Of a stretch of DNA of 60,006 bases, positions 1 to 60,006 are shown in pieces; position 1 is the first letter of the stretch; each line of letters starts with the position of its first letter. A program made the position numbers and the translations under genes. This DNA is from Bdellovibrio sp. (GTDB lineage: Bacteria > Bdellovibrionota > Bacteriovoracia > Bacteriovoracales > Bacteriovoracaceae), in assembly GCA_016187935.1 (NCBI GenBank), contig JACPIU010000041.1:1-60006 (forward strand), read 5' to 3'. The notes under the pieces are model-generated. The model was not told where the DNA came from, made no database searches, and was given only the letters and a program-made list of their open reading frames with translations.

Positions 1-143
1 AAATTATGATGTTTCATTGCGACCCTACGTCAGAACCCATGATGGCATCTTGTCGCTTGGACGTCCTGGCGCGTGAAGCACCGATTACAACTGTCACCAT
101 GGGGTACGGCACCGATTCGTTTCAAATGCAAAGATATGGATAA
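1..143 (+). CDS. C-terminal end of an unidentified protein (partial)
   Basis: One frame is open from the window edge to a TAA at 141-143, giving the last 46 or so residues of a protein that starts outside the window. The visible tail contains two cysteines and ends MGYGTDSFQMQRYG. I do not recognise the family; it does not look like the C-terminus of an RND adaptor protein, which might have been expected next to the efflux genes that follow. It lies on the same strand as the efflux operon but is separated from it by about 100 bases holding a promoter-like element, so it is probably a separate unit. A chance open frame of this length is possible. Confidence 0.45.
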   Translation, partial: IMMFHCDPTSEPMMASCRLDVLAREAPITTVTMGYGTDSFQMQRYG

Positions 144-186
144 ATGGGCGCTTTTTATGAAAAACCGACGGGAATTGTTTTTTTTG

Positions 187-225
187 TTGACGAAGTATTA
201 TAAAATAGTAATATTATTATATAAT
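187..225 (+). promoter_or_regulatory. Promoter and candidate ArsR operator before the efflux operon
   Basis: TTGACG at 187-192 and TAATAT at 209-214 are separated by 16 bases and form a plausible sigma-70 promoter. TATTATAAAAT (196-206) and TATTATATAAT (215-225) are near-direct repeats overlapping or flanking the -10 box, and the second contains the perfect palindrome ATTATATAAT (216-225). AT-rich palindromes over the core promoter are typical of ArsR-family operators, and an ArsR gene ends this operon, so autoregulation is inferred. Confidence 0.45.
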
Positions 226-250
226 GTTTAAATAAAACCAAAGGAGATCT

Positions 251-553
251 ATGTCAAATTCAAATCTTCAAGAAATGGGGTCGGGCAAAATAGAAAATTT
301 TGCAAAATCCAGAATGTCTGTCATGAGACAAGTGCTTTTAATTGCTGCTTCATTGGTCTTCTTGGCCTTTTTGGGAGCGCATTTTATTTATCCGGGCCTG
401 ATCTATTTGGCCTTGCTCGTTGGTGTTGGTCTTTTTCTTTACGGTTTGACTGGCGTGTGCCCGATGGCGCTTCTCCTTCAAAAAATGCCTTGGAATCGAC
501 AATCGGCCTGCCATCCCTCAGAGACACAGAAGGACCATTGCTGTCACTTATAG
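251..553 (+). CDS. DUF2892 (YgaP-type) inner membrane protein
   Basis: This 100-residue protein has two closely spaced hydrophobic segments (about residues 26-45 and 48-66) followed by GVCPMALLLQKMPWN, the signature of the DUF2892 family, which forms the membrane part of E. coli YgaP. YgaP itself also carries a rhodanese domain; that domain is absent here. The C-terminal tail has further cysteines (C86, C96, C97). An AAAGGAGA ribosome binding site sits just upstream of the ATG. The gene is 9 bases ahead of the TolC-like gene and in one operon with an RND pump and a YgaV/BigR-type repressor. The pairing of a YgaP-like protein with a YgaV-like regulator suggests a role in reactive-sulfur handling, but direct function is unknown. 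Confidence 0.8.
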   Translation: MSNSNLQEMGSGKIENFAKSRMSVMRQVLLIAASLVFLAFLGAHFIYPGLIYLALLVGVGLFLYGLTGVCPMALLLQKMPWNRQSACHPSETQKDHCCHL

Positions 554-562
554 GATCGAGTT

Positions 563-1858
563 ATGAAAAAGCTATTTTTTTTGATGCTTATATTGGATAT
601 CTCAGAGGTTTTTGCTCAGACTCGTGCCGTGAAAAATTTTGATGAGATTTGGCAAAGTTTCTATCAACAATCCTATTTGGTTCAAGAAGCAAGAGCTGAA
701 AAAGAAAGCTCTTCGTTTGCACTGGCGAGGGTCAAACGGCATTGGCTTCCAAGAGTCTATCTTTCAGGGCAAATACTCAGTAGCGATGATCCCGGGCAAG
801 TTTTTTATTATAATCTTGGCCAAAGGGCCATTATTCAGAGCGATTTTGTTCCATCAACTTTAAATAATCCAGACAGGGAATTCTATCAGGTAGGAATCAT
901 TGGTGTGCAACTGCCCCTCTATGAGGGAGGGAGTAAAATTGCCCAGGTTTCGATGATGGAAAGCATTTTTCATGCACGTGACCTAGAGATGGAAGCACGC
1001 AAAAGCAAAGAATATGCCGAACTCTCTAGGCAGTATGGTGAGATTCTCAGTTACAGTTACAGCATGAATAACTTGACCGGCCTGAAGGATGAATTACAGC
1101 AAGTCATGTCAAGCTATCAGGTAGGTGCAAAATCGAATCCCATTGGAAATTCAGGATTATTGGGGCTGAAAGCTGTTCACAACAGAATTGTTGGGCTCAA
1201 AACAAGATTTCTTATACAAATTGAGAGTCAAAAAAACTGGATATCTGAAAAAGCACAGATTGATGCAAATTGGGTCCCCAATCTGAATATGGATCTGAGT
1301 ACCTATTTAGAAAAAGGCCTTCATCGTGAAACTTTTAATCCTCAATCGAATGCCTTATCGGCCAATTTTTTGGAGGTGGATGCATCGGGAAAGATGAGAG
1401 AAGTGGAAAAGGCCAGATTTTTGCCTCGAATCGGACTTTTCGCCCAAAACAACTTATACAATGGCGCGCGAGATTTCCAGAATAGTCAAACCTTTGGGAT
1501 AAATCTCACCTGGGATCTCTTCAATTATGATTCTTATGGCAGAGTGGCAGAGGCCCAGGCGAAATTTAGCGCAGCAGAGGCAAAAGTCAGGGCCGCCAAA
1601 CAAGATGAGGTGATTGCTCGCCGGAATTTTTCCATTTCGAAAGTTATGTTAGAAGAAAATTTAGAACTCCTCTCCGATACTGAGAAACTCCTGCAGGAGC
1701 AAACCCGCAATGCCATGAAGCTTTTTAAATCAGGGGCCCTTTCTGCTCTCCAGCTATCAGAAGTGATTAATCGACGAGTTGATCTGATCGAAAATATATC
1801 AAACACTGAAAATAAATATTTGGAAGTTATGTCCAATCTCTATCTGATTCACCATTAA
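563..1858 (+). CDS. TolC-family outer membrane efflux protein
   Basis: The 431-residue product begins with a signal peptide ending near VFAQ and then shows the alternating helical and beta layout of the outer membrane efflux protein (OEP) family, with the two half repeats roughly at residues 40-210 and 250-425. Length is normal for the family. Such proteins form the trimeric outer membrane channel of RND pumps. It follows the DUF2892 gene by 9 bases and is followed 12 bases later by the RND permease, so co-transcription is clear. Identity at family level is by overall pattern rather than one diagnostic motif. No periplasmic adaptor gene lies between it and the pump. Confidence 0.85.
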   Translation: MKKLFFLMLILDISEVFAQTRAVKNFDEIWQSFYQQSYLVQEARAEKESSSFALARVKRHWLPRVYLSGQILSSDDPGQVFYYNLGQRAIIQSDFVPSTLNNPDREFYQVGIIGVQLPLYEGGSKIAQVSMMESIFHARDLEMEARKSKEYAELSRQYGEILSYSYSMNNLTGLKDELQQVMSSYQVGAKSNPIGNSGLLGLKAVHNRIVGLKTRFLIQIESQKNWISEKAQIDANWVPNLNMDLSTYLEKGLHRETFNPQSNALSANFLEVDASGKMREVEKARFLPRIGLFAQNNLYNGARDFQNSQTFGINLTWDLFNYDSYGRVAEAQAKFSAAEAKVRAAKQDEVIARRNFSISKVMLEENLELLSDTEKLLQEQTRNAMKLFKSGALSALQLSEVINRRVDLIENISNTENKYLEVMSNLYLIHH

Positions 1859-1870
1859 TGAAGGATTTGT

Positions 1871-4800
1871 ATGAGGCCACCTAAAATATCAAAAGGTTTT
1901 GCCGGCAGATTGGCGGAAGCTTTTGTTCAATCAAAACTTACACCAGTAACTATTTTTGTCGCTCTCTTGCTTGGCCTTGCCGCTGTCTATCTGACACCCA
2001 AGGAAGAGGAGCCACAGATTACTGTGCCTATGATTGATGTCATGATCCCTGCTCCGGGCATGGAAGCACGTGAGGTTGAAAGAAATATTACCGAACCAGT
2101 GGAGCGGGCCTTATGGGGATTGGATGGAGTGGAATATATTTATTCAATGACTCGTCCACATGCAAGTTTGGTAACAGTTCGTTTCAAAGTTAATGAAGCA
2201 ATCGGGCCTTCACTTGTAAAGGTTCACCATAAATTGATGTTACTGGGGGGAGAGCTTCCTTCGAATATCATGAAGCCTGAAGTGAAATCTTACAGTATCG
2301 ATGATGTGCCTTTTTTGGTGGTGACCTTTACCTCGAAACGACGCAGTGATTATGAATTAAGAAATTTAGTCGCCCCGTTGGCAAGACAGCTTTCCAGTAC
2401 GCCGGATCTTGCAAAAGTAGAACTCTTGGGGGGCGTGAAAAGGGCCATTCGTGTGATTAGTGATGCTCAGAAAATGGCCCAAAATTCGGTTACACTGGTG
2501 GATATCGAAACTGCCCTGAAAATGAACCATACTCTTTTGCCAGCGGGTACAAACTGGTCGGCGGAAAAAGTTTTAGATGTTGAAGTTGGCGGGAAACTGC
2601 ATTCGATGCAAGATATCAGCATGCTTCCCATTGGAAGTCGGGGAGGTCGGATAGTGAAGGTATCCGATGTCGCGCAAGTGGTGGACGGCCCGGAAGAGCG
2701 AACTCGTCTTTCAACCCTCTCTAGTAAGGACCAAGAAATCAAGGGAAGACAGGCGGTCACCATTAGTTTTTCCAAGAGACAGGGCACAAATGTTGTTGAT
2801 CTTGCGCAGACTATTTTGGCCCGACTTCAGGTCTCAAGAACTTCTCTCCCTGAAGATGTGGAGTTTACCATTATTCGTGATTATGGTGCCACCGCCAAAG
2901 AAAAATCACACGAACTCATTCAGCATTTAATTTTGGCCACCTTTTCCGTCACAATTCTGATTGCGCTTGCTATGGGAATGAGGGCCGCCCTTGTTGTCGC
3001 CATTGCCATTCCTGTTACACTGTCGTTGACTTTGGCGGTTTATTATTTCGCTGGTTATACACTCAACCGAGTGACTTTATTTGCCTTGATTTTTTCTATC
3101 GGTATTCTCGTGGATGATGCCATCGTGGTGGTTGAAAATATTGAACGTTACTTGAAGACTTATAAAAAACTTCCCATTATTCATGCCACTCTTCGGGCGG
3201 TGAGTGAAGTTGGTAATCCTACCATCTTGGCCACCATTACGGTTATTGCTGCCATCTTACCGATGGCCTTCGTCAGGGGACTCATGGGCCCCTATATGAG
3301 GCCTATTCCAGTGGGGGCAAGTTTGGCCATGATTCTTTCACTTTTCGTGGCCTTTATCGTCACACCATGGGCATCGGTGAAATTGTTAAAGCATTCTAAT
3401 CACGCCATGGAACTTGAAAATAATGGGCCGAAGACTTCCAGACTTGATCAGCTTTACGTTTGGCTGAGTGGCCATCTCTTGCGCAAAAAAGGTTGGGCCA
3501 TTTCCTTTACTCTTGCCATTGTGATTCTTTTTCTAGGGGCAACATGCATGATTGTGACCAAAGCTGTTAAAGTGAAAATGCTGCCCTTTGATAATAAAAG
3601 CGAATTTCAAATTACTCTCGATTATCCTGTAACAACTCCGCTTAGGCTCTCAAATGAGTGGTCGCAGGAACTCGCTTTAAAATTACTCAAACATTCCGAT
3701 GTGAAACGAATTCAGATATTCAGCGGAGAGGCCGCGCCCTTTTCCTTTTCCGGTATGGTCAAGCATACATTCTTGCGCAAGAGTGAATATATGAGTGATC
3801 TTCAGGTGATCCTGGCGGACAAGTCGGAGCGCAAGAAGTCCGGTCATGATATTATTAACGAATTGCGTCCCGTGATAACTGAATTCTCCAAAAACATAGG
3901 TGCCATTTCTAAAGTCCTTGAGATTCCTCCTGGCCCGCCAGTGATGGCCACTCTTGTGGCCGAAATTTATGCAAAGGATGTTGCATCGAGAAGGAAGGCC
4001 GGTGCAGAAATCTATCGTCTTTTTCAAAGTAGTCCGAGTGTTGTTGACCTTGATTACTCTTGGCGCGAATCTAGGCCACGTCTGATTATCCCTTATGACT
4101 ATGGTAAAGCGGCAATTTATGGAACTAAAGCGATTCAGAGTTGGAAATTGGGGCAGTTGATTTTTAGCGAATCCAAAGTGGCCACTTTGGATGATATGAC
4201 AACGCCGGAAGAGGTTGGGGTGATTCTCTCTCTTGATCAGAAAAGGCGTTCAGGAGATTCTCCTTTCAAGGGCCAAACTTTTCCCAGTTTTGAAGCAGGC
4301 GTCGTAAGTGCCGACAATGTTCTGGGACAAATACAGACCCTTAAAACAGAAACACTCTATAGAAAAAATCTGCAACCTGTCGAATATGTTTTAGCTGAAT
4401 TGGCCGGAGAGGAAGAATCTCCTGTCTATAATATTTTTAAATTTGAGTCGCACATACCTTATACCACCCAAACCTCCCAGAGTCCTTGGGGCCCCAATGA
4501 AACCATGATCAAATGGGATGGTGAGTGGTTTATCACTTATGAAGTGTTTAGAGATCTGGGAGCGGCCTTTTTAGTCGTCATGCTTTTCATTTATATTCTG
4601 GTGGTAGGATGGTTTAGAAGTTTCCTGGTCCCTTTTGTCATTATGGCACCCATTCCGATATCGCTCATCGGAATCATTCCTGGGCATTTCCTTACCGGAG
4701 CATATTTCACTGCGACTTCCATGATTGGCTTTATTGCAGGGGCCGGAATTATTGTCAGAAATTCTATTATTTTGGTGGATTTTATCGAGCATCAAATTAA

Positions 4801-5086
4801 AAATGGGCATAACCTGCAAGAGGCCGTTATAAGTGCCGGTATTTTACGCTTTCGGCCGATGCTCTTAACCGCGGCCGCGGTGGTGGTGGGCAGTTCAGTC
4901 ATGCTTTTTGATCCCATTTTCCAAGGACTGGCGGTGAGTCTTATCTTCGGTGAGATTGCCGCTACGTTTTTAAGTCGTTTTGCCGTACCGTTAGGATATT
5001 ATTGGTTGATTGGCAAAAAACGGCATGCTGAATTAAACAGACCTACTGAAAACCAAAATTGGGGAGAGGATGATGAAGCAGCTTGA
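1871..5086 (+). CDS. RND-superfamily efflux permease
   Basis: A 1071-residue inner membrane proton antiporter of the AcrB/HAE type. TM1 is at about residues 25-43, followed by the first large periplasmic loop, TM2-TM6 (about 350-520), TM7 (about 545-570), the second loop and TM8-TM12 (about 900-1050). TM4 carries GILVDDAIVVVENIE near residue 414, with the paired aspartates used for proton coupling in HAE-type pumps (heavy-metal CzcA pumps have a single aspartate at this place). The substrate cannot be deduced; the operon context with a thiol-type ArsR regulator suggests an electrophile or sulfur-related stress substrate. The 3' end overlaps the ArsR gene by 17 bases. No membrane-fusion adaptor is encoded in this operon, so it must come from elsewhere or precede the window. 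Confidence 0.93.
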   Translation: MRPPKISKGFAGRLAEAFVQSKLTPVTIFVALLLGLAAVYLTPKEEEPQITVPMIDVMIPAPGMEAREVERNITEPVERALWGLDGVEYIYSMTRPHASLVTVRFKVNEAIGPSLVKVHHKLMLLGGELPSNIMKPEVKSYSIDDVPFLVVTFTSKRRSDYELRNLVAPLARQLSSTPDLAKVELLGGVKRAIRVISDAQKMAQNSVTLVDIETALKMNHTLLPAGTNWSAEKVLDVEVGGKLHSMQDISMLPIGSRGGRIVKVSDVAQVVDGPEERTRLSTLSSKDQEIKGRQAVTISFSKRQGTNVVDLAQTILARLQVSRTSLPEDVEFTIIRDYGATAKEKSHELIQHLILATFSVTILIALAMGMRAALVVAIAIPVTLSLTLAVYYFAGYTLNRVTLFALIFSIGILVDDAIVVVENIERYLKTYKKLPIIHATLRAVSEVGNPTILATITVIAAILPMAFVRGLMGPYMRPIPVGASLAMILSLFVAFIVTPWASVKLLKHSNHAMELENNGPKTSRLDQLYVWLSGHLLRKKGWAISFTLAIVILFLGATCMIVTKAVKVKMLPFDNKSEFQITLDYPVTTPLRLSNEWSQELALKLLKHSDVKRIQIFSGEAAPFSFSGMVKHTFLRKSEYMSDLQVILADKSERKKSGHDIINELRPVITEFSKNIGAISKVLEIPPGPPVMATLVAEIYAKDVASRRKAGAEIYRLFQSSPSVVDLDYSWRESRPRLIIPYDYGKAAIYGTKAIQSWKLGQLIFSESKVATLDDMTTPEEVGVILSLDQKRRSGDSPFKGQTFPSFEAGVVSADNVLGQIQTLKTETLYRKNLQPVEYVLAELAGEEESPVYNIFKFESHIPYTTQTSQSPWGPNETMIKWDGEWFITYEVFRDLGAAFLVVMLFIYILVVGWFRSFLVPFVIMAPIPISLIGIIPGHFLTGAYFTATSMIGFIAGAGIIVRNSIILVDFIEHQIKNGHNLQEAVISAGILRFRPMLLTAAAVVVGSSVMLFDPIFQGLAVSLIFGEIAATFLSRFAVPLGYYWLIGKKRHAELNRPTENQNWGEDDEAA

Positions 5087-5369
5087 AATGATGAAAGGGC
5101 AATGTCTTGAAGTCTCCGCTATTTTGAAGGCCATGGCCCATCCTCAAAGGCTTATGATCATGTGTTATTTGGCCGACAGTGAAAAAACCGTCAGCGAATT
5201 GGTGGATCTTTGCAAGGTCTCTCAATCTCAGATGTCTCAATTTTTAAATCGCATGCACCGGGAAAAGCTTTTACAAGTCAGAAAGGAAGGACAGTTTTCT
5301 TATTATAGTATTGCAGAGAAAAAAATTATTAAGTTAATTCTCTCCATGCAGAAAATATTCTGTGAATAA
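5070..5369 (+). CDS. ArsR-family repressor, YgaV/BigR/SqrR-like
   Basis: A 99-residue winged-helix protein. The order HPQRLMIMC (helix 2, C32), SQSQMSQFLNRM (recognition helix), KEGQFSYYSI (wing) and a terminal IFCE (C98) follows E. coli YgaV closely. YgaV, BigR and SqrR use one cysteine in helix 2 and one in the last helix to form a disulfide or polysulfide bridge in response to reactive sulfur or oxidants; C32 and C98 occupy these places here, with C12 and C48 as extra cysteines. A GGGGAGAGG ribosome binding site sits inside the end of the RND gene, and the coding regions overlap by 17 bases. The gene probably represses its own operon through the AT-rich palindrome near the first promoter. 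Confidence 0.85.
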   Translation: MMKQLEMMKGQCLEVSAILKAMAHPQRLMIMCYLADSEKTVSELVDLCKVSQSQMSQFLNRMHREKLLQVRKEGQFSYYSIAEKKIIKLILSMQKIFCE

Positions 5370-5391
5370 GACCATCGCCCCTGAATTCTAA

Positions 5392-7536
5392 CTACTTCAT
5401 TAAGCAGGAAGCATCAGGTTTGCTTACAAGCTCACGCTTTAGATAGCTGATGCGTTTACCTGTAATGACCAAATCTGCTGTTAGACCGCATTTTCTGCCT
5501 TGCTCGACCAGCGAACGGAACAAGAATGGATTTGACCAAATTAATTCACCCAAATGGGCCAACGATTTGGCAAATTTCTTGGCCTCCTTCTGTTTGGCGC
5601 GAGTTGTCGCGGCCAGGAGCGAAAATTGGGCGGTCTTTTTTGCAATCTGTTTGGCAAAGGTCTTCACACAAATCTTTGTTGCAATAACGCTCAAGTTATC
5701 GCTGCCGACATTCCATGGACATATTCGATCCTGGTCAATCTGATCTTTAAAGTATTCCACCATGAGTTCATGCGCTCGAATCTGGACATCATTGGCGAAA
5801 TCCTCTTCATTTCCTTTTGCTAACAAGTAACGTAGGTACAGATCTGGATAAGTGAGGTTGAAGTTAACTTCGGTGTAAGCGAGTTTTTCTTTGTCAGCAA
5901 TCAAGACGTTTAAGAATTCGTCCAGTCCCGTTCTTCCTTTCAAATTGCGCAAATATTTTTGGAATTTCTTGGAAGTCCCGTGATCATCGTCGTATTTCCA
6001 GTTAAATTTAGCTTCCATGATTTTGGAAATTCGGCCCAGAGTTTGGTCTTGCGTTTCGGCCGTGCCACCCACAAAAACTTGGGAAACACTCTTATGGTGG
6101 GTTAGCATACGACTGGAGCTGGATTTTTGATAAATACCATATTCCATATCCGTGCTCAGACCATCTTGGTGATTGACGCGATAACTGTGCTCTAAAAAGA
6201 GTCCCTCACCCGCAGATAAACTGATAAAAGGAATTCCTAGAGTCAAGCGGCGTGAGTTGCCCACCAATTTCCGTTGAAGCGTTTCGGTTCTCTTGACCGC
6301 CCGTAGCGGCGAAAGATCAGCAACCTGCTCGGCCAATGTTAGGTCTCCTTTGAGCAAGGCCTCATAGGCGTTGCTACCGTCCTCGTCGGAAAGATCAATG
6401 ATGTAGTTAAAGCCTTCCGACATCTCCCTAATTTTGTTTTGTGAAAGCGCCAAAATGCCGATGCTAGTATACAGTGAACCACCCATCACTTTATCCGTGA
6501 AAATACTGGTTAAGACTTTATCATCACTCAGCCGTTCTACGTATGTTTTGAAATGGCCTTCAATGATCACCTTGCCGCCGATACCCAATCCATAAGCAGA
6601 AATTCCTGCACCGATAAACAGCCCGCCTTTTTGGTCAAGCAGGACCGATTCTCCCACTTGCAGCTCTTGGGCCTCGTTGGCCTTAAAGGGCACCCGCCGT
6701 TTCATGTCTTTGAGGGCCAATTCATCTGAGGCATAATTGGTGAACACCACTTTTGAACCGCCATAAGGGGCGATGCCAAGAGAGGCGCCCACGCCTGGAA
6801 CCGCCGTATGAGTCAATACTCCAGCAACACCTATGCCGAGATTGTAATCGATTTGTTTTACGACTTTAAATCCGTTGATGAAATTGTCCAATTCCAAAAT
6901 GGCCAATGTATCTGAGTCATTTGAATCCTTGAACAGTGAATTTTCTGTTCCTGTCATATTGTAGATGCGTGTTACTGAATCGATGTCTCCAAAGAGTAGC
7001 GGCACCAGTTTGAATTGAAATTTACCGCGGCCATTTTCAGAAGATTGAGTTCCACTTCCTTGATCTCCTGAACCCTGAGATCCACTGCCCTGGTCACCAG
7101 AACCTTGCGTTCCAGATCCTTGATTCCCAGAATCTTCACCACTACCATGGTTTCCTGAACCATGATTGCCATTGTCTCCATTATTACCTGAACCGTGGTT
7201 GCCATTATCACCATTATTACCTGAACCATGATTGCCATTATCGCCATGGTCATTTGAACCATGATTGCCGTTATCACAATTGTTATCCCCGCCAGCATTG
7301 CCCACTGGTTTGTCATTACCTTGATTGCCTGGGCCAGTATTTCCTATTCCATTGCCGTTATTACCTTCACCATGTTGACCGTTGCCAGCGCTGGATGAGT
7401 TGTTTTCCGAAGGAGTGGAGGAATTATTTCCTGAATTCCCATGTGTTCTGTCTTCGTTACCGGCAAAAGCAGTACCGTTCGTCGCTAAAGCGCATAAAAT
7501 TACCAGCGACAACATTCGACGAGAGAGAAAAGACAT
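5392..7536 (-). CDS. Secreted protein with Gly/Asn-rich repeat region
   Basis: About 714 residues. The start at 7536 is chosen because a GGAG box lies 7 bases upstream and the product then begins with a good signal peptide (MSFLSRRMLSLVILCALA, cleaved near AFA); an open frame 23 codons longer has no such support. Residues from about 30 to 165 are low complexity, built of NHGSGNNGDNG and GSGDQ-type units. The rest (about 170-714) is a soluble domain without a motif I recognise, containing several beta-rich stretches and two late cysteines near ICPWN and KICV. It converges with the ArsR gene. A surface or cell-wall role is a guess from the repeat linker; the function is unknown. Confidence 0.8.
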   Translation of the reverse strand: MSFLSRRMLSLVILCALATNGTAFAGNEDRTHGNSGNNSSTPSENNSSSAGNGQHGEGNNGNGIGNTGPGNQGNDKPVGNAGGDNNCDNGNHGSNDHGDNGNHGSGNNGDNGNHGSGNNGDNGNHGSGNHGSGEDSGNQGSGTQGSGDQGSGSQGSGDQGSGTQSSENGRGKFQFKLVPLLFGDIDSVTRIYNMTGTENSLFKDSNDSDTLAILELDNFINGFKVVKQIDYNLGIGVAGVLTHTAVPGVGASLGIAPYGGSKVVFTNYASDELALKDMKRRVPFKANEAQELQVGESVLLDQKGGLFIGAGISAYGLGIGGKVIIEGHFKTYVERLSDDKVLTSIFTDKVMGGSLYTSIGILALSQNKIREMSEGFNYIIDLSDEDGSNAYEALLKGDLTLAEQVADLSPLRAVKRTETLQRKLVGNSRRLTLGIPFISLSAGEGLFLEHSYRVNHQDGLSTDMEYGIYQKSSSSRMLTHHKSVSQVFVGGTAETQDQTLGRISKIMEAKFNWKYDDDHGTSKKFQKYLRNLKGRTGLDEFLNVLIADKEKLAYTEVNFNLTYPDLYLRYLLAKGNEEDFANDVQIRAHELMVEYFKDQIDQDRICPWNVGSDNLSVIATKICVKTFAKQIAKKTAQFSLLAATTRAKQKEAKKFAKSLAHLGELIWSNPFLFRSLVEQGRKCGLTADLVITGKRISYLKRELVSKPDASCLMK
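7154..7285 (-). repeat. 33-bp coding tandem repeat
   Basis: Units begin at 7154, 7187, 7220 and (degenerate) 7253, each 33 bases and each encoding an 11-residue GNNGDNGNHGS-type unit in the minus-strand gene. Flanking sequence from about 7040 to 7150 and 7286 to 7380 continues the low-complexity coding with shorter, less regular units. Such repeats can change number by slippage without breaking the frame. Confidence 0.8.
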
Positions 7537-7644
7537 ACCAATCTCCAGTATTAGGACCATTTTATTTGATTGCGTGCAGAGCAGTATCATGAAATTCTTA
7601 AACATGCATCGCTTTTATGTATTTTCTACTCAGTCTTAACTTAT

Positions 7645-7665
7645 TGAATAAGCAGGTCTTATTCA
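7645..7665. other. Short inverted repeat between divergent genes
   Basis: TGAATAAG (7645-7652) and CTTATTCA (7658-7665) form an 8-bp perfect inverted repeat with a 5-base loop, between the divergently transcribed repeat-protein gene and the acetyltransferase gene. It could be an operator or a weak hairpin; no T-tract follows. Confidence 0.3.
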
Positions 7666-7721
7666 GTATTCTAAAGTTGTTTTATACTTGTCTAAGAATA
7701 GAAGAATTGAACTGTATATTT

Positions 7722-8258
7722 ATGCGTCCTGAACTTTTCATACAAACACCCCGCCTGATCCTTCGAAGTTGGACTTTGGAAGATAGGGAGCTTATGAAAA
7801 TTCTCCCTACCGACCCAGGCATTAACACTTTTTGTGCTCCTGGGCAGTATGCCTATCGGGATGAAGCAGATTTAGATGTCAAGCTGGCTGAACGATTGTC
7901 ACTCTATCAACAAGATGGACTGGGAAAATTTATAATCGAACTTCAAGGGTCCCGTGAATTTGTGGGATTGTGTGGGGTAGGCCCATACCAATGGGATGGG
8001 CAAAAAATAAATGAATTAGGCTATAGACTGCGTCGTTCTTACTGGGGGCAAGGTTATGCCACTGAAGTGGCACAGGCAGTGCTCAGTTATGTTTTTAGAG
8101 AGATGAAACTCCCGGAAGTGCATGCTTTCGCTGATCCAAAAAACAGCGCTTCACTCAACATCATTAACAAACTTGGCTTTACCTTCCAAGGTAAGCTTTT
8201 GTATGACGGTATTCCTCATCACGTCTTTCAGTTGATTCGCAAAGATTGGAATTTCTAG
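7722..8258 (+). CDS. GNAT acetyltransferase, RimJ/RimL type
   Basis: The 178-residue product starts RPELFIQTPRLILRSW, the usual N-terminal strand of the Acetyltransf_3 group, and has the acetyl-CoA loop motif RSYWGQGYATE at about residues 104-114 followed by the ASLNIINKLGF helix typical of the family. The ATG at 7722 is preferred over upstream in-frame starts because homologues begin here; its ribosome binding site is weak. Members acetylate protein N-termini, antibiotics or small amines; the substrate here is unknown. Its stop codon overlaps that of the convergent helicase gene by 3-4 bases. Confidence 0.85.
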   Translation: MRPELFIQTPRLILRSWTLEDRELMKILPTDPGINTFCAPGQYAYRDEADLDVKLAERLSLYQQDGLGKFIIELQGSREFVGLCGVGPYQWDGQKINELGYRLRRSYWGQGYATEVAQAVLSYVFREMKLPEVHAFADPKNSASLNIINKLGFTFQGKLLYDGIPHHVFQLIRKDWNF

Positions 8259-9697
8259 TGGCGACGGCGATGGCGGTAAGAGTTACCCTGAGGTCTGCGC
8301 GATCTGCCTCCACCAGATTGTGGTCGTGAGAAGTGACGATGACGCTCTTCCACTCGGGCCTCTTGCAACGGTCCAATGTCAGTCAGACGTTTTAATTCTT
8401 TATTGAAGGTCCAAGTAAAAAGTATTTTGAGCGCTTCTTCTTTTGATAGATGTTCAAAATAAGTTTTAAACAGATCAAAAGTTTCATCCGTTTTAAAATC
8501 ACCTTTTTTGTCTTGAAGGGCGGTAAAGATCGGTCCCATATTTTCAATTTCACGCAGCACTTTCATGGCCTTTAAATCGGCCACAGAGGGGAGGTCCTTG
8601 CGAGCAATGGTCACTCCCAACATCTTTTCCAAGCGACGTATTGAGTAAATATCGCGCGAATCCACCAGTGTAATGGCCATTCCCTTCATACCGGCACGGC
8701 CGGTTCGACCGATTCGATGAACGTAAGAGTCAATTTCCTGAGGTAGTCCGTAATTGATGACGTGAGTGAGGTTGTTGACATCAATCCCTCGCGCCGCTAC
8801 ATCAGTGCAAACCATAATATTGGTTTTCTTGGTTTTGAATTGGGCCATGGCAAAGTCACGCTCTTTTTGTGACATCTCTCCATGGAGCACTTCGATTTTA
8901 TGGCCGCGCAAATTGAGTTCATTGGCCAACTCGCGAGTTTCCATCCGTGTTCGGCAAAAAATGATTCCGTAAAAATCGGGCGTCATATCAAAAATCCGAC
9001 AGAGGGCCTCTTTGTGGTTTCTCTCACGAATCACATAATAACTCTGTTCGATATCGGCATTGCTCACCGTTTTCTTTTGCAGCGAGATCATTTTGGGATT
9101 TTTAAACTGCGAATTGATCATGTTCACGATCGGACGGGGCATGGTAGCTGAGAACATCCAGATGCGTTTTTCTGAGGAAGTGGCGCCCAAAATGGTGTTC
9201 ACATCATCCAGAAATCCCATATTGAGCATTTCGTCCGCCTCGTCGAGGATGACATGTTCGACAGTTTCAAACTTGAGTACTCCTCTCTCCAGAAGATCAA
9301 TCACCCGACCAGGAGTGCCTACAATAATGTGAGGGTGACCATGGCGAATGCCATAGATTTGTTTGTCGTATGAGGCCCCTCCAAAAATGGCTTCGACACG
9401 AATCCTTAAGTGTTTACCGAGCTTAACAATTTCTTCCTTAACCTGATTGGCCAGTTCGCGTGTGGGTGCCAAAATTAAGGCCTGGATATGGCGTGATTTA
9501 ATATCGATTTTTTCTAAGAGCGGCAGGGCAAAGGCGACTGTTTTACCCGTCCCCGTCTGGGCCTGACCGATAAAGTCACACTCTTCAGTCATGAGAAGAG
9601 GGATGACTTTTTCTTGGATTTCCGTCGGTGTGATATAGCCAAGTTCGGCCACAGCTTTCAAAAGAAGCGGATTAAGTGATAGTTTAGTGAAGTTCAA
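8255..9697 (-). CDS. DEAD-box ATP-dependent RNA helicase
   Basis: A 480-residue helicase with all classical motifs in order: Q motif near the N-terminus, AQTGTGKT (Walker A), PTRELA, TPGRVIDLL, LDEADEML, FSATMP, ARGIDV and HRIGRTGRAG. After the two RecA domains come about 120 residues with a DbpA/CsdA-like linker and a basic tail rich in R, H and G (RSRRPQGNSYRHRRRH), which should bind RNA. It probably remodels rRNA or mRNA structure, for example in the cold. The start codon appears to be TTG, preceded by AAGGA at a normal distance. Paralogues in this family are many, so I give no symbol. Confidence 0.93.
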   Translation of the reverse strand: MNFTKLSLNPLLLKAVAELGYITPTEIQEKVIPLLMTEECDFIGQAQTGTGKTVAFALPLLEKIDIKSRHIQALILAPTRELANQVKEEIVKLGKHLRIRVEAIFGGASYDKQIYGIRHGHPHIIVGTPGRVIDLLERGVLKFETVEHVILDEADEMLNMGFLDDVNTILGATSSEKRIWMFSATMPRPIVNMINSQFKNPKMISLQKKTVSNADIEQSYYVIRERNHKEALCRIFDMTPDFYGIIFCRTRMETRELANELNLRGHKIEVLHGEMSQKERDFAMAQFKTKKTNIMVCTDVAARGIDVNNLTHVINYGLPQEIDSYVHRIGRTGRAGMKGMAITLVDSRDIYSIRRLEKMLGVTIARKDLPSVADLKAMKVLREIENMGPIFTALQDKKGDFKTDETFDLFKTYFEHLSKEEALKILFTWTFNKELKRLTDIGPLQEARVEERHRHFSRPQSGGGRSRRPQGNSYRHRRRH

Positions 9698-9758
9698 AAA
9701 AAATCCTTATTTTGAGGTTGATCGAGTAGCAGTACAGGAGAATAGTTCAAAAGGGAAG

Positions 9759-11348
9759 TCATTCTTCATACCCGACAAATTGGTCATAAGTGCATTCTTC
9801 ATCCCGAACGCCTTTGTCTTCTACTGCGATCACCCGACTAGCGATGGTTTGGATAAACTGATGATCGTGGGAGGAGAAAAGCAGCGTTCCCTTAAAATCA
9901 ATTAACCCTTCGTTTAAAGCAGTAATGGTTTCCAAGTCCAGATGATTAGTCGGGTTATCCATAATTAAAACATTGGCGTTGGTGAGCAGTATCTTGGCCA
10001 GCATACAGCGAACTTTTTCGCCACCCGACAGCACTGTGCATTTTTTCAGCGCCTCTTCGCCCGAAAAAAGCATGCGGCCTAAAAAACCGCGAATAAAGGT
10101 TTCGGTTTGATCTTTGGAATACTGCCTTAGCCAGTCGATCAGTGAGAGCTTGGAATCTTGGAAGAAAGCTGAATTGTCATTAGGAAGATAGGCGCGGGAA
10201 GTGGTGACCCCCCATTCAATTTTACCAGAATCAGGCGTGACTTCACCCATTAAGATTTTAAATAATTCAGTGGTTATTAACTCGGATTTGGCCAGGAAGA
10301 CCACTTTCTGGCCCTTTTTTAAGGTGAAAGAAACATTATTGAGAATCTTCTTTCCATCACGCACCAAATTGAGACCTTCCACTCGCAACATCTGATCACC
10401 CGCTTCTCGCTCCTGTCGAAATCCCAAAAACGGATAACGACGACTGGATGGTGTGATGTCTTCAATGGTTAATTTTTCAATCAGTTTTTTACGTGATGTT
10501 GCTTGTTTTGACTTTGAAGCATTGGCAGAAAAGCGCGCAATAAATTCTTTCAAATCCTTTATTTTTTCTTCTGTCCTTTTGTTTTGGTCTGAGATCAAGC
10601 GTTGTGCCAGTTGGCTTGATTTGTACCAAAAATCATAATTGCCCACGTAAAGCTTAATTTTTGAAAAATCGATATCGCAAATATGAGTACAAACCTTATT
10701 CAAGAAGTGCCGATCATGGGAAACGACCAGAACAATGCTTTCCTCTTGTGCCATGATAAATTTTTCCAGCCAACTGACCGCCTTCAGGTCCAAGTCATTG
10801 GTAGGTTCATCGAGCAAAAGAATATCCGGTTTGCCAAAGAGTGCCTGCGCTAACAAAACTTTGACTTTTTGGGCGCCTGAGAGTTCTTTCATCTTTTTCG
10901 AATGGGAAGAAGTCTCCACTCCCAGACCTGCCAAAAGAGCGCCCGCAGTGGCCTCGGCTTCCCAACCATTTAATTCGGCAAAACGAGACTCCAACTCGGC
11001 GGTACGCTCGCCATCTTTCTCTGAGAAATTTTCTTTAGCGTAGAGAGCATCTTTTTCTTTCATGATGGCAACTAGCTCAGAATGTCCCAAGATCACAGTG
11101 TTTAAAACCATTTCTTCCTCAAAGGCAAAGTGGTTCTGGTTTAAAACCGCCATACGCTCGCCAGGAGTGATGTCCACTCTTCCGGTGGTCGCTGACACTT
11201 GTCCGCTTAGAACTTTGAGAAAAGTTGATTTGCCTGAACCATTGGCACCAATAACGCCATAGCAATTCCCCTTCATGAATTTGAGGTTCACATCCTTAAA
11301 AAGCGTCCGTCCTCCATATTGGAGGCCAATATCCTGTGTGGTGATCAT
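9759..11348 (-). CDS. ABC-F ATPase, YbiT/YkpA type
   Basis: A 529-residue protein with two ABC domains in one chain and no membrane segments, as in ribosome-associated ABC-F factors. The first domain has intact GANGSGKST, LSGAQKVKVLLAQAL and LLLDEPTNDLD. The linker is at about residues 240-320. The second domain has a degenerate Walker A (LAKSELITTELFKILMGE) and LIMDNPTNHLD, where the catalytic Glu is Asn, while LSGGEKVRCMLAK is kept. A decayed second site is a feature of the YkpA branch, so I read it as family-typical, not as gene damage. These proteins act at the ribosomal E site. The ATG at 11348 starts directly on the first strand of the ATPase fold. Confidence 0.9.
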   Translation of the reverse strand: MITTQDIGLQYGGRTLFKDVNLKFMKGNCYGVIGANGSGKSTFLKVLSGQVSATTGRVDITPGERMAVLNQNHFAFEEEMVLNTVILGHSELVAIMKEKDALYAKENFSEKDGERTAELESRFAELNGWEAEATAGALLAGLGVETSSHSKKMKELSGAQKVKVLLAQALFGKPDILLLDEPTNDLDLKAVSWLEKFIMAQEESIVLVVSHDRHFLNKVCTHICDIDFSKIKLYVGNYDFWYKSSQLAQRLISDQNKRTEEKIKDLKEFIARFSANASKSKQATSRKKLIEKLTIEDITPSSRRYPFLGFRQEREAGDQMLRVEGLNLVRDGKKILNNVSFTLKKGQKVVFLAKSELITTELFKILMGEVTPDSGKIEWGVTTSRAYLPNDNSAFFQDSKLSLIDWLRQYSKDQTETFIRGFLGRMLFSGEEALKKCTVLSGGEKVRCMLAKILLTNANVLIMDNPTNHLDLETITALNEGLIDFKGTLLFSSHDHQFIQTIASRVIAVEDKGVRDEECTYDQFVGYEE

Positions 11349-11461
11349 ATGAATGTCGTGCTACCACGTTAAAAGAATTCAAGTCAATGCTTTGCCGTGC
11401 GAAAACCTATAAAAATTACCCATTTATTGCTTCCGAAAGCATTCTTGACTATAGCTGTCTT

Positions 11462-12427
11462 ATGAAAGTTTGTGTGCAAGTTCTAACAGTCATTTTATGC
11501 TCGCAGTTATTTCTCCTTCAATCATTGGTGGTGCAGGGTAGTGAGGTGGATAATTTCACCGGACGCTATGAACCTCTGGACGATTCAATGGAATACCTCA
11601 ATCAAAAAATTGAAGAGGCCTTTGATCAAGCATTACTTTTGGCCAATGATGAGAAGAAGGGTTGTTCGGAAAAGCTGCTGTATAAGAGTTTGCGCGTCTA
11701 CTTTCGCAACCATGTCCAAGGGAAATTTAATCGTTGGTTGGCCCATACCGACGAAATAGCCAAAAGACCTGTCAACAATAGTCGTAGCATTTACACCGAT
11801 TTTAGGTGGTACGAAGCCCCCACTGCGGTCTTGAAGGATATTTATCAGGATACCACTGCCGAAGCAATTATGGTTAGTGGTGTGCAGACGGGCACGGATA
11901 AATTTGAACATTTTTTCGGACGCGGTTATGCCTATTTCAAAAAACTTAAGGGCAAACATAAAAAAATAAAAGAAGTTCTCAGATTTGGTCATTATTCGGA
12001 GAAATATTTTCTCGGGGCGCAGACCACCGGCATTTACAGTTACGGTGATCTGGCCGCCAATTTTCATGGCATGCGCTTTTGGAATCACTTGCAATTAAAA
12101 TCGCAAGATATTTTAGGTCCTGAATATAACCAAGGTCCCTATGTCGTGTGTCAGGCAGGCAAGTGGCAAAAAAAACTGGTTGAGGGCAAATTTCCTTTTA
12201 ATTGGAAAAATTATATCGATCTATCATGGGATGAAGGAAATAATTGTTCCGCTTTCAGAACTAAGGCACTCTTAAATAAAGTAAAACACAGAATTCAAAT
12301 TTTAGAAAACAGAACAGGCCAGCGGTATAGCTGTCCTGTCGATCCAGAAGGCATTTCGGCCTTAAAAGAGAAAATGTTCCCTTACTCAAAATGGTTCATC
12401 AATTCTGATGGACATAAAAGATTATAG
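11462..12427 (+). CDS. Exported orphan protein, paralogue of the gene at 58.5-59.6 kb
   Basis: The ATG at 11462 gives a 321-residue protein that begins with a signal peptide (MKVCVQVLTVILCSQLFLL), while the longer open frame adds non-coding-looking sequence. I do not recognise the family. The centre has TGTDKFEHFFGRGYAYF and TGIYSYGDLAANFHGMRF; the minus-strand gene ending at 58537 has LGIDKMGHFSSVGLSYY and DTFSYADLEANYQGLLL at matching places, so the two are distant paralogues with a conserved D-K-x-x-H-F ... S-Y-x-D-L-x-A-N-x-x-G core. Conserved D, H and N residues suggest an enzyme or metal site, but no function is known. It probably acts in the periplasm. Confidence 0.75.
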   Translation: MKVCVQVLTVILCSQLFLLQSLVVQGSEVDNFTGRYEPLDDSMEYLNQKIEEAFDQALLLANDEKKGCSEKLLYKSLRVYFRNHVQGKFNRWLAHTDEIAKRPVNNSRSIYTDFRWYEAPTAVLKDIYQDTTAEAIMVSGVQTGTDKFEHFFGRGYAYFKKLKGKHKKIKEVLRFGHYSEKYFLGAQTTGIYSYGDLAANFHGMRFWNHLQLKSQDILGPEYNQGPYVVCQAGKWQKKLVEGKFPFNWKNYIDLSWDEGNNCSAFRTKALLNKVKHRIQILENRTGQRYSCPVDPEGISALKEKMFPYSKWFINSDGHKRL

Positions 12428-12588
12428 TTAAAATTTTTTTTCGAAAAATCACCAATGTCATAAGTCATGCTGCTACCTGAGAGCAAGTTGTGCAAGCGCA
12501 AATCGATGTCATTGGCATATCAGGGCAACTCCTTAAATCTATCACTCAATTCACTATTATCAATGGGTTCTCAAAACAAGGAGTCTGT

Positions 12589-13833
12589 GTGAAAAATTTT
12601 TGGAAACGATCGATTCTTTTGTCTGCCTCGTTTTCTTGTCTTGCAGCTTTTATGACACCGAAGGCCTATGCCGTGCCTGCTTTTGGTCGAGCGATGGGAG
12701 GGGTTAGTTGTAATGCTTGCCACGCCACACCCACTTGGCAACTGAATGAAACTGGTCTTGAATTTCTAAGAAGTGGCCATCGTACCGATTACAAGGAATT
12801 TAAAGCGGATGATGTGAAGTGGGACAATTATTTAAGTCTCGTATGGAAATTTCGCGCCTATAACACTGAAGCTGCAAGGCCGGTTTCTCAATTTGAGCAG
12901 CACTCCTTTTCCATTTATTCTGGTGGCCCTCTTTCGGACCGCTTTTCTTACTTTACAGAGATGTATTTGAATGAAAATACCGGCTCTGCCGTAGGTGTTC
13001 AGGGAGATGCCGCTCGTAAAAAACTTGCCGAAGCCTTTTTGCAGTACAATCTGCCAATCGGCGAGCATAATTTTGTGGCATTTCGTGCCGGTGAAATTCT
13101 GCCAGAAATTGTTCATACTTTTGGGGCCGGTGCCAGAAGTATTGAGGATCGGGCGCAAATTTTGAACCAGACCACCAATAGCGCCAATCCATATAAGCCT
13201 TTTATTCGAACTCATGGTGTTGATGCCAAATTCAATTCAGAGCATGTGGAAGCCACGGTGGGTGTAGTTGATGGGGCGGCCGCCGCAACCAATGCTATTG
13301 ATACCAATAATCACAAAGACTGGTATGCCGCACTTCAAGGGAATGTCGATAAGAATGGCTCTGCCGTAGGGGTGTTTCATTACGAGGGCGTCTATACAAC
13401 TTATGCCACTCAAGATTCCACTGCAACTGCGGCAACATTTAATAACGAGTTTAGTAAAACGCTTGCCCTGGCCCGTTATGTCCATGACAAATTCCGCGTG
13501 GTTGGGGCCTACCTGACCGGAAAGGAAGAAGAGAATATTTCTTCTGTAAAAACTGAAACAAAAAATAAGGGATTTTATGGTCTTGTGGATTTCAACTTCA
13601 CAGATTCATTTGGAGCTTTTGCCCGCTATGACTTTTTGGATCCTCGTAAAGATACAGACTTCAGTGAAACCAAACTCACAACGGTCGGTATTAATGGATT
13701 GCTTTATATGCACGAAAAAAGTGGGGCCCGCTGGCAACTTGAGCTAAGTGACAAAAAGGTTACAGCATCTTCCGCCAGCACAAGCGAAGTAAAAACGCGA
13801 AAAGTTTTTGGCCAGCTTACTTGGGCGCTCTAG
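12589..13833 (+). CDS. Fused monoheme cytochrome-porin, Cyc2-like layout (copy 1)
   Basis: The GTG at 12589, 6 bases after AAGGAG, gives 414 residues; the longer frame lacks support and the second copy starts at the equivalent GTG. A signal peptide ends near AYA. The mature protein starts VPAFGRAMGGVSCNACHATP with one CXXCH, then about 350 residues of alternating amphipathic strands ending LTWAL, as in an outer membrane barrel. The motif P-x-F-x-R-x-x-G-x-x-C-x-x-C-H followed by a short loop and G-x-x-F-x-x-x-G is the layout of Cyc2 iron oxidases, in which an N-terminal heme domain plugs a porin. Role: electron passage across the outer membrane is inferred; donor or acceptor is unknown. A close tandem copy follows at 14140. 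Confidence 0.85.
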   Translation: MKNFWKRSILLSASFSCLAAFMTPKAYAVPAFGRAMGGVSCNACHATPTWQLNETGLEFLRSGHRTDYKEFKADDVKWDNYLSLVWKFRAYNTEAARPVSQFEQHSFSIYSGGPLSDRFSYFTEMYLNENTGSAVGVQGDAARKKLAEAFLQYNLPIGEHNFVAFRAGEILPEIVHTFGAGARSIEDRAQILNQTTNSANPYKPFIRTHGVDAKFNSEHVEATVGVVDGAAAATNAIDTNNHKDWYAALQGNVDKNGSAVGVFHYEGVYTTYATQDSTATAATFNNEFSKTLALARYVHDKFRVVGAYLTGKEEENISSVKTETKNKGFYGLVDFNFTDSFGAFARYDFLDPRKDTDFSETKLTTVGINGLLYMHEKSGARWQLELSDKKVTASSASTSEVKTRKVFGQLTWAL

Positions 13834-13882
13834 ATTCTTGCCTCTTTCTGTTCAGATTGAAAAAGAGAATAAAATCACACGC

Positions 13883-13912
13883 CTATTCCTGACCCATTTG
13901 GGTCAGGAATAG
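13883..13912. other. Strong hairpin after the first cytochrome-porin gene
   Basis: CTATTCCTGACCC (13883-13895) and GGGTCAGGAATAG (13900-13912) form a perfect 13-bp stem with a 4-base loop. No T-run follows, so this is not a textbook intrinsic terminator, though it may stabilise the 3' end of the upstream mRNA or attenuate read-through into the second copy. Confidence 0.6.
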
Positions 13913-13995
13913 AGTTAAGAGGGGAATTACTGAATTGAAATAAAGTTAACTTGCCTAAAAATGTATCATTTATCATGTTTAAATATGCTTAAGAA

Positions 13996-14011
13996 TGGCA
14001 TTGCTATTGCT
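13996..14011 (+). promoter_or_regulatory. Sigma-54-like -24/-12 element
   Basis: TGGCATTGCTATTGCT matches the sigma-54 pattern TGGCAC-N5-TTGCW with the right spacing and one mismatch. It lies about 130 bases upstream of the second cytochrome-porin gene. No sigma-54 activator is encoded in the window, and the first copy has no such element, so a chance match is quite possible. Confidence 0.3.
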
Positions 14012-14012
14012 A

Positions 14013-14045
14013 TGTTACAGTTGTGTTACAATTGCGTGACATTTT
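14013..14045 (+). promoter_or_regulatory. Three 11-bp direct repeats, candidate response-regulator box
   Basis: TGTTACAGTTG (14013-14023), TGTTACAATTG (14024-14034) and CGTGACATTTT (14035-14045) are head-to-tail with 11-base phasing. OmpR/PhoB-family regulators bind direct repeats with exactly this period, and such a regulator is encoded at 15566. The site is upstream of the second cytochrome-porin gene, with AT-rich -10-like sequence (CATATT at about 14060) at a suitable distance. Regulation by the neighbouring regulator is inferred. Confidence 0.45.
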
Positions 14046-14139
14046 CATTTAAAGTTTGCCATATTCTATCAACTGTTTAAATAATTAAAATCACTAATGT
14101 ATGTATTATCAATAGGTTTCACAAAACAAGGAGTTCGGT

Positions 14140-15399
14140 GTGAAAAAACTATGGAAAAGGTCTGTTTTATTATGCGTCTCCCTTTTATTTCTCGCAGTTT
14201 TCGTAACCCAAAACGCCCATGCAGTACCTGCTTTCGGCAGAGCGATGGGGGGGGTGAGTTGTAATGCTTGTCACGCCACACCCACATGGCAACTTAATCA
14301 AACCGGTTTGGAATTTTTAAGGAGCGGTCACCGTACTGACCATAAGGAATTTAAGGCCGATGAAGTAAAGTGGGATAACTATTTAAGTCTCGTATGGAAA
14401 TTCCGCGCTTACAATACTGATAAACCTGCGGCCAATGCAGGAGGAAAAAGTCAATTCGAGCAGCATTCTTTCTCAATCTATACTGGTGGAGCTCTTTCGG
14501 ATCGCTTTTCCTACTTTACCGAGATGTATTTATCTGAAAATAGTTCTAATACTGCCACCGCTTCCCAGGGTGATTCCGCTCGTAAAAAACTTGCCGAAGC
14601 CTTTCTGCAGTATAATTTGCCCATCGGTGAGCACAATTTTGTGGCCTTTCGCGCAGGTGAAATTCTGCCCGAGATTGTTCACACTTTTGGGGTTGGAGCA
14701 AGGAGTATTGAACAACGTGCCGAAATTCATAATACGGGTACCAATAGTGCGAACCCCTATAAACCCTTTTTCAGGTCTCAAGGTTTTGATGCAAAGTATA
14801 ATTCTGAATACGTAGAGGCCACCGTTGGTGTAGTTAATGGTGCTGCTACTAACACCAACCACATTGATAGCAATAATCACAAAGATTTGTATGCCGCTCT
14901 GCAAGGAAATGTCGATAAGAATGGTTCAGCTGTTGGACTCTTCCGCTATGAAGGTGTTCATACTACTTACGCTACTGCAGATAACAGCTCAACTGCGGCA
15001 ACTTTTAATAACGAGTTTAACAAAACTCTTCTTCTTGCTCGCTATGTGCATGACAAATTCCGATTGACTGGTGCTTATTTGAATGGTGAAGAAGAGGAAA
15101 ACATCTCTTCTGTAAAAACGAAGACAAAGAATAAAGGATATTTCGGCGTTGTTGACTTCAACTTCACAGATTCATTGGGTGTTGCTGCCCGTTATGATTT
15201 CTTGGATCCTCGCAAAGATACATCCTTTAGCGAAACAAAAGTTATGACACTTAGTGTGAATGGCATGTTTTATCAGCATGAAAAAAGTGGAGCTCGTTGG
15301 GCCCTCGATTATAGTGACAAAGAAGTATCAGCTACTTCGGCCACAACTAGCAAAACTGAAACTAAGAAGATTCAGGCCCAACTTACTTGGGCAATTTAA
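14140..15399 (+). CDS. Fused monoheme cytochrome-porin, Cyc2-like layout (copy 2)
   Basis: A 419-residue paralogue of the protein at 12589, alike over its whole length: the same signal peptide design, VPAFGRAMGGVSCNACHATP with one CXXCH, and the same barrel ending LTWAI. Differences concentrate in short inserts that look like barrel loops (for example around residues 100-107 and 145-152). It starts with GTG after an AAGGAG box, and the 40 bases before the start resemble those before copy 1, so the duplication included the leader. A strong intrinsic terminator follows. It should place a heme at an outer membrane barrel and pass electrons across the membrane; the partner and substrate cannot be told from sequence. 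Confidence 0.87.
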   Translation: MKKLWKRSVLLCVSLLFLAVFVTQNAHAVPAFGRAMGGVSCNACHATPTWQLNQTGLEFLRSGHRTDHKEFKADEVKWDNYLSLVWKFRAYNTDKPAANAGGKSQFEQHSFSIYTGGALSDRFSYFTEMYLSENSSNTATASQGDSARKKLAEAFLQYNLPIGEHNFVAFRAGEILPEIVHTFGVGARSIEQRAEIHNTGTNSANPYKPFFRSQGFDAKYNSEYVEATVGVVNGAATNTNHIDSNNHKDLYAALQGNVDKNGSAVGLFRYEGVHTTYATADNSSTAATFNNEFNKTLLLARYVHDKFRLTGAYLNGEEEENISSVKTKTKNKGYFGVVDFNFTDSLGVAARYDFLDPRKDTSFSETKVMTLSVNGMFYQHEKSGARWALDYSDKEVSATSATTSKTETKKIQAQLTWAI

Positions 15400-15429
15400 A
15401 ACTGGCTTTGGTTAATCAAATGAATGTAC

Positions 15430-15460
15430 GGCCCAGGATTGACCATCCTGGGCCTTTTTT
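15430..15460 (+). terminator. Intrinsic terminator after the second cytochrome-porin gene
   Basis: GGCCCAGGA (15430-15438) pairs perfectly with TCCTGGGCC (15446-15454), with a 7-base loop and six T residues directly after. It separates the porin genes from the two-component system. Confidence 0.9.
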
Positions 15461-15500
15461 AACATCTCAAATTTTCATATCTGATAAGCGTCATTTTCGA

Positions 15501-15528
15501 TTGAATACTTGTGTAATATACTCATAAT
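15501..15528 (+). promoter_or_regulatory. Promoter of the two-component operon
   Basis: TTGAAT (15501-15506) and CATAAT (15523-15528) are 16 bases apart, just after the terminator and about 38 bases ahead of the response-regulator start. Reasonable sigma-70 match; no test of activity. Confidence 0.45.
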
Positions 15529-15565
15529 ATTGATCTAATCTTAATTAGAAAAAGAGAGGTTTGAA

Positions 15566-16288
15566 ATGGGGAGTGCAGCTAACCGCCGTGGAGTAATTCT
15601 TGTCGTTGAAGACGATAAAGATCATGCTGACGGCTTGGCATATCTCCTTAATATGGAAGGATATCAGACCAAGGTGGCGTTAAATGGCCAGACTGGTTTG
15701 GAACTCGCCATGCAAGACCCGGTACCAGAACTGGTTATTCTAGATCTTATGCTCCCTGATATGATGGGAATTGAGGTGTGTCGGGAAATTCGTAGGAAGG
15801 TGAAAACTTGCGATATGCGAGTGCTCATGCTCACGTCACGATCCGAGGAGGCGGACCGGGTTTATGGTTTCGAAACTGGTTGTGATGATTATGTTACAAA
15901 ACCATATAGCTCTCGTGAGTTGATCTTTCGTATCAAGGGTCTGCTGAGGCGCGGGCCTTTAGAGACCATGCCGAGAGAAGAAATTGTTTTTGGAAAACTA
16001 CGCATGGAGACGACTGAACATCGCGTTTGGGTTAATGATATGCCAGTAAACCTTACTGCTCTTGAGTTTCGGCTGCTTCAGACCTTTTTAGAGCGTCGTG
16101 GACGTGTTCAAAGCCGAGAGGTGTTGCTCTCTGATGTTTGGGGAATTGAAGCGCATATAACCACCAGAACAATCGACACCCATATGCGTCGATTAAGAGA
16201 GAAGCTTGGCTCTGCTGGAGTTTACATCGAAACCCTGCGGAGTGTGGGGTATAGATTCCGCGCTCAACCTGACGAGACATCAACTTGA
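15566..16288 (+). CDS. OmpR/PhoB-family response regulator
   Basis: A 240-residue regulator. The receiver domain (about residues 9-125) has the acidic pair near E15/D16/D17, the phospho-acceptor D60 in VILDLMLPD, T90 and K112 in YVTKP. The C-terminal winged helix (about 140-232) ends with TRTIDTHMRRLREKLG and the GYRF wing, which are standard for the family. A GAGAGG box precedes the ATG. The stop overlaps the kinase gene start, so the pair is translationally coupled. Likely targets include the adjacent cytochrome-porin genes, given the 11-bp repeats at 14013, and possibly the diheme cytochrome gene behind the kinase. Confidence 0.95.
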   Translation: MGSAANRRGVILVVEDDKDHADGLAYLLNMEGYQTKVALNGQTGLELAMQDPVPELVILDLMLPDMMGIEVCREIRRKVKTCDMRVLMLTSRSEEADRVYGFETGCDDYVTKPYSSRELIFRIKGLLRRGPLETMPREEIVFGKLRMETTEHRVWVNDMPVNLTALEFRLLQTFLERRGRVQSREVLLSDVWGIEAHITTRTIDTHMRRLREKLGSAGVYIETLRSVGYRFRAQPDETST

Positions 16289-18012
16289 AAAGTGACATTC
16301 GGCTCAAGCTCTTTTGTATTTCATTTTGCATGATTGGTCTTACCTTGTTTGGGGTGAAATTTCATGTCAATAGAACATTTGAGAAGGCCATTGATAATCA
16401 AGCAGAAGAAGAACTAAGCCGCATCCTTCGAATCTTCAAAAATAATTTGCTGTTGTTGCAACAGGATTTTCCGGAAATATCATCGCATGCTTTGGCGCAT
16501 CGCCTTGCGGGAGGTTCATCCGATCTTAGAGTCACTATTCTTGCCCAGGATGGGAATATCCTTGGCGATTCTTCCTTTAGTCTGCAGAGTTCACTTCCAA
16601 AAGAGAATCACCGGCATCGCCGTGAAGTGATGGGTGCTTTGCTCAATGGAAAAGGAATAGCGAAGCGGGTTGATCACACTTACAAAGTGGATTTTATGTA
16701 CATGGCAACGCCTTTTTCTGATAAGAAAGGTGATCAAAAAATTCTTCGTGTCGCCATGCCGATAGATGGATTGGTTGCGCTTCATGCTGATATCCATTTT
16801 TCAACTATGACGGTTGGACTTTTTGCGCTGATTATTACAGGAGGGATCATTGCCCTGACTTTCCATTATATGTTTAATCCCATGTGGAAAATATTATCTT
16901 CCCGTGGCCAAAAATCTCTTCTTTTGCCCCGTAGTAATATAAGTTCTGGCAATCTTGCCGAGCGATTGGAATCGGCCACCAAGGAACTCAAAGAGGAGAG
17001 CGATCTCTTAAACGCTGTTTTGAGTGATATTGACAATGGTGTTATCGCTATCGATACGGATGACAAAATCACTCTTTGTAACCAGGCCGCCCGCGATATT
17101 CTTGACTGCCAAGACTGTGTTCCCATAGAAAAAGGTTTAATCTCCCCATCTTCGCATCCATGCATTCGAAAAGTTATTGATTGCGGTAAAAAAGAAGATA
17201 AGGGGACAGATAGAGAATTAATCCTAGATTCAGGAAAAGTGATCTCAATTAAGGCGGGATATTTGGGGGCATCGAACAGCAGGGGTATGGTCTTCGTTAT
17301 TCATGACGTGACAGAAGTGCGACAACTGGAAAGTATGCGTAAGAATTTAATCGCTAACGTATCCCATGAATTACGAACCCCCTTAAGTACGATGCGCTCG
17401 AGTGCGGAAATTCTTCTGGCAGGGGCCTTAAGTGATCCTGAGCAAACCAAACGCTTTGTTACCGCAATTATGCGCAATATCACATTGCTGTCTGGAATTG
17501 TCGAGGATCTTTTGGATTTATCCAGTATCGATGCCGGAGAATATCAACTCGAACTGCAAACGATTTCTGTATTGGTTGCCGGATATCGTGCTTTCGAACA
17601 CGTTGGCATTGCTGCAAAAAATAAGTCAATGGTACTTGAGATACAAATCCCGGAGGGGACTGAAATTCTTGCTGATGAGCAGGCCTTTGATCAAGTGCTC
17701 TTTAATCTCATGACCAATGCCGTGAAATATACTCCGGAAAATGGTCATATTAAGTTACAGGCGCGCTTAGAGGGGGACATGGTCAGAATAGAAGTCGTTG
17801 ATAATGGCCCGGGTATAGCACCCGAATTTCGTCTCAAAATTTTCGAGCGTTTTTTTCGCGTGGACGCGGCACGCTCGCGAGATTCTGGAGGGACAGGTCT
17901 TGGTCTTGCGATTGTTAAGGATTTAGTGGAGAAAATGAACGGAAAAGTATGGGTAGAATGCCCTGAACCTTCTGGATCGAGTTTTTGTATGACCTTTCCC
18001 CGGGCGGTCTAA
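16285..18012 (+). CDS. PhoR-like membrane sensor histidine kinase
   Basis: A 575-residue kinase with TM1 at about residues 8-24, a periplasmic sensor domain (25-170), TM2 at about 173-197, a HAMP-like linker, a PAS-type domain (about 235-340), HisKA with NVSHELRTPLSTMR (phospho-accepting H361) and a HATPase domain with the N box NLMTNAVKYTPENG, DNGPGI and GTGLGLAIVKDL. It appears to start with TTG, overlapping the regulator stop by 4 bases. The periplasmic domain has no heme motif or recognised ligand fold, so the signal is unknown. It is followed by a diheme cytochrome that may share its function or its signal. Confidence 0.93.
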   Translation: MKSDIRLKLFCISFCMIGLTLFGVKFHVNRTFEKAIDNQAEEELSRILRIFKNNLLLLQQDFPEISSHALAHRLAGGSSDLRVTILAQDGNILGDSSFSLQSSLPKENHRHRREVMGALLNGKGIAKRVDHTYKVDFMYMATPFSDKKGDQKILRVAMPIDGLVALHADIHFSTMTVGLFALIITGGIIALTFHYMFNPMWKILSSRGQKSLLLPRSNISSGNLAERLESATKELKEESDLLNAVLSDIDNGVIAIDTDDKITLCNQAARDILDCQDCVPIEKGLISPSSHPCIRKVIDCGKKEDKGTDRELILDSGKVISIKAGYLGASNSRGMVFVIHDVTEVRQLESMRKNLIANVSHELRTPLSTMRSSAEILLAGALSDPEQTKRFVTAIMRNITLLSGIVEDLLDLSSIDAGEYQLELQTISVLVAGYRAFEHVGIAAKNKSMVLEIQIPEGTEILADEQAFDQVLFNLMTNAVKYTPENGHIKLQARLEGDMVRIEVVDNGPGIAPEFRLKIFERFFRVDAARSRDSGGTGLGLAIVKDLVEKMNGKVWVECPEPSGSSFCMTFPRAV

Positions 18013-18038
18013 GTCTAATTTCTAGGGAGTGCACAGTG

Positions 18039-18560
18039 ATGTTTTATTTCTATTTAATTGTATTTTTATGGAGTGGAACGACTTTTTCAGATGACACCAA
18101 GTTCAGTACCCATCTTCAAGCAAAATTCCATGTCAAGGCCTGTACCAATTGTCATGACTTTTTCGTCAAGAAGCGTCCTGAACCAATATTGACTATCCAT
18201 AAGGATGTCACACCAGATATGTGCGTTACTTGTCATGACAAAGAAGTCACCGGATTTAAGGATGAAGATGAGTGGTTTGCCAGACCGGGTATATATACTT
18301 CTGGTATGAACTCAAAAAAAACTTGTGAGACGATGAAGAAGGATATCAATGCCAAGTTTAAGAATGACTCGCTGGTGGCACGCCAACTTGAAAAACATCT
18401 CTTCGAAGACCCACGCGTATTGTGGTCGATCGAAGGTGCTACTTCGAATAGTGGCAAATTGCCCGATGGTAAAAAACAAGTCAATCTGGTCAAGGGTGGT
18501 CTGGAGGAATGGAAAAAGCAAGTCAATGCCTGGATAAAAGGCGGGATGAAGTGTAATTAG
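18039..18560 (+). CDS. Periplasmic diheme c-type cytochrome
   Basis: The ATG at 18039, preceded by GGGAG, gives 173 residues with a short signal peptide ending near TTFS; a longer frame overlapping the kinase gene is less likely. Two CXXCH motifs, CTNCH and CVTCH, lie in the first half with other histidines that can serve as distal ligands (HLQAKFH). The second half is helical and lysine-rich and ends GGMKCN, with no further heme motif. It is 26 bases after the kinase gene and probably in the same operon. It could shuttle electrons between the inner membrane and the cytochrome-porins; that is inferred from location only. Confidence 0.85.
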   Translation: MFYFYLIVFLWSGTTFSDDTKFSTHLQAKFHVKACTNCHDFFVKKRPEPILTIHKDVTPDMCVTCHDKEVTGFKDEDEWFARPGIYTSGMNSKKTCETMKKDINAKFKNDSLVARQLEKHLFEDPRVLWSIEGATSNSGKLPDGKKQVNLVKGGLEEWKKQVNAWIKGGMKCN

Positions 18561-18584
18561 GGCCTATCCCAAAACCCTCAGATG

Positions 18585-18604
18585 CCCTTAGTCGCCCCTA
18601 AGGG
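18585..18604. terminator. Hairpin shared by convergent genes
   Basis: CCCTTAG (18585-18591) and CTAAGGG (18598-18604) form a 7-bp stem that includes the stop codon of the minus-strand GH5 gene. There is no T-run, so it is at best a weak two-way terminator between the diheme cytochrome and the GH5 gene. Confidence 0.3.
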
Positions 18605-19943
18605 TAATTTCCTCAACTGAACCTGTCTGCGACCAAATCAAAAGTCTTCCTGCTTCTTTTTCAAATCGGCAATCGTGACAATTTACCTGATAACCATGAG
18701 GGAAAATGCGAGGAGGAATTGCCAAGATACTCGGCGCCTGGATGGCAGAATCAGGGATATAACGGACACGAAATTCTTTTTTCTTGTGGTCGAAAGCGTA
18801 GGAGTGCAACGTTCCTGCGATTCTCTCAGGATAAGGTCGCACTAAGGCCCTCATCAATTCGGTCTTCTCGCTTCCGTCTGCGTGAAGCATTCCGTACCAC
18901 TCATCTTTAGCATAATTCCAGTACATGGAGCCGGCACCTACGGCACCGATGGCCTCATACTGGACATCCATGTAGTCAAAGATTCCGGGGTTAGCGGGCT
19001 GGCCGCCGTACTCACCAATCCAAAGGGCGGCCCCTAACTTTTGCGCCTCTTGCGAGAGAATTACGGCATGTCTCAATAATTTTTTTCGATGGGAAGCTTT
19101 GAAAGCGCCGCCGCTTTCCGCCTTAATATCATAGGAATGGGGAGAGTAAACTACATTTTCATAGCGCTTCGGTGTGAGCTTGGTGGAGAAACCAAAGTTT
19201 CGACTGGAGGCCGGTTCCAGAAATACCAACCATTCAGGGGATTCGGAACGAACAGCGAGAATGATCTGATCATAAAACGGTTCTAGTTTTTTCTTCTCAA
19301 AAGAAAAAACATTATACCAAAACGGTTCGTTCATGGGATCAAAACCCACAATCGCCGGATGATGGGCCAACTTTTGCGCCACCACTCGCCAGGCCAGGAT
19401 CATGTGATCTCGTAACGTCTCGTCTCTGCCCCAGAAACCTGCAAGACAGTGGGCCACAGGCAAGGTGAGATAATTTAAAAACCAAGGTTTTATTGGTCTA
19501 AAGATTTGGTACCATCGCTCATGACAGGTCCAAGCTGGTGCACCGTCGCCGTTTCCTGAGGCAAATCCTACCCCATAAATATCCTGATGCATGTCGAGGA
19601 TTACTGATAGGCCGGCTTCATGCGCCCAGTCCATTCGTCGTTTGAGTTCATCCAGGTAAACGTAATCAATGACTCCGCGGGCGGGTTCTATCGCCGCCCA
19701 GGAAATTAAGAAGCGCACTGAGTTCATTCCCCAGTCACTCCGCACACGCTGATAGTCAGGAAGTTGGTGGTAATCAAAATAGGGGGCCTGCTTATGATAT
19801 TCGGAGAGATTGACTCCACGAAAAATAACCGAACGTCCTTCGTTGTCGCGAATAAATCCGTCTCGCACCACAAAAGACTCTGCCATAAGGACAGTCGCGG
19901 CAAAGAAAAGGAAAAAAGCGAAAGTGACTTGTTTGAGAATCAC
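18588..19943 (-). CDS. Secreted GH5 glycoside hydrolase, endoglycoceramidase-like
   Basis: The 451-residue product has a signal peptide (ends near LMAES) and a GH5 TIM barrel. FRGVNLSEY near the N-terminus, VILDMHQDIYG, then DGAPAW form the pattern of endoglycoceramidases. The acid/base glutamate is E206 in DPMNEPFW and the nucleophile is E311 in WIGEYGG. A small beta domain follows (about 370-451), as in known members. Such enzymes release the glycan from glycosphingolipids; those substrates are mostly eukaryotic, so either a host or dietary lipid or an unusual bacterial glycolipid is implied. The start is GTG, overlapping the stop of the PAP2 phosphatase gene by 3-4 bases, so both are made together. 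Confidence 0.87.
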   Translation of the reverse strand: MILKQVTFAFFLFFAATVLMAESFVVRDGFIRDNEGRSVIFRGVNLSEYHKQAPYFDYHQLPDYQRVRSDWGMNSVRFLISWAAIEPARGVIDYVYLDELKRRMDWAHEAGLSVILDMHQDIYGVGFASGNGDGAPAWTCHERWYQIFRPIKPWFLNYLTLPVAHCLAGFWGRDETLRDHMILAWRVVAQKLAHHPAIVGFDPMNEPFWYNVFSFEKKKLEPFYDQIILAVRSESPEWLVFLEPASSRNFGFSTKLTPKRYENVVYSPHSYDIKAESGGAFKASHRKKLLRHAVILSQEAQKLGAALWIGEYGGQPANPGIFDYMDVQYEAIGAVGAGSMYWNYAKDEWYGMLHADGSEKTELMRALVRPYPERIAGTLHSYAFDHKKKEFRVRYIPDSAIQAPSILAIPPRIFPHGYQVNCHDCRFEKEAGRLLIWSQTGSVEEITLRGD

Positions 19944-20617
19944 AGGTCCTCTAATTTTTTCAAAAATTCAGGCGAAGAAAACAAACGATGGCTGAGCGCA
20001 TCCCCCAATTTTTTCCCGGCCACAATGTCTGAGGGATGGTGTACGCCGCCCAAGATTCGATTCATGGCGACTTCGTCACCCCTTTGCATAAAAAGCTCCG
20101 CTCTTTCAGGGAATTTACGCGCCAATACCCGGGCATAGATTCGCGCTACTGTCGTATGGCCACTTGGGTAAGCATAGCTATCAGATTTTTTTATACAGGG
20201 AACAATCGCCGGATTGCTGTCGTAGGGACGTGGGCGTTTAAACAGTTGCTTGCCCACAGTCGAGTGAATTCCGGCCTTGAGAAAATGATAAAAAAGGAAA
20301 AAGTTCAAGCGCTTAACTTCCTTGGCCGTAAGGGGGCCATTTTCACCCCCAAAAAAATTCTTTAAGCTGACTTTGACTTCCTTTGCGGCGGCCTCACATT
20401 GTTCCGGCGTTCGATGCTCCTGAAGATACAGTAATACAGCGAAATCGTTTATTTCTTCCGGTGATCCCTTGGCCGGATAAGGCCCTAGAAATTGCTTAAG
20501 GTGACAAAGTATCCCGTGATGGTGGCCTTGATCCGCGGCCAGAGTGTTCTGAACGAACGCAACGTTCATAACCATCAGGCATGCTAGAGCGAGGTTGCTA
20601 GCTTTAAATTTTGTCAT
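19940..20617 (-). CDS. Secreted PAP2-family acid phosphatase
   Basis: Start at 20617, where AAGGAG is well placed; the product is 225 residues with a signal peptide ending near TLAAD. It carries the class A phosphatase signature in three parts: KQLFKRPRP, SYAYPSGHTT and NRILGGVHHPSDIVAG. The usual Ser of the third motif (S-R-x5-H-x3-D) is Asn here, which is seen in some family members. It should remove phosphate from small organic phosphates or lipid phosphates in the periplasm or outside. It is coupled to the GH5 gene, which suggests joint turnover of a phosphorylated or glycosylated lipid, an inference from the overlap only. Confidence 0.88.
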   Translation of the reverse strand: MTKFKASNLALACLMVMNVAFVQNTLAADQGHHHGILCHLKQFLGPYPAKGSPEEINDFAVLLYLQEHRTPEQCEAAAKEVKVSLKNFFGGENGPLTAKEVKRLNFFLFYHFLKAGIHSTVGKQLFKRPRPYDSNPAIVPCIKKSDSYAYPSGHTTVARIYARVLARKFPERAELFMQRGDEVAMNRILGGVHHPSDIVAGKKLGDALSHRLFSSPEFLKKLEDL

Positions 20618-20700
20618 TGGATTCTCCTTAGTAGATCGGTCGACCATTTATGATAGCATCGAACCGTGAGAGGTCAACCAATTAAAACGGTCGGTCTATT

Positions 20701-20823
20701 TTGAGAAGCGTTCTTTGCCATCTTTGCGAGGGTTTGGAACTTAATCTGGTCAATCTCGGCCAAGCTTATTTCAAATGTTGCCGTGACAGTGTCGCTACTT
20801 GGGCGAACAAATTCGATGGTTGA
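20701..20823 (+). CDS. Possible 40-residue cysteine-motif microprotein
   Basis: Between the PAP2 gene and the SGNH-like gene there is a short open frame from TTG (20701) to TGA (20823). The translation reads like protein and has CHLC near the N-terminus and KCC after LGQAYF, a spacing that could hold zinc. There is no good ribosome binding site and the start codon is weak, so it may be a remnant or chance frame. If it is not coding, the 276 bases between 20618 and 20893 hold nothing else that I can see. Confidence 0.25.
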   Translation: MRSVLCHLCEGLELNLVNLGQAYFKCCRDSVATWANKFDG

Positions 20824-20893
20824 TTGGGGTGAGATATTTAAGCATCTTGAGAGGGTCTACCAAGAATTCTTCTGCTCTGCTAGTATTTTGGCT

Positions 20894-21673
20894 ATGAGAA
20901 ATATATGTCTGCATATTGTGCTGATGTTTTTGCATAGTGGTTTTTTTTATTTGGCGGTGGCCGGTGATTTCAAGCAAGGAACTTTAGGTCCAAAAAGCAA
21001 GGCCATTTTTCTCCATCACAGTACAGGCGAAGTAATTTGGAACGGTGGGGTGGGAGAGTGGTTCAAGAAGTACAATCAATCCCATGGTACAGAATACGTG
21101 ATCGAAGAACGGGCCTTTCCTTCAGGTGATCCCTATCCATGGGAGAACTATCCTTACGATTACTGGAATATCTGGGTAAAAAATGCCGGAACGGCTCCCT
21201 ATAAAAACGAACCGACTCTAGAGATTCTCAGCAAGAATTATGAAATGATTGTTTGGAAACATTGTTTTCCGGTGAGCAATATTGAAATTGGGAAAGGGAC
21301 CCCCAATGTTGCCGGAAGCGAAAAAACGCTGGAGAATTATAAGCTTCAATATACCGCTTTGAAAAAAAAGATGCATTCCTTTCCTAATACGCGCTTTTTA
21401 GTTTGGACCGCCTCGGCCTTGGTTTCTGGCGAAACCTCCAAGGAGGAAGCTGCGCGAGCGCAGTCGTTTGTGACGTGGGTGAAAAAAGAATGGGACGAAC
21501 CGCGTGATAATATTTTTGTGTGGGATTTTTGGGGATTGGAAACGGAAGGCGGATTATTCTTATCTGCTAAGAATGCCAAGGACGATTCCCATCCCAATGA
21601 CGCCTTTGGTCGCAAAGCCGCTCCTTTGTTCGCTCAACGCTTGGTGGATATCATTGAGGGAAAGGGAGACTAA
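20894..21673 (+). CDS. Exported SGNH-hydrolase-like conserved protein
   Basis: The ATG at 20894 gives 259 residues starting with a signal peptide (MRNICLHIVLMFLHSGFF, cleaved near AVAG). The first strand reads AIFLHHSTGEVIW, followed by ENYPYDYWNIWV, IVWKHCFPVSNIE, a central TRFLVWTASAL and a late DDSHPN. The strand-plus-Ser start and the closing D-x-x-H resemble the catalytic blocks of SGNH/GDSL hydrolases, but the classical G-D-S is not present, so enzymatic type is uncertain. I recall similar conserved proteins of unknown function. The ribosome binding site is weak. It is monocistronic between the PAP2 gene and a small secreted protein. Confidence 0.65.
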   Translation: MRNICLHIVLMFLHSGFFYLAVAGDFKQGTLGPKSKAIFLHHSTGEVIWNGGVGEWFKKYNQSHGTEYVIEERAFPSGDPYPWENYPYDYWNIWVKNAGTAPYKNEPTLEILSKNYEMIVWKHCFPVSNIEIGKGTPNVAGSEKTLENYKLQYTALKKKMHSFPNTRFLVWTASALVSGETSKEEAARAQSFVTWVKKEWDEPRDNIFVWDFWGLETEGGLFLSAKNAKDDSHPNDAFGRKAAPLFAQRLVDIIEGKGD

Positions 21674-21789
21674 GCCTATACTTAGTCACTCTGATTTCTG
21701 ACAAAATACTTCAAAATAATTACTGACATCTCTTTCTTCTCTGCATGATAATGCCGTGCCAAAAGCCAATTATATGAGAGGAGACATGC

Positions 21790-22173
21790 ATGCATATTTT
21801 CAAAATCGTTTTCTTCGTTTGTTTATTTCTCAATACCTTAGTTGCGGCGGAAGGGCCTGTCTGTCGTAGTGTTGATGGAGAAATGGGTTGGGTTTTGACT
21901 GATGGAAGATTTCGGCCGGATAGAAACTGTGCAGAGAAGGAAGTCGTTTGCGCCGCGATCGGTTCCAGGTCAGAAGGATGGTACGCCCGCGAAGACATTC
22001 CCATGTATGAATATCAAAATGGCACTCGGCCTTTAAGATGTGATTCTGAATACGGCAGAGAACTTCTGCAACTTACCTATCGTCATTATTTCTGCAAAGA
22101 TGAATATGTCTATGACGCTGATTATGAATTATTAGAATATCATCAGGATTGTCAGTTCCCGAAATATGAATGA
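21790..22173 (+). CDS. Small secreted cysteine-containing protein
   Basis: A 127-residue product with a clear signal peptide (MHIFKIVFFVCLFLNTLVA, cleaved after AA) and six cysteines in the mature part (near CRSV, NCAEK, VVCAA, RCDSE, YFCKD and DCQF), so disulfides are likely. Many Y, E and D residues. AGGAGA precedes the ATG. I do not recognise the family. The last codons overlap the start of the EcsC-family gene by 8 bases, which suggests co-expression. Confidence 0.75.
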   Translation: MHIFKIVFFVCLFLNTLVAAEGPVCRSVDGEMGWVLTDGRFRPDRNCAEKEVVCAAIGSRSEGWYAREDIPMYEYQNGTRPLRCDSEYGRELLQLTYRHYFCKDEYVYDADYELLEYHQDCQFPKYE

Positions 22174-22966
22174 GCTAACTGAAGAGGATCTTCGAGAACT
22201 TGAAATTGCCGTCAAACTGTTAGAAAGTCCTGGCATAGCTGCTAAAATCACCAGCGTTATTGGGACTCCTCTTGAAAAAGGTTACGAACTGCTTCCTCAC
22301 GGATGGCAAACCGTCATCCATAATATGACTCTTGCCTCTCTTAATTCAACGCTTAAGCTTGCCATTTTAACTATGCGTGAGAGCGAAATCAAAACGGCCC
22401 AAAATGGATTGCATAAATTTGCCGTAGGGTTGACTGGTGCCATTGGCGGTTTTTTTGGACTACCTGCCTTGGCGATTGAGTTGCCGACTTCCACAACAAT
22501 TATGCTCCGATCGATTATGGATATTGCTCGTGAACATGGTGAAAAAATTTCTGATGCGCAAACCAAAATTGCCTGTTTGGAAGTCTTTGCTTTTGGGGGG
22601 AAAAGTGAAAGTGATGATGCTGCCGAATCAGGCTATTTTGCCACCAGAGCATTCCTGGCAAAGAGTGTCTCTGAAGCGACAGCTTACATCGCCCAAAAAG
22701 GCACAATGAAAGAAGTTGCACCAAGCTTGATAAGATTCACCGTCAAGGTGGCCCAAAGATTTGGATTGGCGATTTCACAAAAGGCCGCGGCCCAGGCCAT
22801 ACCCCTGATTGGAGCGGCGGGTGGATCAATGATTAATGTGTTGTTCATCAAGCATTTTCAAGATATGGCCAAAGGGCATTTTATTGTCAGGAAACTAGAA
22901 AAAAAATATAATTCACAGATTGTGCAAGACAAATATGTGATGCTGAAAAAGCAGTTTTCTGTATAA
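22166..22966 (+). CDS. EcsC-family protein
   Basis: A 266-residue protein with the EcsC domain: an N-terminal helical part, a Gly/Ala-rich hydrophobic core at about residues 85-115 (GLTGAIGGFFGLPALAIELP) and a second hydrophobic stretch near 205-230 (AIPLIGAAGGSMINVLF). The family takes its name from a Bacillus gene next to an ABC transporter; its biochemical role is not established. The start overlaps the upstream small secreted-protein gene by 8 bases. It converges with the TldD gene, with one base between the stops. Confidence 0.85.
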   Translation: MNELTEEDLRELEIAVKLLESPGIAAKITSVIGTPLEKGYELLPHGWQTVIHNMTLASLNSTLKLAILTMRESEIKTAQNGLHKFAVGLTGAIGGFFGLPALAIELPTSTTIMLRSIMDIAREHGEKISDAQTKIACLEVFAFGGKSESDDAAESGYFATRAFLAKSVSEATAYIAQKGTMKEVAPSLIRFTVKVAQRFGLAISQKAAAQAIPLIGAAGGSMINVLFIKHFQDMAKGHFIVRKLEKKYNSQIVQDKYVMLKKQFSV

Positions 22967-22967
22967 A

Positions 22968-24578
22968 TCATCCGCAGTTAATATCTTCCCAGAGGATATA
23001 GGGGCCACCGCAACCGGCGTCGACTCCTTCTTTATGATATTTCCCACACCCACCAAACTTTACTTCGGGAACTCGTTGATCATTCACGGTATTGCTTTTG
23101 GCCACAATTTTATCCAGCATGGAAAAAACTGGGTCGGATAGTTCGACATGTCCTCCACTGGGTCCTAAAAAAAGTTTGCCTGTCATTCTGCCATCAATGA
23201 TCTCCTCGAAATAGGCCGCTCCGGCCGTGAGACTCCCGCCTTTTGGATCTTCCATACCTCCGTGGGACCATCTTGCAAGATAACCCTTTTTCACCATCCC
23301 GATGAGTTCTTCTAAAGTTGAATCACCAGGAGTGAAATAGGTATTAGTTTGCCTTGTCATGAGTGGGCGACGCCAGCTTTCACGTTTGCCATTGGCGGTG
23401 CGGGGAACTCTGAGCAATGTGGAGGCGGTTAAATCAGTCATGGGGGGAGAGAGCATTCCCTTATCCAGAATGACTTGCAATCGGGCGAGCTCTCCTTCAT
23501 GATCAAAAAAATACGATCCATTAGTACCAAAAGAATGTCGATCCATCGTGAACATATTCGGATGATTCACAATGCTCGCCTTATCATTACCAACTTTTTG
23601 TCTTTGCTTATGCAAATTCTCGGCAATACTTCGTCCTTTCATCCAGGTATCTCCTTCCTGAGTATGGCCAAAGGCCTCGTGGGCAATGACACCTGTGACA
23701 TCAGGGCCGGTAATAATCTGGTATCTTCCTGGGGGTAGGTGGGCGGCCTTGGTCAGGCGTACAGCATTTTGCGTAACTTCATTTATTTGCTCATCCCTGA
23801 ATCGAGTGATTTCCAATCCCCCCAGACCGCCGGAAATTCCACGCGTCGATTTTCCATTTTTGATAATTCCAGTGGCCGCGGCCAGAGATATGGGTAAGGT
23901 TTGAGACATATTTTTTTGTCGATCAACGAAGATGTGAGTCTTAAGTTCTTGTCGCATCATAACTCTTATTTCAACTAAATCCTGATAAGGGTCGTCTTGC
24001 ACGGCCTCTTGATTTTTTGCTTGAACATAGCTATGTGACAAATCAAGCAGCTTAGTTCGAAGCTCACCTGTGCGCTTTTTTAGGCCCGCTACTGTCGTAA
24101 GCGCAGGATTTTCTTCACACATCACTCCGAAATGGACCACGCTTTTGCTATTGAGGTCCTTGGGTAATTGTTCCAGGAAATCAGGCGACAATCCGCGGGC
24201 AATTTCTTGCGACCATGGAGCAGTCTTGTAGGCCTCTTGTTTGTATTTGTGGTTGCTGTCGAATTTTTTATCCAGTTCTGAGCGAAATTCGTGCGCCCAT
24301 TTCATGAGTGAGGTCTGATCTAATCGATTGGTACTTCGTTCAAAGTTGACTCCGTCAATAAAGGCACGCAGGACCATGCCACGATCAAGACTCTCTTGCG
24401 ACATTTCGGTTATGGCACAGACACTCATCTGCGTTTTTACTTCCTCAAGCCATGCAAAACAATACCAATTTTTCTCGCGGCCGGATTCTAAAATCTCTAC
24501 CAGCTTCGGCATAATGGCACGAATATCTGTTAAGTGTGATGGAAACTCAGCTCTGTTCCTTTGGATAGTATTTGCCAT
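22968..24578 (-). CDS. tldD: TldD-like metalloprotease subunit
   Basis: A 536-residue protein of the TldD/PmbA family. The metal-binding motif H-E-x-x-x-H is seen in VIAHEAFGHTQEGD (about residues 297-310), which marks the catalytic TldD-type subunit, as opposed to TldE. The C-terminal part with GGSLTAGAAYFEEI and the HVELSDPVFSMLDKI block is also family-like. TldD/TldE cleave peptides inside a closed chamber and are known from microcin maturation and CcdA degradation. An AGGAGA box precedes the ATG, and the TldE gene ends 1-2 bases upstream, so they form an operon. It is longer than the common 480 residues because of an N-terminal extension. Confidence 0.88.
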   Translation of the reverse strand: MANTIQRNRAEFPSHLTDIRAIMPKLVEILESGREKNWYCFAWLEEVKTQMSVCAITEMSQESLDRGMVLRAFIDGVNFERSTNRLDQTSLMKWAHEFRSELDKKFDSNHKYKQEAYKTAPWSQEIARGLSPDFLEQLPKDLNSKSVVHFGVMCEENPALTTVAGLKKRTGELRTKLLDLSHSYVQAKNQEAVQDDPYQDLVEIRVMMRQELKTHIFVDRQKNMSQTLPISLAAATGIIKNGKSTRGISGGLGGLEITRFRDEQINEVTQNAVRLTKAAHLPPGRYQIITGPDVTGVIAHEAFGHTQEGDTWMKGRSIAENLHKQRQKVGNDKASIVNHPNMFTMDRHSFGTNGSYFFDHEGELARLQVILDKGMLSPPMTDLTASTLLRVPRTANGKRESWRRPLMTRQTNTYFTPGDSTLEELIGMVKKGYLARWSHGGMEDPKGGSLTAGAAYFEEIIDGRMTGKLFLGPSGGHVELSDPVFSMLDKIVAKSNTVNDQRVPEVKFGGCGKYHKEGVDAGCGGPYILWEDINCG

Positions 24579-24579
24579 A

Positions 24580-25974
24580 TTATTCTCCTGCGATCTTTAC
24601 GCCGTTTTTAATTAACATCGCATCAGGACCGACGTATCCCTTCGCTGGAATGAAGTTGTTTCCAACCTCGTTAATCTTTTTTTCTTTATTGCTAAATTTA
24701 AAGTTTCTTAAGTTTTCTTTTATATCCCCCGAAACTACGCCTCCCTTGATTACGCTCTTAAAAACTCCTTTCTTATAGAGTTTCCCCAGCTTGATCTCGC
24801 TACTCCAAGTGAGTGTGGTTGGGTTGATCAGCAGAGAAGAAAAAGAAAGTATTTCTAAACACTCTGGAGTGGATTTTAACAGTTCTTCTTTGGAATAATC
24901 ACCAAGAGGAACTACTATATTTCCCATCATGGGATTGCTCTCTTTTCCGAGATACTGACCGATTCGATTAGAAACAACCTGATGCATGACTGTATCATTT
25001 TCAATCACCATTCCTTTTTTTGCCGCGAGACCTTCTGAGGTAAAAGCAGAGCTCGCCGCCATGACAGGAAGTGTGGGATCAAGCGTGACTGAAAGCTTGT
25101 CCGAATCTGCTGTTTTTTCCCCGTTATAGGTTTTGTGGCCTGGCAGTAAAAAGGGGAGTTTGTTGTATTCATGACTAGCACTAATTTGAGTAAGAAGGTT
25201 TTTCAAGAAATCCGAAATAGTTTTTCCATCAACCAAGATTACGGCATGACTCTGGGTTTTGGGTAAATTGGCCTGATCGATACTCAGGGTTTCCTCTACA
25301 ATTTCGTCAATAAAGGCGGGAAGATCCGCCTCATCAATACTGATGGCGGTTTTCATCTTAAGAACTTCTTGGGTATTTGGTAATGGTAATTTTTCCAGCG
25401 CCAATTCAAAATAAACATCAGTCCGATCTTGCTCGCCACTTTGACCCGTGGAGGTCTCGAAATAAGTGTTATGAATATTAGTGTAGAGTTCGGCACTATT
25501 TAATTTTACCACGTCTATTTTTTTTGCCTTTGCTCTAACCTGTTCCAAGAGTGTCGCATGGGCCGCCTTAATATCCGTCTTTATTTGAGGGTCCGATGTT
25601 ACCACAGGTCTAGGCAGAATTTTTTCTGGTTGGGGTAAGTCCCAAGGGCGATTGCTGACCTGTAAGGCATTTTCAAGGGTCTTGTAAATTTGCGCTTCCA
25701 AAGGCGCCAAAGGATCGATGTTATAGGTCGAATTCCCCATCATCATCGGCCCACCACTTCTGGTAAAGATTTCGATTGCATATTCGCGGTCATGCACTTC
25801 TCGATCCTGGTAACTGGCCAGACCTTGATATGGGTCACCCAGCATTAAGCTCTGAAGCGAGTGAGAATCAGAAACGGAAATTTTCCAACCATAAAATATG
25901 TCGGACTTCTTTGCACGGACATTTATCAAGCTTTCTTTTAAGCTTAAGAGGAGAGAGTCATTTGAAAATTGCAT
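24580..25974 (-). CDS. TldE/PmbA-like partner subunit
   Basis: Start at 25974 (464 residues) because the longer frame runs back into the purine permease gene. The protein has the TldD/PmbA fold pattern without H-E-x-x-x-H, so it should be the non-catalytic TldE/PmbA-type partner. DREVHDREYAIEIFTRSGG near the N-terminus and the late NPTTLTWSSEIKLGKLYKKG and FIPAKGYVGPDAMLIKNGV blocks fit. It is more divergent than TldD, and the assignment rests strongly on its place directly before the TldD gene. Together they would form the heterodimeric peptidase. Confidence 0.8.
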   Translation of the reverse strand: MQFSNDSLLLSLKESLINVRAKKSDIFYGWKISVSDSHSLQSLMLGDPYQGLASYQDREVHDREYAIEIFTRSGGPMMMGNSTYNIDPLAPLEAQIYKTLENALQVSNRPWDLPQPEKILPRPVVTSDPQIKTDIKAAHATLLEQVRAKAKKIDVVKLNSAELYTNIHNTYFETSTGQSGEQDRTDVYFELALEKLPLPNTQEVLKMKTAISIDEADLPAFIDEIVEETLSIDQANLPKTQSHAVILVDGKTISDFLKNLLTQISASHEYNKLPFLLPGHKTYNGEKTADSDKLSVTLDPTLPVMAASSAFTSEGLAAKKGMVIENDTVMHQVVSNRIGQYLGKESNPMMGNIVVPLGDYSKEELLKSTPECLEILSFSSLLINPTTLTWSSEIKLGKLYKKGVFKSVIKGGVVSGDIKENLRNFKFSNKEKKINEVGNNFIPAKGYVGPDAMLIKNGVKIAGE

Positions 25975-26033
25975 ATTGACCACCCATAAGAAGGACCAAA
26001 AATTCGAATTTCGAAGGTATCTAAAAATTAAAC

Positions 26034-27362
26034 TTAATGCAAATAGATAAAATATAAAACAAAGGCAAAACTGAGAACACCAGTTAACCAGTGAATTTGT
26101 TTTAACTTTCCGCTGCATAATTTCACGAGCGTAAAAGTAATCATTCCTAATGCAATGCCATTAGCGATGGAGAAAGTCAGTGGCATCGCCACAATAGTGA
26201 TGAATGCCGGCAGGGCCTCGGTCACATCACTCCATTCCAAATCTTTTAAATTCACCATCATCAAGGCGCCAATAAAAATTAGGGCAGGTGCCGTGGCGGC
26301 AGTGGGAATAGACATGGCCAATGGTGCAAAAAACAGTGCCGATAGCATTAAAAGCGCCGTAACCACGGATGCCAATCCAGTTCTTGCTCCTTGAGCGATG
26401 CCTGCGCCACTTTCGATGTATGTTGTTACGGTGGAAGTGCCGAAGAGAGCGCCAAGGACCGTTCCAATGGCATCGGCCATATACGCTTTGCCACTGCGAG
26501 GAAGATCCCCCTCTCTGTTGGCAAAACCAGCGGCATTGGAGAGACCTGATAAAGTTCCAGCGGTATCGAAAAAATCAGCAAAAAAGAAAGTCATGACGAC
26601 AATCCAGAAGGCCGGTGTTGCCAGTGAGTCCCAACTGACATTTAACTTGAAAAAGGTTGGTGAAATATCTGGGATGGCCCCCACGATACCCTTAAAATGT
26701 GTCACGCCGACAAAACTTCCAAAGATGGTGGCCAGTAAAATTCCTATTAAAACTGATCCCGGTATTTTTAAGACAAATAAAGTTGTAATGATGAACAGAC
26801 CTAAGATACAAGTGAGCGACTGCGGGGAAGTAATTTTTCCCAGAGTCACAAACGTATTGGGATCGGCAGCGATCACACCAGAGCCTTTCATGCCAATAAA
26901 GGCCAGAAAAATTCCAATGCCGGCACTGCTAGAAAATTTCACCGATCTGGGAATGGCGCGAACAATAAAAGTCCGGGCACCAACCAAAGTCAGCACAATG
27001 AAAATAATCCCTTCGACAAAAACCGCGCCCAAGGCATCACGCCAATCTATCCCCATCTTCAAACAGACAACATAGGTGAAATAAGCATTCAGTCCCATCC
27101 CGGGGGCCAAGGCAAAAGGATAATTGGCCAATAATCCCATCACCAAAGTGGAAGAGGCCATGGCAATAATAGTGGCAACCATAAAGGCGCCGAAAAATTG
27201 TTGGTGCAAAGTGGGATTAGCGGTCACTCCCGGAATGGCCTCAGTTAAGATCGCGGGATTGACGAAGATGATGTAGGTCATGGTTAAAAATGTGGCAATG
27301 CCCCCGAGTATTTCGGTACGATAAGAACTGTTAACTTCTTTAAGGCCGAAAAATCGTTCCAT
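26034..27362 (-). CDS. NCS2-family purine permease (AzgA/GhxP/PbuG type)
   Basis: A 442-residue inner membrane protein with about 12-14 hydrophobic segments. EILGGIATFLTMTYIIFVNP near the N-terminus, FALAPGMGLNAYFTY and the FFADFFDTAGTLSGLSNAAG block are hallmarks of the AzgA-like branch of nucleobase transporters for hypoxanthine, guanine or adenine. A TAAGGAG box precedes the ATG. Ten bases separate it from the upstream exonuclease gene. With adenine deaminase nearby on the same strand it would supply purine bases for salvage. Confidence 0.92.
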   Translation of the reverse strand: MERFFGLKEVNSSYRTEILGGIATFLTMTYIIFVNPAILTEAIPGVTANPTLHQQFFGAFMVATIIAMASSTLVMGLLANYPFALAPGMGLNAYFTYVVCLKMGIDWRDALGAVFVEGIIFIVLTLVGARTFIVRAIPRSVKFSSSAGIGIFLAFIGMKGSGVIAADPNTFVTLGKITSPQSLTCILGLFIITTLFVLKIPGSVLIGILLATIFGSFVGVTHFKGIVGAIPDISPTFFKLNVSWDSLATPAFWIVVMTFFFADFFDTAGTLSGLSNAAGFANREGDLPRSGKAYMADAIGTVLGALFGTSTVTTYIESGAGIAQGARTGLASVVTALLMLSALFFAPLAMSIPTAATAPALIFIGALMMVNLKDLEWSDVTEALPAFITIVAMPLTFSIANGIALGMITFTLVKLCSGKLKQIHWLTGVLSFAFVLYFIYLH

Positions 27363-27372
27363 AAGAAGCTCC

Positions 27373-28155
27373 TTAGGCCAGTTTGAGTTCTACCGGGCAA
27401 TGGTCAGAGCCCATTATTTTAGGCAAGAGTGTACATTTTGGGTTCAAATCGAAAATATCGGGAGTGCTCCAAAAGTAGTCTATACGCCATCCGATATTTC
27501 TTTCGCGACAATTTCCTCGAAAGGTCCACCAAGTGTAAGCATCGACCAGTTTTGGATGTTGGTAGCGAAAGAGATCTATAAATCCTGCTTCCTGCATTTC
27601 ATCCAAGAATTTACGCTCGTGGGGGAGAAAGCCGGTGGAGTTTTTATTGGCGACAGGATTCTTTAAATCAATGGCGTGATGGGCGGTATTGATGTCGCCA
27701 CAAATGATGATGGGGAGTTTATATTCTTGTTTGAGTTCCAGCGCCTTTTGAAGGAGGGCACGGGAAAATTCCAACTTAAAATCAACGCGTGAATGATCAC
27801 GGCGGCCATTGGGAATATAGGTATTAATTAAAATATACTTTTCAAAACAGGCAATGATGATTCGTCCTTCCTGATCAAATTTCTTGATCCCCATACCCAA
27901 GTGATGCCACTTCAGATCGAGATCGGAACGATAAAATATCGCCACTCCAGAGTGGCCCTTGTCTTTCGATTCAGCGTGCAGGATTTGATAATTTTTTTGC
28001 TCGGTCAGAGGTTTGGGGTATTCGCTATAGGCCGCCTTAACTTCTTGCAGACACAGAATATCAGGAGAATTTTTATTGATAAGCACCTCGCCTAATCCTT
28101 TCGGATAGGCCGCCCTGATACCATTAACATTCCATGTCCAAATTTTGATCGACAT
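27373..28155 (-). CDS. xthA: Exodeoxyribonuclease III (AP endonuclease)
   Basis: A 260-residue EEP-fold nuclease. Motifs are complete: KIWTWNVNGIRAA (metal-binding Asn), LCLQEVKA (Glu), NTYIPNG (Tyr), GDINTAH (Asp/Asn), the WWTFRG specificity loop, RIDYFW and GSDHCPVEL (Asp-His). It repairs abasic sites and removes 3' blocks. Length is normal. It starts 3 bases after the methyltransferase stop, so translation is coupled. Confidence 0.95.
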   Translation of the reverse strand: MSIKIWTWNVNGIRAAYPKGLGEVLINKNSPDILCLQEVKAAYSEYPKPLTEQKNYQILHAESKDKGHSGVAIFYRSDLDLKWHHLGMGIKKFDQEGRIIIACFEKYILINTYIPNGRRDHSRVDFKLEFSRALLQKALELKQEYKLPIIICGDINTAHHAIDLKNPVANKNSTGFLPHERKFLDEMQEAGFIDLFRYQHPKLVDAYTWWTFRGNCRERNIGWRIDYFWSTPDIFDLNPKCTLLPKIMGSDHCPVELKLA

Positions 28156-28158
28156 ACT

Positions 28159-29004
28159 TTACATCGGTACAAAAAAACGCTCCATTAGATCATGTAAATT
28201 TAAATCTGCCAAAATTCTTTTCACTTTTTCACCTGCTTTTTGGCTTGGGCCCTGATGGAGCTTTGCCAAAATCAATTCGTTTTTCATGGAATGCTCGAGC
28301 CCGGTCATTTCGGTGACAGTGACCTGATATCCAAAAGCTTCCAGTTGGAGGCAACGCAAGACATTGGTGACATGACTGCCAAATTCTCGAGTATGAAGGG
28401 GATGGCGCCAAAGTTCAGACAGGAGCAAGGAACGCAAAGATTTCTCTTTGTGTCGCCTAAGAGTGGCGGCAACTTCCGCTTGGCAGCAAGGAATGAGCGC
28501 GAGATGTTTGGCCTTTTTCAAGATGGCGAATTTGATAGCGTCATCTGTCGCGGTGTCGCAAGCATGTAGGGCGGTAACCATGTCAACTTCAGGTGGTAAT
28601 AAGTCAGATGAAATGGATTCTTCCACAGTGAGATGGTAAAATTTCATGCGCGCAAAATTCAGTTTTTTGGCAAGTTCCACTGATTTTGCCACCAATTCTT
28701 TTCTGTTTTCAATGCTGCTAACTTCACCAATGGTTTTCTGCTTGATAAAAAGATCATAAATAATAAAACCAAGATACGACTTTCCGGCACCATGATCAAT
28801 AATGGAATAATTTTTGTTCGCTGCGAGCGCTGCTTGATGAATCTCATTTAAGATCGGGCCGAGAAAATTATACAAGTGATAGACTTGCTTTAACTTTCGT
28901 CGTGAATCCTGGTTCATCCTGCCATCGCGTGTAAGAATGTGCAGTTCTTTTAACAGTTCAAGCGACTGATCTGGATTAACTTCTGGGAATGCCTGTTGAC
29001 TCAT
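28159..29004 (-). CDS. Class I SAM-dependent methyltransferase, Methyltransf_32/METTL25-like
   Basis: A 281-residue enzyme. The SAM-binding loop is SIIDHGAGKSYLGF (about residue 67-80), followed by an acidic residue in SSIENRKELV, then VTALHACDTATDDAI and ALIPCCQAEV. The order D-H-G-x-G-K-x-Y-L, A-L-H-A-C-D and P-C-C is typical of the group containing METTL25 and related proteins, whose bacterial substrates are unknown. It starts 3 bases after the protease stop and ends 3 bases before xthA, so it is inside an operon. Confidence 0.85.
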   Translation of the reverse strand: MSQQAFPEVNPDQSLELLKELHILTRDGRMNQDSRRKLKQVYHLYNFLGPILNEIHQAALAANKNYSIIDHGAGKSYLGFIIYDLFIKQKTIGEVSSIENRKELVAKSVELAKKLNFARMKFYHLTVEESISSDLLPPEVDMVTALHACDTATDDAIKFAILKKAKHLALIPCCQAEVAATLRRHKEKSLRSLLLSELWRHPLHTREFGSHVTNVLRCLQLEAFGYQVTVTEMTGLEHSMKNELILAKLHQGPSQKAGEKVKRILADLNLHDLMERFFVPM

Positions 29005-29007
29005 ATT

Positions 29008-30525
29008 TTAATTTTTAAAAGTTACTCGCTCGTGAGTTGATTCAGTGACATACGTTTTTTCTCCCGATGGGATTGATCCTCGAAAGAAAATGTCATATTC
29101 GCCATTGGGCAAAGAATTGGTGCGAAAACCGAGCTTCATGCTCGGTAGGACCACGTCATAGACTTTTTTCGCCACAATCCTCTCTGCGCTATCAACCACC
29201 AGAAATTCCAAGGTTTGCATAGGGACAGGTGTGGCCCGGGTCGAGACGTCAAATTCCACTCGACCTTTCAAGGGTTGTTGCATGGAAAATCCGGAAGGTT
29301 TGAAACTTAATGACATTGTCGGAACACTGTTAATGACAACAAAAGATTTAATCATGGATTTGAGTGTTGGTTCAGTTTCGGAACTTGCATAGATTTCATA
29401 TTTCCCTTCGGCCATAGCAACAGTATCAAAAGAGGCCAGGCATTCAGTTTGTTGCAACTTTTGACAGGGGAGTGAAGCGGCAAAGTTACTATCTGGCCTA
29501 CTGATGGTGATTTGAAAATTGTCTTCCTTTCCAAATTGCGCTTTTACATCCATTATGCCCGAAACATAGCTGTTGTCTGGTATGACCACACTGACGTAAT
29601 TGTTCAGCGTGGGTACTTCAAAGCCAATATTGGAAGATGCAATTCCTGATTTATCATCCCATGAAACTCGAACGTATCCATTCTCGCCCCAGTCCGCTCC
29701 CCAGGAATTGCGTACGATCCAATACCGTTCGCTATCGTTATATCCAACCAAACTCACGGCATGGCCACCTAAAGACTCTCTGGAAACGGATTTGTAAATA
29801 CCACTTTTGTAGCTGATAAAATCAGCGTATACCGTCATGGTGGTCATAAGAGGACCTTTTTTCAAGGCCTCCTTAACCGCCGCAGCAGAAGTTCCAAATC
29901 CTCCCGAGGGATTAAAACTTTTTGTGATTTTAAATACGCGACTGCTTTGATCCGTACAGAATTGTTTGCAGCTTACATCTTTTCCAGTAACCCCCATGGT
30001 GTAAGGAGCACAAGCACTATCAATCAAACCGGATCGTTTAATATATGAGGCGGCAGCAAAAGGATACCACCCGCGATTGCAAGACCCGCCTCCACAAGCA
30101 AACAGGGCCTCAGGAGAAAAATTTGGTTTAAGCCAAGGAAGTTTGGCCGCGATGGACGCCGTGGCCTCGACAGTGGCAACCGCAGCGAAGGCCACACAAG
30201 AACCGCAATTGCCTTGGTTCATGACATCTCCAAGCCAATTGATTCCATCTTGATTGCGCCAATCCAGGGTCTCGTATGTCAGGCCTTTGCTGTATACATC
30301 AGAATAGTCGACTAGATCGCGCGGTCGCTCCAAAGAGCCGAGCATCCTTTTGATGTCAAAGCGAGAAAGACCAGTGAGATGATTTTCACTGGCGACCCAC
30401 TCTGCCTGTGAATCTTTCAATTCTTTTTGTAAGTCCTCGACATTGAGAAAACTGCTGGAAAAAGCTGAAAGTGGTAGAGTGAGGACGAAAAATGAAAAAG
30501 TTGTGAAGAGTGGGACTTTTCTCAT
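29008..30525 (-). CDS. Secreted papain-like (C1A) cysteine protease
   Basis: The ATG at 30525 follows AAGGAAGG and gives 505 residues with a signal peptide (cleaved near LSAFS). A short propeptide (about 25-85) precedes the catalytic domain: the oxyanion Gln and the catalytic C110 lie in MNQGNCGSCVAFAA, the His in GGHAVSLVGY and the Asn in VRNSWGADWGENGYVRV. Two C-terminal beta-rich domains of about 90 residues each follow (about 315-505), probably for substrate or surface binding. Extra cysteines (GGGSC, CKQFC) may form disulfides. It is a likely extracellular or periplasmic digestive enzyme, transcribed ahead of housekeeping genes. Confidence 0.92.
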   Translation of the reverse strand: MRKVPLFTTFSFFVLTLPLSAFSSSFLNVEDLQKELKDSQAEWVASENHLTGLSRFDIKRMLGSLERPRDLVDYSDVYSKGLTYETLDWRNQDGINWLGDVMNQGNCGSCVAFAAVATVEATASIAAKLPWLKPNFSPEALFACGGGSCNRGWYPFAAASYIKRSGLIDSACAPYTMGVTGKDVSCKQFCTDQSSRVFKITKSFNPSGGFGTSAAAVKEALKKGPLMTTMTVYADFISYKSGIYKSVSRESLGGHAVSLVGYNDSERYWIVRNSWGADWGENGYVRVSWDDKSGIASSNIGFEVPTLNNYVSVVIPDNSYVSGIMDVKAQFGKEDNFQITISRPDSNFAASLPCQKLQQTECLASFDTVAMAEGKYEIYASSETEPTLKSMIKSFVVINSVPTMSLSFKPSGFSMQQPLKGRVEFDVSTRATPVPMQTLEFLVVDSAERIVAKKVYDVVLPSMKLGFRTNSLPNGEYDIFFRGSIPSGEKTYVTESTHERVTFKN

Positions 30526-30624
30526 ACATACCTTCCTTGGCAATTAAGAGCGAATTAAAGTTTCAGTATGAGGGGAAACAGAAATTTTTTCTTGTAATAA
30601 ATCTTAAAACTTTCTTACAAATGA

Positions 30625-31635
<1,011 letters not shown>

Positions 31636-31823
31636 CTAACATTCCTCTCTGGCATCTAGTATTCCTGGCCATATCAAAGATGTAAAATTGCTGTGCGTTT
31701 ATAACGCTCTTTAGTTGTCAGGTATTCGTGCATATTTGTTTTGGCATGCTTTTAGAATTCGTTGTATCCTCGATGCAATTTTGATGTATTCATTTTTCCA
31801 TCTAACTAACATAGGGAGAAATT

Positions 31824-33968
31824 ATGACTTATAAGGGATCATCGATTCAATGCCTGGTGGACCGAGAAGGTATTGCTCAACTTAAGTTTAACAACGAGGC
31901 AACCGGGACTAATGTTTTTAATGCCGCCACATTAAAAGAATTGGGCGAGTGTCTGAACGCTCTCAAAAAAGAGACAGGTGTTAAAGGCCTTATCATGAGT
32001 TCAGGGCTGGAAAATTTTATCTTCGGTGCCGATGTAACTGAGTTCATGTCTCATTTCAAACGTCCTGAAGCAGAATTGATAAGCTGGTTGGAAGGTATCA
32101 ACAAAATCTTTAATCAGTATGAGGATTTGCCTTATCCAAGCGTCGCGGCCATTAACGGTTTCGCGTTGGGAGGCGGTTTTGAAATAGCTCTGACGGCCGA
32201 CTATCGCGTCGTAAGTGAAAGTGCACGTATCGGTCTACCTGAAACGCAGCTTGGGATTATGCCGGGTTGGGGCGGTACAGTTCGTTTATCCAGGATTTCG
32301 GGTGCCGATCATGCCATCGAATGGATTACTTCGGGAAAACAATACAAGGGAACGGATGGTCTCAGGATTGGTGTGGTTGATGCCGTCGTGAAGAACGAAA
32401 AATTAGTCACCAATGCCACAACCTTATTAAAACGCGCCATCGCTGGCGAACTGGATTGGAAAAAGAAACGAGAGCAGAAGAAGGCCGCTTTGAAACTCAA
32501 TCAAGTTGAATCCATGATGGCCTTCGAATCGGCCAAAGGTTTTGTGGCCAAAGCTGCTGGCGCCAATTACCCTGCTCCGGTCATGGCGGTTCAAACAATG
32601 CAAAAAGGCGGTCCGCTCAACCGCGATGAAGCGCTCAAAATTGAGACAGTGAATTTTGTAAAACTCACTAAAACGTCTGCCGCTGAGGCCTTGGTCACGG
32701 TTTTTTTAGGTGATCAATACCTAAAGAAAGTCAGTAAGAAATTAACCAAGACCGCCCCCAAAGTGAAACATGCTGCTGTTATTGGCGCTGGTATTATGGG
32801 CGGAGGTATTGCCTATCAATCGGCTTCGAAAGGCACTCCCATTTTAATGAAGGATATTAGATCTGAGGCCCTCGAACTTGGCATGGGTGAGGCCGTGAAG
32901 CTGCTGGGAAAACTGGTGGAAAGAAAAACCATTGACAATACTCAGATGGCCAAAGTGATTGCGAGCATCACTCCCACTTTAAGTTACGGGGATGTAGAAT
33001 ACACCGATCTTATTGTGGAAGCGGTGGTTGAAAATATTAAAGTGAAGAAGAGCGTTTTGGTCGAACTTGAGAGTAAAGTGAAAGAGGGTACCGTCATCAC
33101 CAGCAATACTTCCACCATTTCCATTACGGAGTTGGCGCGAGAGTTAAAACGCCCTCAAGATTTTTGTGGCATGCATTTTTTCAATCCAGTCCATAAAATG
33201 CCGTTAGTGGAAGTCATTCGTGGTGCCAAAACCAGCGATGAAACCGTTGCCAGAACGGTTGCCTACGCTCTTCAAATGGGTAAAACTCCGATTGTGGTCA
33301 ATGATTGTGCCGGTTTTTTGGTCAATCGCATCCTCTTCCCCTATTTTTTCGGTTTCAATAAATTAATTGAAGATGGCGTTGATTTCAAACGTATTGATCA
33401 AGTGATGGAAAAATTCGGATGGCCTATGGGACCGGCCTATCTCCTTGACGTCGTAGGTATTGATACCTGCGTCCATGCCGCCAAAATTATGGCCGATGCC
33501 TATCCTGATCGGATGAAGTATGAGGGCGATAATATTTATGATTGGATGTTCAAAGAAAATCGCTATGGTCAAAAAAATGGTAAGGGTTTTTATGAATATA
33601 CTGTGGATAAAAAAGGCAAACCGATCAAAAACTTGAACCCTGAAGTTTACACTCTCATTAAAAAGGCGGTCAAAAAGCCAGTCGAAATTTCAGACGAAGA
33701 GATCGTGGAGCGCATGATGCTTCCCATGATTATTGAAAGTGCCCGCTGTTTGGAAGATAAGATTGTTGGCAGTGCCATCGAAGTGGATATGGGACTTTTG
33801 CTTGGACTAGGTTTCCCACCTTTTAGAACCGGGGCCTTGAAGTATGCTGATGTGCTGGGTTTTGACAAAATTGTGGCCCTCTCAAATAAGTATCAGAACT
33901 TAGGCAATGCTTATAAGGTCACTTCCACAATGAGCAAAATGGCGAGTGATAAAAAAACTTATTACTAG
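31824..33968 (+). CDS. fadB: Fatty acid oxidation complex alpha subunit (FadB)
   Basis: A 714-residue bifunctional enzyme. The N-terminal crotonase domain has [16 protein letters not shown] and [13 protein letters not shown] (oxyanion hole) and [15 protein letters not shown] (catalytic Glu). The 3-hydroxyacyl-CoA dehydrogenase part has [14 protein letters not shown] near residue 322 and [11 protein letters not shown]-type [17 protein letters not shown] with the catalytic His. It resembles E. coli FadB almost block by block, including [10 protein letters not shown]. It hydrates enoyl-CoA and oxidises 3-hydroxyacyl-CoA in beta-oxidation. AGGGAGAA precedes the ATG. The fadA gene follows by 37 bases. 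Confidence 0.96.
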
Positions 33969-34005
33969 GATTGATATAAAAATTGTAAAACGACTGGAGA
34001 TAACA

Positions 34006-35184
34006 ATGACAACAAATAACAGAAAAGATGTGGTAATCGTAGATGCCATTCGTACACCCATGGCGAAATCAAAAGATGGAATGTTTCGCTTTGTAAGAAG
34101 TGAGGAACTGAGCGCGCACCTAATGAGAAGTATCTTGGCGCGAAATCCCAAATTAAATCCCGGTGAAATCGCCGATATCATTTGGGGTTGTGTTCAGCAA
34201 ACTCTCGAACAGTGCTATAATATCGGCCGCAATGCTCAACTGGTGACAGACATACCCAAACATGTTCCCGCGCAGACTATCAATCGATTATGTGGTTCTT
34301 CCATGACAGCTTTGCATATGGCAACTCAAGGGATTTGGAGCGAAGAAGGAGAAGTTTATTTGGTGGGTGGCGTCGAGCATATGGGACATGTACCGATGAT
34401 GCATGGAGTGGATTTTAATCCCGCTTTCTCTCAACACCAGGCCAAAGCCGCCGGTGCAATGGGACTGACCGCCGAACTTTTGGCCACGATTCATAAGATT
34501 GATCGTCAAATGCAAGATGAATTTGCCTTGCGTTCTCATCAAAAGGCCACAGCCGCTACTAAGGCCAAACGTTTTGCCGATGAAATTGTTCCGACTCTTG
34601 GTCACGACGAAGAAGGCGTACCTATCATGTGCTCTTTAGATGAAGTCATTAGGCAAGATGCCAATCTGGCCGATCTTTCAAAGCTAAGGCCTGTTTTTAA
34701 TCCAAGTAGTGGTACCGTCACCGCCGGAAATTCCTCGGCGCTCTCTGATGGCGCCTCTGCCTTGCTGGTTATGTCACGCGATAAGGCCAAGAGTTGGGGA
34801 TTACAGCCTTTGGCACGTGTGCGCGCTTTGGCAGCTGTAGGCTGTGATCCATCCATCATGGGTTTTGGTCCTGTTCCTGCCGTGAGAAAAGTTTTGGAAC
34901 GCGCGAAGCTTAAAATAGATGATATTAAGCTCTTTGAACTAAATGAGGCCTTTGCCGCCCAATCATTGCCTGTGTTGAAAGAACTCGGGCTTTTATCATC
35001 CATGGATGAGCGTGTGAATGTTAACGGAGGAGCGATTGCCTTAGGTCATCCGCTTGGTTGTTCAGGCGCGCGAATTGTTGCTACGCTAGTTCATGAAATG
35101 AAGCGTTCACATAAAAATCTTGGCATTGCCACCATGTGTATCGGGATGGGTCAGGGTGTCGCCACAGTTTTGGAACTTGAATAG
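34006..35184 (+). CDS. fadA: 3-ketoacyl-CoA thiolase, beta-oxidation complex beta subunit (FadA)
   Basis: The ATG at 34006 after ACTGGAGA gives 392 residues, the family length; an upstream frame is not needed. IVDAIRTPM starts the fold. The nucleophilic Cys is in NRLCGSSM (about residue 95), the second active site in [17 protein letters not shown] (His) and the third in TMCIGMGQG (Cys). [18 protein letters not shown] matches E. coli FadA. It cleaves 3-ketoacyl-CoA with CoA and forms the multienzyme complex with FadB from the gene before. Confidence 0.96.
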
Positions 35185-35193
35185 CGAAACTGA

Positions 35194-35682
35194 TTACGGT
35201 GCATCCCATGGAGGGGTAGGGGGCACAGGACTGGAAGAAAAGTTTTTCCAATGACAAACCGTGCATAACCTACCCTTGTAAACAGGCGTCTTGTAGTTAT
35301 AACGGAACAATTTATTCATGTTTGAACTATGCGGATTATGGCAAGAGATGCAATTGAAAGGCCTGTTTGGATACAGGGGATCTGTATCAAGCGAGGTTGG
35401 GTGCCCGACAGCAGGGTGATTAACTTCCGAAACATCATGGCACATCAGACAAAGTTCATTGGGTTGAGTGATTAAATTGTGATCCACAGCTGTTGGGCTA
35501 TCAAAATCTGCATGAGGGACGTGGCAAAAAGTACACAGTTCTTTCGCCGGAGGATGAACAACCGCGCGTGAGATATTGTTTTCGTGGCATTCGAAACAAA
35601 ATTCCGGCCTATATTCTTCCGCATTTATTCTAAGAGTAAAAAGGCCGCCGAATAAGACGGCAAGTAAAATATTAGTTTTCAT
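35194..35682 (-). CDS. Pentaheme c-type cytochrome
   Basis: The 162-residue product has a signal peptide (ends near INAE) and five CXXCH motifs: CFECH, CTFCH, CLMCH, CISCH and CTVCH, at intervals typical of doubled-CXXCH (c3/NrfB-like) modules. Histidines in VHPPAKE, VPHADF, AVGHP and NPHSSN can serve as distal ligands, so all hemes may be bis-His. The start overlaps the triheme cytochrome gene by 11 bases and has its own GGAG. It is the last gene of a four-gene minus-strand operon (tetraheme, NHL, triheme, pentaheme). A role in moving electrons across the periplasm or cell surface is inferred. Confidence 0.9.
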   Translation of the reverse strand: MKTNILLAVLFGGLFTLRINAEEYRPEFCFECHENNISRAVVHPPAKELCTFCHVPHADFDSPTAVDHNLITQPNELCLMCHDVSEVNHPAVGHPTSLDTDPLYPNRPFNCISCHNPHSSNMNKLFRYNYKTPVYKGRLCTVCHWKNFSSSPVPPTPPWDAP

Positions 35683-36151
35683 TTTTCACTCCATAGTTAT
35701 CTATTAGTAAATGATTGTTCTCGGTTCTGTGAACATCATGGCATTGAGCACACCTTCGGTAATCGTTTTGGGATTGGTCATTGATTCCAATGATAATAGA
35801 CCCCCCTAGGCCACCTTTCTCAAGAGATTTGAAATTCACAAGCGTTTTGGGAGTGGGAGTAGCGATCGAAGGTGGATGGGTGACCATCGGTTCTCCTGGT
35901 TTATGATCATCATGACATTGCAAGCATAAGCGTGTGATTGTTTCTCTTGCCTCTCCCTGAGCACCACTTCCAGCATCTTCGCTTGCTTCTAAACTAAAGA
36001 AAATCTTAGAGTGACAAACTTCGCAAATCTTGCCGTTTGACCAAGTTTCTCGTGAGAAATCATGCTTGCTGTTTCTCATTGCGGCGTTGGTTTCGAGAAT
36101 TAGGAACATTGCGGTGATTAGAGTTAGAGACAGTTTATAATATTTCTTCAT
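35672..36151 (-). CDS. Triheme c-type cytochrome
   Basis: A 159-residue protein with a signal peptide ending near TNAA and three heme motifs, CEVCH, CLQCH and CAQCH. The N-terminal SKHDFSRETWSNGKICEVCH resembles the start of the tetraheme proteins at 37268 and 47912 (KHDF then C-x-V-C-H), so it looks like a reduced relative. It has a GAGG box ahead of the ATG. The spacing between motifs 2 and 3 is filled by a Gly/Ser-rich linker (about residues 100-125). It is placed between the NHL and pentaheme genes in the same operon. Confidence 0.88.
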   Translation of the reverse strand: MKKYYKLSLTLITAMFLILETNAAMRNSKHDFSRETWSNGKICEVCHSKIFFSLEASEDAGSGAQGEARETITRLCLQCHDDHKPGEPMVTHPPSIATPTPKTLVNFKSLEKGGLGGSIIIGINDQSQNDYRRCAQCHDVHRTENNHLLIDNYGVKNEN

Positions 36152-36169
36152 ATGTTACCTCTACGGATT

Positions 36170-37255
36170 TCAGTTTTTAAGAAATCCGTATACGTTCACT
36201 TTGTTTTCGCCAAACGTGCTGCTTACAAAAATCAAATATTCGATCTCATGCCCTTTCGCCACATACTTGTTAAAATACTCAACATTGTCATAATCTATAA
36301 CAATTTGAGCAGGCATATTTATTCCGCCGCGAACATTTCCAACATCACCAAAGAAGAGAAGAAGTTGTTTTTCAGCATTGAAAATTTGAATGTTTTCAAA
36401 GCTGCCATCCACAACGTAGATTCGCCCTTCTCGATCAATGGCAAGACCTTTTGGGCGCGCAAAATTGCCAGTATTGATGCCTACTTCGCCCAAGGTATCA
36501 AGAAATTTTCCATCATTTGAAAACTTGGAAATGCGGCCATTGAAAGTGTCAGTAACGTAAATATTCCTTTGTCCGTCGAGTGCTAAACTGGTTGGCGCAT
36601 AAATTTTTCCGGGGGCCGCGCCCGGAGAACTGATGCGACCCAATTCTTTGCCACTATTCTTGTTCAAGATAACCACTTGGTGAGCGGCCATATCGGTGAG
36701 AAAGACGCGATCCTCAGAAATGGTAATGCCTACTGGTTTCGTGGAACCATTGCCATAAGACCATCGATATTGATTATCCGGACTATACACCATGATTTTT
36801 TTATAATCACCATCGGTTACAAACCTTGTTCCATCGTCAGCAATCGCAATGTTGAGAGGCCGTTTCAGACCCTTCATCACGTCAACTCTGTTATGAGCAA
36901 GATCAAAAACCATCACTTGTTGTTTCGCTGTATCACAAATAAAAATTTGCCCTCTTGTGACGGCCATACCATAGGGTTTTATCAGCGGATTGATGTCTTG
37001 TGTCCCATCTGTTCCTGTGTAACCGGGAAATCGATCACCATAGGTGGAGTTGTTTGTATCCATAAAGCTTGCGCCATTAATGGTTTTCAGGAATTGGATA
37101 CGAGGTTTTTCAGGTGTGCTTGGATAAAAAAGGGGCGCTAGACCTGCTTCGTTTGTCGTTGGGCGAGCGGCATAGGCATTACCCATGTAAGATGAAAAAA
37201 CTGCAATAGCTGCAAAGACTAGACTGATGAGTAAGATATTTTTCTTTGCTTTCAT
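36170..37255 (-). CDS. Exported NHL-repeat beta-propeller protein (copy A)
   Basis: A 361-residue protein with a signal peptide (ends near YAA) and about six repeats of the NHL type, such as PYGMAVTRGQIFICDT, PTSLALDGQRNIYVTDTF and PKGLAIDREGRIYVVDGS. The N-terminus has PRIQFLKTINGASF and the C-terminus EYLIFVSSTFGENKVNVYGF, both shared with the proteins at 48624 and 50397. A GAGGAAA box precedes the ATG, 12 bases after the tetraheme gene. Beta-propellers next to cytochrome genes are known from Geobacter nanowire loci; this one may act as an assembly or binding factor for its neighbour cytochrome. Confidence 0.9.
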   Translation of the reverse strand: MKAKKNILLISLVFAAIAVFSSYMGNAYAARPTTNEAGLAPLFYPSTPEKPRIQFLKTINGASFMDTNNSTYGDRFPGYTGTDGTQDINPLIKPYGMAVTRGQIFICDTAKQQVMVFDLAHNRVDVMKGLKRPLNIAIADDGTRFVTDGDYKKIMVYSPDNQYRWSYGNGSTKPVGITISEDRVFLTDMAAHQVVILNKNSGKELGRISSPGAAPGKIYAPTSLALDGQRNIYVTDTFNGRISKFSNDGKFLDTLGEVGINTGNFARPKGLAIDREGRIYVVDGSFENIQIFNAEKQLLLFFGDVGNVRGGINMPAQIVIDYDNVEYFNKYVAKGHEIEYLIFVSSTFGENKVNVYGFLKN

Positions 37256-37267
37256 CTCGCTTTCCTC

Positions 37268-37903
37268 TCACATATCGTGACAAGCCAGGCATAGCGCGCT
37301 GCCGCTGTCATTTATTTTTAGCAGCTCATTATTGTCATATCTATTGTGCACATCGTGACAAGATGAGCACTCGAGTCGACCTCCTACAAGAAGATCGCTT
37401 GCGATCGTGCCACCGAGAACAGTGGGCTGAATTGTGGGATCGAACAAGGCGCCATCGGCAACGGCCAAGGCGGAATCGTACACGAAAGAAACAGGATGAT
37501 GATCTCTCAAATCAGTTCCAATATTGTCCACAATATGTGTTCCCAGTCTTCCGCCAAAAGAATCAGCGGCGACTGTGCCGTCATGACAGCTCAAGCAGAG
37601 TTTTGAAACTCCCGTCGGTTGTCCCACGGATGCATTGAGTGTTGAGCTGGAATAAGGTGTAAATGTCGCAGTTGTTACGGCGTGGTTCCACAAGGGAGAA
37701 TTGGGAATAGTAGTGTTGGCATTGTGAGGAGTGTGGCAAACTTTACAGATATTGCCATCGCCCCACCCCGTAGCGGTAAAATCATGGGCCGAACCTGCAA
37801 TATCGGCGATGCCATCTGGTGATAAAAAAATCAGGTGAAAAAATATGACAGAACAAGCTGCTTGGACGATTTTGTTGTAAATATTATTGACGACAAAATT
37901 CAT
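37268..37903 (-). CDS. OmcE-like tetraheme c-type cytochrome (copy A)
   Basis: A 211-residue protein with a signal sequence (hydrophobic to about residue 30) and four heme motifs: CKVCHTPHN, CLSCHDG, CSSCHDVHN and CLACH. AHDFTATG, LWNHAV, VGQPTGVSKLCLSC and DHHPVSFVYDSALA are shared with the proteins at 47912 and 49728. The pattern C-x-x-C-H-T-P-H ... L-C-L-S-C-H-D-G ... H-P-x-S-F is that of OmcE-type tetraheme cytochromes that polymerise into filaments in Geobacter, by my recollection of the family. It is the first gene of the minus-strand operon and is followed 12 bases later by the NHL protein. Confidence 0.88.
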   Translation of the reverse strand: MNFVVNNIYNKIVQAACSVIFFHLIFLSPDGIADIAGSAHDFTATGWGDGNICKVCHTPHNANTTIPNSPLWNHAVTTATFTPYSSSTLNASVGQPTGVSKLCLSCHDGTVAADSFGGRLGTHIVDNIGTDLRDHHPVSFVYDSALAVADGALFDPTIQPTVLGGTIASDLLVGGRLECSSCHDVHNRYDNNELLKINDSGSALCLACHDM

Positions 37904-38217
37904 TTAAACATCACTGTTGATTCATAATATGTTCATACGCATTTCGAATTTAACCTGTACGCCTAAACTGATATTGCCGTCAATATTCACGAAAAGATTT
38001 GTAGAGAAGAGATTCCTAAAGAGTATTAGGAATATTTGTTATATCGCTTAATATTTAAGCTGATAATTGTTAGTTCGTTCCTACATAAAATCATAATTTT
38101 ATTTCATTACAGAGTTAATTGACTTTGAAGGTGTACTGCGGGAATTTCTCCGGCAAAGTTTGGATTTAAATGAATGAAGAAAATTGCCAGCAACCTTCAC
38201 TTCTAAAGGGGTTTTTT
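37904..38217. other. Intergenic region between divergent cytochrome and secreted-protein operons
   Basis: These 314 bases should hold promoters for both directions. I see one short hairpin, ATTCCTAA (38013-38020) with TTAGGAAT (38027-38034), and an AAAGGGG ribosome binding site at the right end (about 38205). No convincing -35/-10 pair and no riboswitch-like structure could be picked out by eye. Confidence 0.5.
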
Positions 38218-38760
38218 ATGAAAAGGAAAAAGAATTTAAGCTTCATACTTTGTCTTCTCTTGGGAATCACCATGAGTTCATCAGTATTGGCCGATTCTGA
38301 TGAGTACGGAGAAGGCACTCCAGGTGCGGAGGGAACCCAAAAGTTTTGGGAAGCCAAGGCCAAGAAAGATCAGGGAAACATAGCTTGCAAAAAAAATCTT
38401 TGCAAAATTTTCTCTGTCACTGTGAATGGACATAAATTCACAGTTTCTGCCAACCTGGGCGATAACTATGGAACCAACGGCGGCGGAACAGGCACAAGCT
38501 ATAACGCCTATTACGGTACAGATGGATCGGGTGGCGGGACAGGACGACAAGGTTACGGTGTTGGAGTCGAATGGGAGTACACTCATTGTACCAAAACCAT
38601 GAACGTGGATGAATCTGTCTATCGTGCCATTACCACATATATGAAAGCGTTGGTAAACCCTGACGGGACAACCAATCCCGCTTTTACTCCGGCGGAACAG
38701 ACCATCATTCTATTTTACACAACTGTCATGCAATTAGTGAAAGGTGCTGCCTGTAGTTAG
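38218..38760 (+). CDS. Secreted Gly-rich protein of unknown function
   Basis: The ATG at 38218 after AAAGGGG gives 180 residues with a signal peptide cleaved near VLAD. A lysine/cysteine segment (CKKNLCKIFSVTVNGHKF) is followed by a Gly/Thr/Tyr-rich stretch (about residues 75-120, with GTNGGGTGTSYNAYYG) and a helical C-terminus ending AACS. Small size, Gly/Tyr richness and first place in a secreted-protein operon would suit a structural surface subunit; this is speculation. I recognise no family. Confidence 0.75.
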   Translation: MKRKKNLSFILCLLLGITMSSSVLADSDEYGEGTPGAEGTQKFWEAKAKKDQGNIACKKNLCKIFSVTVNGHKFTVSANLGDNYGTNGGGTGTSYNAYYGTDGSGGGTGRQGYGVGVEWEYTHCTKTMNVDESVYRAITTYMKALVNPDGTTNPAFTPAEQTIILFYTTVMQLVKGAACS

Positions 38761-38785
38761 TCCCACGGTTTACCTGGGGGAATTT

Positions 38786-41338
38786 GTGAAGTTTTGGTCC
38801 TGTTTGGTTATTTCCATAATATGTTTGGCGGCCAATAACTGCCAAGAGGCCTTTGGGATTGACTTCAATATGGCGCCATTGGAATTTTCCAATCGTGCGG
38901 CCTGTGCGCATTTATCCACCAAACCTACTCGTTCCGTTTTGCTTTTTATTGACGCCTTTAATGCCGGGAAGGCCGGTCATGCCCGTGGACTACAAAGCAA
39001 AATTGATCCTGCGTCCTTATCCAAAGAGTCAGTGAAACTGTTTCGTATTTGGACGACTCAGTTGGCGGTAGAAATTGCTGATAAAATATCCAAAGGGGAA
39101 TTACCGCTACTGCCGGTTGAGGAAAACGGTCGTTGGGCACAATACTTTGCCGCAACAAAGTCCTGCTTGGATCATAAAAGACAGCTTTCCTGTCCGGCCA
39201 TGAATGATTTTTTGTCGGATGTATGGTCACGATCTCATATGGCCAAACCTGTTTGGGGTGATCTTGGTATCAGTAAGGAAATCGATTTTTATCCAACAAG
39301 CATCAAACCGAGCATTGGTTGTCATATTGTTAAAAAATTTTCGGCCTTTCATTCTCATTTGCAAAGTCAGCGAGTTGATAATGGTGTCCTTACCAACATT
39401 GGTGTTGATTCCATGACTCCAGAACAATCACTCGACTCCTGTTTTGCCTACGATAAAAACGATACGGATAGTCGATTTACCACTGTCCAATTGGATATGG
39501 CCGACATTGCTTATGAAAAGGAATGGGACAAAATTGGTTTCCGCTTTTGGCAGACCTTTAAACTTTTTTTGTCATGGGGCTGGAGATATGCTCCAGAGTA
39601 TCAGAAGGAATTCGGTGAATTTCGCCAGGCCTTTGCTTCTTTAGCCTTTGAAGATTCAGTCATGTTAGTTCCCAATGGTTGTAGAAGTGTGGAAAAACCG
39701 CAATGTAACGATCAAGGGTTGGGTGTCGATGCGATGAGGGCCGCTAGATTCTTGGGGCAAACACACGCTGCCGTAATGGAGGTTCCCGCCAAGCCGATCG
39801 ATATTCTTTTTCAGGGGACTGTACGAAACGTTAACAACGATGAACTTGAACTTTTGAAAGCTGAAAATGCCGATGCCTGGTATCGTGATTTCAAGGCAAA
39901 ATTATCCGGCATTCGCTCGGAAATGATCAACAAGCTCACCACGGGAATGACAAAGCTTCAGATTATTACTTATCTCTTAAAACAGGAACAGCTGAGTAGT
40001 GATATCCAACAACTTTTGGATCAACCTAAATTAGATGCGAATGAAATCTATCTGACGTGCTTGGAATATAATTTGGCCAAAAATGATCTCTTCGACGATA
40101 TCCATCAGGAAATTCGCAATATTGGAAGTACCAATGAATTAGATAGTCTCCTAAAAACCAATATCTCCAAGTCCGTGCCAGATTACATTAAATATTATGA
40201 GGCCTTAACAGAAACTATGGTCAATTTTTGCAAAACATTGGAGACTCGTGGAGTGCTGGTTAATAAGAAGCCAGACATTCTCAAATCATTGAATCGTTGG
40301 GCCTATTTTATCATGCGTCCGAAAGAACGTGATGCCTATGATTATCAATGCACTAAAACTCCTGAAAATATTTCCTGTCCTCTGAACTCATCAAAGCGTT
40401 ATCTTGTCAGCGCAAATTTTCAATCAAACCCTGGGAGTGGAAGCGGGACAAGTAATGGCAGTGGTTCGGATCTGGCCACTGTTCCTAACGATATAGTCAT
40501 TTGTAAAACATCTTTGGAATGTGCGCGAATCATCTTAGATAGTTTGGTTTCAGTCATCTCTGTTCGGCGATATGCTCAGGCCTTTCTTCCTCTCAAAGAT
40601 ACTATTCAAAATCCGGATTTATTTAATACCTATAGTATGCCGGTTGCGTGCAAATTGTATGACCCATGGTTAAAGCAAAGAAATGCCTGGAAATTATTTT
40701 TGGCCGACCTTGGTTCATCAGTTCTCTATGGTATTACTTGTGGTGCGTTTTCAGTGCGTTTGGTAAAACCGGGTGGTAATGCCGTTCTTTCATTTCGCGA
40801 ACTCTACCAAAACAATACGGTAGAATACGATCCACGAATGACCCGTGAGCGTGCGCAAATTGAGTTTGCCTCCAATCTAGGCTTCTTGTTTGGCATTCCG
40901 TGCAGTGTTTCTCTTGGCAATTATGTGGGCGGTGGGAATTTAAATTATTTTAACGGTTTGTCATTAGGCAGTTGCTATAACCACAGCAATACCACTTATC
41001 AAATTGATCCAAACGGCAGTAGACCTGATATTTCGAACATCAGTTCACGTGCTTATAAGGCCTGCTTCCGCTGCGGCTTTGACCCTCTCAATGTCGCCAG
41101 TTTTGCATGCCAGAGTAACTGGATAACCAGAGTCATTGGAGTCGGAGTTGGAATTTTTCAAGGTGTTTTGCGCTTAGTTTCTAACTTGAGAGACCCAAAC
41201 GATATTCCGCGAATGACTCCGGTGAATATTAATGAAATTTCTGCAATTTTTGAGAATAACGGAAAAATTCCAAAATTTTGCCACTTCAATATCAAACATG
41301 GTTTTTCCTGTCGTAAATCGCGCAGTAGAACACCCTAG
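38786..41338 (+). CDS. Large secreted cysteine-rich protein of unknown function
   Basis: The GTG at 38786 with GGGGG at the right distance gives 850 residues starting with a signal peptide (VKFWSCLVISIICLA, then ANNC). Over 20 cysteines are spread along the mature chain. A Gly/Ser linker (NPGSGSGTSNGSGSD) at about residues 560-580 divides a helical N-terminal part from a C-terminal part containing CFRCGFDPLN and a final SRSRTP. I recognise no domain. It follows the Gly-rich gene by 25 bases and is 9 bases ahead of a lipoprotein gene, inside a seven- or eight-gene operon. Confidence 0.8.
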   Translation: MKFWSCLVISIICLAANNCQEAFGIDFNMAPLEFSNRAACAHLSTKPTRSVLLFIDAFNAGKAGHARGLQSKIDPASLSKESVKLFRIWTTQLAVEIADKISKGELPLLPVEENGRWAQYFAATKSCLDHKRQLSCPAMNDFLSDVWSRSHMAKPVWGDLGISKEIDFYPTSIKPSIGCHIVKKFSAFHSHLQSQRVDNGVLTNIGVDSMTPEQSLDSCFAYDKNDTDSRFTTVQLDMADIAYEKEWDKIGFRFWQTFKLFLSWGWRYAPEYQKEFGEFRQAFASLAFEDSVMLVPNGCRSVEKPQCNDQGLGVDAMRAARFLGQTHAAVMEVPAKPIDILFQGTVRNVNNDELELLKAENADAWYRDFKAKLSGIRSEMINKLTTGMTKLQIITYLLKQEQLSSDIQQLLDQPKLDANEIYLTCLEYNLAKNDLFDDIHQEIRNIGSTNELDSLLKTNISKSVPDYIKYYEALTETMVNFCKTLETRGVLVNKKPDILKSLNRWAYFIMRPKERDAYDYQCTKTPENISCPLNSSKRYLVSANFQSNPGSGSGTSNGSGSDLATVPNDIVICKTSLECARIILDSLVSVISVRRYAQAFLPLKDTIQNPDLFNTYSMPVACKLYDPWLKQRNAWKLFLADLGSSVLYGITCGAFSVRLVKPGGNAVLSFRELYQNNTVEYDPRMTRERAQIEFASNLGFLFGIPCSVSLGNYVGGGNLNYFNGLSLGSCYNHSNTTYQIDPNGSRPDISNISSRAYKACFRCGFDPLNVASFACQSNWITRVIGVGVGIFQGVLRLVSNLRDPNDIPRMTPVNINEISAIFENNGKIPKFCHFNIKHGFSCRKSRSRTP

Positions 41339-41347
41339 GAATGGTGA

Positions 41348-42784
41348 ATGATACAGGTTTTTAGAAACCATATTCTTATCATTTTACTGGCAATCGCTGG
41401 TTGCAAAGAGTCTGGCATATCGACTGTTCCAAGCAATGATCCAACAGGTGATACCATTCTCGAAAATTCAAATCCCATAGGTTCTAATGTCGGGATTACG
41501 AGCACTGACCCAATGTCGACTGATGCTAATGATGATGCAGAAGGATCGGGATCAAGTGATTCATCGTCATCATCTGGGGACGGTGATTCAAGCACTGTAA
41601 CGCCATTTAAATTTTGGACTAATCAACACAACCAGTCGTTTGTGCAATTTCAATGTGTCGAGGCAACTTCATCGTCAAATCTATGCGGACAAGTCAAAGA
41701 AATAGGCCTTTGTTTAAATTGTGTTGGGGCGAAATCGCCGGAAATGACCGATCTTTTCAACAACATTGGCGAAGAAATCATGTCCTGCCCTGAGCATGAA
41801 TTTCCTGCAGATTTTAGCAGCAAACTTTTTTTCGGTGGTGAATTAATTCCGGTTACCGCGGTTTCTCAATACAACCCGAACAAATTGCAAGATGCAGCGC
41901 TGGTGTCAAAATTTGTTGGGCTATGCCCTTATGCCTCAGAAGAACCCATCGTCTTGGGGATTGTGGATAAACTGACGAGAGTTATTAACCGAGTGCCCTT
42001 AGTACTTTGTGGAGATAAAATCTACCCCCTTACTGGTTCAACCATAAGCTGTGAAGAAAGTGCAAAAGAGGTATTGACCTTTATTGAAAAAAACATTGAG
42101 GAGAAAAACAACATTCAAGAAAAATATAATAAAATATTAGAGGCGCCAGAACTTATCGATCTCGACTACAATGTTGTCACACTTTCCGATTTCCTTGAAG
42201 GACAATATATCCGTTGTGGCAAGGATTCGGCGGCCATCTGTCAAAAGATTTGCAATTCAAAATTATCTTGCGTTCTACCTTTGGATATGGAGAAAAATCT
42301 AAAATCTATTTTATCTTTTGATACTTCGAAATTCAAAGTTTGTGACGGCCGGGAAATTAAATTCGAGACGCTGATTTCACTCATTCAAGGCAGTGGTACT
42401 TTTGTTTTTTCCCATCGTTCTTTGAATATGCAATATGAAGGAATTCCCAATACTGATGACTTCCATGATTTTTCAACCATCAACGGAATTTTGAATGACT
42501 TTAGGGGTATTTTCCATACGGATAGGGATTGGAAGGAAGAAGAATATCGAACTTTCCTTTTTTCGCCTGCCTATCGTAATAAAGTTAAAGCAAAATTGGA
42601 TGCTTTTTGTAACCCATCAGAAACCGCTTATATCATGGGACGTGATGGTCGTGGGGAATTGGCCCTCTGTCAATCAGATTCGGACTTGCGGGTTTTGGTG
42701 CTGGCCTTTAACGGTGAAGATTGTCAAGTCGCTGGAAATCAGCTAGGGGCATTTGGTCCGATCGTTGAAAGGACTGGGCATTAG
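41348..42784 (+). CDS. Lipoprotein with Ser/Asp linker, unknown function
   Basis: A 478-residue protein whose N-terminus has a lipobox, LLAIAGC with C19, so it should be lipid-anchored. After the anchor comes an acidic and Ser-rich spacer (about residues 25-80, DANDDAEGSGSSDSSSSSGD) and then a globular domain with about 18 cysteines (for example ICQKICNSKLSC). Such a long spacer suits a surface-exposed outer membrane lipoprotein. No family recognised. Spacing to both neighbours is 9 bases. Confidence 0.8.
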   Translation: MIQVFRNHILIILLAIAGCKESGISTVPSNDPTGDTILENSNPIGSNVGITSTDPMSTDANDDAEGSGSSDSSSSSGDGDSSTVTPFKFWTNQHNQSFVQFQCVEATSSSNLCGQVKEIGLCLNCVGAKSPEMTDLFNNIGEEIMSCPEHEFPADFSSKLFFGGELIPVTAVSQYNPNKLQDAALVSKFVGLCPYASEEPIVLGIVDKLTRVINRVPLVLCGDKIYPLTGSTISCEESAKEVLTFIEKNIEEKNNIQEKYNKILEAPELIDLDYNVVTLSDFLEGQYIRCGKDSAAICQKICNSKLSCVLPLDMEKNLKSILSFDTSKFKVCDGREIKFETLISLIQGSGTFVFSHRSLNMQYEGIPNTDDFHDFSTINGILNDFRGIFHTDRDWKEEEYRTFLFSPAYRNKVKAKLDAFCNPSETAYIMGRDGRGELALCQSDSDLRVLVLAFNGEDCQVAGNQLGAFGPIVERTGH

Positions 42785-42793
42785 GAGTATGAG

Positions 42794-43915
42794 ATGAAAA
42801 ATATATTGTTTATACTAGTAATCTTATCACCCATGTTGATCAGCTTTAATTACGGCATTCAACAAAGTCAGAAAGTTGTTAAATTGGAGTTTTACAACCA
42901 AATCGATGGCCGTGTAATTATCCAGAATATTGATAAAATGTTATCCGATTCACAATCAAACCAAATAATTTTGGCCGACAGTTTAGCGCCAACTGATGTC
43001 TATGATCCTTCTTCCAAAGATAAATCGCTCTTCAAACGAAACCCAAAATTTTTTACCGATACTGCAAGCTTTAATCCTGAATTGAAAGCACTTTGGAACA
43101 ATACTATCATGGTCTTTGGTGCTACCGCCGATGGTATCGGTGTTGGAACGGCATTTTCTATTGCGAAACTCGATGAACATACGGCGCTTTTTTTAACCGC
43201 CTATCATGTTGTTGAAAAATTCTGCGACATTCCTAATAGGCCTTACTCTGAGCAGACAACGCTTGAAGATAATTCTTTTTCATGTCAGTCACTCTATGCC
43301 CTTAATGACATTGCTATTGACACAAAAAGCAATCAAGTGGCCAATGATGGCGAGCATGCTTGGAAGTCAGAAATTGAAGAAGTATTGTTTTTTGATAAGG
43401 TTAGTGACGTTGCCGCTTTTAGAATTCGAATTCCAGATGATAATAAGTTAACCATGGCAAAAGTTGAGTCGAATTACGAAGTCGATAAACCCAAGTTTAA
43501 TGATATTAATGATGAACTCCGGCCATTGAGCAAGTTTGATCTCTATACGTTTGGTTACCCTTCAACTTATAAAAAAGTGGATAAAGTACCTGTTCACGAT
43601 CCCGGTCTCATTCGTAAACGTTGGTCAAGAGGTCAGTACCTTCGAACCAAAACTTTTGAATCCCAGTCAAAGCTTGGCCTTACTCATGCTTTAAAGCATG
43701 GCGTATATAGCTTACCAGGCTCTTCTGGTGGTCCCATGGCGCTTCCCGATGGACGTGTCATTGGAATCAATTTTTCAATGATCCTGAATCAATATTATAG
43801 GCATAGATTTGGGGGATGTGCTCGTTTAGCGAAGGTTACTGAAAAAGAATTGTATGCCATTGCTACCGTCAATTTTAAACAGTTTCTAACATTGATACCT
43901 GGAGATATAAGATGA
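42794..43915 (+). CDS. Exported trypsin-like serine protease
   Basis: A 373-residue protein with an N-terminal signal or anchor segment (about residues 3-18). The S1 triad is visible: His in LTAYHVVEKFC (about residue 138), Asp in SDVAAFRI (about 205) and Ser in LPGSSGGPMALPDG (about 311). It therefore resembles the trypsin-like_2 group used for limited cleavage of exported proteins. Within an operon of secreted orphans it could process one of them. An AGGAG box lies before the ATG, and the last bases overlap the next gene by 4 (ATGA). Confidence 0.85.
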   Translation: MKNILFILVILSPMLISFNYGIQQSQKVVKLEFYNQIDGRVIIQNIDKMLSDSQSNQIILADSLAPTDVYDPSSKDKSLFKRNPKFFTDTASFNPELKALWNNTIMVFGATADGIGVGTAFSIAKLDEHTALFLTAYHVVEKFCDIPNRPYSEQTTLEDNSFSCQSLYALNDIAIDTKSNQVANDGEHAWKSEIEEVLFFDKVSDVAAFRIRIPDDNKLTMAKVESNYEVDKPKFNDINDELRPLSKFDLYTFGYPSTYKKVDKVPVHDPGLIRKRWSRGQYLRTKTFESQSKLGLTHALKHGVYSLPGSSGGPMALPDGRVIGINFSMILNQYYRHRFGGCARLAKVTEKELYAIATVNFKQFLTLIPGDIR

Positions 43916-44808
43916 AACACTTAATTTGTGCCTCGGTGCTATCGTGTCTTGTTAGTGTCAACGCCTATGCCTTACTTTCGAATAGTGTGACGGTGGGAGT
44001 GCGGAGTTCATCAAACTATTTATACCCTTGTAACGCTGGGATTGCTGAAAATACGCAAAGCATTGCCAGGGGAGTTGATTATTTACATGGGGCGTGGGTA
44101 CCCTCAGAACATACTCCTTCAGCTATGGCAGGTGAGGGTAATGCGGTCGGTGGAGACACCAGCGGAAATATTCCAGATCCTGACTATGCCGTGTTGTCTA
44201 CCTTACTCACAGACGGCACTCTTTTATATCGAAACTATAACCAGTTGTTGCCAGAAGATACCATGTATAATTATGTTATCGGCTCAAACCCTTACGCCAC
44301 CGCCGCAAAACTCATGATCAATCTGGCGTCCGATACCTATAATGCCGCTTATTTTATTACTTTTTGTTTTAAACCATCAAAAAATGGAAGCGACCCTGGC
44401 CTGGCACAAGAGTTGGCCTTTGTGAGCGGTCGAGTGACCCATTCTGCGGTTGTTGGAAATACATACAATTATGCCGAGCAATCTGGGCTCAAGACCATGT
44501 TGGATATCAAATGCAGCAAAGTGAGTGGGGGAGTTGTTCAGTTTTATACTCCAGGTGGTTCAACCAGTATTGATGTGCTTCTGACTCCTTTTGCTGCTGA
44601 TACCACTGTTCAACTTGTGCCAATGGGGGGGATCGCCATTAATACTGCTGATTACCGCATCTATGGTGGAACCTTTACTGAGGGCACATTGCCGGACGAG
44701 TGTCGTGCGCGATTTCACTTTATTGAGACTTCCGGCACACTCCGTCCCCACACTTTATCTTCATCAGATATTCAAATTGATGTCGATGCAACTGTGCGTG
44801 CTTTGTGA
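43912..44808 (+). CDS. Secreted orphan protein, paralogue of the next gene
   Basis: A 298-residue product with a signal peptide ending near VNAYA. The mature part is rich in beta-prone and Gly/Asn/Thr residues, with a few cysteines (YPCNAG, ITFCF, IKCSK, DECRARF). The end, CRARFHFIETSGTLRPH, resembles the end of the protein at 44817 (CIIRFTFREENFTVRRPH), and YNAAYFITFCF resembles YYSTEYYWDYCYVW, so the two appear to be tandem paralogues. A beta-sandwich surface subunit is conceivable. The start overlaps the protease stop by 4 bases. No known family. Confidence 0.75.
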   Translation: MKHLICASVLSCLVSVNAYALLSNSVTVGVRSSSNYLYPCNAGIAENTQSIARGVDYLHGAWVPSEHTPSAMAGEGNAVGGDTSGNIPDPDYAVLSTLLTDGTLLYRNYNQLLPEDTMYNYVIGSNPYATAAKLMINLASDTYNAAYFITFCFKPSKNGSDPGLAQELAFVSGRVTHSAVVGNTYNYAEQSGLKTMLDIKCSKVSGGVVQFYTPGGSTSIDVLLTPFAADTTVQLVPMGGIAINTADYRIYGGTFTEGTLPDECRARFHFIETSGTLRPHTLSSSDIQIDVDATVRAL

Positions 44809-44816
44809 GGCAGATT

Positions 44817-45461
44817 ATGAATGTCAAATTATTTGCTTCCCTTGGTTTTGTTTTAGCCCTTTGGTTTGCAATAATTGGCAATGCCAAGGCCCAGGGCTAC
44901 ACCCATTCATTGTTTCTCTGTGACCTTGGGCTCCAGTCTTTGAATGGCTCCAACGATTTGGGAGTGAACTTTGTGACTTATGATCAGCTTGGGGTGAGTA
45001 GAAGTCTTGAGGCCATAAGCTCCATGCAGAAGGCCTCTCAAAAAGTACCAGAAGGAACTGACTTATGGGTGGAAACAAATCAGATCAGCAATGTCCTTTT
45101 TAATTTGGAATCTGATTATTACAGCACTGAATATTACTGGGATTACTGCTACGTTTGGAATCGTGAACAACTAAATGAAACATTGTTTTCCATTAACATC
45201 AACGTGGCAACCCCTCCTGAAATGGACAATACTCTGATTGCCTTTCAAACTGAGTGCACTGGTCGAAGTATTCTCAACACTCTTATTACTCAAACCTCGG
45301 TGAACACGAATAATACCATATGGAGTATGCCAAGCAATCAAGTGGAGTTGAAATGTATAATCCGTTTCACTTTTAGAGAAGAGAATTTTACGGTGCGTAG
45401 ACCGCATCAGACGAGGTTGGACAATTTAACCTCTCAAATCGGAATTGCGGTAGACCCGTAA
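44817..45461 (+). CDS. Secreted orphan protein, paralogue of the preceding gene
   Basis: The ATG at 44817, with GAGG 5 bases before it, is preferred to a GTG 12 bases earlier; it gives 214 residues with a signal peptide cleaved after AKA. It shares with the protein at 43912 a central aromatic motif ending in a Cys and a C-terminal C-x-x-R-F-x-F ... R-P-H pattern. It is shorter and has more aromatic and Asn residues. Function unknown. Spacing to the next gene is 10 bases. Confidence 0.75.
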   Translation: MNVKLFASLGFVLALWFAIIGNAKAQGYTHSLFLCDLGLQSLNGSNDLGVNFVTYDQLGVSRSLEAISSMQKASQKVPEGTDLWVETNQISNVLFNLESDYYSTEYYWDYCYVWNREQLNETLFSININVATPPEMDNTLIAFQTECTGRSILNTLITQTSVNTNNTIWSMPSNQVELKCIIRFTFREENFTVRRPHQTRLDNLTSQIGIAVDP

Positions 45462-45471
45462 AGGATTTATT

Positions 45472-47028
45472 ATGAGCTCGAATAAATATATCCCATTGAT
45501 CATGATTTTTTGCAGCTCGTATTTTGCTAATGTATGGGCCTGTACCGCCATACCTAATACTCTCATCAATCTCATATCTTCCTATGAATCAGAGCGACAA
45601 GAGTATGTTGGAAAAAAGCAAGAGTTTGAATTTGGCAATTGCCTCCACCATATCGATGAATATTTTATTATTACCAGCGGGCCGGTTTTTACCGATATGA
45701 ATTTTCGTGCCATAAGTTCGCCTGAAGGTGTTTTGCCACAGGATAAGTGTTATTTGGACAACAGTCCTTTTGCGGTGAAGTCTCCTTTAGAAGCAGGTTT
45801 TGATAAAATGTATAGTGACCAGGCAAAATTGATGAAAAAGTGTCTGGAGTTTGAAATTACCGATGAGAATGGGCTGAATTGGGATAAGCAAGCGGACTGT
45901 CAGCTTACTCGGATGAGTGCAAAAAAGGCGCAGGGTAAGGGAAGTCACTGTTCCTTTAAAATAAGCAAGGAAAGTCGCTTTGTCTTAAAATATCGCTTAA
46001 ACCCTCACTGTACTTTAAAAAGCTTTATGGATGAGAATGACGAGATTTACCCCATGGATATTAATGGGCTTGTTAGTGTTTACCGTGCCGTTGACATGAC
46101 GCCTGGGAATCCTGATTACGCTCTGCTTGGTTTTATTAATACGAAAATCAGCATTCAGCCCGATTCTAAGTTGCAACAAGTTTCAACCTATTTTGGGAGT
46201 GAAACTGCTCGCTGGTCTACGGAGTACGGTGCAAAAATAGCTTTAGGTCAGGTGGCAATGACCACCAAAAGAGGTGATAGCACTTCGAACTATGCAATTA
46301 AAATACCTTTTGTCGTGGATAATAACTGCTCCAAGGTTTGTGTTGAAAAGACCTGTACCAGTCCTTGCTACTACAATGTCCCTGCCGTTGCGGCAATCTC
46401 TTTGAAAAAAAAGGACCCTGCAACTGATAAGTATCGTTTTATAGATTGGTGGTATCAAGGCAATATCGCTCCCGCGGGCTTTCTTGGTCTCATGTCCTTT
46501 GGGCGTGACATAAAATTGGATGAGCCGAAAGTGGGAGATCGTTATCTTGTTCATGCTGAATTTTCTGAACCTTCTTTGGCCTATCGGATGCTCAAGGACC
46601 GCGCCAGTCAGATTGTATTAGATACCAGAAGACGTCTATCGATCTCAACCACATCAGGTGCCACAACATTGCGAGAGTTGGATTCTTTGACTGGGAATAT
46701 GGTACCGGCTGCCGATTTTGAGGGATTGCCTCCCGTCAGTGATGAAAATTCTTTGCGAGGGGTCCAATCCACATTGACGCAGCTTGAGAACTTGATTGGT
46801 GTTAATGAAACCTGGCCCCCATACTATCGAAAGGTATGCAATAATGATGGGGTATGTGACAGCGCGCATGGCACGTTTCAGATTATCGAGATTGAATTTA
46901 CTATTGCGGGAATATCGAGTTCGGGAAAAGTTACTTATAAGGATATGGCCATGAGTCGAAAGTCCAAAATTTTTGGAGACGAACAACGAGCGATTAAGAC
47001 CTGGCCCACGATAAAATGTGGCCGTTAG
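45472..47028 (+). CDS. Secreted cysteine-containing orphan protein
   Basis: A 518-residue product with a signal peptide (ends near NVWA) followed by a mature start CTAIPNTLINLI. About 17 cysteines occur, many in pairs such as CSKVCVEKTCTSPC and CNNDGVC, pointing to disulfides and an extracytoplasmic location. A beta-rich C-terminal half includes FTIAGISSSGKVTYKDM. I recognise no domain. It is followed after 27 bases by a tetraheme cytochrome gene, which suggests joint function with electron-transfer proteins. Confidence 0.78.
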   Translation: MSSNKYIPLIMIFCSSYFANVWACTAIPNTLINLISSYESERQEYVGKKQEFEFGNCLHHIDEYFIITSGPVFTDMNFRAISSPEGVLPQDKCYLDNSPFAVKSPLEAGFDKMYSDQAKLMKKCLEFEITDENGLNWDKQADCQLTRMSAKKAQGKGSHCSFKISKESRFVLKYRLNPHCTLKSFMDENDEIYPMDINGLVSVYRAVDMTPGNPDYALLGFINTKISIQPDSKLQQVSTYFGSETARWSTEYGAKIALGQVAMTTKRGDSTSNYAIKIPFVVDNNCSKVCVEKTCTSPCYYNVPAVAAISLKKKDPATDKYRFIDWWYQGNIAPAGFLGLMSFGRDIKLDEPKVGDRYLVHAEFSEPSLAYRMLKDRASQIVLDTRRRLSISTTSGATTLRELDSLTGNMVPAADFEGLPPVSDENSLRGVQSTLTQLENLIGVNETWPPYYRKVCNNDGVCDSAHGTFQIIEIEFTIAGISSSGKVTYKDMAMSRKSKIFGDEQRAIKTWPTIKCGR

Positions 47029-47055
47029 GGCATGGATTTGGTGAGGAGTGTTGCT

Positions 47056-47598
47056 ATGAGAAAATTATTATCTGCTGTTTTTTCTCTCGGTTTCATGAGT
47101 AGTGTTTTTGCCACTCCCAGTGTCCAGACTGCCTTTGTGAAGGCCTATCCAGCGGCTAAAAATACAGCTTTGGATAATTGCAGTACCTGTCACATGCCCG
47201 TCATTTCTGATTCCCTGAATCGCTATGGGTACGAGCTTGTCTTCTCGCCTATGGGGTTTAAAGAAATTGAAAATTTAGATTCTGATTTTGATGGTGTAAA
47301 TAATATTGATGAAATCAATGCACTGAAGAATCCTGGTTCTCGCTCTGATGACCCTGAATATTTTGTATTTACTAACAGAAAAGGCAGGGTTGATTTTGAT
47401 CACGAATCTCATATTTTGGGGCCCAATTATCTTTCTAACGGGAAGTGTGCAAATTGCCATGGCACGGGAAAATTCACGCGCGAGTACAATGATGCTGTTT
47501 TGGTTAAGCAGTTTGCCCATCAGATCTGTTGGCGTTGCCATAAACTCTCAAACAGTGAGAATGCTCCAAGAGAATGCTCCGATTGCCATATGAAATAA
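47056..47598 (+). CDS. c7-like tetraheme cytochrome with calcium-loop motif
   Basis: The ATG at 47056 follows GAGGAG and gives 180 residues with a signal peptide ending near VFA. It has four heme motifs: CSTCH in an N-terminal module and CANCH, CWRCH and CSDCH in a C-terminal c7-like module (with FDHESHILG giving distal histidines). Between them lies DSDFDGVNNIDEI, a 12-residue D-x-D-x-D-G loop like EF-hand or thrombospondin type-3 repeats, so calcium binding is likely. It ends the operon of secreted proteins. Confidence 0.87.
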   Translation: MRKLLSAVFSLGFMSSVFATPSVQTAFVKAYPAAKNTALDNCSTCHMPVISDSLNRYGYELVFSPMGFKEIENLDSDFDGVNNIDEINALKNPGSRSDDPEYFVFTNRKGRVDFDHESHILGPNYLSNGKCANCHGTGKFTREYNDAVLVKQFAHQICWRCHKLSNSENAPRECSDCHMK

Positions 47599-47911
47599 TT
47601 TCTGAAAATTCTCCAAACAGAAATCTGCGGAAATACTTTTCTGATATTTCACAGGAAATTGTATTTGAAAGTTTAAGTTTTTATCAGCGCAAAATCATAC
47701 GGAAAAGTTAAGTAATCAGCTTGGAGGAATGCGCAATTTTGTATATCTTTCGTGAAAATTGCAGATGAGCGAAAACGGTTTATGAATGGATTCATCCAAA
47801 TGGTGGTTTCAGAAGGAAGCTACTTAAGATTGGAGCTGTTTTATCTCTAAAATGCTGAGTGTGATTAATAAAAAGTTCTAGGTCCCGTAACACTTGAAAG
47901 GAGAATGACTT
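47599..47911. other. Intergenic region before the second tetraheme/NHL arm
   Basis: These 313 bases carry no open frame I believe in. A palindromic stretch at 47782-47798 combines ATGAATGGATTCAT and TGGATTCATCCA and could be an operator for the downstream cytochrome operon. I looked for a GEMM-type cyclic-dinucleotide riboswitch, which controls some cytochrome genes in other bacteria, and did not find its conserved elements. A GAAAGGAGAA ribosome binding site is at the right end. Confidence 0.4.
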
Positions 47912-48583
47912 ATGAAACGACTGTTAACCCCCAAGAAAAGCCTGGCCCTGTGCGCGGCCATCTTCTTATTGTGTGTGAGTGTAGCCGCTCTCGCAGACAT
48001 TGAAGGAAGCAAGCACGACTTTACTTTTGCGGCCAACGAGTGCGAGGTATGCCACACTCCACACAGAGCTTATACCGCTGCGGCCCCATTGTGGCGCCAT
48101 CACGATCCCGCTCTTGATGTAACGGTGTATGAACAGTATCAGAGTGTTGATGTTCGCGGTACTTTGGAAGGAACTGTTGGACAACCGAACGGAATTTCTA
48201 AGCTTTGCTTGAACTGCCACAATGGTATTACTGGCCCTGCCGGTATGACTCAGATTTTGGGAACTGATTTGAAAAATGATCACCCTATTTCTTTTACTTT
48301 TGATTCAACACTGGCGACCGCTGATGGTTACCTCTATGACCCTGCCACCCATCCATCAGGCGTTACTCCCGATGGAACACTTGCTACAGACCTTCTGAGA
48401 GGCCCATTGAATGACCAGCTTGAGTGTGTTTCTTGCCACGAAGTTCACAACAGATACAACAACTTTAAAATGTTGGTTCTCCCTGGCAAAGCCAATGCAG
48501 GAGATGGTCAACCTTACGATGCTGCCCCTCAAACATTGTGCAAAGCATGTCACATGTTAGGAACAGGCGTATCAACTCATTAA
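47912..48583 (+). CDS. OmcE-like tetraheme c-type cytochrome (copy B)
   Basis: A 223-residue protein with a signal peptide ending near ALAD. Heme motifs: CEVCHTPH, CLNCHNG, CVSCHEVHN and CKACH. SKHDFTFA, PLWRHH, VGQPNGISKLCLNC and NDHPISFTFDSTLA follow the family pattern shared with copies A and C. The bis-His pattern and small, Gly/Pro-rich body fit polymerising OmcE-type cytochromes. It starts after AAGGAG and is followed 40 bases later by its own NHL gene, repeating the gene order of the minus-strand arm. Confidence 0.9.
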   Translation: MKRLLTPKKSLALCAAIFLLCVSVAALADIEGSKHDFTFAANECEVCHTPHRAYTAAAPLWRHHDPALDVTVYEQYQSVDVRGTLEGTVGQPNGISKLCLNCHNGITGPAGMTQILGTDLKNDHPISFTFDSTLATADGYLYDPATHPSGVTPDGTLATDLLRGPLNDQLECVSCHEVHNRYNNFKMLVLPGKANAGDGQPYDAAPQTLCKACHMLGTGVSTH

Positions 48584-48623
48584 TTTAGAGTTTTTTAACA
48601 ATTTTTTAGAGGAAGGTAATGTT

Positions 48624-49682
48624 ATGAACGCAATAAAAAAATATATAACCTCAGGATTAGTGATTGCCATGTCACTTATCGCGATTAATGTGGCCTTTGC
48701 GGCAGATGCAAAACACGTTTTTTATCCAAGTGATGTGAAAAATCCACGCATTCAATTTCTAACCGCCATTAATGGCGAAGGATTCTTCAGCAATGGTTCA
48801 AGTTTTGGCAATCGTTTTCCTGGATATAATCCAGATTCACAAAGAGAAAAAGCTCCTTTTGGTCAAACCTATGGACTTGCATCCACTCAAGATGAATTGT
48901 TCATTTGTGATGTCACCAAACAACAAGTTATGATTTTCAATTTCAAAACGAGCACCATTTCAAAGTTCGGCGTCAATCTCTCTAAACCTGTAAGTATTGC
49001 CATTGATAAGGACGGAACTCGTTATATCGTTGATCTCGGAAACATGAAAATCAGTGTTTACGATGCTCAAAACAAATTTGTTCGCACTATGGCCGACGTT
49101 CAAGGATGGTATCCTGTTGCCGCCGCTCTTTTAAATGACTCACTTTATGTGGTTGATTCCAAAAATCATCAAGTGGTTGTGATGAACAAAAATTCTGGAG
49201 CTGTAACAAAAAGAATCGGACAACCTGGTGAAGCAATTGGCGAATTTGCCGCTCCAACAGCTATTACAGTTAGCGATCAGGGCCTGATTTATGTTTCTAA
49301 CACGCACAATGGTCGTGTTGATGTCATCGATGGCAATGGAAAATTTGTAGATAAATACGGTGATTCTCCAAACGTGGCCGCTGGTAGCTTTGCTCGCCCA
49401 AAAGGGATTGCTCTGGATAAAGAAAACAGACTTTATGTCGTTGATAACTCTTTTGAGAATGTTCAAATTTTCAACGATAAGAAACAATTCCTTATGCCGT
49501 TTGGCGAAATTGGAAATGTTAAGGCCGGATTAAATCTGCCCATGACAATTCTGGTTGATTACGACAATGCAAAGTATTTTTCCAAGTACGTTGCCCCAGG
49601 ACATGAGGTTGAATACATCATTTTGGTTGCAAGCCAGACTGGTGCAAACAAGATCAATGTCTTTGGATTTTTGAAACAGTAA
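48624..49682 (+). CDS. Exported NHL-repeat beta-propeller protein (copy B)
   Basis: A 352-residue protein with a signal peptide ending near AFAAD. NHL repeats such as PTAITVSDQGLIYVSNTH and PKGIALDKENRLYVVDNS can be seen; the start shares PRIQFLTAINGEGFF and the end EYIILVASQTGANKINVFGF with copies A and C. AGAGGAAGG precedes the ATG. The first 90 bases of the gene and its leader are almost the same as those of copy C, which points to recent duplication or gene conversion. It is probably exported with the tetraheme cytochrome and may be its structural or assembly partner. Confidence 0.92.
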   Translation: MNAIKKYITSGLVIAMSLIAINVAFAADAKHVFYPSDVKNPRIQFLTAINGEGFFSNGSSFGNRFPGYNPDSQREKAPFGQTYGLASTQDELFICDVTKQQVMIFNFKTSTISKFGVNLSKPVSIAIDKDGTRYIVDLGNMKISVYDAQNKFVRTMADVQGWYPVAAALLNDSLYVVDSKNHQVVVMNKNSGAVTKRIGQPGEAIGEFAAPTAITVSDQGLIYVSNTHNGRVDVIDGNGKFVDKYGDSPNVAAGSFARPKGIALDKENRLYVVDNSFENVQIFNDKKQFLMPFGEIGNVKAGLNLPMTILVDYDNAKYFSKYVAPGHEVEYIILVASQTGANKINVFGFLKQ

Positions 49683-49727
49683 GGGTTAGTTGAGTCTAGT
49701 ACTTGTAAAATTTTTAAGGAGAAAGTT

Positions 49728-50342
49728 ATGAAACGAAAGTACTTAAATACAAATACCAAGCTGGCACTGTTGTGCTCAGCTCTCTTTTTAATGTTTGCAT
49801 CAACGGCGTTTGGTCTGCACTATGACGGTAAATGCCGTAGCTGTCACACTCCACACAATGCTCTTGCTTCAGAAGTTCCATTGTGGGGAAGGGCAGATGC
49901 AGTTATGCCTGCACCTTATGTTCAGTACACCAGCAATACGATCAACGCCACCATGGGAGATCCAAATGGTATCTCTAAGCTTTGTATGGGCTGTCACTAT
50001 AAATCGACAGGCTACGGACTTGGACAAGATATGCGCAATGATCACCCTGTATCCTTCACATATGATGCCGCTTTGGCCGCTGCTGACGGACGCCTCTGGG
50101 ATCCAGAGACCACACCTTCAGGAATTGGTGGAAGCGTGGGCGATGGAACTATCGCTCAAGATATGTTGAGAGGTGTCGATCATAACCAACTCGAATGCGT
50201 TTCCTGTCACGAACCCCATGATAAGTATGGATACGGACGTGGCACTGGCTATTCGGATGATCCCGCCGGTGGCGATGGGTTGGCCTATCTCGTGAAGCTG
50301 AACGATGCTGGCCAGTTGTGTAAAACTTGCCATAGAAAATAG
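49728..50342 (+). CDS. OmcE-like tetraheme c-type cytochrome (copy C)
   Basis: A 204-residue protein with a signal peptide ending near AFG. Heme motifs: CRSCHTPHN, CMGCH, CVSCHEPHD and CKTCH. It lacks the N-terminal KHDF block of copies A and B and starts HYDGKCRSCH. MGDPNGISKLC and NDHPVSFTYDAALAAADG are conserved. A Gly-rich insert (about residues 165-185) precedes the last heme motif. It is placed between the two plus-strand NHL genes, 45 bases after the first and 54 before the second. Confidence 0.9.
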   Translation: MKRKYLNTNTKLALLCSALFLMFASTAFGLHYDGKCRSCHTPHNALASEVPLWGRADAVMPAPYVQYTSNTINATMGDPNGISKLCMGCHYKSTGYGLGQDMRNDHPVSFTYDAALAAADGRLWDPETTPSGIGGSVGDGTIAQDMLRGVDHNQLECVSCHEPHDKYGYGRGTGYSDDPAGGDGLAYLVKLNDAGQLCKTCHRK

Positions 50343-50396
50343 GGCGCAATTGATTTAACGAGAGTTTAAACAATTTTTTAAGAGGAAGGTAATGTT

Positions 50397-51464
50397 ATGA
50401 AAGCAATAAAAAGATATCTAACTTCAGGATTAGTGATTGCCATGTCACTGATCACGATTAATTCGGGGCTTGCTGCCAGCAATGCTAAACCTGTTTTCTT
50501 TCCTGATAGCGGTGCACCTGCAAGAATTCAATTCTTAGGCAATATTGATGGAGAAAATTTCTTCAACAATACTAACTCTGCTTATGGAAATCGTTTTCCT
50601 GATTATGTGCCCACCACATCTGTTAAAGATGCCAATCCTTTTTTGAGACCTAGTGCCATTTCAACTTTCAAAGAAGAAGTGTTTGTGTGCGACTTGGGAA
50701 AAAATCAGATTACAATTCTAAATTTCAACACCAAGCAAGTTTCAAAGATCGATTACAAATTTAAGGCACCAGTAAGCATCACCGTTGATGCCGACGGTAC
50801 TCGCTATGTGCTTGATGCTGGCAGCTCAAAAGTTCTCGCATTTAGCGCTCAAAATAAGTTTCTACGTTCTTTCGGCAACGCTGAGGCCTGGAAACCTATT
50901 GATGCTGCTGTCGTAGGTGAATTGATCTATGTTATCGACGGTAAAAAAGACCAAGTTTTGGTATTTAACAAACTCAGTGGTGACTTGGTGAAGAGTTTTG
51001 GTCAAAATGGCGAAAATCAAGGTGAGTTCGATATGGCCGCCTCGATTAAATCCGACAAAAATGGCCTACTCTATATTTCTAACACCATGAATGGTCGAGT
51101 TGACATTTTTAACGGCGATGGAAAATTCCTAGGCCAGTACGGGACAGTTCCTAACACTGCCTCAGGCAATTTTGCTCACCCACAAGGCATTGCTCTTGAT
51201 AGGGAAAACAGAATTTACGTTGTTGATAACTCATTTGAAAACGTTCAAATCTTCAACGATAAGAAGCAATTCCTTATGCCATTTGGCTATGTTGGTAACA
51301 CTGCAGGTGGATTGAACATGCCCTATGCTATTGCCATCGATTATGACAATTCATCGTATTTCTCTAAAATGGTTGCTCCAGGACGCTCCATTGAGTACAT
51401 CATTTTGGTTGCAAACCAAACTGGTGATCACAAGATCAGCGTTTTTGGTTTCTTGAAACAGTAG
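50397..51464 (+). CDS. Exported NHL-repeat beta-propeller protein (copy C)
   Basis: A 355-residue paralogue of the proteins at 36170 and 48624 with a signal peptide ending near GLAAS. ARIQFLGNIDGENFF at the start, NHL repeats such as PQGIALDRENRIYVVDNS, and EYIILVANQTGDHKISVFGF at the end. Its ribosome binding site and signal-peptide coding region are nearly identical in DNA to copy B, while the middle has diverged. A hairpin terminator follows, so this gene ends the plus-strand cytochrome operon. Confidence 0.92.
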   Translation: MKAIKRYLTSGLVIAMSLITINSGLAASNAKPVFFPDSGAPARIQFLGNIDGENFFNNTNSAYGNRFPDYVPTTSVKDANPFLRPSAISTFKEEVFVCDLGKNQITILNFNTKQVSKIDYKFKAPVSITVDADGTRYVLDAGSSKVLAFSAQNKFLRSFGNAEAWKPIDAAVVGELIYVIDGKKDQVLVFNKLSGDLVKSFGQNGENQGEFDMAASIKSDKNGLLYISNTMNGRVDIFNGDGKFLGQYGTVPNTASGNFAHPQGIALDRENRIYVVDNSFENVQIFNDKKQFLMPFGYVGNTAGGLNMPYAIAIDYDNSSYFSKMVAPGRSIEYIILVANQTGDHKISVFGFLKQ

Positions 51465-51512
51465 AATCTATAATGCTGAGAGGGTATCATGCCCTTGTCC
51501 CATTTGAATGAC

Positions 51513-51543
51513 GACAAGGCACAATCTCCAGTTGTGCCTTGTC
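51513..51543 (+). terminator. Terminator hairpin after the cytochrome/NHL operon
   Basis: GACAAGGCACAA (51513-51524) and TTGTGCCTTGTC (51532-51543) form a perfect 12-bp stem with a 7-base loop. Only a short T stretch (TTTGAT) follows, so it is strong in stem but weak in tail. Confidence 0.7.
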
Positions 51544-51638
51544 TTTGATAGAAAATTGTTTTTAACAGATATTTTTCACTAGATTTGTTCAGCACACTTA
51601 AGTAAAAAGAGTTCAACAACCGATATTAAGGATAGTTT

Positions 51639-52460
51639 ATGAAACATTCATTCTTTTTGTGGATCATCACAGTGAGTTTAGTTCTAGCTGGATGGTCTGA
51701 CAGGTCCGAAGCTTTCCCAGGATATGGTGGAGACTCAAAAAATGGTCTGTCTAAGGCGTCTGAAGCTCGGCCGAAAAAAGAACTCAAAGTAAAAACAGTG
51801 CAGACAGGCAAAGTTCTGGAAACCATGGATGCTGATCGATATACCTATGTGTTTATAGAACAAAAAGATGGCGTTAAAATTTGGGCAGCTGGTGAGCAAC
51901 TGCAAGTCGGTGTCGGTGATACAGTCGAGGTCATTAATGGTCAGACCATGGGTAAGTTTACCAGCAAGATTCTGAAGAAGACCTTTGATCAGATTTATTT
52001 TGCTCCCCTCATAAAAATCACCAATCAATTGCCAGAGAATAAGGCCAAATTTGATATTATGAATGCCAAGGCAGAGGAGGCAAAGAAAAAGTCTGCCCAT
52101 GGGGACATGGAAGTTAAGAAACCTGTTGAGGTTGTGGTTGGCCCTGGTTCAGTTAAGAAAGTTGATGGTGGCATGACAATCAAAGAATGTTTGGATGGAC
52201 AAGAAAAATTTAAAGACAAAACCGTTAAGATTCGTGCCAAAGTGACTAAATCTACCGCTAATATTCTGGGCAAAAATTGGCTGCACATTAAAGATGGGTC
52301 AGGGACTGCTGGGGACGCTGAACTGGTTGTGACGACCTCAAACGCCCTCCAGGTGGGAGATACTGTTGTGGTATCGGGGAAACTATCTTTGAACAAAGAC
52401 TTTGGGGCCGGATATTTCTATAAGGTTATTATGGAGGATGCCTCGGTTGCTAAGGAATGA
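51639..52460 (+). CDS. Exported double OB-fold protein, NrfJ-like
   Basis: A 273-residue protein with a signal peptide (MKHSFFLWIITVSLVLAG, probably cut near SEAF). It has two OB-like modules. The first (about residues 45-130) reads GKVLETMDADRYTYVF, KIWAAGEQ, VGDTVEV and FTSKILKKTFDQIYF, the pattern found in NrfJ-like proteins next to cytochrome genes. The second (about 175-270) has DKTVKIRAKVTK, NWLHIKDGSG and GDTVVVSGKL. A lysine-rich linker joins them. The hydrophobic region ends LVLAGW, where a lipobox would have Cys. It probably helps cytochrome maturation or binds a metal or nucleotide ligand in the periplasm; the exact role is not known. Confidence 0.82.
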   Translation: MKHSFFLWIITVSLVLAGWSDRSEAFPGYGGDSKNGLSKASEARPKKELKVKTVQTGKVLETMDADRYTYVFIEQKDGVKIWAAGEQLQVGVGDTVEVINGQTMGKFTSKILKKTFDQIYFAPLIKITNQLPENKAKFDIMNAKAEEAKKKSAHGDMEVKKPVEVVVGPGSVKKVDGGMTIKECLDGQEKFKDKTVKIRAKVTKSTANILGKNWLHIKDGSGTAGDAELVVTTSNALQVGDTVVVSGKLSLNKDFGAGYFYKVIMEDASVAKE

Positions 52461-52497
52461 GCGCTCTGCATGTAAGGGTCTGAAATTACGTACAATA

Positions 52498-52575
52498 TCG
52501 TATAGATACGAAATAAAATAATAAATAAATCGCATATATACGAAAATTCCTTGAGTAAAACTCGTATTTATACGA
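52498..52575 (+). promoter_or_regulatory. Three evenly spaced palindromic operators
   Basis: TCGTATAGATACGA (52498-52511), TCGCATATATACGA (52530-52543) and TCGTATTTATACGA (52562-52575) are 14-bp palindromes with 6-bp arms (one mismatch in the second), with starts exactly 32 bases apart, close to three helical turns. The third overlaps the spacer and the first two bases of the -10 box before the HTH gene. They are the likely binding sites of that HTH protein. Confidence 0.85.
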
Positions 52576-52579
52576 TAAT
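52551..52579 (+). promoter_or_regulatory. Promoter of the mobile-mystery A/B operon
   Basis: TTGAGT (52551-52556) and GATAAT (52574-52579) are separated by 17 bases. Transcription would begin at about 52586, which is the A of the start codon, so the mRNA may be leaderless. The third operator covers the spacer and reaches the -10 box, which fits repression by blocking polymerase. Confidence 0.65.
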
Positions 52580-52585
52580 GCGAGG

Positions 52586-53056
52586 ATGAAGCCAATCAAA
52601 GAACAGAAATTAATCAGAAGTCAGGCCGGGCGAAAATTTGAGTCGCTGAAAGAATTCAGTGAAGGCGTGAAAGGAGTGACTTCTTGGACGAAGTACGTCC
52701 GTTTGGCGCTGGGAATGAGTATCGGCCAACTGGCGGGGCGTTTAGGTCTCTCTCCCAATACCGTGAGCGAAGCAGAAGCACGCGAGATTGAAGGACGGTT
52801 AACCATCAATAAACTCAAAGAAATGGCCAATGCTATGGAATGCGATTTGATTTACGCCTTTGTTCCACGGAAACAGTTAAAAGATCTTGTCTACAAACAG
52901 GCCAAGAAAAAAGTTTTAACAAATATGCAGCATGCCGAAACTCATATGGAGCTAGAGGGCCAAAAAGTTTCGGATCAATGCGAAAGAATTGAGGGCCTGA
53001 TTGAAGAAAAAATGTATTCGAAATATTTGTGGGATAAAAACGGTGATGAAAATTGA
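52586..53056 (+). CDS. Mobile mystery protein A (XRE-type HTH)
   Basis: A 156-residue protein. Residues about 44-64 (MSIGQLAGRLGLSPNTVSEA) form the HTH, followed by TINKLKEMANAMECDLIYAFVPR, the pattern of the mobile mystery protein A family; the C-terminal third is helical and charged. These proteins occur next to a Fic-domain mobile mystery protein B and probably act as regulator or antitoxin-like partner. It has no separate leader, with GAGG right against the ATG, and its end overlaps the Fic gene start by 4 bases. It likely binds the three palindromes upstream. Confidence 0.9.
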   Translation: MKPIKEQKLIRSQAGRKFESLKEFSEGVKGVTSWTKYVRLALGMSIGQLAGRLGLSPNTVSEAEAREIEGRLTINKLKEMANAMECDLIYAFVPRKQLKDLVYKQAKKKVLTNMQHAETHMELEGQKVSDQCERIEGLIEEKMYSKYLWDKNGDEN

Positions 53057-53652
53057 ATAATCATGTCTTCCAAGATCGAAATGGAAATACCCCCCTTGAT
53101 CCCGAGCAGATCAAGGGTTTGAAGTTCTCACATTTTACTACTATGGCAGAGTTGGATGAAGCTGAAGATATAAATATCCAAGAGGGATTGGCATGGCTTG
53201 AACGCCAAAATGCTGGGGATTTTCTTTCCTCTAATTTTTTGAATAAATTGCATAAAAAACTTTTTGGTAATGTTTGGAATTGGGCCGGAACATTTCGAAA
53301 AATTAATGTCAATCTCTCGAAAGTGGAATGGTATAATGTTGCTCCGGATTTAATCAATTTTTTTGAAGATGCTAAGTTATGGACTGCAAATTCGAAGTTG
53401 GATGCAGATGAAATGTCGGCCGAATTTCATCATCGACTTGTGAGCATTCATCCTTACCCCAATGGGAATGGAAGAACGTCACGTATTATGACTGAATATA
53501 TGCAAAAGCGTTGTGGACTCAAAGTGAGCAGTTGGATGGCCTCATTAAAAAATTCTCCCAAAGTGCGACGTGATAAGTATATCCATGCATTGAAAATGGC
53601 CGATAAGGCCGACTATCGTGCTCTGATTAATTTTATGCGTGAGAAATGCTAA
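53053..53652 (+). CDS. Mobile mystery protein B (Fic domain)
   Basis: A 199-residue Fic protein. The active-site motif is HPYPNGNGRTSR with the catalytic H133; the position after the proline is Asn where many Fic enzymes have Asp or Glu for the metal, as in other family B proteins as far as I recall. LFGNVWNWAGTFRK supplies the usual pre-Fic beta hairpin region. Fic enzymes transfer AMP or related groups to target proteins. The start seems to be TTG, overlapping the stop of the HTH gene, so the pair is translationally coupled in the manner of toxin-antitoxin genes. Confidence 0.9.
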   Translation: MNNHVFQDRNGNTPLDPEQIKGLKFSHFTTMAELDEAEDINIQEGLAWLERQNAGDFLSSNFLNKLHKKLFGNVWNWAGTFRKINVNLSKVEWYNVAPDLINFFEDAKLWTANSKLDADEMSAEFHHRLVSIHPYPNGNGRTSRIMTEYMQKRCGLKVSSWMASLKNSPKVRRDKYIHALKMADKADYRALINFMREKC

Positions 53653-53726
53653 AACCATGGTATAAATTGTGAAAAATTTATTGAAGTAGAGTAGTTGGGT
53701 ATACGGCACAATCAAGGGAGGCATTC

Positions 53727-55214
53727 ATGGCGAAGCTTGGACTCGAAACACACATTGTTGATAAAAGTATCTATGCTGAAACATTAAAGCGGTTTAAAGA
53801 GAGAAATATTAAACTTCCTACTTTCTCTGAGCTTGCGAATCCAACCAGCATCCCTGCCAGTATTCAAGAATCACTCAAGAAAGTCGATGTCAATGAGGCC
53901 CATCCTTTGAATTTATTTCGCATTCATTGGTACAACGATCCTAAATCAAAAAGTTTTGCCAGCATTCCTCATCATATCGTTTTAGGTAAGGAAATCACCG
54001 GCGTTGATGCTCCCATTGTTGTCATGGTTGGGGCCAATTTTCCCATGATCACGGCGCATAAAGTTTTGGCGGCCTATTCATGTTTGGCCCCTCGAATCGT
54101 TACCGGCCAGTTTAACCCGGTTAAGCATCGGGCCATCTGGCCTTCGACTGGTAATTATTGCAGAGGTGGAGTTGCCGTTTCAAGAATAATGGATTGTCAT
54201 GGAGTGGCCATACTACCTGAAGAGATGAGTCAAGAGAGATTCGACTGGCTCAACAAATGGACCATTGACCCCAAAAAAGACATCATCAAAACATATGGTT
54301 GTGAGAGTAACGTTAAAGAAATTTACGATGCCTGTAACGAGCTTGAAAAAAATCCGGAAAATATAATTTTTAATCAGTTTTGCGAATTTGGAAATGCCTT
54401 GGGACACTATACCTGTACGGGCAAGGCCATGAATGATGTTTTCGAACACCTCAAAAAGTCTAATCCAAAAATGAAGGCCAGGGCCTTTATTTCGGCCACT
54501 GGTTCGGCCGGGACCATTTCCGCTGGAGATTATTTAAAAGAAAAACATAACGACTTCAAAATCGTTGCAGTTGAAGCGGTGGAATGTCCCACCCTTTTAA
54601 ATAATGGTTTTGGCGCACATAACATCCAAGGAATCGGCGATAAGCACGTTCCCTATGTCCACAATGTCATGAACACCGACTTTGTCGTCGCCGTGTCGGA
54701 TGCCAATACTGACAATATGGTGACGCTCTTCAATCACGAGATTGGCAGAAATTATTTGATAAAAGAACGCGGACTCTCAAGGGAGAAGGTTGATGCCCTC
54801 TCGTATCTTGGGATTTCTTCCATTGGCAATGTAATTGCCGCAATTAAACTGGCGAAATACTACAAGTTCGGAAAAGATGATGTTCTCCTCACTGTGGCAA
54901 CAGATCCTGCCACCATGTATTCTTCCGAAGTAAAAAAGACGCTTGAAAAATATTACAATAATAATTACTCGACCATTAAGGCGGCAGAGTCATTCGGGCA
55001 ATACATGATGGCCGTGACCACCGATCATATGGAAGAGCTGAGCTATAAGGGAAGAGAGAGAATTTTTAATTTGGGTTATTATACTTGGGTTGAACAACAA
55101 GGTGTTTCGATAGAAGATTTCAATGCCAGAAAAGATCCTGAATTTTGGCATTCGCTTCGAGCTTATGTCCCGAAATGGGATAAGCTCATTACTGAGTTTA
55201 ATAATGCCCGCTAA
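53727..55214 (+). CDS. PLP-dependent enzyme, cysteine-synthase-like
   Basis: A 495-residue fold type II PLP protein. FPMITAHKVLAAYSCL contains the probable PLP lysine (about residue 113) in a TrpB-like A-H-K setting; STGNYCRGGVAVSRI and the Gly/Ser-rich ISATGSAGTISAGDYL look like cofactor-phosphate or substrate loops; EAVECPTLLNNGFGAHNIQGIGD follows, as in cysteine synthase relatives. I cannot assign a reaction. AAGGGAGG precedes the ATG. It overlaps the next PLP gene by 11 bases, and the two with the M42 peptidase gene make a three-gene operon. Confidence 0.82.
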   Translation: MAKLGLETHIVDKSIYAETLKRFKERNIKLPTFSELANPTSIPASIQESLKKVDVNEAHPLNLFRIHWYNDPKSKSFASIPHHIVLGKEITGVDAPIVVMVGANFPMITAHKVLAAYSCLAPRIVTGQFNPVKHRAIWPSTGNYCRGGVAVSRIMDCHGVAILPEEMSQERFDWLNKWTIDPKKDIIKTYGCESNVKEIYDACNELEKNPENIIFNQFCEFGNALGHYTCTGKAMNDVFEHLKKSNPKMKARAFISATGSAGTISAGDYLKEKHNDFKIVAVEAVECPTLLNNGFGAHNIQGIGDKHVPYVHNVMNTDFVVAVSDANTDNMVTLFNHEIGRNYLIKERGLSREKVDALSYLGISSIGNVIAAIKLAKYYKFGKDDVLLTVATDPATMYSSEVKKTLEKYYNNNYSTIKAAESFGQYMMAVTTDHMEELSYKGRERIFNLGYYTWVEQQGVSIEDFNARKDPEFWHSLRAYVPKWDKLITEFNNAR

Positions 55215-56430
55215 GCTCATTTGCCGTGGTTGCGGCAAGGTTTATGAGATAGAAAAAGAGCTGGTTCTCGCTTGTGAAAATAAGGGAGACAACAAAGATG
55301 TCAATCACATCCTTGAAAAAACAATCGATGTGGTTCTTTCAAAAGGCCTTTTAACCTCAAATAAAGAATTGAATCCTTTTATCAAGTTCAAGGATTTTTT
55401 TTATTCCCATGAACTGGCGAAAAAACTGCATTTGAATTATGACGAAATTGTGCGGAAAATTGATCCAGGTTTCAGCCAAACTCCCTTAGTCCGTGATGAA
55501 AATCTTTTTATTAAAAATGAAATTTCCAATGTCGGCGGTTCTCATAAAGCGCGACATCTTATGGGCACGGCCATTTATTTGGAGGTTTTGGGGAAATCAA
55601 AGTCTGAACTGGCCATTTACAGTTGCGGTAATGCTGCTATTGGTGCTTCTTTCGTGGCCAAAGCGGCCCATAAAAATCTCAGCGTTTTTGTTCCTCCCGG
55701 GTTAAATGAGAATGTTTATAAGATACTGCGGGATAATGATGCCCAAATTAATACTTGTCCACGAATAGCAGGAGAAGTCGGCGATCCTTGCTACAATCGA
55801 TTTCAAGAAAAGCTGAAAAGTGGCGCTCTGGCATTTTCGTGTTCCGGGACTGATAACTGGAGCAATATTGAGGGAGGAGAGACTTTGTATTTTGAACTTC
55901 TCTCAGAATTGATTGAAAGTAATATAGAGCTTGATGCCATTGTCATTCAGGTTGGTGGGGGAGCACTGGCCAGCGCTGGAGTCCAGGCCTTTCAGGAATT
56001 TTACCAGGCGAAGTTGATTTCAAAAATGCCGCGCATCTTTGCCGTCCAAACCGAGGGAGCTTATCCGCTTGTTCGGGCGGTAAAAAAAGTTAGAAACAAA
56101 CAAGATCTCAAAACATTGAATCAAAATATGACGAAGTATATGTGGGCCTGGGAAACAGATCCAAAAAGTGTCGCCCACGGTATTTTGGATGATATTACTT
56201 ATGATTGGTACAAAATCGTTGAAGGGATTATTTCAACTGGCGGAGACGCCCTTACGGTTTCCGAAGATGAATTGAAAGATGCCAATAAGCTTGCCAAGGC
56301 AAAATACAGTATCCCAGTCGATCACACGGGAAGTTCGGGATATGCCGGGTTGTTAAAGCTATGGCGTACTCAGGTCATTTCAAAAAATGAAAAAGTCGCC
56401 GTGCTTTTTACCGGTGTTGAACGACACTAG
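55204..56430 (+). CDS. PLP-dependent threonine synthase/dehydratase-like enzyme
   Basis: The ATG at 55204, overlapping the previous stop, gives 408 residues. CRGCGKVYE near the start is a zinc-ribbon-like cap seen in threonine synthases. NEISNVGGSHKARHLMG holds the PLP lysine, SCGNAAIGASFVAKAA the substrate Asn loop, and VIQVGGGALASAGVQAF the phosphate-binding Gly loop; VDHTGSSGYAGLL is also family-like. The reaction may be lyase or thiolase type on an amino acid. It may form a heteromer with the upstream PLP protein. Confidence 0.85.
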   Translation: MPAKLICRGCGKVYEIEKELVLACENKGDNKDVNHILEKTIDVVLSKGLLTSNKELNPFIKFKDFFYSHELAKKLHLNYDEIVRKIDPGFSQTPLVRDENLFIKNEISNVGGSHKARHLMGTAIYLEVLGKSKSELAIYSCGNAAIGASFVAKAAHKNLSVFVPPGLNENVYKILRDNDAQINTCPRIAGEVGDPCYNRFQEKLKSGALAFSCSGTDNWSNIEGGETLYFELLSELIESNIELDAIVIQVGGGALASAGVQAFQEFYQAKLISKMPRIFAVQTEGAYPLVRAVKKVRNKQDLKTLNQNMTKYMWAWETDPKSVAHGILDDITYDWYKIVEGIISTGGDALTVSEDELKDANKLAKAKYSIPVDHTGSSGYAGLLKLWRTQVISKNEKVAVLFTGVERH

Positions 56431-56441
56431 CGGGGAGGGAT

Positions 56442-57521
56442 ATGAACTCAATTGAATTGCTTAATGAATTGACAAGTGCTTTCGGGCCCTCTGGTTTTGA
56501 GGATGATGTTCGAGAATTAGTGAAGAAACATTTAGGTGATCTTTGCAATTTTTCCTACGATAAAATGGGAAGCGTTGCCTGCAGTTATAAAAAGAGCGTT
56601 AAAACCGGAGCGCCAAAAGTTTTAATCGCCGGCCATATGGATGAAATTGGTTTTTTGGTTCAGAACATCACCAATGATGGTTTCATTAAAGTACAAAATC
56701 TGGGTGGCTGGTGGGAGCATACTTTGCTTTCGCAAAAAATGATTATTCGTGGCAAGAAAGGTGATGTCACTGGTGTCATCGGCGCCAAACCAAAACATCA
56801 TCTCTCTGAGGTCGAACGCAATAAAGTTCTGACACTTAAAGAAATCTTTATTGATATCGGGGCCAAAAGTAAAAAGGAAGTGGTTGAAGGTTTAGGGGTT
56901 AATCTGGGAGATCCCATTGTTCCTAAAACCGAATTTGAGCATATGAAAAACAAAAAACTGATTATGAGTAAGGCCTTCGACGATAGAGTGGGCGTATCGT
57001 TAATGATTGAGACCATGAAGCTGTTAGCGAAAGAGAAACTTGCTTGCCAATTGATCGGGGCCGGTACTGTTCAAGAAGAAGTGGGTGTCCGTGGAGCTGA
57101 AACTACGGCAAATCTGGTTTCGCCTGATGTTGCCATCATACTCGAAGGGCCTCCCGGTGATGACTCTCCAGGATTTAGCAAGGAAGAAAGTCAATGTGTG
57201 CTGGGGGGCGGCCCTCAGATTCGCTTCTATGACCCGACGGCAATTATGAATAAGAAACTTTGCGATCTCGTCATTGATATAGCGAGCAAGAAAAAAATTC
57301 AGCATCAAATTGCTGTGCGTGCGAGTGGCGGCACCGATGCCAAGGCCATTCATTTAAGTAAAATAGGCGTTCCGGCCATCGTTTTTGGCGTGCCCGTGCG
57401 TTACGCTCACGGACATGTGGGGATTATCAACATGGACGATTATAAGTCTTGTTTGGACTTGGTCATCAATGTCATTAAGAAGCTGGACCAAAAAACAATC
57501 GAAAATTTGACCTCATACTGA
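56442..57521 (+). CDS. M42-family metallo-aminopeptidase
   Basis: A 359-residue peptidase. Metal ligands and catalytic residues are present: VLIAGHMDEIGFLV (His, Asp), SKAFDDRVG (bridging Asp), VQEEVGVRGAET (catalytic Glu and ligand Glu), IILEGPPGDDSPG (the ligand position, which is Glu here) and VRYAHGHVGI (His). These enzymes form tetrahedral dodecamers and trim peptides; relatives are called glutamyl or lysyl aminopeptidases or endoglucanase M. It starts 11 bases after the PLP gene with GGGGAGGG ahead of the ATG. It could feed amino acids to the two PLP enzymes. Confidence 0.93.
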   Translation: MNSIELLNELTSAFGPSGFEDDVRELVKKHLGDLCNFSYDKMGSVACSYKKSVKTGAPKVLIAGHMDEIGFLVQNITNDGFIKVQNLGGWWEHTLLSQKMIIRGKKGDVTGVIGAKPKHHLSEVERNKVLTLKEIFIDIGAKSKKEVVEGLGVNLGDPIVPKTEFEHMKNKKLIMSKAFDDRVGVSLMIETMKLLAKEKLACQLIGAGTVQEEVGVRGAETTANLVSPDVAIILEGPPGDDSPGFSKEESQCVLGGGPQIRFYDPTAIMNKKLCDLVIDIASKKKIQHQIAVRASGGTDAKAIHLSKIGVPAIVFGVPVRYAHGHVGIINMDDYKSCLDLVINVIKKLDQKTIENLTSY

Positions 57522-57533
57522 TTGCTCAGTCAG

Positions 57534-58367
57534 TTACAGGCGTTCGACTAGCTCAACTCTGCGATTCTTGGCCCTTCCTTCCTCTGTACGATTCGAAGAT
57601 TCGGGGCAGTATGGTCCCACGCCTGTAGGTGAAAGTCGTGAGGCACTCACTCCGTGGGCGACCAGGGCGGCAACTACTGCAGCGGCTCGATCGCTGGAAA
57701 GTTTTAAGTTTGCCTGAACAAGACCGGTGGCATCAGTATGTCCAACCACATAGAGTTGAAGTGTTGGATTCTGCTTTAGCAGTTTCACTATTTGCTCAAG
57801 GGTTGGGGTGGATTCGGGTTTGACCACGGCCTTGTTGGTATCGAAAAAGATGCCATAGACCGCTACTTTACCTGCGGTCGCGATACCCTGTAGCAGGGCC
57901 GAAGCATCTGCGACGACTTCCTGTTCGAGTGCTTTGGTTTCGACAATCACCAGTTCATAGCTGTTACCTTCATTATATGCGGCCATGGAGACATACGTCT
58001 TGGCCTGGCCCTTCTCGATGCGGGCAAGCAGCGAACGCCCATCCTCGAAGAGAACTTTCGCACCAATTTTCGTGAAAGCACCGAGATAATTGCGCGTGAG
58101 CTGCGCCATACTGATCGGTTTGCCACCAGGTCGGGCGACATGGCCAATCTTGGTGCGTTTACCGTCCCATTTTCCCTCTGGGCCACTGATATAGGCGGAC
58201 ATATCGATACTGTCGAAATCTTTCACATCATACTCATTGATAATATATCCCGGCATGCGGGAGACTAACGGATGGTCTTGACTGCCTTTGATGTCTCCTT
58301 CAACAGTGAAGGCAATATTAGTAATAAAACATGAACAGAAAACAATAATGACAAAGATGTGATGCAT
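57534..58367 (-). CDS. OmpA-family outer membrane protein with DUF4892-like domain
   Basis: A 277-residue protein with a signal peptide (ends near NIAF), an N-terminal domain of about 130 residues resembling DUF4892 (DHPLVSRMPGYIINEYDVKDFD) and an OmpA-type peptidoglycan-binding domain (about 160-277): GIFFDTNKAVVKPES, LYVVGHTDATG, NLKLSSDRAAAVVAAL and NRRVELVERL. It should sit in the periplasm or outer membrane and hold the cell wall. It converges with the M42 gene, 12 bases apart. Its 5' side (58368-58536) holds no gene. Confidence 0.9.
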   Translation of the reverse strand: MHHIFVIIVFCSCFITNIAFTVEGDIKGSQDHPLVSRMPGYIINEYDVKDFDSIDMSAYISGPEGKWDGKRTKIGHVARPGGKPISMAQLTRNYLGAFTKIGAKVLFEDGRSLLARIEKGQAKTYVSMAAYNEGNSYELVIVETKALEQEVVADASALLQGIATAGKVAVYGIFFDTNKAVVKPESTPTLEQIVKLLKQNPTLQLYVVGHTDATGLVQANLKLSSDRAAAVVAALVAHGVSASRLSPTGVGPYCPESSNRTEEGRAKNRRVELVERL

Positions 58368-58536
58368 ATTAAAAATCCTCTATCATGTGAAAATTACTTA
58401 GATATATAATTATCACACTGAGGGCGAAATTGAGGAAGAGATTAATTGAATGTTGACAATTTTTTTTTATGACTTCGACTTCTATACGGGGTTTTAATCT
58501 TGTAAAAGCAGAGAAAATGCTGCTTCTGTGATTATC

Positions 58537-59640
58537 TTAGGGGGATTGCGCCGTTACTTCTTTGCACACAAAATTCATTGTTTGTTTTGCACGGGTGGGG
58601 TCATTTAAAAAATATTTTGCAGAGTTTGAATTTTTTGTCCTCGTGCGAAGAAAATCAAGATACTGTGAGGAATAGCTGTGACCGGATTTTTGCATTAATT
58701 TATCATAATCTGCAAAGAGCGATTTTACCTCATCGCTTCTGCTTAAATCACAATACTCGCGTAAATACGGTTTAATCGTTCGAAAGATCTTTTTTTGATA
58801 ATGTGAAGGATTGTAACTTTCATCCAAGAGAGGATTTATATAATCGCTCAGGTCGATGGGACGTTGCTTGTTGATGATAAAAATGCCGTTTTCTTTTTTC
58901 ATGTATGGAAAAGGGCCACCACACACATTAAGCGCCAGCAAAAGGCCTTGGTAGTTAGCTTCCAGATCTGCATATGAAAAGGTATCAGAAACGGCATATC
59001 CCCACATCCAATTTTCCATATGGATGCCCCAGCCGATTATCTTATTAATAAGATTCAGACGTTTATCTTTCATTACTTTCTGAGTGGGGAATGCCACAGC
59101 TCCCCTCGCAAGTTTGTTTAAATATTGTAAGAGATCAGTGGTATCGACTTGCATTTTTCGAGAGACCTCCAACATGCGCTGATAGTATGACAATCCTACC
59201 GAGCTAAAATGGCCCATTTTGTCGATGCCAAGATTGACTCCACTGATGCGGATATTATACCCCAAAATTTTTGCTTTAAATTTAAACACGTCTCGATAGA
59301 TGGAATGTGATATGGCTTCCATGCGAGACATGCTACTGTATTCTGGGATTTTCTGAATATCGGCATTATCAAGAATCCAATTTTCAATTCTCTCTCCCCA
59401 CCAAAAAGCATGATATTCTTGAAGAATATCAACCGTGGCATCTTCACAACTTTTTTGGATCAAGATCGGGTCAGCATTTATCCGAGCAACGGCTCTTTCA
59501 AAATTCTGATTATAGTAGATATTAAGTTCTGTTATTGAATCTTTAAGGTCCTTTCCCCAGACCATGTATTGATCTGTTTCAAGGGCGTTGGCTTGCATAC
59601 AATGCAAGATGAGAGGAAGTAACAAAACAAGAGTTCTCAT
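58537..59640 (-). CDS. Exported orphan protein, paralogue of the gene at 11.5-12.4 kb
   Basis: The ATG at 59640 gives 367 residues with a signal peptide (MRTLVLLLPLILHCMQANA); a TTG nine bases earlier is possible. The central part has IDKMGHFSSVGLSYY and SDTFSYADLEANYQG, which align with TDKFEHFFGRGYAYF and GIYSYGDLAANFHG of the protein at 11462; a later IDLSDYINPLLDESYN resembles IDLSWDEGNN. Conserved Asp, His, Tyr and Asn residues hint at an active or metal site. Family unknown to me; likely periplasmic. The region upstream (59641-59777) shows no gene. Confidence 0.75.
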   Translation of the reverse strand: MRTLVLLLPLILHCMQANALETDQYMVWGKDLKDSITELNIYYNQNFERAVARINADPILIQKSCEDATVDILQEYHAFWWGERIENWILDNADIQKIPEYSSMSRMEAISHSIYRDVFKFKAKILGYNIRISGVNLGIDKMGHFSSVGLSYYQRMLEVSRKMQVDTTDLLQYLNKLARGAVAFPTQKVMKDKRLNLINKIIGWGIHMENWMWGYAVSDTFSYADLEANYQGLLLALNVCGGPFPYMKKENGIFIINKQRPIDLSDYINPLLDESYNPSHYQKKIFRTIKPYLREYCDLSRSDEVKSLFADYDKLMQKSGHSYSSQYLDFLRTRTKNSNSAKYFLNDPTRAKQTMNFVCKEVTAQSP

Positions 59641-59777
59641 AGGAAACAATTGTTAATTCAGTCCCTAGGAAAATTACAGACACTATGTAATAAGTATAAA
59701 CTGGCCTACAACCGTGGTGTTTCTTGCGATCCTAGTGGCATTTGCAAATTCACTTAAAATTAATAATTGGATTTTTT

Positions 59778-60006
59778 TTATATAAGCTGTTGATTATGAA
59801 ACTGAATATAAAGGTCAAGATGCTGCTTAAGCATGGCGGGGTCCTTGGTGGTGCACCAAGTTTTTCTAAAAAGGCGGTTGATGTTTGCCCGAAGCATGGC
59901 ATAGGTGTGATTGAGCATGAATAAGGGATCGTATGTGAGTTTTTTAAGCTCTCCTTGTCCGGTGACTGAACCGCGACCTCCTTTGTATTGTTTATGGACG
60001 GCATTG
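59778..60006 (-). CDS. Transposase-like protein, C-terminal part (cut by window edge)
   Basis: On the minus strand one frame runs from the window edge to a TAA read at 59780-59778, coding for 75 residues. It includes GGRGSVTGQGELKKLTYDP, MLNHTYAMLRANINRLFRKT and WCTTKDPAMLKQHLDLYI and ends QFHNQQLI. The basic, aromatic-rich pattern and the L-R-A-N-I-N-R-L-F-R-K-T-W-C-T-T-K core are what I remember from the C-terminal end of bacterial transposases, but I cannot name the IS family with certainty. No terminal inverted repeat could be found between 59641 and 59777 by eye. Confidence 0.6.
   Translation of the reverse strand, partial: NAVHKQYKGGRGSVTGQGELKKLTYDPLFMLNHTYAMLRANINRLFRKTWCTTKDPAMLKQHLDLYIQFHNQQLI

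Follow-up and report, generated by a model that had tools for sequence, protein, structure and literature searches.

The window analyzed here is a 60,006-nt stretch of DNA from a genome of 4.4 Mb in 48 contigs. It carries three gene pairs, each consisting of a tetraheme cytochrome gene followed by a gene for an exported NHL β-propeller. An ORF call on the window gave all three pairs as intact ORFs within 36170-51464 (Table 1), in agreement with an earlier note on this DNA, which had listed three such pairs in the same gene order. The additional triheme, pentaheme, and c7-like cytochromes reported there were likewise found beside the pairs, based on their CXXCH counts. An apparent minus-strand operon runs from 37903 to 35194 and contains tetraheme A, NHL A, the triheme, and the pentaheme; 12 and 18 bp separate the first three genes, and the last two overlap. 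A second apparent operon, on the plus strand from 47912 to 51464, contains tetraheme B, NHL B, tetraheme C, and NHL C, spaced by 40, 45, and 54 bp, and the c7-like gene lies upstream of it. The two apparent operons are separated by a seven-gene block whose products are exported. A promoter scan was near chance, and a terminator scan was only slightly above chance.

The nearest named relative of the host is Bdellovibrionales bacterium GWA2_49_15, and the gene order of the island is common to both genomes. The host genome is that of a Bdellovibrionota relative, a point that was missed when the earlier note drew its comparison with Geobacter. We rejected contamination as the source of the island because its gene order is common to a Bdellovibrionales genome and because another Bdellovibrionota family also retains the flanking block of exported proteins. 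Genome-wide, OmcE-like genes and NHL genes of this kind number exactly three each, all of them inside the window. Directly downstream of the island, at 52586-53652 on the plus strand, is a gene pair that we named by eye as Xre-like and Fic/DOC-like; this pair is conserved in locus L007 and looks toxin-antitoxin-type.

Table 1. Genes of the island, with positions in the window.
Feature	Position	Strand	Details
Pentaheme cytochrome	35194..35682	-	162 aa, 5 CXXCH; overlaps end of triheme gene
Triheme cytochrome, C-terminally truncated divergent OmcE-family paralogue	35672..36151	-	159 aa; family profile 1.9e-14
Exported NHL six-bladed β-propeller, partner of copy A	36170..37255	-	361 aa; Pfam NHL 4.3e-15
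OmcE-family tetraheme cytochrome, copy A	37268..37903	-	211 aa, Sec-type signal peptide, 4 CXXCH
Seven genes for exported proteins, co-inherited block	38170..47028	+	196, 864, 478, 373 (trypsin-like), 298, 218, 518 aa
c7-like cytochrome	47032..47598	+	188 aa; Pfam Cytochrome_C7 7.6e-9; syntenic in L007
OmcE-family tetraheme cytochrome, copy B	47912..48583	+	223 aa, 4 CXXCH, C-terminal extension ending in His
Exported NHL six-bladed β-propeller, partner of copy B	48624..49682	+	352 aa; Pfam NHL 2.4e-19
OmcE-family tetraheme cytochrome, copy C	49728..50342	+	204 aa, 4 CXXCH
Exported NHL six-bladed β-propeller, partner of copy C	50397..51464	+	355 aa; Pfam NHL 5.1e-13

Relation of the tetraheme cytochromes to OmcE

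We compared the three tetrahemes with solved chains by PDB sequence search. For each copy, the first match was OmcE (7TFS) and the second was 9YUQ, with E-values of 1.4e-21 and 8.8e-15 for copy A, 1.5e-15 and 4e-10 for copy B, and 4.4e-17 and 6.6e-10 for copy C. A family profile built from 26 relatives and run against the solved chains matched OmcE 7TFS at 1.6e-49 and 9YUQ at 9e-46 before dropping to 1.6e-8, a gap of ~37 orders of magnitude. On the same profile, OmcS reached 4e-8, and nothing better than 0.005 was obtained for NrfB, reaction-centre cytochromes, or nitrite reductases. The earlier note had proposed that the tetrahemes are OmcE-like, to be compared with OmcE and OmcS, and had named soluble periplasmic cytochromes as the alternative placement. 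Both the PDB searches and the profile uphold this proposal, as they put OmcE far above other multihemes, and on sequence grounds we assign all three tetrahemes to the OmcE family and not to the soluble periplasmic tetrahemes.

Inspected by eye, the tetraheme translations have a Sec signal peptide and no lipobox. Copies B and C are 51% identical and copies B and A 50% identical, and the orthologue of copy B in a genome of the same genus is 88% identical to it. AlphaFold2 with 26 aligned sequences yielded a poor model of copy A (pLDDT 52), and Foldseek returned no matches with it. When the confident C-terminal part of this weak model was used, 7TFS was the only aligned chain with Z of at least 2 (Z 4.3 over 68 residues).

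The island copies have the same length class, CXXCH order, four distal histidines, and CHTPH and (D)HP blocks as OmcE of Geobacter sulfurreducens, the tetraheme filament of 7TFS. They differ from it in that they are clearly diverged in sequence, exist as three paralogues, belong to another phylum, and are putative filament proteins. The same heme and distal-histidine pattern is found in 9YUQ, a "Putative multiheme cytochrome c" deposited with 16 chains of one sequence, which suggest a filament and are no proof of one by themselves.

Four CXXCH motifs and four distal histidines (KH, CHTPH, (D)HP, and CH-x-x-H) are present in all three copies. Across the 26-row alignment, the heme motifs and distal histidines are invariant, except for the first distal histidine, which is nearly so; in copy C this position reads GLHYD, which the wider alignment places opposite SKHDF. 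Of the sequence blocks described in the earlier note as shared by the tetrahemes, CxxCHTPH and SKLCxxCH do occur in all three, whereas the D-H-P-x-S-F block is matched exactly by two copies and becomes HHPVSF in the other. In OmcE, the distal histidine of one heme comes from the neighbouring subunit (PMC9473688, PMC12307469). Outside the CXXCH motifs, the aligned part of 9YUQ contains only the four conserved histidines and that of OmcE contains those four plus one, which makes it very likely that the trans ligand used by OmcE is among the four.

The triheme ends after its third heme and has neither the last CXXCH nor the CHTPH histidine. Because both were lost together, a partnership between this histidine and the last heme is hinted at. 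We rejected the idea that the two are strict ligand partners, since one relative (L023) has LPP in place of TPH yet keeps its last heme. Copy B carries a short C-terminal extension past the last heme (48557-48583, plus strand), which ends in a histidine and is also present in the same-genus orthologue.

Conservation of the cytochrome-propeller pair

The NHL proteins A, B, and C are 46-56% identical to one another (A versus B, 46%). AlphaFold2 models NHL B with good confidence (pLDDT 87.7) as a propeller of six blades, with an N-terminal strand making the closure. The best Foldseek matches of this model, the NHL domains of Thin and TRIM2, are uninformative on function. No lipobox is found in the NHL partners in the window or in their same-genus copies; most NHL relatives outside Bdellovibrionota have a lipobox-like cysteine, which we treat as a common trait and not as a strict definition.

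All three pairs recur in the same arrangement in a second genome of the genus, and dN/dS between the two species is ~0.08-0.10 for the module genes for which it could be computed. Because of this recurrence and these ratios, we conclude that the pair genes are real and under purifying selection. Copies B and C are sisters both in the cytochrome tree (support 99/98) and in the NHL tree (support 100/99), with A apart in each, indicating that tetraheme and NHL gene were duplicated as a unit to give B and C before the two species split.

Searching named genomes with the NHL protein alone returned 23 loci from several phyla. A cytochrome with at least three hemes was present in the fetched DNA at 20 of these 23 loci, and two of the other three are contigs of less than 4 kb. 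We also counted neighbours in 16 whole genomes from several phyla: an OmcE-family gene is present within 1.5 kb of 33 of the 39 NHL genes and shares the strand in 32 of these cases. This is not an unbiased sample, as 12 of the 16 were picked up by way of the NHL gene. Among 291 Bdellovibrionota genomes, the cytochrome is present in four and strong NHL matches are present in the same four, a co-occurrence with a naive hypergeometric probability of 3.4e-9, for which only three genera are independent. Two NHL matches outside these four genomes are weak, partial, and located in much longer frames. The pairing of cytochrome and propeller is thus conserved across phyla, and both the adjacency counts and the literature (PMC12016550, PMC10734462) back the earlier statement that β-propeller genes accompany OmcE-type loci.

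At the Nitrospirota and Bacteroidota loci, the neighbours of the pair include long exported proteins and larger multiheme cytochromes, and two genomes (G074 and G206) have one NHL gene per two tetrahemes. Since as many as 11-12 matches to the OmcE family occur in single genomes elsewhere, the threefold repeat is not the special feature for which it had been taken. We also observed larger proteins with 7-11 hemes that match the OmcE-family profile and adjoin a second NHL gene (L010, L011, L012, L016, L019, L021, and L026); these are possibly larger surface cytochromes built on an OmcE-like domain.

Additional cytochromes and the exported block

In each of the four Bdellovibrionota genomes with the module, the triheme lies next to it. 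The triheme might cap the filament or act as a docking subunit without polymerising itself, but this is no more than an attractive guess. Decaheme relatives of the pentaheme, with 38-40% identity, lie near the module in G074 and G206. The c7-like cytochrome has one N-terminal and three C-terminal CXXCH motifs.

The seven-gene block, which forms an operon, encodes exported, mostly cysteine-rich proteins that are otherwise unnamed, apart from a trypsin-like member (Pfam Trypsin_2, 2.6e-8). The gene for the 298-aa protein (43912-44808) is found in the same four of 291 genomes as the cytochrome-NHL pair, and the order of the seven genes is kept at L047, L048 (where the last gene is cut by the fetched stretch), and L050, in distant Bdellovibrionota. 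In G206 (L050), the block is on another contig than the cytochromes, and the 19 kb fetched around it contain none. Its co-occurrence with the cytochromes in this genome is therefore not only a matter of close linkage, although the contigs could be neighbours. Because the 864-aa block protein has distant relatives in 61 genomes and because G260 carries a divergent block without the cytochromes, the block also represents a more widespread system of the phylum, and its functional place in the cytochrome module is putative. It is very doubtful whether all of these genes form one larger surface machine, confined to a few Bdellovibrionota, in which three specialised filament-propeller pairs are joined by the triheme as a non-polymerising cap or dock and are built or processed by the seven-gene set.

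A candidate nanowire module and its alternatives

Clusters of OmcE and NHL genes have already been described, in Geoalkalibacter and in the Uet pathway. The multiheme locus of Geoalkalibacter ferrihydriticus encodes an OmcE homologue and two NHL-repeat proteins (PMC12016550). It resembles the island in having an OmcE-family gene beside NHL genes; unlike the island, it also encodes MtoA-like cytochromes and a putative quinol cytochrome. The Uet pathway of Tenderiales and Gallionella comprises an extracellular tetraheme (UetA), NHL-repeat proteins (UetHI), a PPIase (UetB), trihemes (UetDEG), an undecaheme (UetJ), and a porin (UetC) (PMC10734462). The island, too, combines tetraheme and NHL genes with extra small cytochromes, but Pfam searches on most of the neighbours recognized no PPIase or porin, and no undecaheme was recognized, the largest cytochrome in the window having five CXXCH motifs. 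What is new here is the occurrence of such a cluster in an unexpected phylum, Bdellovibrionota. In the open-access literature searched, we found no paper linking Bdellovibrio with extracellular cytochrome nanowires, and a wider literature search on Bdellovibrio, multiheme cytochromes, and extracellular electron transfer gave nothing on the subject by title or abstract. Bdellovibrionota are best known for members that prey on other bacteria. If the filaments exist, some relatives of Bdellovibrio would breathe solid minerals or partner cells.

The island holds a real and conserved candidate nanowire module. We consider it probable that this is an extracellular electron-transfer module based on OmcE-family cytochromes, with a surface polymer and a dedicated NHL partner. 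Such a module suggests that respiratory electrons are moved outside the cell, a direction of flow that we infer. Each tetraheme would leave the cytoplasm by way of Sec, acquire four bis-His c-type hemes in the periplasm, and be taken from there to the cell surface, a location suggested by the neighbours of the pair in other phyla. It may then polymerise head to tail like OmcE, with one heme in each subunit ligated by a distal histidine of the neighbouring subunit, which would give a continuous heme chain. The NHL propeller would serve at the outer membrane as a dedicated partner of the cytochrome, in assembly, capping, anchoring, or mineral contact. The three pairs are old duplicates maintained by selection, which probably yield separate homopolymers for different conditions. 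Their tight pairing and joint duplication offer a testable handle on how cytochrome filaments assemble and anchor at the cell surface.

The tetrahemes could instead belong to the OmcE family by descent but work, on the cell surface or within the periplasm, as monomers or small oligomers that carry electrons to the propeller or between conduits and build no filaments. Polymerisation is argued here from homology alone, the structure model of copy A is poor, and the neighbouring triheme paralogue, truncated before the terminal heme, speaks against a filament in that it indicates that members of the family can lose filament features. However, all eight axial histidines are kept in every copy and across the 26 relatives, and the two nearest solved proteins are the OmcE filament and 9YUQ with its 16 chain copies, so we regard carriers of this kind as unlikely. 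Even for Geobacter, it is contested whether cells need such filaments physiologically (PMC11077965). Co-assembly of the three tetrahemes into a single heteropolymer, which the earlier note had offered beside up to three related filament types, is highly improbable; in such a polymer, every tetraheme would have its own propeller for specific capping or linking. Copies B and C do share one apparent operon in a fixed order and have stood side by side since before the two species split, but the copies are only ~50% identical, A belongs to the other, minus-strand operon, relatives carry anywhere from one to twelve copies, and the known cytochrome filaments are described as homopolymers (PMC11936953).

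A different question is whether the NHL propeller takes part in the filament at all. It might be an independent surface protein, binding mineral particles or acting as an enzyme, that merely shares a regulon with the cytochrome and has no part in assembly. The functions of NHL proteins vary widely, binding of mineral nanocrystals has been suggested for those beside the Geoalkalibacter OmcE homologue (PMC12016550), and a single NHL serves two tetrahemes in G074 and G206. Tight adjacency in several phyla, together with duplication alongside the cytochrome, points instead to a specific partner, and we judge an independent role somewhat unlikely. The reading that we favour, a surface polymer with its dedicated propeller, leaves the electron path incomplete, because family searches of the genome found no NapC/NrfH-type quinol oxidase and no MtrB/PioB porin and because no porin or PPIase was recognized in the cluster. 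We identified no secretion route that would bring the tetrahemes to the surface.

Elsewhere in the same genome, a cluster on another contig (L030, C2:104000-122000) encodes two decahemes, an undecaheme, a heptaheme, a diheme lipoprotein, and an unnamed 418-aa, possibly barrel-forming protein, along with cytochrome c synthesis genes that we named by eye as ResB/CcsA-like. This cluster is a candidate outer-membrane electron conduit. Within the window, two tandem paralogues on the plus strand (12490-13833 and 14140-15399) carry a signal peptide and only one heme motif (CNACH), which is N-terminal, and their long C-terminal part looks barrel-like. They have no Pfam or NCBIfam match, and by eye they resemble the fused cytochrome-porin layout of Cyc2.
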